A stretch of 64,000 nucleotides of DNA. Source: Polytrichum commune. Taxonomy: Eukaryota; Streptophyta; Polytrichopsida; Polytrichales; Polytrichaceae. How positions within the stretch are numbered: position 1 is the stretch's first letter; every line of letters begins with the position of its first letter. This document shows, piece by piece, positions 1 to 64,000 of the stretch. A program made the position numbers and the translations under genes. The notes under the pieces are model-generated. The model did no database searches, was not told the origin of the DNA, and saw only the letters and a list, made by a program, of their open reading frames with translations. Location of the stretch: contig OX485806.1 in assembly GCA_950295325.1 (NCBI GenBank), forward strand, positions 6,448,001-6,512,000, in the 5' to 3' direction.

Positions 1-663
1 TTCAGAATTTATATATGAGGTTAACCCTAAGTGCTTATGAGAACATGGGGGTTTGAGCGCTTCCTAAGATGGTCTATAAACTAACAACTTTCAGAAAATT
101 TTAGGCATAATGCCCCTTTAACATATGTTGGGATTTTCTAACATAACGAATGATGGTGGCATGAGTATTATTCACTCTACCATAATGAATCGACATTTCA
201 GGTAGGCCATTAAGGTAACCTAGGGCCTACCTCTCCCCCTTTAGAAAGGGGGCTAAGCCTAGAGGCTTTGTAATGTTATAATTTGAGGATATCTTGAGAA
301 TTATTATAAAAGAGAAGTTGGGAGGCACCATCAAAGAATCACATCCATATGGTAAGAAATTTAATCAAACGATTTTGGTCACCTTCTAATGAATATTGAA
401 GTAAAAACTTTCAAAACTCATCAAAATCATATATCTTGATGTTTGATGAATTACTTGACATGCTCACTCAATATTGAAGATGCTTTGGATTTGTGGAATA
501 TAACATTACACAACCCCTTGGCTACATTTTGTGGGACCGTGTATCACATGAGCTGAATTATAATTCAATTTTGGAAGTCCTTGTGTACAAGTTGCATTCA
601 TGCTATGTATTGTGAACTTTTCAACAAGCATCCATAAATGATCAGACTTTGAAATGCGTCAGA
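1..663. other. AT-rich intergenic DNA, no gene seen
   Basis: No exon with recognisable coding content, no RNA gene and no clear repeat boundary was found here. Short reading frames have no recognisable domains and look like chance. Confidence 0.6.
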
Positions 664-1001
664 GGTTGAATAAATGATCAACAATTCAATAACAACACTT
701 GTGTTGCATTAGCAAATCCACGATGAAGCATCAACAAATATCTCATCCAAAATGGTACCTACCCTGTTTTAGTCATGGTTATCAAAAGTGATTGTTTTAT
801 GATCCCGTCAATGAATACACATGTCATCCCAATTGTGTTCACAACTAAGTATGGAACATAGTTAACAAACTTCAAAGATGCAATCCAATGTGTTCTAACA
901 TGTGTCTCAATAGTGTTTGTTCTTTGATTCCCATGGAACCACACATCAATCAAATATAGATGTCCTATTAAGAAAAATAACCAAATAACACCCACATACC
1001 T
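664..1001 (-). mobile_element. Copy 1 of ~375-bp long-TIR element (family P1)
   Basis: Read on the minus strand, it starts AGGTATGTGGGTGTTATTTG and continues with a body shared with the copies at 22,095, 48,377 and 51,225. Shared internal marks are CAAAGAACAAACAC near the start and GATTTGCTAATGCAACAC towards the other end. That far end is diverged, so the left boundary is approximate. There is no coding capacity, so this is a non-autonomous DNA element by structure. The superfamily is unknown because no convincing target duplication was found. Confidence 0.65.
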
Positions 1002-1030
1002 AAATGGAATCCTTGATGCCTCTCTACCCC

Positions 1031-1936
1031 TAGAGTAGAGGCACCCATAACATATCACTTAAGAGGTTCTATGCCAAATTTAGAGAAATATAAGACAATG
1101 CAAAAATTTCCCATGTAGGAAGACATAAATAAGGAGGATTGCAATTTTTTTTGGTATTTTCATTCCTTTAAATTGATATTTTTATGAATTTTTGAAGCCA
1201 AAAGTTGGCATGAACACATTACCAATGTATGGAGTATGCCATAACCGCTCATTTTGAGACAAATTCCTCCTCACTTTAGCACTAAAAATTGGGGATATGC
1301 GTCATGGCACTATCGATTCCTTGGTGATACCATAATCAAAGTTACAAACTTAGGGTTAGTTTCCATGTAGGCTGCTACACCTGCCAAATTCTAGTGGAAA
1401 TGTAGATACCGTCAAACCATGAAACATGGAACCTTATTTTAACCACATACGAAAAGAAATTACATAAATTATTTGCAACCTATTCGAAACTATGACACGC
1501 TATAGATTCCTGATGGGATCTTGATTGAGAATGGGAGCCTCTATTCTAGTTTGGGACACATCCAACAAAACCAAATGTGAGGATTGATGTATGTGATTTT
1601 GAGTCTTGCAAATTCCTAGATGTTGGATAAGTTTAGGTCAAGGCATCCATAGTCAACTAGGTCCATTTAACTGCTCACTAGGGTCATGCAATGCTGACAT
1701 AGATGAGATCTATAGTAGAGGCGCCTATTCATGATCATGACCCCATCACCAATCTATAGGGTACCAAAAATGCGATCAGTTTGGCACCAAAAGTGGCATC
1801 ACATATGTCTTGGTTTTGAGTGGTAAAGTGAGGAGGAATGAGCGGTTACAACGAGCAATTATGGCATACTCTAAACATTGGTAATATGTTTGGGCCAACT
1901 TTTGGCTTCAAAAATTCATAGTAATTCCAATTTAAG

Positions 1937-1971
<35 letters not shown>

Positions 1972-2086
1972 CAATCCTCCTTTTTTTTTTAATCTTCCTT
2001 GCATGGGAAAAATTTGCACTGCCTTATATTTCTCTAGATATGGCACAAAATCTCTTAAGTGATTGGTTATGGGTGCCTCTACTCTA
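1031..2086. mobile_element. Foldback element with ~250-bp inverted arms
   Basis: The left arm (about 1,031-1,281) and right arm (about 1,815-2,086) are inverted copies. Outer ends read TAGAGTAGAGGCACCCATAA and its complement, and shared inner blocks include GAGGATTGCAA, AAAGTTGGC and CCTCCTCACTTTA. The right arm carries an expanded (TA)n run at about 1,938-1,970 that the left arm lacks. The ~530-bp centre has no recognisable gene; it contains half of a smaller foldback at about 1,351-1,413 that also occurs at 58,901. The structure resembles a foldback or long-TIR transposon. No target duplication was seen. Confidence 0.7.
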
Positions 2087-2710
2087 TGTATTTTAGGCAA
2101 ACAAAGTAAAGTTTATGTGGTGACGACTTGAAATTGATTACCCCATAAGAGATTTGACAAATGTTATAACCAAGGAGTAGCATTGAGATGGCGGTTATGG
2201 GTTGACCTATAAATGGACTATGTGCAACCCTAAAATAAATGTACGAAATTTATAGCAATTTTCATATGCATGATTTTAAGAAGAAAACAATTGCATTCTC
2301 CTTAGAATTTGTTTCTCTTTGTAAGAAAAAAAAAATTAATCCCCCGCTATTACTCCTCCTAAATAAACATATGCAAACTCTCTTATTTTATTGGTTATAG
2401 ATGCCTCAGCCGTAATGCTTGGAAACAAACACTCAACCCATGACATCACTGAGATGCTGCCAGGTCATGAAAGTAGAAAGCCAACTTATGGGTGCCACGC
2501 GGTCATGGGCTCATCACGGCCATACGCCCTTCAAACCCCCCCCCCCCCCCCGCTCCCGGCATGCACGGCTCCTCCTGACTCTCAACACAACGCTATCCAC
2601 ATTGCCCTTCGTACCAGCTTCGTCTCTACCGGCCGCGCGATCAGGGAGATCGACGGCCAGAGATCGCTTTAGGGGATAAACGCCATAGCCACAGAGGGGG
2701 GAGGACGCCA
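2087..2710. other. Intergenic spacer upstream of thioredoxin m
   Basis: AT-rich DNA grading into a GC-rich proximal part from about 2,500. A run of 16 C occupies 2,536-2,551. The proximal region probably includes distal promoter sequence of the thioredoxin gene. No TATA box was identified with confidence. Confidence 0.4.
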
Positions 2711-2928
2711 TAGCCAAGGGGAGGGGAGGCTTGTATTCCGTTGCTCTCCCCGCGATCCCCCGGTCGCCGTTTTTGCCATAGACAGGTCGACCCACTGATT
2801 TGTGCCCTTGCCGAATTCCAATCGAGTTGTGGGTTTTGCCAATTCGAGTAAAGAATAGGGAGGGAGCGGGAGGCGGGAGAGAAAGAAAGAGAGATACAGG
2901 TACAAGGATTGAAGGTTTTGGGGTAGCG
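2711..2928 (+). promoter_or_regulatory. Proximal promoter / 5' leader of thioredoxin m (duplicated cassette)
   Basis: GC-rich, GA-rich segment directly before the thioredoxin start codon. It is nearly identical to 10,301-10,518 and clearly similar to the TOC75 leader (about 23,090-23,300 and 23,500-23,545). Shared blocks include CGATCC, GGTCGCCGTTTT, GTCGACCCA, a GAGAGAAAGAAAGA-type tract, GATACA and GAAGGTTTTGGGGTAGCGATG at the start codon. The transcription start cannot be placed from sequence. The purine tract just before the ATG suggests most of this is 5' UTR. Confidence 0.6.
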
Positions 2929-4959
2929 ATGGCAATGGTGGTGGATGCAGGCGTGGCGGGGGCGATGGCCGCCCCTAGCAGGCAGATTGCAGCTGTCGCC
3001 ACGGCTTCTTCGTCCAGCTCGCCGTGTGTCGTGGGCATGGGCATGCGCTCGTTGCCCGTTTGCCGTGGCCTCAGGAGGTTGAACTCGGGCGTGAAAGTTT
3101 CGTCGCGCGTCGCCGTGCGCTCTATGTCGTCGTCATCGTCATCCCGGGGCAACATCGTCTCCGAAGCCCAAGAAACCGTCACCGGAGGTATCATCTTGAT
3201 TCTTCACCCCTTGTCCTGAACCTACATCTCTCTTATATGAGGTTCTTTTGTGGTGCATTGTGACGCCATAGGAGTACCACGTCGTACCCTTGTTTCGAGT
3301 GTTGACAATCTTTGGAGATCCGGAAATCTCTGTTTCTGCGCACATTGTGCTCCTTCCCTTGTTTTCGGTTGTTGGATTTTTTGGAATACGAAATATAATT
3401 TTTTGGGGAATGTATGAATGTCTGGAGAGGTTATGTTCAGACGGGTTTTGGGTTCAATTGACGTTGTTTAGCATTAAATGGTTGGGTCTTGACATACCTG
3501 AGCATGTGGATTATGTGACTGTTGTTAGGTTCCCGAAGCTCCATGTGGTTGTTTGCCCACATTAATGTCAGTGCCCTTCCAACCTGGGTTCACCCTGTCA
3601 AATCATATACCAGGTTCAACGTGTAGTTGAAAGAACAAACTTGAGTTGGAGTTCTCACAGTGAAATTCGATGATATATGAGCTGTTTGTGATGAATGTAT
3701 GACCTAAGCATGTTATCAGAGGATGCTTCTTCTTCCTTCAAAGTGTACTGTGCGTTATACTCAGTACATTCTAAGAGGACAAGTTTTTTATCGTTTGAAC
3801 ACATGCCACCTCTTTAGTAAGTGTAAGTAGAACTGATCAATGTACATTTTGAGCAAGTTTGTATTCACACCAGCCAGTGCCAGTCACTTAGAATATTGGG
3901 AGTGGAAATGTGGAATTGGGGTTTCGTCAGCCGATTGATAGATTACCCTAGGTTTTTTAATCGATTCACACAAATCGTCATGTTTGTTATTTCTCTTGTT
4001 GTGCTGAGGGACTTGGTTGAGTTTTTAGTTAGATGAGAAGAAGCAACTCCTTGACTCCTGTATTGGGTATCTCGATTCCCTTTCTATGCTTCGGTCACAA
4101 GGATATCTCAGATTGCAATTTCCGTGTGCTGTTTTGTTTGAAAAGTGTGTAGTCAAGTAGTTTCTGACCATACTCATTAGAAGTTGGAAGACAAGATAAC
4201 CTCTTCAGAACAGTAAGCTACATGAATATGAATTACCTTCACACTGAAACTTTCACTTTAGCTGCAAATTCAGGAATTGAGGATGTGCATACTTCACCCT
4301 TTTGAGGTAGGTTGTGAAAGGATCAACTTTGTTAATTCTTTTCTGGTCTTTGAATTTGTGAGGGTTGGTCAAATTCATCCGATAACTCTGTAGCTAGCTG
4401 AAGTATCATAGAAGCGCATATGCAACCTTTCCCAGTGTTATATGACCTTATAGGCCATAGTTCCAGCCCCACACGTAGTGTTGAGCCTCTGCATGGAATA
4501 TTACTTTTCTAATGCGGTTCCATGTTTTTGTTAGATTATAAACCAGTTACTTGTTTAAATTATTGATCTCACATGCACTTAGTTGGAAGAGAATCAAGCA
4601 TGATTTGTTCTGACATTATGTTTTGTGTGCCTGCAGTAGCAGGTGTTGTAGATGAATCTTCATGGGCAAATCTTGTCCTAGAGAGTGACATCCCTGTCCT
4701 GGTAGACTTCTGGGCCCCTTGGTGCGGACCCTGCCGGATGATTGCACCCCTTATTGATGAGCTTGCAAAGCAGTATGCTGGCAAGGTTAGGTGTTTAAAA
4801 CTTAACACAGACGAGAGTGCTGGGATTGCCACGGAATATGGCATCCGTAGTATCCCAACTGTTATGATCTTCAAAGGTGGAGACAAAAAAGATACTGTCA
4901 TTGGTGCAGTGCCCAAGTCTACATTGACAACAACTCTTGAGAAGTACTTGGATTGGTGA
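2929..4959 (+). CDS. Thioredoxin m-type, chloroplast precursor
   Basis: Stromal disulfide reductase of the ferredoxin-thioredoxin system, which regulates photosynthetic enzymes by reducing target cystines. Two exons: 2,929-3,187 (transit peptide, 86 codons plus one base, phase 1) and 4,637-4,959. The product is about 193 residues, usual for an m-type precursor. Exon 1 has few acidic residues, is rich in Ser, Ala and Arg, and ends with the SEAQET-TG type motif seen at the mature N terminus of m-type thioredoxins. Exon 2 encodes the thioredoxin fold with [10 protein letters not shown] (cysteines near residues 116 and 119), the conserved KLNTDES and the cis-proline block IRSIPT. The acceptor is tandem (AG at 4,636 or 4,642); both are in frame and differ by two residues. 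The start chosen is the first ATG and matches the start of the TOC75 homologue of this exon. Exon 1 is shared with TOC75. Family assignment is firm; the exact isoform number is not. Confidence 0.93.
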
Positions 4960-7378
4960 GTACAGAAAAAGGGTTGAGCAGAGTTTTATGGAAATCTTGG
5001 TGGGTCTTGTCTCTAACTTAGTGATTCTTTATAACCCAATGTTCCTTTTATTTTGGTGATCAAAACTGCCTTTGCTTTGTAGATGTTCCATGAAAGTTTG
5101 TTGCACATGTGTATGGGTCATGTAGATGTGAATAGCTGTTGCCACTTGTATGGGACTCTTTATTGTTCATTGGTGTTCGTGGCACTGCTGTTGAAAATGG
5201 TCTACTCGTAATGTCAACCATCTTGTGTGCTTCTGTTCTCTGGTGCTCTGAGAGGGTGCTACAGATAGTGTTATATGGTTTTACTATGCAGACATTTTTT
5301 CTATCATTTAGCCTGTAATGGCATGAAACTTCATTGGATTAGAGATTTTCAGCGGAGCTGATATTTCCTGAAGCTGTTCTTATTAGTACTGATTTGTGTG
5401 AGTAAAGATATTGATATGAATGGAAGTTGTGTATATCAGATTGGAGGTTTGGAAGCCACTTCAAAAAAGTGCTGGAGAGCTTCAGAGGGCCCTGGCTCCA
5501 TAGCTGGGGCTGTGTAGGTAGGCCTTAATGTTAAAAAAATGTACCCCTCTTATGGAGTTTCCAGTGGCCCAAATTTGTCCTTGAGGCTAAATCTTTAGAG
5601 GAGCACTAGTTATACCTGTATGGTACAAGAAAGCCCGTGAATTTTTGTATCTTTGCTTTTAAGATAATTTCTTGCTGAACAAGCCACAAGGAAGTTTTGC
5701 ACTTGTCCTGGTTTCAGATGTTTGAAGTTGGATTTGATTTGCTAGAGTCAGCAGGTGTACTTCTCATTACTGTGAGTCTGTCACATGTGAAAGAGAAAAA
5801 TCTTTGTTATATTTGGGTGACTGGTTGTATATTATCAGGGGTGACAGGCTTGGATGATTTCTTGAACTCGTGAATTCTCAAAGGTCTCCCTTCTTTTGTT
5901 CTGTTTGCACCTGAGGTACAGGAGTCTGCTGGAAGCCCAACTTCTATGGGGGTTACTGATTTATCAATTTGTCTCTCAAACCACCCTCTACAATTTATAT
6001 CAGTGGAAACCAGGAATTGTTTTGAAATGTATGTGTTTCACATCCTTCCATGTTGTGAACTTGAAAACATTGAAGGCGTACCAGTACATTTTTGATGGAC
6101 TCTAGCAAGAAACAATTGGACTGGTATATGCCTTGTTCATAACTTCATGGGATGGTGCAGAAATTCACATCTAAAAGCGCATAACCAGGAATGTTTGTGT
6201 CCATCTTTTTAAAGGAATTTTGAGTACACATTAAATGGATTTGTTTCAGAATTGCAGATGTTGTCCTGTGACCTTAACTATTCTGTAATGCATGGTTAAT
6301 TCTGGGTTGCTTAAGTTCAACGTCTTACATATGTTATAATTGCTCATGGTGTCCTCTGAATGTAAATCTCCTATTACACCACAATCTGCAATATCATGTT
6401 CTCTTCACACAGTGCTAAAAATTACCCAGGAGGAGCAACTGACCTTTAGGTTAAAACTGCTGTGCTATTCTAAATATATTAGTAAAGTTCCTAACTGTTG
6501 TGGGCAGCGAAATTCACACACTGTTAAATTAAATTAGCTAAGCTACATGCCCCAAATCACTGGGCAGTACATAGAGGTTGTGAGCACAAGTAGTGAAACA
6601 CTTTTAACTAATCTACAAAGTTGAATGCATCGTTCAGGATTTTAAGTGTGTAGTGGTTTTCAGACCCTGCGTCAGAAATCAAATTGCTTTGATTTCTCTC
6701 TTGTCTTTTACAGGCAGAGCTGGGAAGAGTTTCTTGACTCATGGAATCATAAAGACTATCTACAATGAAGAAAGACATGCCCACCTGCTGAGCCTAATGA
6801 AGATAAGCTATATTTTTTATCATGTGCACATATTTGTACAAAGGATTCAGTGAAATTCAATAGCAGCCTTTCTTTCATGTCCAAGTCTTGTTAGATAGCT
6901 TGCTTTCTTTCTTTCTTCCTTTCTTTTTTTCGATACATGAGACATTTCATAGGATACATGGTACACAAGACACCACAAAATTTATAAGCCTGGGTGCTGC
7001 GCAATGTATTGTATGCGGGCCTACTGTGGAGCTGGAAGTGCCCACAGACACTTATGGCTGGGAATTGTCTCATTCAGTTAGCAATGACATGTCGCAAACT
7101 GAGATGCAAATGCTGTGACACTTGCACAAAGCTAAGTGGACTTGTTATTCACTTTGACCTCTTACAGCTTTTGCATCTCAATTCCATTTCTGTAATACTT
7201 GCACAAATCCGCGCATGTGGAAGCCGAGCATGATCCAACGGCCGTGGTTGTGCGCATTGTATTGACGCACTTGTTGTTAAGAGCAACAACAGAGGGTTCA
7301 AGGAATATCGTGGGAAGAGCGCATGAGATGCAAAGCATGCTCTTGGTAGTGCAGAATTGTGGTAGGGTGAGTTGCGGC
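4960..7378 (+). other. 3' flank of thioredoxin m and intergenic DNA
   Basis: The first few hundred bases are T-rich and probably contain the thioredoxin 3' UTR; no single polyadenylation signal could be chosen. Beyond about 5,500 there is no recognised gene, RNA or repeat. Short reading frames lack domains. Confidence 0.5.
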
Positions 7379-7563
7379 CACCACTCTATTTGGGCAACAA
7401 CTTTATTTGAAGGCCAAATGTCTGAGAACAACATTCCCATCCCAGTGTGATCAGACCATCATATTCATATCCTTGGCCTATTCCATTGGTGTAGCACATG
7501 TGGTCGTGCTCTCATGTCAAGAGCGAAGTTGATTGTAACATTGACAACCTAAGAGTCTACATA
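7379..7563 (+). repeat. Direct repeat, copy 1 (~185 bp)
   Basis: This segment recurs in direct orientation at 8,785-8,971, about 1.4 kb downstream, at roughly 85% similarity by eye. Shared stretches include TCTGAGAACAACATTCCCAT, ATCATATTCATATCCTTGGC and GATTGTAACATTGACAAC. Sequence between the copies is not recognisable as a retrotransposon interior. Confidence 0.75.
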
Positions 7564-8784
7564 GTCGGCATTGACATGCCGCTCGCCGCAATCCAACCTT
7601 CCCATTGGCTCTCAACAACCCTGATACATCCAACATTATCAACCTTCCTTACATCTACCCAATGCCCCAACACCCCACCTATCATATTGCATGGATGATT
7701 GAAAGTTTCCTGCCTTAACAGATAGATAAAACATCAACTATCTCATCCATTATCAAATAAATATCCAATATACTTTCATATTGCATAATTGGGTTTCTGA
7801 TTTTGCAGATTTCTTGCTTAAATTTGGATGAAATATATCATCCTTCAAAAAACTACAAACCCAGAAACACTTCTTTATCCCTCCTAAATCAACTTCAAAC
7901 TCGTATTGTCAATGCCGATAAGGTTGAAAAGCATGGCATTCATCCAGGCCACATGAATTCTCTAAGTTTTTTTTTGGATTTCCATTTGAAGGTAGGGGTT
8001 GAGAAATAGGAACAGAAGATACATACACATATCTGTTAGAGATTAAGCAAGAGGTGAATGTACAAAAATCTGCAATTCAGATGCATTGAATCCTCAGCCA
8101 ATGGAGAAACGTCGAATTTGCAAGAATCTCACACACTTCAGGTCAAGTCATAAATTTCTGATCAAAATTGTTGAGCATTAGCTCTTTATTTCATTGGAGG
8201 TATTGCCTCAGACAACACAAAAAATTCAATACAAAGGGGTTTGGCTCTTAATCAAGGCCATCCCAAAATCAACAAAATCATCTCACCAATTATAAGAATC
8301 AACCTATTGAAGGCCCATCATTTGGCACATCATATTGGGATCGTAGAGAGTAAAATGAAATTTGTCATTTGACATAAAAATTTGAGGTCCTGTAGAAGTA
8401 GGCACTCCCCTTGGCACTTAGTCATTGAAGCAATTCATGGCCTGAAGAGGAACAAAATTTACAAATCCCGCCATTTATGGTTGAGCTTGCACTCGGAACC
8501 GTAGGTTGTGGAACTATCCCCGCAAATAAACTTGCAGAATTTGGAATCACCAGAGGAACATAAACTCTAACTGTTTCAACAAGGACATGGTTGGATTTCT
8601 AAAGTTTCTTATCATACAACTCTACACTCACCAAGTTCTCCAAGATTGTTGAATTCGAAAAATTAGTGTCATAGTTCCTTGCATCCAACTTCGAACCCCA
8701 ATCGCACTGTTGATCCCATAAGTGACCTTCTTCCCTCAAAGTTTTTCATAGGTGAAAGATCGATTACATGCTTATCTCCAATAT
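7564..8784. other. Spacer between the two direct repeats, no gene seen
   Basis: AT-rich DNA without recognisable protein domains, primer-binding site or polypurine tract. If the flanking repeats were LTRs this would be the interior, but nothing seen supports that. Confidence 0.4.
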
Positions 8785-8971
8785 CTTACACTCTATTCGG
8801 GCAACAACTCTACTCGAAGGTCAAACGTCTGAGAACAACATTCCCATCCCAATGTGACTGAACGATCATATTCATATCCTTGGCCTATTTCATTGGTGTA
8901 ATACATGTGGTCATGCTCTCATGTCACGAACAAAGCTGATTGTAACATTGACAACTCAAGAGTCTACATAT
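8785..8971 (+). repeat. Direct repeat, copy 2 (~185 bp)
   Basis: Partner of 7,379-7,563, same orientation, with scattered substitutions and no large indel. Both copies end near the AGAGTCTACATA block. Confidence 0.75.
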
Positions 8972-9887
8972 GACACCTCCAACTGTCTTGACCTCCGCCC
9001 TCTTAACCTAGCTTCTCACATTACTAACTTCCCTCCCCACTGTCCAATTTGTCATCCAAGGAAAGAGATTGTCCCATTTGACGCAAGATGTGCAAGATTT
9101 AGGCTGAAGATTTGCATCCTGGGTTTTCTTCTTTTTTTGGTTCTCCACGAGGATTATACCTTGTAGAGGGTAAGTGCTCTAGTAGTTGAACAAATCTTAT
9201 GATACCTCCAAATGTTTTAACCTAGCCTGCACGAATGCATCTCAAAGCTGAAAAACCACTGAGACTCCAAGTCTAAAGAGATGCTCTGACACAAGAATAG
9301 CAACCTACTGGGCCTCTTGAGAAGCAATGACCATACGTCGAACTTGTTCCTACTGGTGTGGCCTCGCCATTGGCTGGGAATGAGCGCCCTGGGAACCGTC
9401 CAATTAAGTAGTCGGCTAATCGCACGCGTCCATTCAGAAATATAAGAATATCCTCCCTGAGAGAGAGCGTCAACTAAGGCCGTCGATGCGGAAAATTGAG
9501 AGATCTGGACCGTTGGACGTGGAAAGAAGCAATGGGGATGGAAAGAAGTGGGAAGAAGGTGGTGGTACCGTGGCCCGGGGGCGGAGTGGCATCTCGCCAG
9601 AATCATGCGATGCTTGGAGTGGAGCCCTGACAATGGCGAGTTGACGTAGACGCCAAAAGCCGTTGCCACGACTCGGCGACGCCTTTGGCGTGTAATTTCC
9701 GGCCAAAATTGTTTCGAAATTGGTGCAGAATTGGCCGAGTTTGAAGCAATTGGAGAGAATCGGAGGCTTTCGGAGGAGTATTGTGCTCGTTTTGTAGCGA
9801 TCGATCGTGACTTCGAGGTAAGAAGAACGAATTAAGCCCACACCAATACTCCTTGTGAGAGTATCTGAGAGTATATTCATTCATTCC
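8972..9887. other. Intergenic DNA with a GC-richer stretch
   Basis: From about 9,380 to 9,700 base composition rises and resembles the promoter/leader regions elsewhere in this window, for example a GGACCGTTGGACGTGG block near 9,510. It could be the remnant promoter of a gene displaced by later rearrangement. No exon was recognised. Confidence 0.35.
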
Positions 9888-10298
9888 TTGCAAAGTAGGA
9901 AGAAGAAGACTAAGTGAGCCTTTGATTGTGTTTAGAGTCCTTAAAAAAAATTGTTTGGAGAATTATGACTATTGACGGTGGCAAGAACAATCTCGAAAAG
10001 AATTATTGAAGTGGTATCTATTCAGCTTCAATTTCTTTCTCTATGCATCGGCAAAGCAGGAAGAAGAAGACTCGGTGAGCTTCAAATTTGTTAAGAGTGC
10101 TTTGAAGAATTGTTTGAAGTGCTGTTAGAATTGACGGTGGCAAGAACAGTCTCAAGAATAACTATTGAAGTGGGATGACCTTTTGCGACTATTCGGCTTG
10201 AAATGATTTTTTTTATGCATCAGCAAAGTAGGAAGAAGAAGACTAGGTGAACTTCAAATATGTTTGGAGTTTTTGAAGATTTGTTTGGAGAGCTGTGA
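9888..10298 (+). repeat. Tandem repeat, ~165-bp unit, 2.5 copies
   Basis: Units begin near 9,891, 10,052 and 10,225 with AAGTAGGAAGAAGAAGAC or a one-base variant. They share TTGACGGTGGCAAGAACA and TATTGAAGTGG. The third unit breaks off at about 10,298, exactly where the duplicated thioredoxin leader begins, so the repeat lies at a rearrangement junction. Confidence 0.8.
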
Positions 10299-10919
10299 GT
10301 ATAGCCAAGGGGAGGGGAGGCTTGTATTCCGTTGCTCTCCCCACGATCCCCCGGTCGCCGTTTTTGCCATAGACAAGTCGACCCACTGATTCTGCCCTTG
10401 CCGAATTCCAATCGAATTGTGGGTTTTGCCAATTCGAGTAAAGAATAGGGAGGGAGCGAGAGGCGGGAGAGAAAGAAAGAAAGATACAGACACAGGGATG
10501 GAAGGTTTTGGGGTAGCGATGGCGATGGTGGTGGATGCAGGCGTGGCGGGGGCGATGGCCGCCCCGAGCAGGCAGATTGCAGCTGTCGCCCATTGAACGG
10601 GGAGAACCGGCTGCTACTTTCAGATGAACCGGTTGAGTTTGAGAAATAACTGGTTGAAGTTCAAGACTTCAGGAAATTAACCGGTCACTTTAGAGGAATC
10701 TATAGAATATACCCCAATTTAATGAAGAACAATCGAAAGATGTCAATATGTAACCGGTTGGATTTGGAAACACTCGGACCTCAACCGGATATGCACAAAT
10801 CTTTCCCCGAACACTGTTGTCGCCACGGCTTCTTCGTCTAGCTCGCCGTGCGTCGTGGGCATGCGCTCGTTGCCCGTCTGCCGTGGCCTCAGGAGGTTGA
10901 ACTCGGGCGTGAAAGTTTC
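10299..10919 (+). pseudogene. Truncated duplicate of thioredoxin m leader and transit-peptide exon
   Basis: Nearly identical copy of 2,711-3,101, from the AAGGGGAGGGGAGGC block in the leader through the GTGAAAGTTTC block in exon 1. The copied start codon is at 10,519. The frame runs 24 codons like the thioredoxin transit peptide, then meets a TGA at 10,594 inside an inserted MITE (10,591-10,816). A 6-bp deletion also distinguishes it from the source. The copy stops mid-exon at 10,919, so the SEAQET motif, splice donor and thioredoxin domain are missing. It cannot encode a thioredoxin, but its promoter and leader are intact and point towards the NYN-LOTUS gene, so it may act as a promoter or short upstream reading frame. 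Confidence 0.85.
10591..10816 (+). mobile_element. hAT-like MITE (family H), copy 1, 226 bp
   Basis: Inserted in the duplicated thioredoxin exon. Ends read CATTGAACGGGGA and, on the other strand, CAGTGTTCGGGGA, giving 13-bp imperfect terminal inverted repeats of the hAT type (CA-N-TG start). It is flanked by 8-bp target duplications with one mismatch (10,583-10,590 CTGTCGCC; 10,817-10,824 TTGTCGCC). The unoccupied target is seen in the parent gene at 3,000/3,001. The body is rich in AACCGGTT-type motifs and has no coding capacity. Related copies are at 22,345 and 52,654. Confidence 0.9.
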
Positions 10920-11652
10920 TTTAAGGTATTGAGTCATGAAAGGCATAGTTGTAATGGACGCAGTGATCACAGTTGCAGTAAAGAATATGGACAAGGAAAA
11001 AAGCCGAGGTCGGTCAGTCGCACAAGGGCTTCCAGGAGGAGTGAGCGGTTATTTATATAATTTTTTCTTGTGTTAATGCAGAAACATGGTAGGGGCAACT
11101 GCTGTCCCACTTGGTGATCGTGACTTCAATTGCATATAGCAGGCAATTCACAATGGAAGGTTACATTGTGGGAGTACAGAGATTTATTTTAGTGTTGATT
11201 TACTTGCAACTTGATAGAGGGAAGGAGCATAATTGACATCGTTGAATGACTTCATATCTAATCCAAGAAGAGGAGGCCAATATCCAGAGGAATTGAAATT
11301 CTGAGGAGTTTGATAGAATTGGTGATGATCAGTTACACACTACAAAAACGAGCTTAGTTCTTCAGCTGGAAGGTGTATGTCGAGGACATAATCGTTTGCG
11401 TTGATGGAATGGTTCTTGGTGAAGTGCTAGAAGAAGAAAAGTGCTCTGCCTTTTGAAGAACGAGGAATCGCTACTTGTCCAAGTCGAAGAAGTGTGGGCG
11501 ATCCCAGACTAGTGAGCAAGGGATGAGTGGGAGCCATAGCCATGGCGCCAATTCTAGTTCAAGGACGGCTAAGATCATATTGTCCCACTAGCCTCGTACC
11601 TATTCTACCGCATCATATTTTCTTTGCTTGCAGCAACCTTAGTTCCTCTCTA
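10920..11652 (+). other. 5' region of the NYN-LOTUS gene
   Basis: Probably untranslated leader or upstream non-coding exon(s). A convincing splice acceptor (pyrimidine tract ending TTTGCTTGCAG) lies at about 11,633, just before the chosen start codon at 11,653. Another acceptor-like site ends near 11,088. An in-frame ATG at 11,542 lies before the acceptor and would only be used if that intron is not removed. Confidence 0.45.
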
Positions 11653-14600
11653 ATGGATGGTCAGGTTCCTGTTGATCTTGAATTTAACGTACACAACAAG
11701 GAGACAAGTTCAACTATCTCATGGAAGCGCTTGAAGTCATGTCGAGCCTCAACTCTTCCACATCGTCCGTTCGGTGAATCACATCGTTCGAGACAAGATG
11801 GGGTAGGAAGAGGTGCAATTAAACCTGAGTTAAATCCCCTTAAGCAATCTAAGCTCACACCGGCATCACTGGAGTCTACTCTTCCATCTCCACTAGTTCG
11901 ATCGACAACCCTAGAACAAACCTCTGTATGCAACATATTATCACCCCCTTCACATATTCCACCAGATTTGTTTCTTCCGCATCCATTAGACCTACAACTA
12001 AGCGATAGCGATGACGAAGAAATTGTGAGAAGGTCGGCATTTTCTTTGACTCTTGTTGTATGTGCTGCCGTGCAATTAGTCCATGTCACTAGTGCTCTTA
12101 GCCTCTGGGTGAGTCGGTTACGACTGAGGTACTTCGATTCTCCATTCACATACAGAGAAGTTTCAATGCGTTCGCGACTGGGCATGGTGGGCATATTCTG
12201 GGACATTGAGAATTGCCCAATACCCGGAAACATTGATGCGCAGATGGTGGTGAAGCAAATGCACAAGATAGGAACTTCTTTTGGCAGTATTCAATGTCTT
12301 CGCGCGTATGGCAAGCTCGAGTACCTCACACGGCAGGTTAGACAATCACAAATTCAATAGAGCTTAAGTCCTCTGTTTTGCTTCTTTCTTTGTCATATGA
12401 GGGCTATATTGGCTTCTGTTGGGAGTTTGCGCTCTGGTTGGAATCAGTGACGGAACCACATTTACTATCATTGTAGTTTGTTGTTACATAATTTGGGGAT
12501 TTATGCTCTGGATTTTGGAATACCAACATTTTTTACTTGTTAGTATATCTTAAGCATCCAGAGCTTTCAACTGGCCATGTCAAGTTGGACAAATATTTGA
12601 ATAGAACTTAAGCTTTCAGAAATTTGTCATTGAACAATAAAAACACTATGACTTTCAGGGAAAGAGATGTGATATTCAATAGGTTGTTGTTAATAAATGA
12701 ATTCTGGTTTCTAAAATTGAGCTTCTGGTGCTTTCTTTCAGGCACCTATTCTGCTCAGCATGGGAGTGGAGTTGTGTCCAGTGCCCGATGGTAAAGAATC
12801 CGCTGACAAAGCCATAATTATGGATGCTCTGCTGTTTGCATTTGATCACAAGCCATGTCCAGACACACCTCCGGTGGACAAGGTTGCTTCACAAGGTAGT
12901 CAAGGTAAACTTCGTGCAACTTTGCTTCATCAAACCGGGTACTGGCCTTGTTGATATCATAATCCTCCAGAGTACAATGAGCGCAGTAGGCATGCATCCA
13001 AGGGTGAGGTTCAAAGGAAAGGATGAAGTATCACATATACAATATACAATAGAGGCCCTTCATCTCGTCAATACTGGCAATCAAAGTGGCAATGTTAGTA
13101 TGTTTTACACTTAAAGTCTGGATCAACAAGAATCTCTAGTTCATCTCTAGTGGGTGTTTTCCTCATAATGGAATAGGCTTAGAGTTGGCAGATGATAAAG
13201 TATTTGGGAAAGACTTTTGAATGTGATTACTGTAATTTTGATGTGGTAAGGCCTACTCAGCTAGATACCTAAATTGTGCAATGGGGTTAAGTTAGGGCAT
13301 TTAGGTAGTTTATGAACACACTCCTGTTATTCTTCATAAATGCAGAGAAGAAGAGTGATATCTGATGTTGTTCCTAGTTGTCTCTGTGCAGCAGGTGATG
13401 GGATCGTGCTTGTAACAGGGGACAGAGGATTTTCTGCTTTACTAAGGGAACTTAGCAACAGACAGATGACCACAGTAGTAATTGGAAATGGCCATCAAAA
13501 AATTCCCTCCATTTTGGCACAAGCAGCGGATTTTAGTATCCAGTGGGATGAAATGATGGAGACATCAGATTTTAACACCAAATGCAATGAAAAATGTAAA
13601 TTGTCAGAGGATCAACATTTAGAGATTGGAAGATGGGAAGCATCAAGCTCATGCAACGTTCTGCTGAAGTATGAGTCACAAGGTATTGTGCAAGTGGCTC
13701 GGAGTCCATTCTGAATTGGGCCTGCCATAGGTCTGAGAATACTAGTTCTCTTAGCCAGAATGCATGCCTCTCTTTTGACAATAGCCTCGTTGGTAACTCA
13801 TGGGGCAGATAATAGTCTATGTTTGCTGTCAAAAGGGAAGGGACTCTTAAGGTGAAAATGGATTATTTGTCTGAAGCTTTAATCGTGATACCTGCCTATT
13901 GAATTAGGAAATGTGTAGAGAAATGATCAACATCACACAAGAAAATAGTTGCACAGTCCAGTGGTTATTGCCTGCAAGCGCCGCACATAACACGTATTGT
14001 ATGCAGATGGGAAACCTAATACAACCGTTTTCTGTTGTTTGTCTGCAGAAATGGCGGAGGAAGAAGTCTATCCAGATTGTGATGATTCTCTCCTCGAAGA
14101 AGGTGATACTCGGGATGAAGATATAGTGGAAACACAATCTGAGTTGGAATTTTCAGATGCCAGGCAAACTGAGGTTTGTGTTCATTTTGTCAATAACCTT
14201 TTTATTGTTTTCCTCTCTTGAACTCTGTACGTACAAGACTTGAATTAAACTCAATATTGCGATCATGTTTTTCCAAGGATGTTACTGTGACCATGTTGTC
14301 ACTGTTAGAGCCCCCTCTCGTTTGCATCTTCAAAAGGTAAAGACAGAAATAGTATTTTTAAGTTCCTGAAGGCATTTTTATATTTTGGTTCAGTGTCAAT
14401 GTAATATTCAATATTCTGATCCGATGTTCATGTGGCTTAACGCAGAAAGGCCAAAACTTCAACTTGTTAAATATGACTACTTTGGAGGGGAGTGATGGCT
14501 TGAGTGCAAGGTCTCATTTAATTCATGACAACACTTTCTCAGGGAATGGGCTCCCTTTATTTGACAATCAGAATTGGGACTCAGTGCCTCACGTCTATGG

Positions 14601-15431
14601 AACTAAGTATTTGTTGGATCCAGCAATCAGTGTGCAAAGATCTCTTTGCCCAACTTTTTATCCTGTTAGCAAGAGGAAAAATGAGAGGCAACATCAGATT
14701 GGGCTTAGTTTTAAGACTGATGAGTGGGGGATATTGAAGAAATCAGCTCCGGTTGGTGGAAGGGTTAGGATTTTAAGACACCTTCGTTGTGAGGTAGCTT
14801 ATGTTATTGAGAAACATTGCAAAGGAAAACCAAAGGCAGCTCTAGAGTTTGAGCAGTTTGAGTTGCTCTATGAACTAGAGATGGGACATGCTTTGGTCAG
14901 TTCCCATTACGGATTTGCTAGTCTGAAGAGCTTGCTAAAATCAATGCCAGACATAGTAGCGCTACGCTCAATCTCTCCGGTCACGGCAGATTGGAGAATA
15001 TATCCACATGTCAAGGTGAGTACACCATCTAAACCACTGTCTATTTTTGCATTGAGGATAGAAATCATCTTCATTTTACTGATCTTCAATATCCTGCTGA
15101 CTTCCTCCCTATTGGCAAATGACAGAGAAATGGTGAGGGCCGCAAAAGTCGAACAAACTTCAGCAGACATGATCTTCGGTGCATTTTGTATAAAATTCTT
15201 CATTCGGCATGGCCACTTGGAATTCCCAAAGAGCACTTGAGCTCAGAGCATTGCAAGCTGACCGGGCGGCCATTGGTACTTGTCGCCTATGAATATTGGA
15301 AACTAGGCGATTTGATTCAAAGCATGGGAGACATGCTTTACATTGATGTAAAGAACAAGCATGTATGCTTAATAGATGGTGCACCAGAACCTCAAGGATT
15401 ACATGGAAGGGAAAACAATGGGTGGAACTAA
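11653..15431 (+). CDS. NYN (PIN-like ribonuclease) and OST-HTH/LOTUS domain protein, MARF1-like
   Basis: Predicted RNA-binding endoribonuclease. Coding exons: 11,653-12,336; 12,742-12,895 (or 12,904); 13,392-13,682; 14,049-14,173; 14,446-15,015; 15,126-15,431, giving about 709 residues. Residues 1-125 are low-complexity and polar, ending in an acidic SDSDDEE patch. A hydrophobic stretch at about 126-155 could be a membrane segment. The NYN domain starts near 178 with GIFWDIENCPIP, continues with ADKAIIMDALLFA and, in exon 3, with VLVTGDRGFSALL; the aspartates of these three motifs fit the NYN metal site. Exon 5 encodes one LOTUS-like helical domain and exon 6 a second, weaker one that ends shortly before the stop. 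Plant homologues are annotated as putative endonucleases; some are organellar. The exon 3 acceptor is tandem (CAGCAG). The first exon and the exact end of exon 2 are the least certain parts. Confidence 0.78.
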
Positions 15432-15793
15432 ACTTCAAGTAAGGTTCTTCTTCAACTTTAGTCCAAATCTCCAGCTGCAATTGTACATACATGTTTCAAA
15501 TGTTTTGAAGCATGACCAGGAGATCAATGTGATTCTATTATTCTATTTTATTTATAACATCTTTGGAATCAGTTCATGCCCATGTTTTTATGATTAATAT
15601 CCTTCAGATGTAAAGTTTCTTGTTCGACATCTCTGTAACCTACATCTTTCCTCCTTGCCCAACTCTTTGTGTGATGGTTTCTTTTCTCTTGGCTTGCTTG
15701 CTTGCATCTAAAATCAAGACGAAGACAAGATTAGGGTCAAAAATTCTCACCTATGGGATGGAGAGGACGACGCAAACGCTCTGCAAAGACAAA
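15432..15793. other. 3' flank between NYN-LOTUS gene and U6 gene
   Basis: AT-rich DNA between the convergent NYN-LOTUS and U6 genes, presumably holding the 3' UTR of the former. A run of seven A at 15,791-15,797 is the U6 terminator read on the other strand. Confidence 0.5.
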
Positions 15794-15843
15794 AAAATTT
15801 GGACCATTTCTCGATTTGTGCGTGTCATCCTTGCGCAGGGGCC

Positions 15844-15875
<32 letters not shown>

Positions 15876-15895
15876 TCAGATGTCTCCGAAGAGAC
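15794..15895 (-). ncRNA. U6 spliceosomal snRNA gene (variant 5' stem)
   Basis: The minus strand reads as a complete plant U6 snRNA of about 102 nt: 5' stem-loop, the invariant ACAGAGAAGATTAGCATGG region including the ACAGAGA box that pairs with the 5' splice site, then CCTGCGCAAGGATGACACGC and a U-rich 3' end followed by a T7 run, a typical Pol III terminator. The 5' stem is GUCUC-UUCG-GAGAC in place of the usual GUCCC-UUCG-GGGAC, a paired change that keeps the hairpin. Upstream (15,896-15,970) I see neither the plant USE (TCCCACATCG) nor a TATA box at the usual spacing. It is therefore either an unusually driven gene or a dispersed copy, although the RNA region itself looks intact. Confidence 0.9.
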
Positions 15896-17480
15896 AACAA
15901 ATGTGTCACTTTTGTGTACAAATTCTTTCTTCAATTACACTTTCCAATCACTAGGGTTTAAGTTCACCGATCTGCATCCAACCCTCCTGCTTGCTCTAAC
16001 TGTCCACCATATAAAACTTACTTGCATTTTGAGTTCTTTCTAAGCCACTGCAACCCCTCTATGACTTTACTGTTTTTTTAAGGGACGCTTGCACAGTTCT
16101 CCAAGGAAAGAAACAAGCAGTACAGCCCAACTCGCACTTGCTTGAAATCTTGGTGTATTCATTGCAGTGAACTTGATGTTGGTTGTATTCCTATCATGGC
16201 TATGGTAGAGGCACTCAAAATTGGTATTGTCCTTATTCCGTCCTCTATAAATGCTCGCATTGTCAACATAAGATATGTTACTTCATCTTTGAGTTAGTCC
16301 AATTCCATGTGTAATCTTGTAACAAGAATTGCGAGAATTAGAGGGGGTCTTGAAGATTACCTCCTCTTATCACAGATGAACATCTTGAATGGATGCAAAT
16401 AAACCACCTCCACTATGATTGGGTGGACCATAGTGATGGATTAGGCTCGAGTTACCATGATCTTTTCAAATGGACACAAAGCATTTAGTTGTCATTGTGT
16501 TCAAACCGATGTTGTGTGCGCATCATTTTTTTTCCTATACCATTGGGTAAGGCTAATGAAAACTTAAAATTTGATAATGATGGGTCATGTTTGTCAAAAT
16601 ATTCATGAACTATCCAAGGTATATAAGCGACATTAGGAAATTTTAGCAATGCTATATGTGTGAATAATAAGTGGGTATCAATATTGGTATTGTAGGATGT
16701 GATACCATTAGGGTCATATATTGTTTACCCCTACAAGTACCCTTGTTGATCTTTGGTTTAACCTAGACACTTGCACAACATTGATTTGAAATGATTCTTG
16801 TGATTCTTGGATCATTCTTGGGTCATCTTGCTTACTAGCCCTTGAGGCTATACAATGCACTATATATGTATATATATTCTCCTCTTGTGGACAATTTCAG
16901 TGCAGTAAGAGGTGAGAGTAATATAGAAATTCATCCTATCATAGCTACCGGTTGATGCAAATAAAATACTTGAGATTGTAGAAGAAGTGGTGGGACCATG
17001 GGCCCACCATGGTTTTTCACCTCTTGAGAGAAAATCATCTTAAACCAAGCCCAAAGGGAATCAATGCGATAATTATTAACTTCAAGGCAATCGGTCACAT
17101 GTTCAGTGCAATCCCGGGGGTGAACTCTTCATTGGAACATTGTGGCTACCTGTGAGAATCCTTCCGTTGGCGATCTTCATTGCCACCCCTTCGCGTCATT
17201 ATGGAACACCACCATCATGTTCACCTTTGCCACGACTCTCTATGGATACCAAATATGCCAGTAGCAAGTTTGTATGCATCACACCAACATTGATTGGGGA
17301 CTACAACCACTCTAGCATGTTGTTGGTGTTTGCTTCTTCATCAGGACTGCACAACATCTCGACCTTGATTCGTGATACCATGGGTAGCAATGGGCCGCCA
17401 GTGCATGCTCCACCCACCATTTTAGCACCAAAAATCTAAGTTGGTTCCAAATTTTACTATTTTTTCAAAATTCTTTAGAA
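15896..17480. other. Intergenic DNA, no gene seen
   Basis: AT-rich sequence with no recognisable exon. The first ~100 bases are upstream of U6 on the minus strand. An alternating TA/TG stretch lies near 16,860. Confidence 0.5.
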
Positions 17481-17489
17481 TTGACACTC

Positions 17490-18540
17490 CCAACGTTTCG
17501 AAGGGCTTTCTTAGGACTTCCGTTGACTACTAGAGGTCCACTTTTTGGGTTTGTAAATGTGTATCTCATCAACAAGAGGGTCATTTCCAATACAAAAGTG
17601 GAATCCATGGACAAATTTCCAACGGGAACAAAATCAATTTGGACAACATACGGTAGTATGGTTTTTCAAGGCCTTAACAATGTTTGATGTTCACTATTGG
17701 AGGTCCTTTATTTTTTGTAAATGGGTATCTCATCAATGAGGGGGTCATTTCCTATCCAAAGTGAAATCCCTAACTTTTTTTCCCAATGAAAAAAAATTGA
17801 ATCTGAAAAACACATAATGTTTTTTTAGGGCCTTAATAATGTTTTTTTGTTAACTATTGGAGGTCCAATTTTTTTGTAGATGGATATCTCTTTAGCTAGA
17901 AGGTCATTTCCAATCAAAAGTGGAATCCTTGAGCCTTTTTTTTCCAATGCCCAAAATTCAATTTAGAAAGCATACAATGGTTCTTTAGAGCCTTAAAAAT
18001 GCTTTGATGCTGATTGTTGGGATCCAATTGTCTTTTGTAGATGGGTATCTCATCAACAAGAGGGTCATTTCCAATTTAGAGTGGGAAAAAAATTCAATTT
18101 GGAAAGCACATAATGGTTTTTCAAGGCCTTAACAATGTTTTGTGATGGGTATCTCATCAACAAGAGGTTATTTCTCAATACAATTTCAACCCCAATTTTA
18201 TTTTATTTTACGAGAAAAAATATTTTTGGGAAAAGGACAAAATGGTTCTTGAGGGCATTATGAGTGTTTTTGCAGACTGCCGCTAACTTTCGGGGGTCCA
18301 ATTTTAAGGTTTTTTTTTTTCCTTTGGTAAATGTGTACTATGTCAATGAGAGGTTCATTTTCAATCCAAAATTTGGCCCCAAATTTTTTATTTTAATGCA
18401 GGATAAAACCAACTCCTAAAGTTCATAATGGTTCTTTAGGACCCTAACAATGTTTTGTTGTTGATCATTGGAGGTCCATTTGTATTATGTAAATAAATGT
18501 CTCATCAATGAAAGGGTTGTTTCCAATCCGAAATGGAACT
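17490..18540 (+). repeat. Degenerate minisatellite, ~160-bp unit, about 7 copies
   Basis: A recurring block of the type GTATCTCATCAACAAGAGGG followed by TCATTTCCAAT begins near 17,563, 17,725, 17,884, 18,044, 18,148, 18,335 and 18,498. Each unit also carries a CATAATGGTT block and a TTGGAGGTCCATTT block. Spacing is mostly 155-185 bp with one shorter unit. Divergence between units is high, so the array is old. No coding frame is conserved across units. Confidence 0.75.
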
Positions 18541-19290
18541 TAGGTTGATGACCAATGCCTTCATTCAAAACATTGGAATTTTTGAAGAGTCCTTGAAGAG
18601 GCCAAAATGTGGAAAAATAACCCAAAAAAAAAGCAACCATATTCTTAAAGAATTGTCGTCTTGGTGCCAAGATGACAATTTCTAAAGATATAGACTTCTT
18701 TGTTTATTTGTCCACATTCAAGCCCTTTCAAGGGGGTTTCAATATTTCAATGAACTCCCAAAAACCAAATATGAGCCTCTTGTTGTGTGTGTTGGGGGGG
18801 GGGGGGGGCGGGAGAGGCTAGGTTGATGACCAACCCCTTCCATCCAAAACAAGTGACTCTTTGAAGGGCTTTTGAAGGGGCTGGATGGTGGAAAAAAACA
18901 CTTTAAAACATTTGAAATTTTGAGAATTGTCTTTTCGGCACCGAGAAGACAATTTCCACATTTACAAATATTTTTGTTGATAGTATTTTCCACATTTTTG
19001 GCCCCTTCAAGTGCCTTTGGGGTTATTTTGGTGGCTCAATTGGTTGAGAGGGGTTAGCCTCATGTGGCTCCTCCTCATCATTGCAGTCCTGTAGCCATTT
19101 GAGCATCCTAACATCCCCTAATGGGTTGCCTTGAGATGGTTGAATGGGCGCCCTTAAGAGCCATGAATGGACCCCAAATGCCAAGTATGAGCCTCTTGTT
19201 CTATGGAAGGGGCGGCCTAGGTTGATGATCGGCCACTCCATCCAAAAGTATTGGATTTCTGAAGGGCCTTCAAAAGGGCCGGGATATGGA
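18541..19290 (+). repeat. Second dispersed-tandem repeat, three copies
   Basis: Blocks starting TAGGTTGATGACCA near 18,541, 18,820 and 19,206 are followed by TCCATCCAAAA-type and GAAGGGC-type segments and a GGAAAAA tail. Two are preceded by ATGAGCCTCTTGTT. The second unit contains a 14-base G run (18,795-18,808). It directly continues the minisatellite at 17,490-18,540. Confidence 0.65.
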
Positions 19291-22094
19291 AAACATACAT
19301 AAAAATATAATTATGAAAAAAATTTCTTTGGTTTTTTTTTGTAGTCAACCTTTTGTCTAGTTTTGGAACCATTGCTTGCATTACATTCGGTTTGCACCAA
19401 AAAAATGGAGGAGGTCACCCAAGCTACCTATGAATCTTGGGATGAGCTTTGGCAAGTCATCAATAATTTTTATAAGTTATTCTTATCCACTGAGTCAACC
19501 TGGAGTCAACCTTGAGTCAACCTTGAGTCACCCTCGTGTTTGTCAATATTCAAAGCAGAGTAAGACATTTCATTAGGCTAATTGCTCTTTGTTCACACAT
19601 TATTGAACAAAATGGGTATTCTTTTTGCCAAGATATCATGGGTATAGGATACTAGTGGGTGTATTTCCATACATATCTACCTTCCTCATTGGTCATATGT
19701 TATCGCTCATCATTCATATGATAGCATTCCCCATTCTAAAACCCTCCCAATAAGTTTGGGTTTGGGCTCATTAATTTTCCAATGCATTCCCAAAATGTCT
19801 TGCAATTCCATAGCTATATGATCCAAGTGCCCCTATATCCATGTTGTCTATTTCACTCGCCACTCATTGCTCACCGCTCCCCAAGGTTGTATACGTGGCA
19901 CTCCAACACAAAGTGTGCCTTGTTTTCGACTGCCTTGTAAGAGCAAAAGTGGTATAATATAATATCTCGAAAGATAGGGATAGTCGACAACCATCTAGTT
20001 TCAATTGCAAGCCTTTGGTTTATGGTGTGGTAAGCAGTGATGAGGCTTTGGAGACAAGAAAAATGAAACTTTATCATTGATAACGTCATGTTTAGACTTC
20101 TCTTAGAAAACAACCCTTATCAAAGTAGTTTTGTTTTCCTCATGAGCTTCTCTTATTGGAGGCATGAGTTGAAATTAGGGTACAAATACAACCAACATGT
20201 GAAGGGATAAAATGTACAATTCTTTGCAAAAAAAAACCAGTGCATGTTTAGCCATTATTTTTATACGTGATTGTATCTTTCCTACCTTTCAAACCTATCC
20301 TTTACATAATTTACCCTTGGGACACAACTTGGACACAAATTCATCATGAAATACCTTTTGTTGATGATTTTTTGCAATCAAAATCTCATGCGACATTCCT
20401 AGCATTTCAAGATGTAAATGGTAGATTTCACGCACATGTATGTGATCTATGAATGACTCGTGGCAACTTAGGGTGTTTTTAGAAAGAAAGAAAACACTTG
20501 CCAACTATCATAGACTTTTAGTGCTCATTTGTTGTTAACATGTCCAAGAGAATATGGCCACTTCAAACTTTCATACCTTGGATTACTTATGATCTCCTCG
20601 TGCTTCAAAGTGGTACTCCCCATCATAAGGAGATTCCTAGTTCACTGCATTTACTTGGATAGAATGTGACATTTGTCCATACACATGCTAATATTAACAA
20701 TTTGTCGAATTTATTCATTTAAATTTTTTAATGAACATTTGGCAAAGAAAAATGTTGTAATTTTTTTTCTTTAACATTAAATAAACATTTGAAATTTCTA
20801 TTTACCGAGATTTCGCCAAATTAATCTACATTGCTATAGACTCCTTGGGTCTAAAATTATGTTGTTGACCAACCAGGGGTCCCAATTGGGGGAGAGGGGG
20901 GGGGTAAAGTGGCGGCATTGGAAGTGAAGGGGGTTTAATACATGTATGTATGTTAAAAAAAACTACCATGGGTTGTTGGTGTCACTTAACCATGATGTGA
21001 GTCACAAGAAGGAAACAACACAAGTCTGCAAGTGAACTTGAACCAACACATGCATAGTTGTTTGTAGTGAATAAGGAGACAACTCCCAAAGTAGAGAAAG
21101 AAAAGAAAAAATGGAACATATGTGTCTTTACATTAACATGCGATGTCCATTTACCACCCCTTGGCCATGTCTGTGCGAGCATGGGGGGAGGTGGCTTGAT
21201 GCTTACTAACTTCCAAACTAGGTCACTTGCTACAACACCCCGTATGCTTGAGAGTGGAATGTGACCTTCAATTAGGTTAGTCACTTCGATTCTTGAGAAA
21301 GTGAAGGTGCTTGTGTATGAGAGCAACCTTCTTTGAGAGGACTTCTCCTTTGCACTTGTGCAATCATTGCATTAACTATAATATTTGGTTCTATTTGTCT
21401 TGCTCAATACTAATATTAATTTGCATGTGTAGTGTCACCAACACTAAATGTAGATTTAACATTGTTGTTTCTTGTAAAAAAAATTGGGCATTATAGATTT
21501 GTTGTTTTGCATTTACTGACACTTACCGTGTGATTTTTCATCCAATCCATGACAATATTTCATTGCAAAAATGTTAGGATGTAGAATACACCAAACTTTG
21601 TTTAATGGTTGGCATGTGGATGAACTAAAAGTAAGTTGGGATGACAATACTTGGAAACTTTTTTCACATTAAGTGGCATTAGAAAAGTTACTACATTGAC
21701 ATAAAATACCCTATAACACTAAATACAAATTTTCATGTAGTTTGCACTTAAGCCATGTGGATGGGGAGTACTTCACATTTGTCATGATATGGATCCCTTG
21801 CATTTTAAAGATATTTTTATTGATTATTTTCCTTTGGTAAGAACATTTTAGGCATGGAAGAGGGGTACTATGTAGGGCTAATGAACTACTTGAATTGGGA
21901 GGTTTTGGTTATGGATTCATCCTAACTTGGTTAGTCTAGGTCCAAGAAACTAGGGTCCAAAATACCCTTTCTTGGACCTTAGCTTTGGACTCAAGATTGG
22001 ACCCAATCTTGAAGTTTGGTTTCTCAAATTGGACAGAGGATTTCTCAAGCCAAGACCACCAAGAAGTGGCAGGAAATAATGGTACGACTTTCAT
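19291..22094. other. Intergenic DNA, no gene seen
   Basis: AT-rich. A short direct triplication of GAGTCAACCT-like motifs lies near 19,490-19,530 and an AAGATTGG/CCAATCTT palindrome near 21,993. No recognised protein domain or RNA. Confidence 0.5.
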
Positions 22095-22699
22095 GGTATG
22101 CAAGTGTTATTCAATTGCTCTTGTTAATCAAATACCTACATCTAATTGGTGTGGGGTTAAGTGATGATCGAAGAACAAACACCACAAAGACACATGCTTA
22201 GAAAAGGTTGGACTAAATTTTAAAATTCTATTAACTACTCCACACTCAATAATGAACACAATTGGGAGGATTTATCAGCCATGGAATCAAAAAATGTGCC
22301 CTTTTGATAACCATAACTAAGTAAGGGCAAGTCCAATTTCCATTTAGTGATGGGGGAGGTTTATGGGCATAATTAGTTGAGATCATGGTGTTTGCAAGTC
22401 CAACCGGTTACTGTGGACATCCTCCAATCTTCCTTTATTAAATTGGGGTATATTCTATAAATTCCTCTAGAATGGTCGGTAATTCTCATGCAGTCTTGAA
22501 CTTCAACCGGTTATTTCCCAATCTCAACCGGTTCATTTGCAACTAACTGCCGGTTCTCCCCATTCATAGTTTCCAATATGATTTTTTGACGATGTTTCAT
22601 CATAGATTTGCTAATAATGCAACACGAAATATGAAAGATGTATATGCAATCCATAGAAGTTGGAGAACAAGAAAAACGTATCGAGTTTAGTGCCACTCC
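22095..22699 (+). mobile_element. Copy 2 of the ~375-bp long-TIR element (P1), split by a MITE
   Basis: It starts GGTATGCAAGTGTTATTCAA and shares the GAAGAACAAACACC block and the GATTTGCTAAT block with the other P1 copies. Removing the MITE at 22,345-22,569 and one target copy leaves about 372 bp, matching the 376-bp copy at 48,377. Confidence 0.75.
22345..22569 (-). mobile_element. hAT-like MITE (family H), copy 2, 225 bp
   Basis: Same family as 10,591-10,816, inverted. It carries CCAACCGGTTAC, TTGGGGTATATTCTATA, CTTGAACTTCAACC and GCCGGTTCTCCCCATTCAT. It starts TAGTGATGGGGGA. Flanking 8-bp duplications are TTTCCATT (22,337-22,344) and TTTCCAAT (22,570-22,577), one mismatch. It is inserted inside a P1 element. 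Confidence 0.9.
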
Positions 22700-23545
22700 A
22701 TTTTTTCCACACTACCGGTACGGGCTCGACCCCTAGTGTACATAAATACGTTGGGTCCAGAAATGTTGCTTGGGACCAATTGGATTGCTCGACTGCAGAG
22801 TTTATGTTTCCCCTCCTAGTCTTGGACCCTAGTGTACACGTGTCATCCCCACAGAAGTTTAGAATGGGGTTTTAGGATAGAGTGCAGGGCCATCATCGTA
22901 TTCCATTCCTACAGCATTCATTACACGGTGGAACGCTCCAGCCCCAGTGCCCTAAACCCAGCACTAAACCCATCCATGTCACTAGTCACCGTCCGATCCC
23001 CCAGATCGACGGCCACGGGCCGCCCCGGGAGATAGAGTCCACAGCCATAGCCAAGCGAGACGGACAGAAGACGGAGGACGAGCCTTGCCTCGCCTTCCCT
23101 TCCCTCCATCGGTTCCCGCGATCCTCTGGTCGCCGTTTTCCGTCCCAACCACGTCGACCCATCCATTGATTCTACCCTCATCACTCTGAGAATTCCAACA
23201 GCGTTGTGCCTTTTTTCCAATTCGTGTACAGAGTAGGCAGGGAAAGGGGAAGGGAAAGAAGGAGAGAGAGGGGAGAAAGATACACACAGGGGGAGACCTG
23301 CGCACATGATACGCTTCGCCAAGACGTTCGCCGCTGTGGTTCCCACCACCTGGACGGCGTAGCGAAGGCGAACATACGGCGGTGGTGGTGAAGAGCAAAT
23401 TTTGGTTTGTAGGCCTCGCCATTTTCGCCAGGTCCACCAGTTCCGGACTCCGCGGTGAGAGGCGAAAGTGAAGGTGTACGCCTTCATGTGCGAGGCCTAA
23501 GAGACACAGACACAGACGTAGGGATTGAGGGTTTTGGGGTTAGCT
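22700..23545 (+). promoter_or_regulatory. Upstream region and 5' leader of TOC75
   Basis: From about 23,000 the DNA is GC- and purine-rich and resembles the thioredoxin leader: CGCGATCC, GGTCGCCGTTTTCC, GTCGACCCAT, GAATTCCAA, CAATTCGTGTA, then a GAGAGAGGGGAGAAAGATACA tract, and GGATTGAGGGTTTTGGGG before the start codon. An insertion of about 200 bp (roughly 23,291-23,500) separates these blocks relative to thioredoxin. It is GC-rich and contains inverted TAGGCCTCG (23,410) and CGAGGCCTA (23,491). No confident TATA box. Confidence 0.6.
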
Positions 23546-26500
23546 ATGGCGATGGTGGTGGATGCGGGCATGGCGGGGGCTATGGCGTCTCCTTCTGCGT
23601 GCAGGCAGTTGGCCGCGGTCTCCACCGCTTCGTCCAGCTCGCCTCGTACGGTGGGCATGGGTGCTCGCCTGAACCCTGTCTGCCACGGCCTTCGAAGGGG
23701 AACCTCCATAGCCAAAGCATCATCAAACTTCCCCATTCGCTCTGCTTCGTCATCCCGGGGCAACGTAGTCTGCGAAGCCCAAGAATGTGTCACCGGAGGT
23801 AATCTTCTTTTATCCCAGGGGGTTGGGTTACTACCTACTTACCGCTATTTTTTTGGGTGTGCGGTGGTCTGCCCACATTGACTTGCAATTTGGCACTAAG
23901 CTACCGAATTTATGCAGCTGAAATGATCAAACCTGAGTAGGATTTTGTATATTGAGCTTCAATGTATGCGGTAAATGTGCGACATATACAATGTCATTCC
24001 ATGGAACACTCTTTTCTCCTTTCTCTTTTCTCTCCTTTGGTTTTTGAGAGGACAGGATTGTGAGGGTTTGGATATTTGGATATTGCCTTATCTCTGTGTA
24101 GTAGTATTCTAAACCCTCGCAGTCCCGCTGCCATTGTAGAATTCCTTAGCATAGATTTGAGGAAGTTTATGTGGGTGACTTGGACTATCTCAGGGGTGGA
24201 GTTTTACACTCTAATTGATGGATTATCCTATGTTGTATATTCTCTTTTCTCATTTCTCTCTTTTGCTCTTCTGAGAAGACAGGATTGTGAGGGTCTGGAT
24301 ACTGTCTTATCTCTGTGTCTAGAACCCTAAACCCTGAGAATCCTGTTGTCATTATAGAACTCCTTAGCTTAGATTTGAGGAAGCTCATGTTGGTGGCTTG
24401 GACTATCTTAAGGGTGGAGTTCTACCCTCTAATTGACGGATTATCCTGTATTGTATGTTCCAAAACCCTAGGTACTTGGGGATGTATTACCTTAGACAGA
24501 CTGTTGTCGTGTCGAAATCTTTGGCTTCTAATAGATGATGATGATGAGGGGATTTGTTGATGGTTTTCTATAATGCTGGTGTGAATTGTGTATGCAGCTG
24601 AAGATTTTCAAGAACAGCCCAAGGAGGCCAACTTTGGTATAAGCTGGAGACAAGCTGCTTTAGTGGCAGCTGGTGTAGGGGCTGCACTTAGCAGTAGTGT
24701 GTTCTTGGTGGTACTCACTGGTGGGGATGGAGGTGGTTTTGGTGGATTTGGTGGAGGTGGAGGTGGCGGTGGAGGTAGTGGTGGTGGTAGTTGGAGGTTT
24801 TGGCTCGACAATGGAATGGCTTGGGCAGATGCAAAGAACGAAGAGGAAGGAGCGGATGCCTCAGATCCCCATGGCCTACAGGTTGGCCGCAATATACCTG
24901 TTAGTAAGCTCAACCCTGCAAAGCGATACCGTGTTTCGGGAGTCGAGCTTGTTGACAAGCGCACAAAACAGGCTATTGACTCGAAAGACCCATTCTACGA
25001 ACTCGTGACGCTTCGGACAGGTGGTGTGGCAATGAAAGCGCAGCTGGATGCAGAGGTTGAGAACTTGATGAACTGTGGCATGTTTCAAACCGTTGAGATG
25101 GATGGGGTGACCCAGCTCGATGGAAGCTTGAAGATGCAGATTTCGTTCATAGAAAGCCAGTGGCAGCCTGCGGATTCGTTCAGGTGTGTGAATGTAGGTT
25201 TGTTGGCTCAGAGCAGGGCCCCAGAACTTGATGAGAAGTTTACAGATCAACAGCGAGAAGAACTCGCCAAGGCCCAGGAAGAGGAGTACAAGAACAGGCT
25301 GAGAAGGGCTCGACCTTGCATGCTCCCCAAGAGTGTTGAGGTGAGAATTATTAGTGAAATATTTCCACTGTAACTCCAGTCTGAGCTCACAAGTTTTTGT
25401 TATTTTGCTTGGGTGACAATAAACTCCCTGTTTGTGGGATCTGCTTTGCTGTTCAAGTACAACACAATGTTGTAGCCTAAGGTAGATGGTGTTAAACTAT
25501 CACTTCAAGCGCTGAGTACAGATACTACTGTCTGTTAAATTTTATTTTAGCAATTGATAGGGGATTTGCAAGACATGAAAGAATCTCTTATTTGAATGCT
25601 ATGTGCAAAAGTCATATAGGTTCAGAGTTTTATCAGTAGATGACCCAAAACCAACATGGGGTCTGATTTCAAGGTGATGGACATTCTTAGAATCAATATG
25701 TGCTCAGTGTGCAAGATTTTAGGGCGTTGGTTCCAGCATGCTGCAGATTCTTGCAACAACATCAAGATTATTGTTGTTTCTCCAGGCCAGGGATGTTAGT
25801 TCTCTTTAGCATTCTACTTTTTAGGCAGGATTCTGTTTGTTGACCTAATGCCCATGTTTGTTGTTTATGATAGCGAGAGATTTCAGGATGGTTGCGGGGT
25901 GAGACACGAGTTACTGCCCGCATGCTGCAGCGAATCAGAGACCGAGTTCAAAAATGGTACCATGAGGAAGGCTATGCATGTGCACAAGTGGTCAACTTTG
26001 GAAACTTGAACACTAATGAAGTCGTGTGTGAAGTGGTGGAGGGTGATATCACAAAAGTGCAGATTCAGTTTCAGGATAAGATGGGTTTCCCATCTGAGGG
26101 TCACACCCAGGAGGTTATTATCCAACGGGAGCTGCCTGATCAAGTAAGTACATCATATTTTTTTCCTATGAGAGGATGACAGGCTTTTCTCATCGTGTTA
26201 TAGGCATTGTTTCCTGCACACATATTGGTAGAAGAGGAATCATGTGGAGGGTCATCAAAGTATGTTGTTCAACCACTAGTAATGAGTGGAAAGCTGGTAT
26301 GTGGTACCAATTGTTGTGAATCTGAGGCTCATGGGATCACTTGGGATGATTGAAGTCTTCTGTTCAGAATTGTTGTCTTCCTACAAATGTCTGATAACTT
26401 ATGAGTTCTGTGCAGTTGAGAGCAGGTCAAATTTTCAACATTGAAGCTGGCAAGAAGGCATTGAGGAATGTGAACGGTTTAGCATTATTTTCCAACATAG

Positions 26501-29500
26501 AGGTCAACCCCAGGCCAGACGAGGAGAATGATGGTGGTATAGTGGTAGAAGTGAAGCTAAAGGAGCTGGAACAGAAGACAGCTGAGGTCAGCACTGAATG
26601 GAGTATTGTGCCTGGAGCCGGAGGACGTCCTAGCCTGGTAAAGACTACCCCATTTGTTAGTCTCATTATTACAGTACTTAGACTATGGTGCGAGTTTGAG
26701 TACTACTATATTAGGTTATTGCAACTTTTTATTTCCATGCACTATGAAAACTTAATGTTTATTTTGTGTAGTGACATAATACCTTGTGTTCGGAAGGTCA
26801 TAAACATAGGAATGAACTGCCAAATTAAAAGGTCACAAGGTCTACTTGGTGAGGTTTTGTAATGTGGTAGTATATTTATACGTGAATTTTTGAAGTTACA
26901 GTGTCTTTTTGTAGTCTAGGTTGTGTGCGTGCACGGCTATATTGATATATGTTCTGAAAATACTTTTGTTAATATTTGTCTGCAGTCCACGATACAGCCT
27001 GCTGGAAGTGTTACATTTGAGCATCGGAATCTACAAGGGCTGAACCGCTCTATACTTGGCTGTGTCACTTCTAATAATCTTCTCAATCCTCAGGTACACC
27101 TTTAAAAGATCTGGATTCTCATGTGAGGCTTTGTTAACTCATTTCCTTTCATCATACATTGGCCTTACTAGCCTGCAAACTTTCCCTGTTCTACAAACAT
27201 TGAGGTGAAATACTGGGACTGTAAAAGGATATTCACCAGAGACTAGTTTGTGTTAGCAACAGAATAATGCTTCAATATGGCACATGAGCCTACAAATTGG
27301 CAAAAGATTTGAGGTTCTCAATCATTTTATAATTATTTATAACCTGTAGTTTATGGGTGTTGCAGGATGATCTTGGATTTAAGGCAGAGTATGTCCATCC
27401 CTATGTTGATGGAGTTGATGATCCTCGTAATCGTACATTCCGCGCAAGTTGCTTCAACAGCCGGAAACTGAGTGCTGTTTTTACAGGTGGCCCAGGTCTA
27501 GAGGAGGTCCCTTCTGTGTGGGTAGATCGTGCTGGATTTAAGGCTAATTTGACCGAGGTCAGTTTAATTTTCAGTTGCAATCAATCTATGTTCACTTCCA
27601 TTTTTAAATTACAAAAACTTGTATGATAAAAACGAGTATCTGGCTACCTGGGTTTGGTACAATGTTAAGATTGATCTCTATTATCTGTACAATGGAGAAA
27701 TGCTAAATTGTGTTTCTCTCTTCTGTGGACAGAGTTTCACTCGGCAGAGTAAGTTCACTTATGGTTTGGTATTGGAGGAGGTAACAACACGAGATGAAAC
27801 CAGTGCCATTTGCACAAATGGTACACGCACTTTACCAAGTGGTGCGCTCACCATGGATGGTCCCCCAACCACACATAGTGATACAGGCATTGATCGTGTT
27901 GCATTTTTGCAAGCTAATCTAACACACGACAACACACATTTTGTCAACGGTACACCCATCGGAGAAAGGCATATTTTCCAGGTCTGTCATACTCTCCTGT
28001 TGATTGTTTGACGAGTTAGTGGTAATGCTAGATCTTGATGCTGGACTTACTGAGGGCCACTTTACAGTATGGCCAAGGGCTATGACCATGAAATTGTGAG
28101 GGGCCCATGATACTCACGAAAAGGGTGTATCATGGAAAATTGAAATTGAAATTTGTATGGTCCTGGGTTCAGATCTAGATTATAAGTAACATCCTCCATT
28201 CTTAATTCCGATTATGCTCTTTACAGGTGGATCAAGGTCTTGGTGTAGGCAGCAAGCTGCCCTTCTTTAACCGACATCAAGTAACCCTAACACGATTTAT
28301 TCAACTGCAACCTGAAGACAAAGTAGAGATTGAGAAGCCTCCTCTAGTTGGAGTTGTCCATGCAAGATATGGAGGTTGTGTAGGAGATTTGGCTAGCTAT
28401 GACGCTTTTACATTGGGCGGCCCTTATTCTGTACGTGGTTACAACATGGGTGAGCTTGGTGCAGCTCGAAACTTCCTGGAGGTAACATCCTTACCTCTTT
28501 GTTGTCTTGCATCTTGTGAGATTATCTCTTTGGGTGTGTTCTGAGGATGTGCCTACAGACAACTACCACGGTGGTTGACTTGGGGTTTGGGCCCACCTTC
28601 AACCACAACTAAGATACATATTTTTCATTTACACACAACCATACTTGTAGTTGAAGAGCGGATTTTACCTCAATGATCATTTGTGGAGAGTAGACAAACT
28701 ATTTATGGATTCTAGTGGGAAGTTTGTCCAAGAGTAATTGCCTCCTACAAATCCTTTCCCATGCTTTGGCCTTGAAGTTCTCTCCGGTGCCACATAGTTA
28801 CTACAACAGATTAGAACCAAAGACATTAAACTAGCACCATTGCAACTAGTCCCAACTACACCTTGTATCAAAGTTGGCCAAGGTATTGTAGTTGTGGTTG
28901 TCATTAATGCACCTTATCCCTCATTACTTGAAAATAGAGCCAAAAAAAGTACAGCCTAACCTCCATAATGTCTTCCTCTGTAATGTCACTCTCTCTCTTA
29001 CAACTTGAAACTCTAGGGAATGGATGTGCTCGGTTTAAATCTCCCTCCTTGTTGTAACATTTCCCTCTCATATATCCTTAGTTTTGACATCAAAATAATC
29101 CACCAAAGAATTCAAACCACACGCTCGCATGCATCACGTTGTCATCATTGTCATTAAGGGCCCTAACATTGACTGGCATCCTCTGCCTTAATATTGACTT
29201 TGTGTTATTCCACAATGTCACATGCTACACTAATTCTCTATTATCACACATCCATGTTAACACTGCAGACCTCCTTAATATCATGCGCAGTTCGGTTGCC
29301 ACAGGCGTGGTATTAGGGAGGTCAGAGTAACTACGACCATTGACCACTGACATTGTGGTTGTGCGTTAATGCACCTTGAGAATCTTGTTTTGGACCTTTG
29401 CCTTATATTTTTCCCTAATGCTTGTAAACTAACTTTTTTGTAATACATTCTGCAGCTTGCTCTTGAATTGCGAGTGCCGGTGAAGACAACACACACATAT

Positions 29501-29695
29501 GGTTTTCTCGAGTATGGTACCGATCTTGGTAGCTCAAAGGATGTGCGAGGCAACCCGACAGAATTTTTCCGGCGCTCTGGGAAGGGAGCCTCATATGGTT
29601 TGGGTGTGAAACTAGGTTCAGTTAGGGCAGAGTATGCCAGGGATTGTAATGCTGGCACAGGTTCCATTTTTGTCCGATTCGGCGAGCGGTTTTAG
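23546..29695 (+). CDS. TOC75: TOC75, outer-envelope protein-import channel (Omp85 family)
   Basis: Beta-barrel channel of the TOC complex that passes nuclear-encoded preproteins across the outer plastid envelope. Nine exons: 23,546-23,798; 24,598-25,340; 25,874-26,143; 26,416-26,637; 26,986-27,093; 27,366-27,557; 27,733-27,981; 28,227-28,481; 29,456-29,695, giving about 843 residues versus about 820 in Arabidopsis TOC75-III. Exon 1 is a transit peptide homologous to that of thioredoxin m, ending in VVCEAQECVTG at a phase-1 junction. Exon 2 carries a hydrophobic segment and a Gly-rich run (the envelope stop/retention signal), then the start of the POTRA region. POTRA repeats continue through exons 3-4 (RIRDRVQKWYH, EVVEGDITKV, FNIEAGKKAL). 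The 16-stranded barrel occupies exons 5-9, with VRGYNMGELG in the conserved L6 loop region and a C-terminal FVRFGERF strand. All internal junctions after exon 1 are phase 0. No break was found. The start matches the thioredoxin paralogous exon. Confidence 0.95.
24019..24460 (+). repeat. Tandem duplication of ~222 bp in TOC75 intron 1
   Basis: Two adjacent units (about 24,019-24,240 and 24,241-24,460) share ACAGGATTGTGAGGGT, AGATTTGAGGAAG, TTGGACTATCT and TTGATGGATTATCCT-type blocks. They lie wholly inside the intron and do not alter coding sequence. Confidence 0.8.
25500..25795 (+). repeat. Dispersed repeat in TOC75 intron 2
   Basis: Part of this intron, with blocks ATGACCCAAA, AAGGTGATG and ACATTCTT plus ATCAATATGTG, is also found at about 44,195-44,365, and its last part at about 61,480-61,540. 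Boundaries are unclear. Probably a decayed mobile element. Confidence 0.45.
28045..28135 (+). repeat. Fragment of P2 element in TOC75 intron 7
   Basis: Carries GGGCCACTTTACAGTATGGCC and AGGGCTATGACCATGAAATT, the terminal segment shared by the P2 elements at 43,200, 57,785 and 60,314. Only one end is present. Confidence 0.6.
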
Positions 29696-30532
29696 CTCCT
29701 CAAAATCTGAGTAGAATCATTTAACCTTCAGGCCCTATTTTCCACAGTTCATTTATGGTATCTGTATGATGTTTGTCATGTACAACACCCAGCAGTTCTG
29801 CAAGGAAGGATTTAGCACAGATAAGATTTGATTCAAATAATTTTAGGGGTCATCCTTTTCTGCTGCTGCTGATAACCCCCTTCTCCCAGAATTGGGGATT
29901 GAGCATTCAAGCTCAAGAAGCTGCAGTTTCCAAGTTTCTCTTGGATCCAGTATTTAAAGAAATGTACTATTGACAAAGCTTGGCTCAGAGACTAAAGATG
30001 CACCATTGCATTTTCCCTTCTCTTGTGCAAGTCATCTATTGTCGTGGGTCTGAATTATATAGAATGCCCTAGGATGGAAAACCTTACATAACACAACAAC
30101 TCCACGGATATCTCCAAGCTCTTCTATCATAAGCAAAGAAATTACTCTATAAATAGAGCACTATGCAGAGCTTGGTCATCTAGTTACCTCAGGAACTACC
30201 CGAGATTTGTTGAGCACAACCTTTGCGGTTGAAGAATGACCCGTTCAAGCTAGTACATTCTGGGATGTATGGTACTTGCTTGAGAATTGACAAACACTTC
30301 CTGAAAACACTTCCAGTAAGTTTATCAAATGCTCGTTGAAACAATAAATTTGTAGAATATGCTGGGCCCATGTAGTCAGAAAAAGGGTCCCAGGTGCAAG
30401 GAATGGCCCCCGAAACCGACAACATTGTGCCAACACTATTCAGGAAACCCCACTGATAGAACACCGCCATAGCCAAAGCTAGTGTCATTTAAAATCAGAA
30501 CTTGGTTTGGGGATGATCAAGCAGAAAGTCTT
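29696..30532 (+). other. 3' flank of TOC75
   Basis: The first part should hold the 3' UTR. No convincing gene or repeat follows. Confidence 0.5.
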
Positions 30533-31172
30533 ATACCATAGCACCATAGCTGGTTCGTGCAAGATAAATTCCCAAATAAAAAATCGAAAAAAATCGGAAA
30601 TTATGAACCCAATCAAACGAATAAGTGAAAAAATTTATTAGGAAAAAAACTAATTAATGGAAATTTTGGACTCTTCTAAGCTCCAACCACGTCAACGCGC
30701 CATAAGAGGTTGCATGCTAACGCGTTAATGGCTTAGCGCCCTGCTCACTCAAAGCGGCAAACTCTCTTTCTATATCCATCTCCCTCTCCTCCTTGCCAAT
30801 AGGGATAAAAGAAAAATCAACCCGTCGTTCTTTTGGAGCCATTCCTAACACTCTTCTCACACATGTCAAAGTGCAAATACATACAAAAGACCTAAGACAT
30901 ACACTGTGCAAAGACAAACAAGAGCCACACTAAGTAAGGTTAAGGTAGATACTTAGATTTGAGGCCAAGAAGTTGTCATGAATGAATGAAAAAAAAACAA
31001 TAACCTACTTCTAGTATTGGTGAACCTTACCAAAAAAATGAAATAATTTTTTTCAAATCATAGGACTGACGAAATTTCATAAATTATATTTTTAGTTGAT
31101 GAACCTTAATTTTCAATAAATAAATAAATATTCGTTTCAAGGTGCACGAACCAGCTATGGTGCTATGGGTAT
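30533..31172. mobile_element. TIR element of ~640 bp
   Basis: About 29-bp inverted ends: left ATACCATAGCACCATAGC followed by TGGTTCGTGCA (30,533-30,561), right its complement with one extra base (31,143-31,172). The interior is AT-rich with no transposase frame, so it looks non-autonomous. A TATAC-like motif at both edges may be a target duplication or part of the repeat. Confidence 0.7.
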
Positions 31173-31887
31173 ACAAAATCAAGTTTCAGTTTTGTTCATG
31201 AACAAATTGAATCCCATTTTAATGTGGTTATCACATCATGCTGTTCTGGAGTTCAGAGCCTTCCTTTCTTCTGCAAATTACACATTGATGAATAACATGA
31301 TTGATGAGCCTCAAATCCTCAATCCCACCTCACTCAAATGCCCCTGGAATCTCGTGCTCTTGATCTGCCACATCCACAGTAACCATGCTATGCATTTTGC
31401 ATTTTGCAATTTATATTTGGACTTAAGCTAGCAAAGAACACTGCTACTGAATCCTTTTCTTTTGGGTGTTACAACTCAAGGATTTGAAGGTGTTTGAACA
31501 CTCTTGAAGAAAAGTAAATTTAACAACTGCCAGTGTCTTGAACCAATAACTCATTTACTTTACAAATGTGACAATCTCACACAAAATGTATAAATAAAAT
31601 ATGATGGCAATTGACCCATGTTCGATCTAATTTAATTCAATACTTCTGTAAATGAGAGTTGTTCTAAATGATCCGTGTGCCAACATCTAGTTAACATTGT
31701 CTTCAACAACGGTGCAATGTGGTCGGAAAGTTTGGGTCTTCCACCATCGAGTACAACATCCTAGTCAGTCCATTGAAGTTTCTCAAAAAGAAATATGTCA
31801 GGAATAATTTCATATCAAGTCATTTCAGAACTACATATAAACATCTGCTCTCTCACAGAATATTTTTTTTTACTAAATAGATATGTT
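31173..31887. other. Intergenic DNA, no gene seen
   Basis: AT-rich spacer between a TIR element and the kinase pseudogene; no exon recognised. Confidence 0.5.
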
Positions 31888-32453
31888 TTAATATCTCCAT
31901 TTTTCACACAAAGTAGAATCTCTGGTGCTCCCCACAACCCCAACCCAACATTCATAGTCACCTACATAGACCGAAAATTCCGGGTTTGCCAGATCTAATT
32001 CACATTGTTCTAGTATGTGAGTCATTGGAGAGACCAACGCATTAGAGGCTTTCAGATCTCTATGGACAATGTTGTACTTGTGCAAGCCCTCCATCCCCTT
32101 GGCAATCTGATTAATGATAGTCATGCCAGCCATTTCATCACTGAAAGGTGGGCGGTTGTTGCAATTGAGTTTCATCCGGAGGTCTATGAGCTTCCACAAA
32201 AGGCCCCAGGATCTGTCCATTAGGACGGCAAACCTATGGTGGCCTGTGTTTCTTCCCTCCACACTTGCTAGGAGCTGGACAACCCATTTGAATCTCTTGC
32301 TTTCTCCAGCTGTTGGGTGCACAATTCCTTGCAGTCCTTCTCTTCAAGCCTTAAATTCAACAAATGCGATGTGCGTCTCAAAACATGTGGACTCCTCTCC
32401 CAAACAATCACTACTACAAACTCACTTGATTCCTTAATCTGACCTTCTGTCAA
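31888..32453 (-). pseudogene. Protein kinase fragment, frameshifted and truncated
   Basis: The minus strand encodes a recognisable kinase piece: an upstream segment (32,268-32,453 frame) ending near RDSNGLSSS, then in another frame SVEGRNTGHHRFAVLMDR, and the catalytic-loop motif NIVHRDLKASNALV near 32,025. The change of frame near 32,300 breaks the protein. After the catalytic loop a VYVGDYEC block stands where the DFG region is expected and is followed by unrelated residues and a stop, with no APE motif or C-lobe. The N-lobe glycine loop and lysine are also missing. It looks like a decayed copy of a plant TKL-type kinase. Confidence 0.7.
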
Positions 32454-32737
32454 ATTAATTCGTCTGTGAAATGGACGTTTTATAGTTGTAGTCGATTAAA
32501 TTGCATGCCTTCTCTCATTGGTCCACTTGTTGTCTTTTGATTTGTGGACCGCACCCATCCATATTTTGAAGCGATAGTTTGAGTCGACATTTTGAATTCA
32601 GTATGAGGGTATATCCACCTAGTTGTGCACACTGATGTGTATATATATCTGGATTTCATGCCAGTGAATCGCATATCTCGAATCAACCAATTCATCAGTT
32701 GCGCAGCTGGGGCATTTATAATATTACTCTTCTCGGC

Positions 32738-32900
32738 TCTTACATTGAAGTATGTACCGATTTAGGCGATTACCGATCGTTTTAGAGGAATTTACCGCAT
32801 TTCCATACAGAACAACGCCTAAATCGGTTAGCTCATGAGTACATTAACTCTTACATTGAAGTATGTACCGATTTAGGCGTTATTCTGTATGGAAATGCGG
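32738..32900. repeat. Compact inverted/direct repeat (34-bp stem hairpin)
   Basis: Arms at 32,795-32,828 and 32,867-32,900 are inverted with 33 of 34 positions pairing, separated by 38 bases. The motif CTTACATTGAAGTATGTACC plus GATTTAGGCG also occurs twice in direct orientation (32,738-32,768 and 32,848-32,878), the second copy overlapping the right arm. No coding capacity. Confidence 0.85.
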
Positions 32901-35900
32901 AGTACCCTGTTCTCATGTTATCAGTAGGATTATTACAACTCACCATAGTTTGTTCCTTCTTCTATAGATAGGTATGCCTACTACCACTTCTCCCAGTATA
33001 TGACATCACTACCTTACTAACTGAGGTTGGAGTTAGTGGGTCCCTTGACGTCCAATATCAATGGAACTATCTTACCTCCCACAAGTATTGTATGGACTAC
33101 CTACCTGATAACCTAGGGGATACTATATTGTGCTACCGGACATTAACTTACTTCAACCTCTCTCCCTCTTTATTATACTCCATTATCCTCCAAATCCTAC
33201 CTCTACCGGGTAGTACTTTCATCTTAATGTGATTCTTGCCTTAACTTATTCACTATTCAGGTAGTAGGTAATTCCTCTCTTGAACTATGTTGATCTAATA
33301 AGTTGCATAGCCACTCTCTTTGAGGGCCCTATTAGGTAAGTGAAGAGTATTTCCCTCCTACTTTGTACTTTTATGTAACGATCATTCTCAAGTATTCAAC
33401 ACTCAACCTCATACATTCAACATTCAACCTTCAATGGTATAATTTCATACATATACACACAATCCCAATGGAACTCAAATCATTCTCATATGTTCCACAA
33501 GGAGGTAACCTCTTACAATACTAACACAAAATGATCACACCTTGAACATATTCTTCCTTTGCTTAAATAGTATCCTAAGCATATTCGAAGTCTCTCTAAT
33601 CCTATCACTTCCCTAACCACACATTCAAATCGGTGGTTCCTCTTCAACATAACCTTCTATTGTATCATGCATACCTTTTCTTCTTGGGGCATTATTTTCT
33701 AAAGACCGAGCCTAACTAACTTAGCTTCATGTTATTGTGGCGAGATTAGCTCTTATTATTAACATTACACTAGATCTAGCACCCTAGAACATTGACTCGT
33801 CATCCACACCAAAGCTAATGAGGCAACTAACAATACCTTTGGCCTCAAGACCGTCATACATCGCCAAAGAAATCAGAAGCATATCCTTGAGGTTATCCGA
33901 AGTTATAACACCCACTACCTTCTACAAATCCATTAGAAGGGGTATTCTATAGAATAACTCAACAACATACATGTGAATGGACCTCCATGGCAGTTAACTA
34001 TACTTGTGACTTCGTCACATGAGAAGGCAATGAATCTAGCACTTTGGATGGTAGATTTGATCTTACCTATGATGGCATTATGGAAACTTTCGGCCATTCC
34101 CACCCAAAAGAATCACTCCAGTGCTTAATGGGCATGTTTGTCACCTCAAGTTGTTGGAACAAAGATCTCATCTATTGGTACTCAGTTACAATCTACAGAT
34201 GCAAGTGATGCAAAAGGGTCACAAATTGGTATTATTTCCTTTTCCTCTCCATGTTAGCGTGATTTATCACTTCCTAAACAAAAGTGTTTTGAGCCTAGAA
34301 AACGGTGTCTTGGAGCCTAGACAAGTGAAGTTTCTCATTCCTCAAGTGGGAGCAATAAACCGAATGTAATACGTCCCCATGGGCACCCCAAGACCATTTT
34401 TTTGGCTTGGCAACGGCCAACATGTACTCTGAGGGGGTTTATCTTGGCATGCATTGTAATATCAATGCCCTCAATCTTCATGCATACCACACACCACAGT
34501 GCCACACATTCTCCCTCTAGATCGACTGCACTCTCCGATCAAGGTATCAAAGCAACCCTTTCATCCTTCAAATTCCTTTTAGACTCAACAAAATTTTGTC
34601 TTTTCTTGGAATTATTGGATCTGGCATTTGAACTGAGGGGTCAAGGTTTGGAGAAGGATTGGTTTTGGTATTAGAGCCTACACTAACCACAAGTTTATTT
34701 CCAAGGGTGTTGGAGGAAACAACATTAACATAGGAAGGTAGCTCCTCCCAAATTTGCTTGATTCGGAACCCAACATGAACTGGTAGCAGAGTCATGGTCA
34801 AGGCAAGGTTACAAAAAGTGCCAGATGGAAGAAAAGGGAGAGGGAAGAGAGACTGACCAAATGAGGTAGGCATACAAGGAAAAAAGCAACAAACTTGACA
34901 ACTAACTTCACTTGTCGTGCCCCATTACCCTAGCCACATATAATGCACCACATTAGAAACCCACAAAAAATCAACCCAAAACCCCAAAAATTGCAACAAA
35001 AATCAAAGCATCCAAGGAAAGCAAAATTTGAAAGGACCTACCTTCCAAAGCAACTGCCATTGTTGTTGCACCATGATTGGTCGCCAAATTCAAACCAACA
35101 CTCCATTAAGCCCCATGCTTTCTTCAATCCGCCCTGGGTTGCAAATCTCCCGTATTAAATCCTCCTAAATAATCCCTCCACCTGCCAAGCCAAGCCAGCA
35201 TGCTAGCAACCTCAAGCACGTGGTCACCGTTGGTTTTCAACAACGTTGCTAACACGCCAAGATTTTCGCCACTTTGGGACCCTGATCCCTCAACGAAAAC
35301 CAATGGTGACAACATGCAATGGCTAGGTGTGGAGGAGAGGAGCTCCAACTCCATGGCAAAAATGAGAGCTATGAAGGAGGTAGCCAGCCAACCCCTCCGT
35401 CCCCTCTATTGCCTCCATGCCACCTGCCTTAATTGGCAGCCTCCACACAACGCCCTAAACCCTCTCAAATGTCTACATCAATAGTGATCTCCACCGTCCA
35501 TTTGGGGATCATGTGGCTCCTAGAGGCTTACATGTAGGAGCAAACTTGCAAAAAGCGGCAAGAAAAACCCTCCACCCTACACTCCGATTCACCAAGCCCG
35601 TGTCGGGTCCCAAAGTGGCCAAAATCTTGCATCCTCAATTCATCAAAATTCTTGCATTGGGAAGAATTGATTTGAAATTTAGCAATTTGCAAATGCTCGA
35701 TGACTGCACACAACTTCTTCACCCTTGCCTCTTTTCTTAGCTCAACTCCTCCAACATCACCCCATCATTATGTAAAATCAAGAAATGTGAAGCATTCCAA
35801 AAGAGAGGTAGAGAGAAATGGGTTTTGGTGGGTTTGGGGCAAGTTGCAGTTTTGTTGAATGTGGTGCCAATTGATTTGCTTAGGGTTGGAGGAAGTAAGG

Positions 35901-37064
35901 TATTTATATTTAGAACCAACACTGGTTGTGTAGTATATACAACAATCCTACATTTGGATCATGGTACATAATGTTGCCATCAGTGTGTTGGTTTTGGGTT
36001 TGCCTACCTTAGTGGCATTGGTGGCACTCATCTCAAAGATAGTGAATCAGGTGATGAATTCATAGCAATTGTGCACATTGATCACGTAAGGAATTAGTTT
36101 TTTTAGGTTTCCAAAGCGGTCGGGGCACCCATATTAAGTTTCTATGTCTTCACTTGAAATTCTTAATATCATGACATTTTGTTAGATGTTAGAAGGAAAA
36201 CAAAGAATGCATTGAGCCACATTTTGGTATGCCACGCAACGCCTGTCAAAATTCAACTACACCATTATCAGGATACATTCCAATTTCTACATATTGTGCA
36301 TGGTTGTGGGACTCGCACTAATAATTACAAGTCTATCACAGTATTTTCAAGAGTAAAGATTCATGATGTTCAGGACAATTCTAGCATTGGAAATGTAGTG
36401 CCTTTCATATCACTTCTTCAATCTGAACGTGTTTTCTTTTTCATTTTGCAGCAGTTTATATTCATTATATTCTTCATTAGAAACTTGGCATACGATTCAG
36501 GTGTGTTTAAAAATTTGTTCGCAAACTTACCATTACTTCACTCAAGCGTAGTGTACCTTCATGGACATTAATTCAAAGGGCGCAGAAAATGTGCATGTTG
36601 CCATGACCACGACATGTATTAAATTCCTTCTGAATCCATGAGAGATGAGAACTGTTATGCCAGAAATGAGTTCCCAAATGAAATGCCTACTAAGAACAGC
36701 ACGATCATCTTGCAGAGTCAATACAAACATTGCCATATACAACTCAAGTATAGGCGTCGATTTGAGAAGAGTGACCACATAAGGCCAACAACCCTAAAAC
36801 TAAAACACACACAAGATGAAACAATCGATCAAGACAAGAAAGAGCACTTGAACAGAAAGAAAGGGTGAGCAGGAAAAGCATTGTGCTTTTATTACTAAAT
36901 AGTTACTGAATAGAAACTTAGCGTTCATATTCGCACTACGATGCCGTAGTTTGAAGGCGTTGAAAGTGGGACCAATATACACAAAAATGTCCACACCATA
37001 ATAATGTAATGTACACCTCTACCACTGTGATGAGAAACAATTTTTGCAAGTGAGGGCTTGCATA
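32901..37064. other. Intergenic DNA, no gene recognised
   Basis: Long stretch without a recognisable gene. 34,930-35,750 is richer in C and has open frames without any known domain. A partly palindromic GGTCACCGTTGGTTTT / AAAACCAATGGTGAC pair lies near 35,222 and 35,297. Nothing further could be supported. Confidence 0.45.
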
Positions 37065-37454
37065 CTACTCACACGGGACACAAGGAACACACAAATCCCG
37101 AAAAATTGATCCTACTGTCTTCTCAACTACCATGCCTACAGCTCTTTCACAAGCCCTAAACACCCGAAGACTGTTCTCTACACTCAATCCTGTAAAATTT
37201 TCTTTGGCATTTTCATCCACATTTTCCAAAGGGGGGAGTGCAGTGTCAGCACAATCCCCTGATACTGTGGGCGTGTATGTGCGGGAGGGTTGACGGTTTC
37301 CACCTCCCAATTGAAGGTATCCAGCCTCCCAAATGGCGAGGCAGAAGCCCCAAAGGGTTGAAAAGAACACCAATGTTTTGGCTAACTTTAAGAACGTCCT
37401 CCTGATTGTAGAGGAACAGCTATCTCTGATTTCAACGCTGTCAAGTTTTTGCAC
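37065..37454 (-). other. Open frame downstream of HSPRO, possible hypothetical exon
   Basis: A 129-codon minus-strand frame with no ATG at its beginning. It contains a hydrophobic segment (TLVFFSTLWGFCLAIW) and more balanced composition than surrounding DNA. It lies 300 bp past the HSPRO stop on the same strand, so it could be HSPRO 3' UTR, an exon of an unrecognised gene, or chance. No homologue is recognised. Confidence 0.2.
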
Positions 37455-37756
37455 TCATGCTCCCATGGCACCTTGGTACATGTGATGATTCTTCAGAGTG
37501 AGAGCTGCATCGGCATATTGCTTCTTTTCCACAGGCCCAATTACATTCTGCAACAATCGGTTCACAGACACAAATTTAGTCCACTATTCAAGTACAATCA
37601 GCTTCACAAGTGCTTCACACTCCAAAAGGGACACTATTGGTCAGAAGGAACTGCCAAATGCATAGCATGTATAATAAGACTTAGAATGGATACCCAAATA
37701 GGGGATGCAGGAAGTTTACATTGCGTCACATAATTCTTACATCATGCATGCTAAGC

Positions 37757-40478
37757 CTACGAGTAGACTGTGGAGTGCAAGACATCAACAGTTGTGTATA
37801 CCTTCTGTGGTACGTCTTCATCTGCGTCTCCTTTTGTGCTACCACCGCTATTGCTGCTTGCAACACTTGAAGACTTGCTAGACTCTTCTGCAGAAGCTCG
37901 CATGGCTTTCTGTACAAGGAGCTGTCTCATGATGGCACCCTCCTCGAGTTCCGGATTGTGGTGCCAGAAGTTCCCCAGGAACGTCTTCGCGCCATCTAGG
38001 CTTGGAAAGTAGGGTGGTTCGAAGTAGATTTGAGAAAGGGCATCCGCAGCAGAGATTTCGGCTTGCGTTGTGCCCTTGTACTCCCCGCTACCCATTACAG
38101 CAATCACAAGCTGCTGATAAGAGAAATAGAATTGCCTCACTGCTGCCTCAACTGCTTGGAAAGCTTGGAGAAGATGAATGGTGGATGAGTGATATGCTAA
38201 AGGTCGACCAAAGGGTGCCACTGCATGAGTTCGCATACCATGAGAATGCAGTAGATCCATCACTGCCTCTTGCAGTCTTGGGCCTCCCTTTGGATCAGCT
38301 TCTACTCCCACGACTTTAGGGACCAGATGCCGGAGCTCTTTGCAAGCCTTGGTGACTTCCCGGAGCTTTGTGGACCTTAAACAGTATGCACCTGCCCAGC
38401 ACAGTTACGAATTTCGTGTCAGAGCAAGAACATTCAAAACAGGTACCAGCTGCTTAACCTCCAAACTCTAGATGTTTTAGTCTTTCCAATTCCTAGCTTG
38501 ATCGCTTCTACTCATTAACTAGTCTAAAAGGTGTAAGATTAGGGTTGAGGATTGTCAGTGCTCATATGCTAGAAAACCCCTTGACATGCTCATCTAAGCT
38601 TTCGAATGAGACTATGTAGATCATTTCATTCAAAATGTGTGACATAAAAGCGGTAAATTAACGCCCTTACCTCCTCCAATGTGTTCTGTGCTAATAGCTG
38701 CACCATCCTGAGAAATGGCAAGCTCTTCTTTCAAACGCATGAAGTCATCAGGGTCCATGATCTGCAGGAGATCCATCGTGGAAATCAGTAATTTCCAAAC
38801 TCGCTCAACAATCCAGCAGCTCTTGGCTGCCCCCTCGGAGTTTCCAGCTTTAACATTCTCTTCCACGTTTTGGATGAGCCCATGAGCTACCTCCAGCCAT
38901 GCCTCCATGATTTGGTGCACAGTCGAAAGGGTATGATCCTCGGCATGCCCAGGCATGGACTGTCTGCATGCATATACCTGCAAAACTTAAGTTTGTGAGA
39001 AAATTCTCCAACATAGGTGGCAAAAAAAGTTCTTATTCTACAGATGTAGAACTTAATGTGCAATGCATGTAGGCTTCCACTATTTTCTAACGGTTTGAAG
39101 TTGGAAGAGCCAATTTCTTACACTGACACCTAAAAGTTGCTATCGATAACCTAAGAAGATCCAGCAACACACTACGAATGTTGTAGGAAGAACGCACTCG
39201 TACTATAATGCTAACCGTACAGCAACACTTACACCTAAGAGCCAAGGCTTCCACTTCTGCTCACGAAAAAACTAGGAAGGCAATCAGAATGCAGCAGGCA
39301 TTCTTGCCCAATCTAGGGTGGAATTGAAGTTAAAATTACAATATATCAGGAAGCATCACACTCATACATTCGTAAGATCTACTCCACAGCTGACCTTTCG
39401 CAGTATAATCGTTCCAAGAGAGAACAAGATACATCCTTGCAGACAATAGTCCAAAAGATGTGAATATCAAATTCTCTGAACACTACCAAGTGGAAAGCTG
39501 CATACAGCTGATTACAAAATGGTCGAAGGTAATTAGGATGCCACGTCATCAGACCAGACCCAGTCCTGTTTCTACATTTTTTCAGAGAGATGTGACCTAA
39601 GTTAGACTACATGTTTCGTTGTAGGCCAGAACCTTGAACATAGCGTGTGCGGTATAGAAACTATAGCAGCTGGAGTATTACGCAAAAATTCACACCTGGG
39701 GCTCAATGAAGGAAATGGCAAAGTCACTCTAACCAAGAGACGAAGACAAGGCAGAAAAAGAATCGGTGAAGGGTTTACAAGAACAGCAGCATATTCTTAC
39801 CTCAAGAGGTTGACAGATCTTATCATACTCGAGAACAGCTTTTCCTGAGAGATTTGGCTCGCCAAGACCTAGAGTAAATGGTGCACGAGCCATGTGACCT
39901 TCAATAGCAAAATGCAACCTGGCACTGACGCTCTGAGCCGTTCTCCAGGCAGCCAGACGGGGCAGGAGGCTCTCTTTGCTCATCTTGCTTACAAAAGGTC
40001 GTGATCCCGACTTGTGCCATACCACTGACTCGGTTCCAACATAGCTAGCACTATTTGATAGCTTAGAAGTCGGCGCATGGCCATCTGCCTCCACTATGCA
40101 AGAAAGAATCTCAAGCTGCAGGTTGGCAAGTGATTCCAATCTTCGGAGCCACTCGTCACGATCGATGTAAGGTCTGGTGTCGCACAGGACGCCAGAAATC
40201 ATACGAAACACCATCTCTAAGCTGTGAAGGGCAGGCCTTACAATGGTTTCGTTTTTCCATGTTGGATAGAGCTCCGTCCGCCATAGCCGAGTTAGCTCCG
40301 GAAGATGAAGGTAAAGCCCGTACGCTTCAACTTGCTCCGGCGACGGTTGCACAAGAGCCTCAATGTCGCAGTTCGCCAGGGAGACCGACACTGGCGTTCC
40401 TGGAAAAAGAGCGCAGTGCACTCCTCCACACACTCTAGATCTTAGCTCCCGTGTATCCATGCCTGAGTGGAAGTCCAT
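37757..40478 (-). CDS. HSPRO / Hs1pro-1-like protein
   Basis: Plant-specific stress and defence protein; Arabidopsis HSPRO proteins are pathogen-responsive and bind the SnRK1 subunit AKIN-beta-gamma, and beet Hs1pro-1 was described in nematode resistance. Three exons on the minus strand: 40,478-39,801 (226 codons), 38,977-38,671 and 38,391-37,757, giving about 539 residues. Family blocks in order: YLHLPELTRLWRTELYPTW, ALHSLEMVFRMISGVL, RPYIDRDEWLRRLE, SLLPRLAAW, FTLGLGEPNLSGK, ERVWKLLISTMDLLQIMDP, GVEADPKGGPRLQEA, HLLQAFQAVEAAVR and YFPSLDGAKTFLG. Arabidopsis members are recalled as intronless and shorter; here there are two introns and a Ser/Gly-rich C-terminal tail of about 45 residues. A second ATG lies six codons after the chosen start. 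No break seen. Confidence 0.9.
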
Positions 40479-43199
40479 GGCTATAAAAATGAGAATTTAC
40501 GGACAGTCCTCCTTTCGGAATCAGCGGTGAACTCAGGAAACAATGGTGCAGCAGGGATGACGACTTCGGAGACTCTTAACGGAGACAAACTCCTAAACGT
40601 GAACATCTCCTGGTCAGAATTGCACGACTTCTTTCAGCAGCCGAGGTAGTTCTTCTTGATAGTTGATAGCGCCAATAGCCGAGTCAAACTAGCTGGTAAA
40701 GCGCTCAATCGCGAGTAAACGCGTGAAAGTTGCAAAATCTCCCACGTCTAATTCCAGTAATTAGCTGTGGCTACAGAAACCGACACAACCACGCCCGAAC
40801 CCTCTCAATGACGAGGAACGAAACTTTGAATCTCGTCAAGGTTGAAGAAATCTGTGAAGAAGCAAATTTAACGAGGGTTAGATTCAGCAAGAGAGATAAG
40901 TACAATAGTTGTGACCAGTGACTTAGGCAACATCGTGCAACATCATGCCCTGAAACATCATGCGCTGATTGTAACATCCTTACGGAACAAACTTCAAAGC
41001 TGTAATACAAACAAATGTAAATTAATTTATTACGAAAAGGAATCATCCTAAGAGGAGTTTTGAGGTGCAATCTGTAAATGAAAGTGGAAACGAAGAAAAG
41101 GCACTACATACGGCACTGTCCATTAAAGAACCATCATGGGATGAGCAAGGACAGACAAAGGAAGACCTGCACCAAGGGTGTGCATGGTGGCAAGTTTATA
41201 TATGCTTTCTATGCTAGTAGGAACCGCATCCACCGAAATATATGGAGCGCGAAGCGGAGGCACCAAAACTCTCGGCGGAAAGCCTCTCTCCTCTCTCATC
41301 TCTCTCCATTAATTTAATCATCTCTCCTCTCCCTCCATACGAAATCAAGGATCTGTAATAATCGAGTCAGCCCGCGAGGAAGCTAAAGTATCGCCAGAAA
41401 GTGAGACTCGGTTCACCTCCGCCTCCCAGACCAACCGTCCTCCCCGTGCTCATGTGACAACTACGCACGACAAATCTGGCAACGCACGCTCCAACACCGA
41501 CGCGTCGCAACTTCCTCATAAACTTCCCAGAGCCACGATGCGAGGAGCTACACAACCTAGGTAGCCTTGCCGACCCGACCTACCACTACAAAATCAAGCC
41601 TGCTCTCATCACAATCTCACCTGACCAACAAGACTGTCTAACACTTCCACTGAATCGACTAAAGGAGCAACTCGCCTCGAAGAAATCGAGCGCAATACTT
41701 GACGTTTCTTCAAACCGAAGTTCGTGCGCCACACCCGATAAAGAGCACGCGTAAATCTTAAAACTCCAAGGCACTGGCGACATAGGTCACCTACACTTGC
41801 TGCTGCTTATTAAAGGACGCAGCGGCACTCCGCACTCATGTAGGTCGATGCTTGTCTAGTACGAGAAACAAAGTCCGGCTCTCCAAGAGTCTTAGGTAGT
41901 GATGATTAAGGAAGGAGCACAATCCAACACAAAACCACTCCTCTAACGAGTCTACCGGATCTTATAGCCACCGACTAGGCACAGAAGCAATCGCCCGCAG
42001 CACCCGAAACCTTGCAAACTCGAACCTAAAGATACAAACGCATAGTGATCAGACCTGCGCTCCACAGTCTACTCACTTCAGCTCCCTTGCTGCTTGAACA
42101 AAGCATAAAACAGCCAAACCTGCTCCCTCCACTCCACTTTTACTCCAAACTCAACTCTCGCCTACCGAGACTCCAATTCTCTCTCTCTCTCTCTCTCCAC
42201 GCGTCCACTGGATCGAGAACGCCAATCAGCAGCAAGAACACCGTGTTCAACCTTTGCAAGTCCAAGATACTCAAACCACATATTAAGTCTCACATGTACA
42301 CACCTGCTTGAAGAAAAAACTGAACTGAACGCGTAATCTGAAGCTTCACGCCACCGTCTACTAGAGGAGAGGCAACTAGAGGAGGATGAGGAGGAGGTAC
42401 TACTTAGCGCTTGCTGTAGTTGCTGGAACCAGGACGAAACACAGGAGCAGTGATCCTGGCGGTTTTGTAATAAGGCGCAGGAAGCTTGAAGGCTCGACTT
42501 TACTTGGAGCACTAGGGGTGCGGCTGGTTCTCCGAGGGTTTGAATGAATAATGGCAGTTGCGTGGAATCGGTGGTGAATATCCAGCGAAACAAATCCAGA
42601 AGTGATGATGATGATGATGAAGCAGAGCCGAAGCAGCAGGTAGAGTATATTAGTCTACCGGAACAACTACTATACAGGTGGATAGAGCATAGGGATATGT
42701 AGATAAATAGCCAAGCCTACAGTACCACCCTACCTACTAGCCCCCCTGCGCTAGTCTGTGTCGGACTGAATCTTACTATCTTCGGTCGCACCTTCGCTTT
42801 CTAGTGCTGCTGCGCCTGCGCCCACCCTACTAGTGGTGCTGTAAGTTAAACTGCATAGTCTACATATTGTTATTATGGCTATGGCTACTCACTCCACAAC
42901 AACAACTCCGAACAGACTCCCCTCCGGTGGGGCCGCTAACTTATCCGAACGTTGCCCTAACTTAGCCTGCAACCTGCCAAGTCTGCAATCCTCTACAGTT
43001 GCTGCTGCTGCTGTTGTTGTTGAAACCTAACTTAACTTTAACTTCCTTCTTTTTGCAGACGGTGGTGGTGATGGTGGCGGTCATGGGCGTCGGAGAAGAA
43101 GGAATTCGGGGCTGCTGCCTGCAGTTGTCGGCTAAATCCGGGGGTGAATGAATGACACTCCGGTGGAAATTAACACCATGGTGTGATAGTAAACACTCA
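40479..43199. other. 5' flank of HSPRO, GC-richer gene-free region
   Basis: Includes the HSPRO promoter and leader on the minus strand. CT-rich tracts lie at 41,278-41,335 and a (CT)n microsatellite at about 42,178-42,196. A minus-strand Ser-rich open frame at 42,162-42,593 has no known domain and overlaps the microsatellite. Trinucleotide GCT/GTT repeats lie near 43,001-43,025. Composition is gene-like but no exon could be supported. Confidence 0.4.
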
Positions 43200-43507
43200 G
43201 GGCGGCCACTTCACACACATGAACCAAGGGCCGTGACCATGACCATGTAATTCTGAGGGCCCTTGATTCTCATCTGAAGACCATATCACTCACGTGGTCT
43301 GCCGGAATTTGCGTCATGTCCACCTCCAATTTTTTAACAAACCATTAAACATTATTTACATTATGTCACATAGGAATCATGCAAACTTTTCCTCCATGAT
43401 GATCTCTTTGGGTCCTTAGGCTTTCACCTTCTAGTGTGAAGTTTGACCAATGAGAGATCTTAGAATGCGATGATCACATGCCTTCAGTCTTGTGTGTGAA
43501 GTGGGCC
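43200..43507. mobile_element. P2-family TIR element, ~310 bp
   Basis: The left end GGCGGCCACTTCACACACAT plus AAGGGCCGTGACCATG and the right end (complement) GGCCCACTTCACACACAAG are imperfect inverted repeats. Internal blocks GTCTGCCGGAATTTGCGTCA and CCACCTCCAA recur at 53,260 and, more diverged, at 58,040. No coding capacity. Confidence 0.65.
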
Positions 43508-44807
43508 TAAGGTGTGGTGAATTGAGTTAAGTCGCCTATTCTCAATGGACACTTTTTCTTTTGGAAAGTCAATGAATTTTTGTTGTATTGAGAAAATTAC
43601 ATTTACAATCATGATATAGCATTCCTTGAGGTGTGGTCGAACAAGACGCCGATGAGCCAAAATCAAACATCGGAACCTCAAAATGAATCATGCTCAAAGA
43701 GGACTGTACTATAGGACAAGAAGTCCAAGAACCAAAGAACTGAGTAGCTAAATGAATGAAAGAGCCAACAAGACATGTGTGCCACAAAGGCAAATGCCCT
43801 CTTGAGAAAAGAAACACACACACACACAATTGAGAATTGAAGGGGGCACCAACAATCACTATAGCATGAGGCCAATTGCCTCCACCATATGTTTGACCTT
43901 TCAGTTAGATTACAACATATGTAGAAGTAAAGTGAATATTGTTTTGAGCACATGGTCCAATTACATTGTATCACTTGTTATTTTCATGTCCATTATTAAC
44001 TACATGCCATGCAATATACGATTCAAATATTGGCAAACAAAAAGAGAATGACCAAATAAGGAGCTCTCACATCTTCCTTTGAGAATGGGTGCAAAAATGA
44101 AATAGTGGTGAGGAAGATGATGCTAAAATCGTCACTTTGATGGTTGAACATACATATTAATATAATAATAAACTAATGGTTTTTTTAAGCAATTAATAGA
44201 GAAATTCAATGCACCAAGATATATCTCATTTGAATTCCGTATGCAAATGTTATAAGGCTTCAGACATTTATTGGTAAATGACCCAAATCCAACACATAAG
44301 CTTCTTGTTAAGGTGATGAACATTCTTGATATCAATGTGTAATTATAAAAATCAACTGTAAAGCATGGGGATGATATGAGAGTGTCAAAATCTCCTAGTG
44401 CTCCCTTGTTTGAGTGTAACTGGTAAGTCTGAGAGAATTTTTTTGAGTTTTAGGTGTCGACATCTCATCCATCCAACATAAAACTCGACCTCACGTAGCT
44501 TTACTGTTGATTCATCTAAAATGACCTCAAGTAGATTATTTTGAAATCTTTAAAGCCAATTCCGGTATCAAACCATTTTAAGCAAAGAAAAAAACTTCCG
44601 GACTGCATACATAACATTATTTAGATCCATAACAATGTTACGTGGGACTAACAATATTCCACATAACATTCTTTACATTCAGTCTAGATATGGGAAATAT
44701 TCCATGGAATATTGTCAGTCCTACATAACATTGTTATGAATTTGAATAATCTTATGTACTATTTCAAAGCTTTTATATAAGACATGTATAAAAGACACAC
44801 TTGATTA

Positions 44808-44848
<41 letters not shown>

Positions 44849-45388
44849 TTAGCCTTCATCTACGCTTGTCCTTACTCCCACCCACAAAAGTCTAGTGGGT
44901 GAGGTACATACGTGGCCCGTACATGGGAACCCAACCCTTAGAGCACGTCTACCTTAATTTGGTTAGAACTCCATAGCCCCCGGGTGGTCTTTTTCTTTGA
45001 AGGCATTGTGTGTTGTGACCAAGTGCCTCTCCCACTAGACTTTGATTTGTTCAAGCCACGAAACACCTTTCCGGATGATGAGGTGGTGGGTAGGAAACCT
45101 CTCTTCTTTCACACGAATGTGCAATGTACATGCATTTCCTTTTCTTCGACAAGCACAAAAGGTCTCCTTGCAAAGTCCAAGGGTGATGGATTTGGTAGGA
45201 TTAAAAGCACACTTGGATTTCCACCGGTCAATGTTCCAAGGGCTCAACGTATAGGCAAGCCATAGAAGCCCAAAGCTATCCATTCGGATGACCACGTGGG
45301 CAAATCAAAACAAAGCCAATTAGTTAAGTTCCGTGACCATTCACCATACCGTGTGGTGCAATACACACGTACGTACATGTATCTATGA
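43508..45388. other. Intergenic DNA with (CT)n microsatellite
   Basis: A perfect (CT)n run of about 30 bases occupies 44,813-44,843. A segment at 44,195-44,365 resembles TOC75 intron 2. No gene recognised. Confidence 0.5.
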
Positions 45389-45668
45389 GGTACGTGGGTG
45401 TTGTTTCGGTTTGTTCTTTTCATGTTCTCCCACTCCTACCAACTAGATTTACACAACAAAGTTTGCATTGCATTGGCAACTCTACAATGAAGCATCAACA
45501 TAAATCGGATTGAAAATTAGACCTTTCTTGATTTAGTTATGGGGTAATGGAAGTGCACGTTTGTTGACTTCTTAACTTAATACATATGTCCTCCCAAGTG
45601 TGTTCACTATTGAGTGTATAGTAGTTGATAATATGTGAAGATGTAGTCCGATCTCTTTTAACCATGGA
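45389..45668 (-). mobile_element. Partial P1 element
   Basis: Begins GGTACGTGGGTGTTGTTTCG and shares CATGTTCTCCCACTCCTACC and GATTTACACAACAAA with the copy at 51,225. The far TIR is not recognisable, so the element is truncated or decayed. Confidence 0.6.
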
Positions 45669-46707
45669 TGTCCTAGGCGACCGTAATATGGTCATGAACG
45701 GTTCACTCGGACTCCTTTGACACTAGTTCGGATGGTTTCAAGACTGTTTCAACTACTTCTCTTGTTCTTGTTTCAAGCTTGTCATATCTTGGCACATGGA
45801 TTAAGTATGGGAGTGTGCTCTCAACTAGTTTACAATGGAACCGGTCCGCGAACACTTGCTTGACATTTGTCACCTCCATGCTTTAGGGGCAACATATCCC
45901 AAACATGTTTTTTGTTGGTCCCTAGGTACAAATGATTCCCAATTGATTTGAGAATTTGCATGACACTCAAACGCAACATATCCTAAACATCTACTATCGT
46001 AATTATTAGTTGGACATGTGTTGGTGGGTGTAAATCTATGCGGAAGGCGCGTAGTTGTGGCACCGTTGCCTCAAATTGCAAAGTTTCCCATAAGATCAAA
46101 TAGACCGGTTTCAAGGTTTGTGAGTTGATTTGAGTAGGTATATTTCCCCTCTCTTGAATGAGAGTAAAATTGTGTCATTGGAGATGATTCAAGTGGAGGT
46201 CCGATCAAAAAACCAACCCCAATGTATTTTGTAATTGTTGCCCCTTGAGACCATTATTGACATTTTTATTATAATCTCCTATATTAAAGAACTTCAACAT
46301 CTAAAATTTAGATGTGCGTAGTCACCTCCAATATGTAAACATCTATACAATTGGATTTGTCAAAAAGAACTTTAGATCTTCAACTACAATCACTGAAATT
46401 GAGGTCACATTTTATGAGTAATTTTGAGGGACATTGGACGTGGGGAGTTAGGGGTTAAACATGTCGGATCCAAGTAACACTTGCATACCTTGTATGCATG
46501 CATGTATGTATGTATGTACACCTGTAGGTATGTGTGGGTATGCATGTATGTAATTGTAGGTAGGCATGTGTATGCGTGCGTGTGTTATAGATTGTGCATT
46601 AGCCTCAAAGGCCATCAACTTGGAAACCAACTAATTGAGACTTGAAAAGTCTTAGAAGTTCCACGTGTTTCCTTGTTCCATGCAACACAACAATGTCCTA
46701 TAGGTTT
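45669..46707. other. Intergenic DNA, no gene seen
   Basis: AT-rich, with a degenerate (GTAT)n/(GCAT)n tract at about 46,495-46,585. No exon recognised. Confidence 0.5.
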
Positions 46708-47030
46708 AGGGGTGCTTTAGATGGGGGTCCACGGTCCAAGAACATAGGGACCAATTTGAAGAAGATTGAACTCTTGAACCAGACCTTCCCTTGGCCCTTG
46801 CCTTCCAAAGCGGTTCCCCGAAATAGGAGCTCTCCTTTGAGCTTCATTTCTTGGTTCGGATCATTATTGTTTTTCTCATAATTGATGCCGTATAGGAGAC
46901 ACCTCACTTTGCCTCTTCTCGGTCTTGGACCCTCACATAAATGCCTTCGGTCCAATTTACACCTCTCGGCCAATAGGATGGCTTCATTTTGTTGGACCCT
47001 CCCCCTTGGACCTGCACATAAAGTGCCCCT
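46708..47030. mobile_element. TIR element of ~322 bp
   Basis: The ends pair as AGGGGTGCTTTAGATGGGGG and, from the other strand, AGGGGCACTTTATGTGCAGG followed by TCCA on both sides. The interior has GGTCC/GGACC-rich segments and no coding domain. The AGGGG-start TIR resembles the P2 family. Confidence 0.6.
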
Positions 47031-48376
47031 CAAACATCACAAACTCTAGAGTCGTAAGGTAGAAGCATCCAATTTCATCAATGACTTCAATATCAACACA
47101 TGTGTTTCCTTCAAAGTTGACAACTACGTATTTCAACATGGAAAGGACTAAAAAACATAGTTTGTTGATCAAATGAGACAGTATGTTACTAATCAACATT
47201 GTCCACTTGGGGGAGGGGGGACAATGTCACTAGGAAGGGTTGAATGACAATTGCAACTTTGAACATTTCTATAGAAATTGGATAAGATATGAATCATTTT
47301 ATCTTAACATCGATGTGCTCAAAACACAACTACTAGCCCAAAGTAAGTGTTGGATAATTTGTTTGGGTTGGGTAAGAGACCATAGTACTCAAAGTGTGTG
47401 TGACAATCGCTTCTACATTATTCCAACCAATTTATAACATATGCCCGAGTAGGTTCTACTCAACATCAATATTCAATTCCAAATGCTACACTGAACACTA
47501 AATTTTAGTGTGACCCACACTACTCATCATCGACCCACACTATCTGCCATGCAATGGTTGAGTGGCAACTAAAGAGCATGTCACACAACATGGCATGCAA
47601 TAAAAATCACTCTAATAAACACAACACACCGATTCTCAATGCCGCACCAAAATCGAATATCTAGTGTAGTGTCGCCTAGTCTAGAATACTCAAATTATTT
47701 GACACACGCACACACGTACGGGACTACACTTGAGGGTAGTTTATCGTGCTTAAAGCGATCTATATTCGGATCTTAATTATAAATAGTTTCCACTTGTAAT
47801 TTTCTAATACACGGACGCGATGCCACTTCCCAAAAACCACACAAGAAATACAAAAATTGTAAGGAGAGGATAAATTCAAACATCAAATGCGAACTTCAAT
47901 GCTCCTCTTGGGGAAGACCAATTATGAATTTGTCCCTTTTTGAAGCAGCAAACTCAATGGGACTTATAATTGAGTCCCACACACGCCGAAAAGGTAGATA
48001 AAGCTATTATGACACGCGCTTGTACGCATCGAGTACACTAGCCTCCATTTCCACCCCCCCCCCCCCCCCTTTCCACACACACACAAAGAAAGAAAAATTC
48101 TCCCTTCTTCTTATTAGTGAAGTTACTCCTTGCCCTTTGACCCACCACCGGGCTCCCTTGGAATCTATGAGACTCCAATAAGCCTTCGTGATTGCCTTAG
48201 CGTCGTCTCTCACACTTGGAATAAATGTAAGTTATCCACTACTACGTATATCCCATTCTCCCGATTTCCAAGAGCATTATCATTGGCTACTTGATGTGTT
48301 TATGTCTTTAAGGCCATAGGGATATATGTTCTACTTGCTTGTGCTTCTTGGGAACGCATGGAGTTGTTTATTCAAA
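47031..48376. other. Intergenic DNA with poly-C run
   Basis: Contains a 16-base C run at 48,054-48,069 next to a CA-rich microsatellite. No gene recognised. Confidence 0.5.
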
Positions 48377-48752
48377 GGTGTGCGGGTGTTATTTGGATAC
48401 TTTTTTCTTTTCGACCCTTATGTTTTGATTGGTGTGTGGTTGATTAGATGGGGATCAAAGAACAAACACCGTGACGACACGTGAGAGATTAAGTTGCGTC
48501 TTCGAGTTTCGTTGATTACTCTGTACGTGATAGTTGAATATAATTGGGAAGATTTTCTACGTGTTCAGTAAAATAATGAACAAGATGTGTTTTTGACAAA
48601 CGTGATTGAACAGAGGGAAGTCTAGTTTTCGATATGGTTTTATGTTGATGCTTTGTCGTAGATTTGTTAGTGCAACACGTGATTCGTTGTGTGAATCTAA
48701 TCAATAGTAGTTGGAGAACATGAGAAACGAGTTGAATGACACCCACGTAACT
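48377..48752 (+). mobile_element. P1 element, 376 bp, near complete
   Basis: Starts GGTGTGCGGGTGTTATTTGG and ends with the inverted form of ACGTGGGTGTCATTCAACTC. It contains CAAAGAACAAACACC, GATTTGTTAGTGCAACACG and AGTTGGAGAACATGAGAAAC. It is the best uninterrupted reference copy and fixes the family length. No coding domain. Confidence 0.75.
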
Positions 48753-51224
48753 TACAACTTTAAGGTGTTCGCGGCATGTGCTTTGAGTATGCACTTAGAA
48801 AGTTGATAAAGAATCGATATGAAACTCTACATGATTAGTTGTTCTAAAATGTGCATTTGATGATACGATGCAAGTATGCTAGTGCAATATGTTGAGGGTA
48901 TGTTGAAGATGTTTTGTGTGCTAAAGGTTGAAGATGGTAGCAACGTCAAAAGATAGGTTGTAATTATATTGGAGAATGCATGTATTGAGATTGTAGAGTG
49001 AGTTTTGTGATCACAATACGGCCAAGCTTTTGAAATCAGCATTTTGGAGCTCGGACAAAAAGTCAAAGTTATATTGTGGTCACTAAAACACCGTATCAAT
49101 CCCTTCGCAACCATTATACACATAAGCATGGCCAAATACAAAGTTCTACAAGGAAGAAACAATCGCATTTGATTTGAATCTCTTATGCAATTCCAAATAC
49201 CAATCCACATGATCCAACCTCACTCAACCCATTGTTTAGTTCTAAGTTATAGGTTGGAGGGTAAGACCAATGGTACTTCGGTGTACAAATCTCTCTTAAA
49301 ATCTTACAAAGTGGAAAGTTGAAGGTTTGGTTGTGAAACCCCAAAGAATGCATTACCAAAGTTTGGAGAGGTATTATCAAAAGCAACATCAACATTTTTT
49401 TCATGCTTCACATCTAATGGCCAAAAACACACACACACACACACCATTGATGATCATTTAATTGTAATCAACTTCTTGGGTACATGTAGTAATTGCCACC
49501 CATGCCATGTCCTTGAGTGGTGTTGGACAAGGCATTAGAAGGTGGTGTTGGATCTTGTATCTCCATATAACTACACCAAAAAGTGTATCTAGTGTCACCG
49601 ATTCTATTTGTTGTGATCAATACTAATTGTAAACCGCCCGTGTAGTGTCACCAAAAATAAATCTAAGCCTGACATTATTTGTCATTCCTTGTAAAATAAT
49701 TTTGGGCATTATGGACTTATAACTTGTGATTATTCTTGAGGAAGAATAAGAAAGATGACTCCAATGTTGTCACTGGCGTGATTTTATGGTGTTGCTTCAT
49801 TTTCAAGTTGGTCTAAATCTACATGCAATCCCGAACCGGGCATTATATGTTTCAAAGGCCCTTCGACAACTATTGCCTCCTTTCGAAGGCGAACACCTTG
49901 AATGGGCACGAACAAGTTGGCCGGCACCTATCTCCCCCAAGGGCAACATGAATATGGTCACTTCCTGAGTGGTTTTTCACATAAATTCCAATCATTCGTG
50001 ACAATATTTCATCAAATAATGTAGAATACGCCCAAAAAAAGGATGTACTAAAGTAAGATGGGATGACAATATTTGTAAACTTATTCATAAGAAGTGTCAT
50101 TATAAAAAGTTACCACAATGACATAAAATGTCATATGACAATAAATACAATATATAGTGTACTACTCCATAAAACTCCTCGTCTCCCTTAAGGGTGCATT
50201 TTTAGTGAAAAGCATATAGGGAACAATACTGTCATGAAGAATATAGGGCACAATTTGTTTTCCTCATAATTAGCAACTATGGAAATATTTTATGGCCCTT
50301 CCACCTTGTAATGCCATTTTTTTACAAAGCAACAAACTGAAGTTGCAATCAAATATGTAGGTACATGTAATGGTCACCCCCCTCAGACCATGCCTCTGAT
50401 TCTTGTTGAATAAAAAGGTGGGGTTGGATCACCACCTAGTGCCATTACTTATTCTAATGCCTTCAAGAATACATGGCACAACTTGTTCTCCGTGAATAGC
50501 AATCATGGATAGACTTTCGAACCTTTTCACCTTGTAGCACAAATTTCTACACAATGAAATTCTCAAACCCTTACGTGGCGGTGTCACGCGTCTGAGGGGC
50601 CCCGCCTCCCCTCGGTGTGGGTGTGTTTTCTCCTTTGTTCTCAATGATTTGGCGTTGGCCGGGTTGGCCTTCTGTCTCAAAAATAAAATTTTAAAAAATA
50701 TATATATATATATATATATCAAACCCTCAAAATACACGACCCATTTTGAGAAGATGGATATACGATGTGACAACAATGTAAGCGTTTTTTCGCTTCTCAA
50801 TGGAAGTGCACCAACCCAAATTATTAATGCAAAAAACATCGTTGCACTAAATCAAACCAAAACCTCTCTCACACACACACACATTAGTAACAACCCCATT
50901 GAGAGGTGTTGGATAAGAGCGGTTGGTATTGAATTTGCCCACCTAAACCCTCTGACTTGTTATGATTAGACACCCTCAATTTTCAAAGTTCATGATCGAT
51001 GGCAAGATACGGCTATATGCAATTGCGATGGAAGCCGAATATGCAAAAAGCACAAAGCGGTTCCGTTGGGAAAAAGGGCACTTGGTAGATATTGGATATT
51101 TAACGCTATGTGTCAAGAATCCTATCCTATCGGAAATTGGATAAGGTATCCATTTGATTCTTGGCTAGCTTACACCGCCTTCAAGCAAACTTCTTTGTTG
51201 CAGCTAAGAGTGGGTCCATATTGA
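48753..51224. other. Intergenic DNA, no gene seen
   Basis: AT-rich. CA microsatellite at about 49,428-49,443 and (TA)n run at about 50,699-50,719. A GC-rich GGGGCCCCGCCTCCCCTCGG block followed by an A-rich tail at about 50,595-50,700 could be a decayed SINE end, without further support. Confidence 0.5.
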
Positions 51225-51586
51225 GGTATGTGGGTGTTACTTGGTTCCTTTTTCATGTTCTCCAACTTCTACCGGTTAGATTTACACAACAAAACTTATG
51301 TCGCAGTGGCAAATCTACAATGAAACATATGCAAAAACTGGATCATGAAACAGACTTTTCCCGCTTTAGTTATGGTTATCGGAAGTGCATGCTTTTAGAT
51401 TTCTTAATTGGATACGTGTGTCATCCCAATTATGTTCATTATTGAGTGTAAAGTAGTTATTAGTATTTGAAAACGTAGTCCAATCTCTTTCAAACATGTG
51501 TCTTTGTGATGTTTGCTCACCAAACCACATACCAATAAAAATATAAGGTTTAATTAAGAAAAATAACCCCATAACACCCGCACACC
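51225..51586 (-). mobile_element. P1 element, ~362 bp
   Basis: The ends GGTATGTGGGTGTTACTTGG and, from the other strand, GGTGTGCGGGTGTTATGGGG are clear inverted repeats followed by TTTTTC on both sides. The interior has GTGGCAAATCTACAATGAAA and CCCAATTATGTTCATTATTG, matching other copies. Confidence 0.75.
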
Positions 51587-51870
51587 TTAGGGTCCCAATC
51601 CTAAACACTTTGAGGAGGGGGACTTTATGCCTCTTTGTTTGAGAACTAGAAATTGGCATACATTCGATGAGGAAGTGATTGGGTGGCATGATCTCGCACT
51701 TATTGCGTGTTTCATATTCTACGAGACTCGAGTGGTTGCAATACTACACGTGTTTGTACAAGTCTGCGTACTTTGGGAAGGCTACTCAAGAACAACATTG
51801 AACCTAAAAACCGACAATATGTACAACAACCATATACTCATGGGCCTTTGAGGTATGACAATAGTACTTG

Positions 51871-52653
51871 AAATATATGGGTATTGTTTGGTTTGTTTTT
51901 CTTGTTTCTCCATCTTTTATTGATCAAATTTGTGTGCCGCATTAGCAAATCTACAATGAACATCAACAAAATCATATTGAGAATCAAACATCCCTTTACT
52001 TAGTTGTGGTTATCAAAAGCGCATGTTTGTTGATTCCTTAAGTCCTCCTAGTTATTTTCATTGTTGAGTGTGGAGCAATCAACGAAGTTTGAAATCGTGA
52101 TCCATTCTCATATAAACATCATGTGTTTTTACGATGTTTGTGTGTTGCATTAGCAAATCTATAAAATGAACATTAACGAAATCGTATTGAGGATTAGACA
52201 TCCCCTTATTTAGTTGTGGTTATCAAAAGCGCATGTTTGTTGATTCCTTATGGTGAAGACACAAGTCCTCCTAGTTGTTTTCACTGTTTGAGTGTGAAGC
52301 AATCAACGAATTATGAAAACGTGACCCAATCTCATATAAACATCACGAGTCTTTACGATGTTTGTGTGTTGCATTAGCAAATCTACAATAAAATCATATT
52401 GAGAATCAGACATCCCCTTATTCGGTCATGCTTACCAAAAATGCATGTTTGTTGATTCCTTAAGGTGAAGACACAAGTCCTCCTAGTTGTTTTCACTGTC
52501 AAGTCTGGAGCAATCAACAAATTCTAAAACGTGATCCAATCTCTTACAAGCATCACGTGTCTTTACGATGTTTGTTCCTTGGTCCTCACCTAACCACATA
52601 CCAACCACATAGTTGTTCAATAAAGGAAAAGTAACTAAATAACACGTGCAATC
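51871..52653 (-). mobile_element. P1 element with internally triplicated body
   Basis: TIR-like ends near 51,871 (TATGGGTATTGTTTGGTTTG) and near 52,650 (AAATAACACGTGCA). The interior contains three tandem units starting near 51,931, 52,141 and 52,365, each running from GCATTAGCAAATCTA to TTTACGATGTTTG (about 208-224 bp). A family-H MITE abuts or interrupts the right end. Confidence 0.75.
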
Positions 52654-52880
52654 CAATGTTCGGGAAGGGATTTTGGTCATACTCGGTTGACATCTTATTC
52701 TTTCCAAGTCCAACCGGTTACATGGCGACATCGTTTGGTCTTTCTTTATTAATCAAGGTATATTCCTATGGATTCCTCCAAAGCAACCAATAATTATCCC
52801 AAAGCCTTGAACTTCATCTGGTTGTTTGTCAAACTCCACCGGTTTGTTGGTAATTAGCGGCCGGTTCTCCCCATTCATTG
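52654..52880 (-). mobile_element. hAT-like MITE (family H), copy 3, 227 bp
   Basis: Ends CAATGTTCGGGAA and, from the other strand, CAATGAATGGGGA. It shares AAGTCCAACCGGTTACAT, AAGGTATATTCCTA, CTTGAACTTCA and GGCCGGTTCTCCCCATTCAT with the other copies. The 8-bp flanks match only in part (5 of 8), so this insertion is older or the edge was altered. Confidence 0.85.
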
Positions 52881-52906
52881 CCGCGATCCTTAATGTTGGT
52901 TTAAAG

Positions 52907-54073
52907 GGCCACTTCACACATGAGCCAAGAGCCGTGACCTTGTAATGGTGCGGACCCTTGACACTCATCCAAAGGCCGTACCATGGGTGATGGAAAAGTT
53001 GTTTTATGTAGTCACGGGCCCTCAAGCATAGTGTGAAGTGACAATGGAATGTGTCGCGAGACAATTGCATATTTTGTTGGCGGAAAAAGAGGGGAGGATT
53101 TTGGTTTAATATAATGTGTCTTAAACTTTATCAATTTAAGAGAATTACTTGGTAGTGTTTGTCTGTCCTAGAATCTATCCTAGAATCTATTTTGGAATCC
53201 GCCCTGCAATCTGTCATGAAATGTGTCTTTCTAGAAAAAATATTAAAAAAAAGTCATGGTCTCCCGGAATTTGCGTCAGGCCCACCTCTTAAGAAAATTA
53301 TGGAAGACCATGAAACCTTATCCAGAGTCCGCCATGTAGGACTCCATGTAGACTTTTCATCCATGAAGTCTTCTTTGGACCTTTAGGCCTCCACCTTTGT
53401 GTGTGGAGTGAACTTGCACGGTCTCCGCCCTTTCGACCAATAAGGACCGCTTCACACTATGGCCGTCCAAGTCGAGAGGCCGTGGGATTGAGTGGCCAAA
53501 CTTTGTTGAGAGTCTAAAGAAATGGGCTGAAAATAATTAATAAAATATAGTAAGTGGAGCCTTCGGCCGGGCATAGTGTGAAGCCTCCAAAGGCCAAGCC
53601 CAAAGTCGAAACCTTTGGCCATGAACTCACACGGCCTCTCCACTTGGACGCCCAAAGTGTGAAGCTTTCAAAGGCCAAGCCCAAAGTCGAAACCCAAAGG
53701 GAGCATCCCACTTTATTCCTTGCTCAAAATAACCCCTCCAATCTAACGGCCAAGATCTTGTCAATGATTGATCTTTTTTAATGAAAAAAAAAATGATGGC
53801 CTCTCAACCATAGTTTGGCTTTCCATTCCCGTCCGACCCAAACTTCCTTGGAGAGTCCGTCCCCTTCTTCAAAAAGCAGTCATTTTAAATTACGACGGCC
53901 TTTGGACTTTAACCACAGCGTGAAGGGTCGAGAGACCGAACTCTTAGTTTCTTGCAATTTGATTGGTGGAAATCGACGGCCCCTCGACCTTCGGCCATAG
54001 TGTGAAGCACCCCCTAAGAGTTCTTAGATTGCAATGGTCACGGGCCTTCAGTCTTGTATGTAAAGCGGCCCTA
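52907..54073. mobile_element. Composite P2 element with nested insertions
   Basis: The left end GGGCCACTTCACACATGAGC with CCAAGAGCCGTGACC and the right end (complement) GGGCCGCTTTACATACAAG with GGCCCGTGACC match the P2 TIRs; a TAA follows the right end. Internal P2 blocks (TGGTCTCCCGGAATTTGCGTC, ATGTAGGACTCCATGTAGAC) are present. The extra length is partly explained by an inner TIR element at 53,450-53,666 and by further TTCACAC / GTGTGAAGC pairs near 53,920 and 54,000. Confidence 0.6.
53450..53666. mobile_element. Nested ~216-bp TIR element
   Basis: Inverted ends of about 35 bp: GCTTCACACTATGGCCGTCC then AAGTCGAGAGGCCGTG on the left and its complement on the right. A segment CAAAGGCCAAGCCCAAAGTC near the right end is repeated directly just outside (about 53,586 and 53,668). 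Confidence 0.6.
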
Positions 54074-57000
54074 AGTATACACATGTGTGTACCTGAGTAC
54101 TTCATGTGTCATGCCTTTCAAACTTATCCTTCCATAGTTCAGAAGGAGGCCTGAATGCATGGACACCATTATTTTATTATTCACGTATTCCTCGGTGGGA
54201 GCAAGATACTTGGCGTGCCTCCTGAGCCCAGGGGAACGGTGACTGTGACTGTGACTGTGACGGTGCACCGTTCCTGGAGATCCGCCGTTAAGTAAAGTAA
54301 TGCAACAGAATTTCATCTTATCCGAATCAGACTTTACCACCGTACTTTCATGACAGTCGATCGGATGAGATGGCAGGTGGAGTTAATTAAGCCACCTCCG
54401 CCAACGTGGTCTCCACATGGCCACTGCCCATTGGGCGTGGACAAATTTGGTCAGGGAAAAATGGACATTGAGGATCTAAATTCAAGGAGATTTTTTTATT
54501 TTTTATTTTTTATTTTTTAAATGAATTTTTTTGTTCTTCTGTCTGTACCATTTGTCTGTGCTTTTAATACAGAGGTTGCTTCAGCCGTGTCGCCGACGAG
54601 TGACGTAGTTAGGAAGCTAAGTTAGTCTTCTTTCAAACACCCCAAACATTTCCTTCCTTTTTGTAGCTGGAAACATGCGATTTTGTTGTGTTTTCCCTTC
54701 ATTTTGGGTGATCTACCGATTCCTTGAGGATCGCACTCTACAAGTGCCATCAACTTACGTACGGCCATTTTTACGATTCACACGTTATTTTCAAGTTAAG
54801 TAACTTTACTCAGCACAAGGGTGATGCAATCCGAGTGCCAAGAATTTGCAAGGATCGGTCCCCATTTGCGATGGTTCATCGTCGTAAAATTAATGGTAGT
54901 CGATACGAGCATTGTTCGCTCTGCAAGGGTGAACAACCGCGTGGGATTCCATCACTGTGGTAAGAAATTGTTGTTTGATTTAAAAAGTTGGCAAGATTAT
55001 GTATGCCAGTCAATTAACACAGTCGTTGTACTACTTGTTTTGGCATATGAAATTTGTAAGTTGTTTTTGTGGCTTTCTTGACTAAAAAATTACCCAATTT
55101 TTGGACTTGATAAATCATTTTTGGGGTTAAATATAATATCATACTAATTAGCAAGACATGGCCAAATGGAATCTAAGTGTCTAATATACTATTCACCATT
55201 ATGGACACGTGCCATTCCTAAGCATAATAACCCATCACTTTATTGTGCTCCCCTTGCCATGTTGATGAAGAACAATAGGGAATTGTGGAGCAGCATGCCA
55301 CTGCCACCACCACATTGTCTATTATGCTAAAAGGTCGATCATGTTTAAAACCATATAGATTGGCTTTGTCTAATGCGGTCACTGAACCCATGTGGTCCAC
55401 TTGCCTTTCCAAAATCAGGGGGGATTATGGAACGATGGCCACTACCACCACCACATTGTTTGTTGCATATAGATCAATATAAAATTATAATTCATTTTCA
55501 ATCAATCGAATGCATAAAATTCATTAGTGTGTGTAGACTCATGGTTCCATGTTGTTGAGACGATTCAGTCTCATATATCAACACATGGAGTTGTGTAGAT
55601 TGATTTTTTTTTAATTATTGTAGTAAAATCGGTCCATTATCACAAACAATGCTACAATAAATTGCATAAAATTGGTGCTTATGTGATATCAAGAAATTAA
55701 TCACACTAATGAGCCTACTAAACGTAGGTAATAACTAAGTCCCATGGACTCACAACTTGCACTCAAAATCTCAATGAAACATCTTTGATTATCGTGCATG
55801 GGCCTAAATCAAACACTATATTTATGTAGACGCCTATATTTGAGTGAATTGCAGTGAAATAACACAAAAGACACATCTTATGATGAGATTGGACCATGTG
55901 TTCAAAATAAGAACATCATTATAGGTTCAGTAAATAACACAAGTAGAAGCGCCTATGTGATCTTAAAGAGAAGAAGAATATTCACTATAAATACTTATTT
56001 CTTTTTTCATATTACAAATACTGATTACTTTTTTGTTGTTTCCGTTTTTCAACTAGAAACAACAAATTGTATGCTTGATGAGACAATTTGCTATGCCATC
56101 GAACAACAAAATTGTTTGTGGAGTTTGAAGTGTCCACTACAGGCCCTCATACATTACACCATAATAAAAACCATATAATGTATGCAAATAAAATGTATAA
56201 TAATGTATACACACACAAGCACACCATATGTTTTTATGTGTGTTTATGTGTGTAAATTGTTAAATCAACCACACACTAGTCAAAATGACCACAAAGAGGC
56301 ATCGCGTAATCACACGATTTGTCAAAATTTGAACAATTCTAGTTGTAAACTGAAATGCAAAGAAGGAAGTAGAGCTCATACCTTGCTCCCCTTCATGTGT
56401 GCGATGAAAATCAGATTTTAACAAATCATGTGACTGTGCGACACGTGTATGTGATCGTTTTCACAAATTACGTGGCAAATTAAACAATACCCTATATATA
56501 GACTCACGTATAAAAACAAAACTACCGAGGTTGCGTAGGTACAGTGGCACCCATGCAGTAATTTATGGTAGCTTATTGTTGTTCCATGAAGGAGGCTTTA
56601 AGGAAGCATAAGCATCAACAAGACAACAAAAGTCTGCTCGTGAACGGGAATTGGACACCGACCATATTCTGAGGTGTTGCCTTGAAGCATTCAACCGCCT
56701 ATATATAAGAGGATAAGAAACCAAGTGACCTAGCATAGAGTCAAGATAACTTAAATTGCATGGGTATCTTAATGCGCACCTATACATGTTGCCATACTAG
56801 CCTCCCACTTTGCACGAAGCATCTAGGATAACGTGTCCTAAGCAAGTGTGTGGGTGCCATACGGAAACTTTCCCCAAGCTTTGGTGACTCAGGCGCCACA
56901 TCACCCCCCCCCCCCAAAAACAAACTCACCTTACCACTGTGGTTGCTAAATAGCCCTTGATGGTGTGAACGTCTCAAAACGGGGCTCTCCTCTTGAAATG

Positions 57001-57784
57001 ATGATTTAGGTTGTGGCCAATAAAACTTTAAAGGGTTTAGGGTTTTTGAACCTCACCATAAGGTCTTGGCATTTGAAATGGGGAACCAATGTTGCCTTAA
57101 AGCCATCACTTGGCGAGGTGGGTATGAATTGTCAAAAGAGTTTTTAAAGCCACAAGTACTCCAATCGTCAAATGTTAGGGCCTAGGTATCACCCAACGAT
57201 TTCGTCACTTCTTGTTCATGGCGGAGGTTTGGTTAAGCATGTCAAGATAATGAAATGTATATTTAGCCATATGGGTGTGCCTCACAATTCCTCTTTTCAA
57301 ATGGTTCCAAGAGTCCCTCAAAATGGTTGTGTTATAAGACACCTTAACAAAACTTCACCCTTAAGGCTTTTAAGGGTTTAACATCACTTGTTTTAAGTTG
57401 TTTGTTTGTGGATCAACATTCATTTCAATAGAGTACCGTACAAGGCTCTCTATTTCATCTTTATTTGTGGTAGAATGTAGTTTCCATGTGGGATGCTAGT
57501 AGGTCTTAACGAATATGGGCATGACACATGGCAAAACCTACATGGAAAATGATTTTTTATTTATCATAATAGGCTCCCTCTACTGTGTGTGTGTGTGCGC
57601 TTTTACCACATTGTTTACACCCTCAGATTCAACTTATTCATGTAAGAACTTTAAGGTCTTCGTGACATGTTTGAGGCATTGTATCGATTGGAATAAGAGT
57701 CAATTCATGAGCTTCACTACTAGGAAACTTGAGTCTACATGACACTGATCTAACATGCAAGCTACATTGTCTTGAAGGTTCTAA
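54074..57784. other. Intergenic DNA, no gene seen
   Basis: Includes a (GTGACT)n microsatellite at 54,238-54,262 flanked by the inverted pair GGAACGGTG / CACCGTTCC, and a 12-base C run at 56,904-56,915. No exon or RNA gene recognised. Confidence 0.5.
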
Positions 57785-58296
57785 GGGCCACTTCACACAC
57801 GAGCCATGAGCCAAGAGCCATGACCCTGAAATTGTGAGAGCCCAAAAGAAAGTGTCGAAAAGCCATCCCGACACACCTCCAAAATCATGTAGTGTGGTCA
57901 CGGATCCTCAAGTGTAGTGTGAAGCCATATGTGACTGGACCCTCAACCAAATGCTAATTCAATGAAGTTCCTTTTCATGCGGGTCCTCACACATGATAAA
58001 ATAGAATAAATCAACAGTCGTGAGCAGTCGGAGTGCCATGGTCTCCCGATTTTGTGTTAAACCTATCTCCAAGAGGTGGTTTTTGAGAAGAGTCCAAGTG
58101 ACCATGAAACATGATCCAGTTGATGCCATGTAAGAATCCATGTAGACTTTACATCCATCTCGCATTCACATGCTCCGTTGGTCCCTCAAGCGTAGTGTGC
58201 AGCAGCGAACTTGGACCGGCTCCGCCTTTTCCACCAATGAGAGTGCTTGAAGTGCAATGGTCATGGGCCCTCAGTCTCGTATGTGAAGTGGTCACA
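57785..58296. mobile_element. P2 element, ~510 bp
   Basis: The left end GGGCCACTTCACACACGAGC, preceded by TAA, and the right end (complement) GTGACCACTTCACATACGAG are imperfect inverted repeats. It contains CATGGTCTCCCGATTTTGTG, TCCAAGAGGTGG and ATCCATGTAGACTTTACATC, shared with 53,260 and 63,540. No coding domain. Confidence 0.7.
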
Positions 58297-58682
58297 ACAG
58301 CTGTTAGATGCCATGTGGTGGAATGTCTATGTGGTGTTGAGTCAGTGTCATCCTGGACTCCGGTCTATTGCTAGGGATGAACTCTTAGAACCCATGATAG
58401 GATTCTCCCAACCAAACCTTCTTTAGTGTTTCTTCTTTTCCACCCATGTGGGTGGAATTAAGAAAAAGTTACGGAGCCAAAATCCTTTTATTGCAAAGCA
58501 AGAGTATCAACTTACCTGAGGGGTTGATCACACCGGCCAATTCCAACACCTTCCATCGGCATCTCTGGCTGTAACAGTGTGAAAAGCGGTGGGCCATCAT
58601 TTATTTCTCAACGTATTCCCCAACAATTTCATGGCTGGAACCGGACGGATGTTTTGGTGTGATCAGGGCATGACCCACATTC
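58297..58682. other. Intergenic DNA, no gene seen
   Basis: No recognised gene, RNA or repeat. Confidence 0.5.
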
Positions 58683-58765
58683 ATATGGTAGCCACACCGG
58701 GGGGTATGGCTACACTGGTTGGGTTGGCTGGGCCTTGGCTAGACCCCCCGGTGTGGCTACCATAT
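58683..58765. repeat. Perfect 23-bp inverted repeat hairpin
   Basis: Arms 58,683-58,705 and 58,743-58,765 are perfectly complementary (23 of 23; core GGTAGCCACACCGGGGGG) with a 37-base GC-rich loop. Either strand would fold into a stable hairpin if transcribed. Confidence 0.9.
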
Positions 58766-58789
58766 CATCATGTTGGTTTAACTCAAGTA

Positions 58790-58870
58790 ATGAAGATAGC
58801 TAGATTCGAACTCATGTCTCCTTCAACACATGATAAGCACCTTACCCATGTATGTGCGCATGCCACAATA
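58790..58870 (-). mobile_element. tRNA-like (SINE head) fragment, tentative
   Basis: The minus strand contains TGGGTAAGGTGCTTATCATG followed about 15 bases later by GAGTTCGAATC, resembling Pol III A and B boxes at tRNA-like spacing. The stems do not pair well enough for a functional tRNA. The 3' extent is unknown. Confidence 0.3.
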
Positions 58871-58900
58871 TCCAGCTCAACACTTTCAGTAATCATAGGA

Positions 58901-59014
58901 TTAGTTTCCATGTAGGCCGCTCGCCCATCATATTCTAGTGGGAATGTAAATGCCCCCATGATGTATCTACATTTCCACGAGAATATAGTGGGCGAGCAGC
59001 CTACATGGAAACTA
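58901..59014. mobile_element. Small foldback (~114 bp)
   Basis: Inverted arms of about 48 bp (58,901-58,948 and 58,967-59,014; about 43 of 48 positions pair) beginning TTAGTTTCCATGTAGG, with an 18-base loop. A single arm of the same family occurs at about 1,355-1,403. Confidence 0.75.
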
Positions 59015-59075
59015 ACCCTCGCCAGCTTAACCTTGTATATGGCGGCCCTCTCACGTGGACTTCTACACTACAAAT

Positions 59076-59271
59076 CCCAACTAGTGCGTGTTACTATTCA
59101 GAGTTACACGGTGCTATAGTTGTTTAATGAGAATGTAGTGTTTTACCAAACAAAGTCATTTATATTTCATAATGTCTAAACAACTTATTAAACTTTCAGT
59201 AGTAGACATTGAACTCTTGAGTGAGACGTTATTGCATTGCGTAACTCCGAATAATGCTACGCACTAATTGG
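59076..59271 (+). mobile_element. TIR MITE (family G), copy 1, ~196 bp
   Basis: Ends CCCAACTAGTGCGTGTTACT and (complement) CCAATTAGTGCGTAGCATTA form inverted repeats of about 35 bp, followed inside by GAGTTAC and GTGCTATA-like or GCAATAA blocks. The body matches the copy at 59,576 in inverted orientation. Confidence 0.7.
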
Positions 59272-59575
59272 AATTATTAATGTAGCAAGACACATGTACT
59301 TCGAGTTACATGGCAAGCCTCGTAGTAAATTCTTAAACCTCTAAAAGACTTAATGTGAGACCCGGTATGCACACTGAGTCTTCGAGACTTCATCAAGTTC
59401 TCAAATCCTCGTTGTATGATATATGTGTTTCAAATTCTTTGCAGCATATTATCTCTATGACAAAAGAAAGTCACATTTCACATTGATGATTATTTTACCA
59501 ATGATCTATGTGCACACAAAGGCGCCCAAGAATTGTATGAAGCCCAATTACATTACATTGATTATCCCAATTAGT

Positions 59576-59760
59576 GCGTAGTACTATTTGGAGTTACGCA
59601 ATGCAATAATGTCTTAGTTAGGAGTTCATTTTTGTTAATGAAATTTTAATCGGTTGCTCATATCTTATAGAACATAAATAATCTTTCTTGGTAAAATATT
59701 ACATTCTTATTGAACAGTTATAACACGGCGAATTCCAAATAGTAACATGCACTAATTGGG
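59576..59760 (-). mobile_element. TIR MITE (family G), copy 2, ~185 bp
   Basis: Ends CCCAATTAGTGCGTAGTACT and (complement) CCCAATTAGTGCATGTTACT. The interior GGTAAAATATTACATTCTTA corresponds to the complement of the copy-1 interior. No coding capacity. Confidence 0.7.
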
Positions 59761-60313
59761 ATGATCAGTGTAGTGTGTTCAACCGATTGGAAAGGTGCAC
59801 TTGTTGAATGAGTTTAGTTTATATATCATAAGTTTTTTCATGATTTAGCTAAATACGTAACCAATTTATGATTGAAATAGACGTTTTTGTTCATGAAGAA
59901 AACCATATATAACATGCTAGATACTCAGGGGCTGAAAACAAATACCAAAATGCCATTGTTGGGATGAGATTGGACTGTGAGCTCAAAAATAGAAACCATA
60001 TTGGTTCAATAATTAAAATTTTTGAATGAAAGTGTACGTGATCGCTGAAGAAGATACTAATTCTTACTTTGACATCTTGTAACTTCTGCATCTCAACTCC
60101 GACTTTAAACTTCGAATGACCATCGTTGTGGTTTGCAATTTGCTTACATGATGATAAAAATTCACCAATTGAGTACATGGTAATTACCAAACCTTGTGCA
60201 AATAGCCACATCACACGGCCACGGAAACTCATTTAGAAGGCACCGAACGTTGAAAGTAGTTGTCGAAGCTCCACCGAAGCCACCGAACCTCATTTAATGG
60301 TTGCCCAAACTAA
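59761..60313. other. Intergenic DNA, no gene seen
   Basis: AT-rich spacer. The last three bases are the TAA target duplication of the next element. Confidence 0.5.
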
Positions 60314-60814
60314 GGGGTGGTTTACACTATGGACCAAGAGCCATGACCATGAAATTCTAAAATCTGTGATTGGAGAGTAAAGTGCTCTTGGTCCCATTTG
60401 GCTTTACACTACCTTGAAAAAAGGAGAATGACCACTAACTTTGAGGTCCCCAAAAACTACTAAAATCTGCCATTTGGATAATGTGCCATGGTCCAAAGGG
60501 TTTTCCGTTGAGGCGAGGCAAAATGCTCGACTCAATGGAAATCAAGGGAGCCGTAAGGCTGAAAATCGGCCATTGGCCGAATTTTGTTTTTTAATATATT
60601 ATTTCCCGGTTTTTTTTTACGTTACTGTATTTATATTAAAAAATCAGCCCAAAGTTGTCCCGGTCCAAATTCACTTTACACTACAAGAGTGACCAAGCCA
60701 CTCAAAAATCCATTTTTTATTTTTCATGGTCACGGCTCTTGGCCAAGAGCTGTGACCATGAAAATGATTTAATTTTCTTGGTCATGGCTCTTGGTCTATA
60801 GTGTAAACCGCCCC
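60314..60814. mobile_element. PIF/Harbinger-like TIR element, 501 bp
   Basis: Ends GGGGTGGTTTACACTATGG and (complement) GGGGCGGTTTACACTATAG continue as ACCAAGAGCCATGACCA on both sides; about 38 of 41 terminal positions match. It is flanked by TAA at 60,311-60,313 and TAA at 60,815-60,817, the 3-bp target typical of PIF/Harbinger. The interior is non-coding. It shares the GAGCCATGACC segment with the P2 elements. Confidence 0.8.
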
Positions 60815-61559
60815 TAACCAATAGCCACGAAACCTAATTAGTAGCCATTTGTACCTCACTTAGTAGCCACCTTTACCTCATTAATGTGGCAGGGCATTCT
60901 TTGCACATTTTCATGTCGAAAGCATGACATGCATGAGGACCCTGTCATTTGGAGGCGTTAGATCACCCCCCCCCCCCCTTTCCTACTTTTTCTTTTTGAC
61001 TTTCTTTTTTCTTTTAATTTTTTTTCAAAGTTGGGTGCATACGGTAAATACTTTAAAGATTGAATGTCACCATGATTTGTAAATTACTTGTCTTTGAGAT
61101 CCCACCTACTAAAAATCATTTAGCATCATCCTTGGCCGCCAAGTGCAAGCACTTGAAAATTGTCCGATTAGGGTTGTTCAATGCATGCAACCAGTGACTG
61201 CGAGAAAAAATGGTTTATGATTTATCGTGGTCACAGTCGACGGCCCAAAGACCATGACCAAGAGAAATCCACGTGACATATCAGAAGCCTTGGTCATGTG
61301 TCATAGTGTAAAGTGGGCTTAGACCAAGAAGTAGTGTCTTTTTTATTAAAATAAGAATGAAAGTTCAAAGTTACATACATACATATAAGTTATATATGTC
61401 TTAAGTTGAACTTACATGAGCTTGTCAAAGTCATGTGGGGGCAGGCGCAATGTTCACATGGGTGAACACTCTCATAATCAATATGTACTTGTCATGCAAA
61501 ATTTCAGGGTGTTGGTTTCAACACCCTCTACCTTAAGTTGAACTTACATGAGCTTGTTA
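60815..61559. other. Intergenic DNA with P2 fragment
   Basis: A 13-base C run at 60,966-60,978. A P2-like end (GTGGTCACAGTC ... CATAGTGTAAAGTGGGC) lies at about 61,228-61,317. No gene recognised. Confidence 0.5.
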
Positions 61560-61763
61560 AAGCAATAGGGTGGGGGGATGAGTCATTGAATGGCGACTTA
61601 GAAACTTTTACTAGCACTTCCACATATAGTATTACAAGACAACCCATAGTAGGCTTTAAACCATTGGTTTGGGGGGGGGGGGGGAGCGAGTCATTGAGTG
61701 GCGACTTTAAGACTTTTGCCGGCCGTTCCACATGTGGTATTTACAACGCAAGCCTAGTAGGCG
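61560..61763 (+). repeat. Tandem duplication (~105-bp unit) with poly-G
   Basis: Units at about 61,560-61,650 and 61,665-61,763 share GAGTCATTGAATGGCGACTT, ACTTTT and TTCCACAT-TAGTAT-like blocks. A 14-base G run (61,671-61,684) in unit 2 matches a shorter G-rich stretch (GGGTGGGGGG) in unit 1. Confidence 0.6.
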
Positions 61764-63404
61764 AGCACATATAATAGAGCCATAATTAAATCCCCCCCCC
61801 CCCCCCCCCTCGAATGTGGGGGGCTACATATGGATGCATCCAACATGTGAGGGGTGAATAGGTGCCATGAATTCGGTAGGCTTACAAGGTAGGGTTGGGT
61901 GCTTCACTAATAACACAACACTAGCACTAGTGGCACATGGGGGCCACATTGGAAACGGATAACATGGGCAATGCCAAAACCGGATGATACGGAGAGTCAT
62001 CGGGTGGACTCGACTCCAATGTCATTCAACTAACTTCAATGGATAAAGTCCCATGTGTCATTAGTGCGAGAACACGGCGAGGGGGCTTCCTTCCTTCCTT
62101 CCTTCCTTCTTTTAAGTGACGCCATTTTACTAAAGGAAAACGTCCAATTCATCGGGCACTTTAATTTGGAGTTTCGCCAACACGCTATAAGAGTGGGCCG
62201 GTTATTGGGTGGATGGATGAATAATAATATTGCGGTATGTTATATATGCGGCCGTGAAGTAGGAGACCGGCCTCCAAGCCGGTTGGGATGAAACACGGCG
62301 GCCTCTAATTAACCGTACCCTAAAGTTACTGCATGCTTGAGTGTTGAAAATGGATGCGTGGCGGCCATGTAAGGTCAACTTTACATCAGAGCCACAGGCC
62401 CCGGCTAGGCATATGTGAAGGCCTTGTACTGGTCTCCCTCTTTATTAGTATGGCACGTTTGGGAAACACACACAAAAAAAGGGGTCGTATTATTGAGGTG
62501 TCGTCTTCTCATTACTATGACAAATGGCGTAGGTTGTCGTCTTATCAAGAGAATACGAAAACATAAGTAATATGAGCTTGAAAATATACACAACGAGTTT
62601 AAGCAATGTAGATGGTATGAAATAACAACTTATAACTCCAAACAGAATCCAAATATTTTCAAGAACTCTTGAAGTAGGAGTTCAAAGAGTTCTCGTGTTG
62701 CCTATCCAAGTTAGCAACTGTCATGTTATCTAAATTGCTTATTAACTTTTGGAGATTAATAATTTCATTGACACCAAAATATAAATAAGTTTCTTAACAC
62801 GAAACTAGACAACAATGATGCATGACGTTTAGTATCAAGATATTGGTGATATTATATCACCCGTGTACAAGGCAACATATTAGATAGGAGGCCACTCTAA
62901 CCCTAACCAAGTCCATTCTACACTAGTAACCCTAATTCTCAGTAAGTTCCCAATGATTAGTGAAGTTCCCAAGTAGTTCCCAAGTGAAGGCGGTTGTATT
63001 TCAGATGTACATAACATAGATGAATGATAATTTAGCATGAACCACCTCTTTAATATGACAAAACGGAGGTTCTAAATGTCGCATTATCGAGTGTCGTGGT
63101 CGTATGAAAGAGGGAGTTTTGAACTAAAAAGTTTGGTCTCGCAAAAATGTGTCGTAATTTCGAGGGTGTTTTGGTCCAACCCACATTTTTGTCCAACAAT
63201 ATCAACGTACACCTCTGCATTATATTATAGTCTTTTGATTTTGGGACACGTGTATGACCACATCCATCACTAGTGGAGGTGTATAACTTTTCTTTACAAA
63301 GATGTTGAATTGGGATGAATATGTTCTAGGTGATTCTAGGCGGATTTTGATTCAGTGTTTAGGGTTCAAAAAACATATCATGGACACATTAGTAACATGC
63401 CTTG
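61764..63404. other. Intergenic DNA, no gene seen
   Basis: Contains an 18-base C run (61,792-61,809) and a (TTCC)n microsatellite at about 62,088-62,108. No exon recognised. Confidence 0.5.
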
Positions 63405-63690
63405 AAGTGTAGTGTACATACATACATAACCGGATTCTCAACCAAATGTTCTTTTGTTACCACCTTATCCATGTGGGCCCTTCTATACAATAGCTCTTAC
63501 GAATTCAATGGTTGTGAGACTATGATACGCAAGAATCGTTGAGTTTTGTGTTATATCCACCTCTTTGAGGGTGAGTTTAAGTGCACGAGGTTTGAAAGAC
63601 CAAGAAACATCTTTCATTTCATGTAGGATTCTACATACGCGTTTCATTTATTCATGTTTTCTTTGATCTCTTAGATCTAAAGGAGCCCAC
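63405..63690 (+). repeat. Partial P2 element
   Basis: Internal P2 sequence (GAAGTGTAGTGTACATAC, CTCAACCAAATG, TTGTGTTATATCCACCTC, TGTAGGATTCTACAT) matching 57,900-58,170, without recognisable ends. Confidence 0.6.
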
Positions 63691-64000
63691 CTCCCGAGAG
63701 GGAGGAAGTACCCCTTACGGTGATGCTTGGTCAAACATGATCACGGTAAAGAGGAACGGGCTCCCATTCACGTCAGGGTAAAAGAAACCCAGACGTTGCT
63801 TTTATTTTATTTTATTTTATTATGATCTCTTAGATCCTCAAGCTCTAGTGTAAATGTTTTGGAGTCGAATGATGATTTGAACTTCTACTAAATATGTGAG
63901 TTTTCACTAACATAACGCAAATAGGTATTCCGCATATCAAAAGCATAAAACAACACACATGGTAAAAAATGATTAGGGAAAATATGTACTACCATTTAAA
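63691..64000. other. Window end, no gene seen
   Basis: AT-rich. A (TTTTA)n run of four to five units lies near 63,800-63,822. Confidence 0.5.

Follow-up and report, generated by a model that had tools for sequence, protein, structure and literature searches.

Transit-peptide exon shuffling is already known from nuclear genes for plastid proteins. In Malpighiales, the nuclear gene for plastid RPL32 uses the transit peptide of Cu-Zn SOD1 (PMC8018952). In chl-fus, which encodes chloroplast EF-G, a transit-peptide exon is set off by a phase-1 intron (PMC4522979). A third system of relevance is pea TOC75, whose bipartite targeting signal consists of n75 followed by c75 (PMC5147994, PMC4195282). 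Here, we analyzed a window (the whole 64-kb stretch of DNA) in which the gene for the import channel TOC75 and a thioredoxin m gene (TRX) carry a homologous first exon. All coordinates are those of the window, and features lie on the plus strand unless stated otherwise. We propose, with a probability of roughly 0.84, that the 5′ end of TOC75 is a duplicated TRX segment joined by exon shuffling.

This locus resembles RPL32/SOD1 in that a resident nuclear gene for a plastid protein apparently passed a copy of its transit-peptide part to another gene via duplication and exon shuffling. However, the recipient RPL32 had newly arrived from the plastid and needed its first signal, whereas TOC75 was presumably already nuclear and targeted (PMC8018952). 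Similarly, chl-fus has a phase-1 intron between the transit peptide and the mature protein, and intronic recombination was proposed for it; the donor is not named in the available part of that account, whereas for the TRX/TOC75 pair a stretch of about 21 kb includes the putative donor together with the exon, the flank, and probably a portion of the intron (PMC4522979). The pea TOC75 signal shows the same order as the one found here, an N-terminal stroma-targeting part followed by a hydrophobic/poly-Gly part, but pea n75 has 35 residues, whereas exon 1 in the window encodes 84 residues that appear to be thioredoxin m-derived (PMC5147994, PMC4195282).

A half-swap of this kind, affecting the bipartite signal of a resident import channel, looks new. 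Among the titles and abstract openings listed from the open-licence literature, none reports this chimera, and no paper combining Toc75 with exon shuffling was among the matches; the term "exon shuffling" is absent from the available part of PMC12531127. If relatives confirm the proposed history, only the stroma-targeting half would have been exchanged in a resident, essential import channel, with the envelope half kept. If true, this would amount to a natural domain-swap experiment, in which the two signal halves are modular in evolution. Furthermore, about 21 kb contain the putative donor, the product, and a recent copy that failed, and close relatives should therefore allow the path to be traced.

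Homology of the TRX and TOC75 5′ parts

TRX exon 1 (2929..3187; 259 nt, 86 residues) encodes a transit peptide and, at its end, the residues EAQETVTG, and TOC75 exon 1 (23546..23798; 253 nt, 84 residues) encodes a thioredoxin m-type transit peptide ending in CEAQECVTG. Both exons start with MAMVVDAG and end with VTG, after which one base of a split codon precedes a phase-1 donor. The preliminary description had claimed identity at about 60 of 84 residues and a VTG end at a phase-1 donor in each exon. Its exon coordinates were correct, a global protein alignment of the 86 and 84 residues gave 59 identities, and phase 1 was found in both genes. The protein alignment score was 240, compared with a mean of 28.8 (sd 7.2) in 2000 residue shuffles, none of which came near this value (maximum 70; z 29). 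Similarly, the DNA alignment score of the exons was 212, which none of 300 shuffles reached (maximum 44). A search with TOC75 exon 1 alone retrieved no PDB match up to E 10.

Over 82 aligned codons, the two exons are 73% identical in DNA and 61% identical at third positions. Two methods gave dN of 0.23-0.26 and dS of 0.55-0.69 for these codons, that is, dN/dS of about 0.34-0.47. Together with the alignments, these values indicated that the exons are homologous and look constrained as protein, and the dN/dS fits purifying selection. At usual plant substitution rates, dS would date the exon transfer to a time long after land plants arose, although gene conversion could make the event look younger. 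Neither TRX exon 2 nor TOC75 exon 2 matched anything in the 64-kb window beyond its own locus at E below 0.2 (tblastn; best values 0.43 and 0.24, respectively), indicating that only the 5′ parts are common to the two genes. The comparisons thus support a homologous 5′ flank and exon that sit on two genes with unrelated mature proteins.

The likeness was also said to continue upstream through the 5′ leader, and it was indeed recovered there, in two blocks that none of 300 shuffles matched. The homologous TRX flank and leader occupy 2622..2928, and their TOC75 counterparts are a distal part at 22978..23270 and a proximal part at 23499..23545. In the near leader, TRX 2749-2928 aligned with two TOC75 stretches, 23115-23270 and 23499-23545 (score 143, shuffle maximum 33), and a weaker far block joined TRX 2622-2733 to TOC75 22978-23087 (score 50, shuffle maximum 34). 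Upstream of the far block, no signal of TRX/TOC75 likeness was obtained (103 of 300 shuffles reached the score, and 65 of 200 in a second test). Homology of the leaders thus stood, but not their continuity, because a 228-nt insert (23271..23498), visible as the gap between the homology blocks, splits the TOC75 leader. The insert is absent from both TRX and the third copy described below, and it contains two upstream ATGs (23306 and 23486), whereas the TRX leader contains none. With the leader interrupted in this way, a shared promoter that unites the expression of the two genes, as the preliminary description had supposed, is no more than a possibility. Inverted repeats of 10-14 nt occur within the insert. 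It was also considered as a structured RNA, and this candidate was rejected: for the folded segment 23265-23505, z was −1.37 and 19 of 200 shuffles folded equally well or better.

Downstream, likeness passes the donor. The introns 1 as a whole aligned colinearly with a score of 76, which none of 500 dinucleotide shuffles reached (maximum 65), and the homologous parts are 3544..4020 in TRX and 23860..24288 in TOC75. The best score among 284 other, overlapping pieces of the window, taken from both strands, was 59, and TOC75 intron 1 scored at most 55 against 196 other window pieces. On their own, the initial 300 nt of the introns showed no likeness (157 of 300 shuffles reached the score). TOC75 intron 1 itself contains a tandem duplication of ~225 nt (80%; 24014-24242 and 24240-24460), and the intron score fell to 62 when one copy of this repeat was left out, a form of the comparison without a shuffle control. 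We consider, on moderate evidence, that part of intron 1 probably came along with exon 1, and such homology is what recombination inside a phase-1 intron predicts. The junction thus probably lies inside the intron and not at the exon edge. As a separate and weak lead, 21598-21836 slightly resembles TRX intron positions 4130-4352 (score 59; 1 of 500 shuffles did as well).

Mismatches in ungapped columns amounted to 34/176 in the near leader, 35/108 in the far block, and 120/393 in the aligned intron. Conservation is higher in the near leader than at synonymous sites, a hint of constraint, although local alignment lowers distances of this kind.

The third copy and the proposed route of transfer

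The two-copy picture of TRX and TOC75 held for these two, but it had missed a further copy. This third copy (10301..10590 plus 10818..10919) corresponds to TRX 2710-3101, that is, to the 5′ flank and part of exon 1. Once the insert is removed, 370 of 400 columns are identical to TRX; 15 columns are mismatched and another 15 are gaps, of which the repeat beside the insert accounts for eight. Its reading frame stops after 25 residues, at the insert. The insert is a hAT-like MITE (10591..10816) with 13-nt terminal inverted repeats (77% complementary), flanked by the 8-nt near-repeats CTGTCGCC and TTGTCGCC (7 of 8 identical), and we take its class to be hAT-type. Relatives from the same AACCGGTT-rich hAT-like family were found on the minus strand at 22376-22566 and 52654-52880, the former ~0.4 kb before the TOC75 homology begins. 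Flanks of the third copy showed no clear extension of likeness to TRX or TOC75: the upstream flank scored 35 against TRX (reached by 6 of 300 shuffles), and the downstream flank scores were reached by 222 of 300 shuffles for TRX and 21 of 300 for TOC75.

The identity of the third copy to TRX indicates that the 5′ segment of TRX is copied locally, as judged from the alignments. The third copy ends within exon 1 without an intron boundary, and it therefore did not arise by intron recombination. Being recent, truncated, and MITE-broken, it points to segmental duplication nearby, with a deletion later fusing the parts; a single cassette jump need not be assumed. The preliminary description had proposed that an exon-plus-promoter cassette moved from TRX to TOC75; of this, the homologous flank and exon and TRX as the likelier donor were retained, whereas the junction probably lies inside intron 1 and the move need not have been a single jump.

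The proposed history would run as follows. A TRX segment made up of exon 1, ~300 nt of the flank on its 5′ side, and probably also a portion of intron 1 would have been duplicated in direct orientation beside TOC75. The phase-1 intron 1 of this TRX copy would then have recombined with sequence lying 5′ of TOC75 exon 2, creating the new TOC75 5′ end, and TOC75 would presumably be transcribed from the TRX-derived 5′ region. Within this explanation, the likeliest path seems to be a local duplication and then a deletion that fused the parts, and we give it about an even chance. Pea TOC75 anatomy, in the part of the account available (PMC5147994), leads us to infer that an older first exon of TOC75 was replaced.

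Alternatively, a transposable element may have carried the segment by capture of the Pack-MULE or Helitron type, giving the same end result without tandem duplication and deletion. MITEs of one family do lie at 22376-22566, 10591-10816, and 52654-52880, and the third copy shows that pieces of the segment move. However, the MITE of the third copy was inserted after the duplication, and on incidental inspection the copied unit was not seen to be framed by inverted repeats or target duplications. Furthermore, TRX, the third copy, and the TOC75 copy all lie in the same orientation within about 21 kb. We consider capture by an element rather unlikely.

The third copy lies upstream of a gene at 11527-15240 with NYN domain matches, according to a domain scan of 7 open frames taken from 53. 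The two halves of the NYN domain lie at 11647-12360 and 13340-13714, and an OST-HTH/LOTUS match at 14362-15240 falls just under the curated cut-off. A speculative extension of the proposed history, to which we give only limited weight, is that the TRX 5′ end has been a serial donor of a promoter and transit-peptide module in this lineage; one copy would have been fixed on TOC75, linking channel supply with a stromal redox gene, and a younger copy would have come to lie upstream of the NYN/LOTUS gene before the MITE broke it.

The TOC75 reading frame and bipartite signal

The TOC75 gene model, which like that of TRX is complete, comprises nine exons encoding 843 residues with one stop, and all eight introns have GT donors and AG acceptors. 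Intron 1 is in phase 1, and introns 2-8 are all in phase 0. Exon 2 (24598..25340) encodes, in order, a hydrophobic segment (residues 104-124), a poly-Gly stretch (126-145), a candidate AWA cleavage site (159-161), and the start of the POTRA region, and exons 3-9 with their introns extend over 25874..29695. Residues 166-474 matched TOC75-3 POTRA chains (E 7.5e-118), and residues 331-843 matched a 798-residue Toc75 chain (E 1.3e-100). The earlier view that the envelope half stayed in exon 2 agrees with the hydrophobic segment and poly-Gly found there.

According to the proposed history, the precursor would enter the chloroplast via the thioredoxin m transit peptide, which would take the n75 role and be removed in the stroma. 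About eight residues corresponding to the start of mature thioredoxin m would follow the transit peptide, and the hydrophobic/poly-Gly half encoded by exon 2, in the c75 role, would hold TOC75 at the envelope. In Chlamydomonas, residues past the cleavage site help import, according to the available part of PMC9133816. Since extra residues aid import there, a cassette that includes such residues may have been a working unit.

The real TOC75 transcript could instead use another first exon, which would make 23546-23798 a non-functional copy, and the insert with two ATGs that interrupts the leader can be read in this way. However, exon 1 of TOC75 has an open frame, a GT donor, and an exact phase match to exon 2, and its dN/dS of about 0.34-0.47 also speaks against a non-functional copy. 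We regard this alternative as very unlikely.

Probable direction of transfer and neighboring features

TRX exon 2 (4637..4959) encodes the WCGPC domain with the stop. Three in-frame tandem acceptors lie at this exon (4634-4643); the further ones would start it at 4640 or 4643, so that VTG is followed by VAGVV, AGVV, or GVV. The TRX protein contains WCGPC and matched solved M-type thioredoxins in the PDB (E 1.7e-49). TRX exon 1 closes with eight full codons for EAQETVTG, and these aligned, with 6 of 8 residues identical, to EAQETTTD, which begins a solved Trx m2 chain (E 0.0023 with a 42-residue query); a one-residue gap came soon after. Furthermore, TVTG aligned with TATG of a Trx m1 chain (E 0.005). 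We take these solved chains to be from Arabidopsis. The EAQETVTG residues probably belong to mature thioredoxin m, as judged from a comparison that covers only the last eight residues (four for Trx m1) and in which the start of a PDB construct need not be the natural mature start. TOC75 carries these mature-start residues as CEAQECVTG. The match of the exon 1 end to the Trx m2 chain start makes thioredoxin m the favored donor, and transfer from TRX to TOC75 is thus the favored direction. A complete second thioredoxin m gene was not found in the window, where TRX exon 2 matched only its own locus in tblastn (next best E 0.43), and TRX exon 2 with its 3′ flank gave no signal against 21830-22990 (334 of 500 shuffles reached the score).

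In the reverse direction, the exon would first have belonged to TOC75 and then been copied to thioredoxin m. CEAQ is the form of seed-plant thioredoxin m, and the TOC75 copy has CEAQ where the TRX copy has SEAQ, which gives no obvious ground for calling the TOC75 copy derived. Against this stand the alignment of the exon end with the starts of solved chains of Trx m2 and, for four residues, of Trx m1, the phase of intron 1, which differs from the rest of TOC75, and the third copy, which is nearest to TRX. We give the reverse direction very little credence. An origin of both exons from a third plastid gene seems just as improbable, given that the comparison with the solved Trx m2 chain assigns the C-terminus of exon 1 to thioredoxin m. 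Finally, two low-complexity transit peptides could resemble each other by chance or convergence; Ser, Ala, and Arg abound in the TOC75 exon 1 peptide, and the TRX peptide has a similar look. However, the probability of this reading was judged practically nil, and it was rejected, with same-composition shuffles scoring at most 70 against 240 and the non-coding flanks aligning too.

The window also contains a U6 spliceosomal RNA gene or copy (15793-15895, minus strand; 113.4 bits), and the domain scan showed two further features on the minus strand, a protein kinase fragment (31888-32343) and an Hs1pro-1-like gene with at least two exons (37757-40496).
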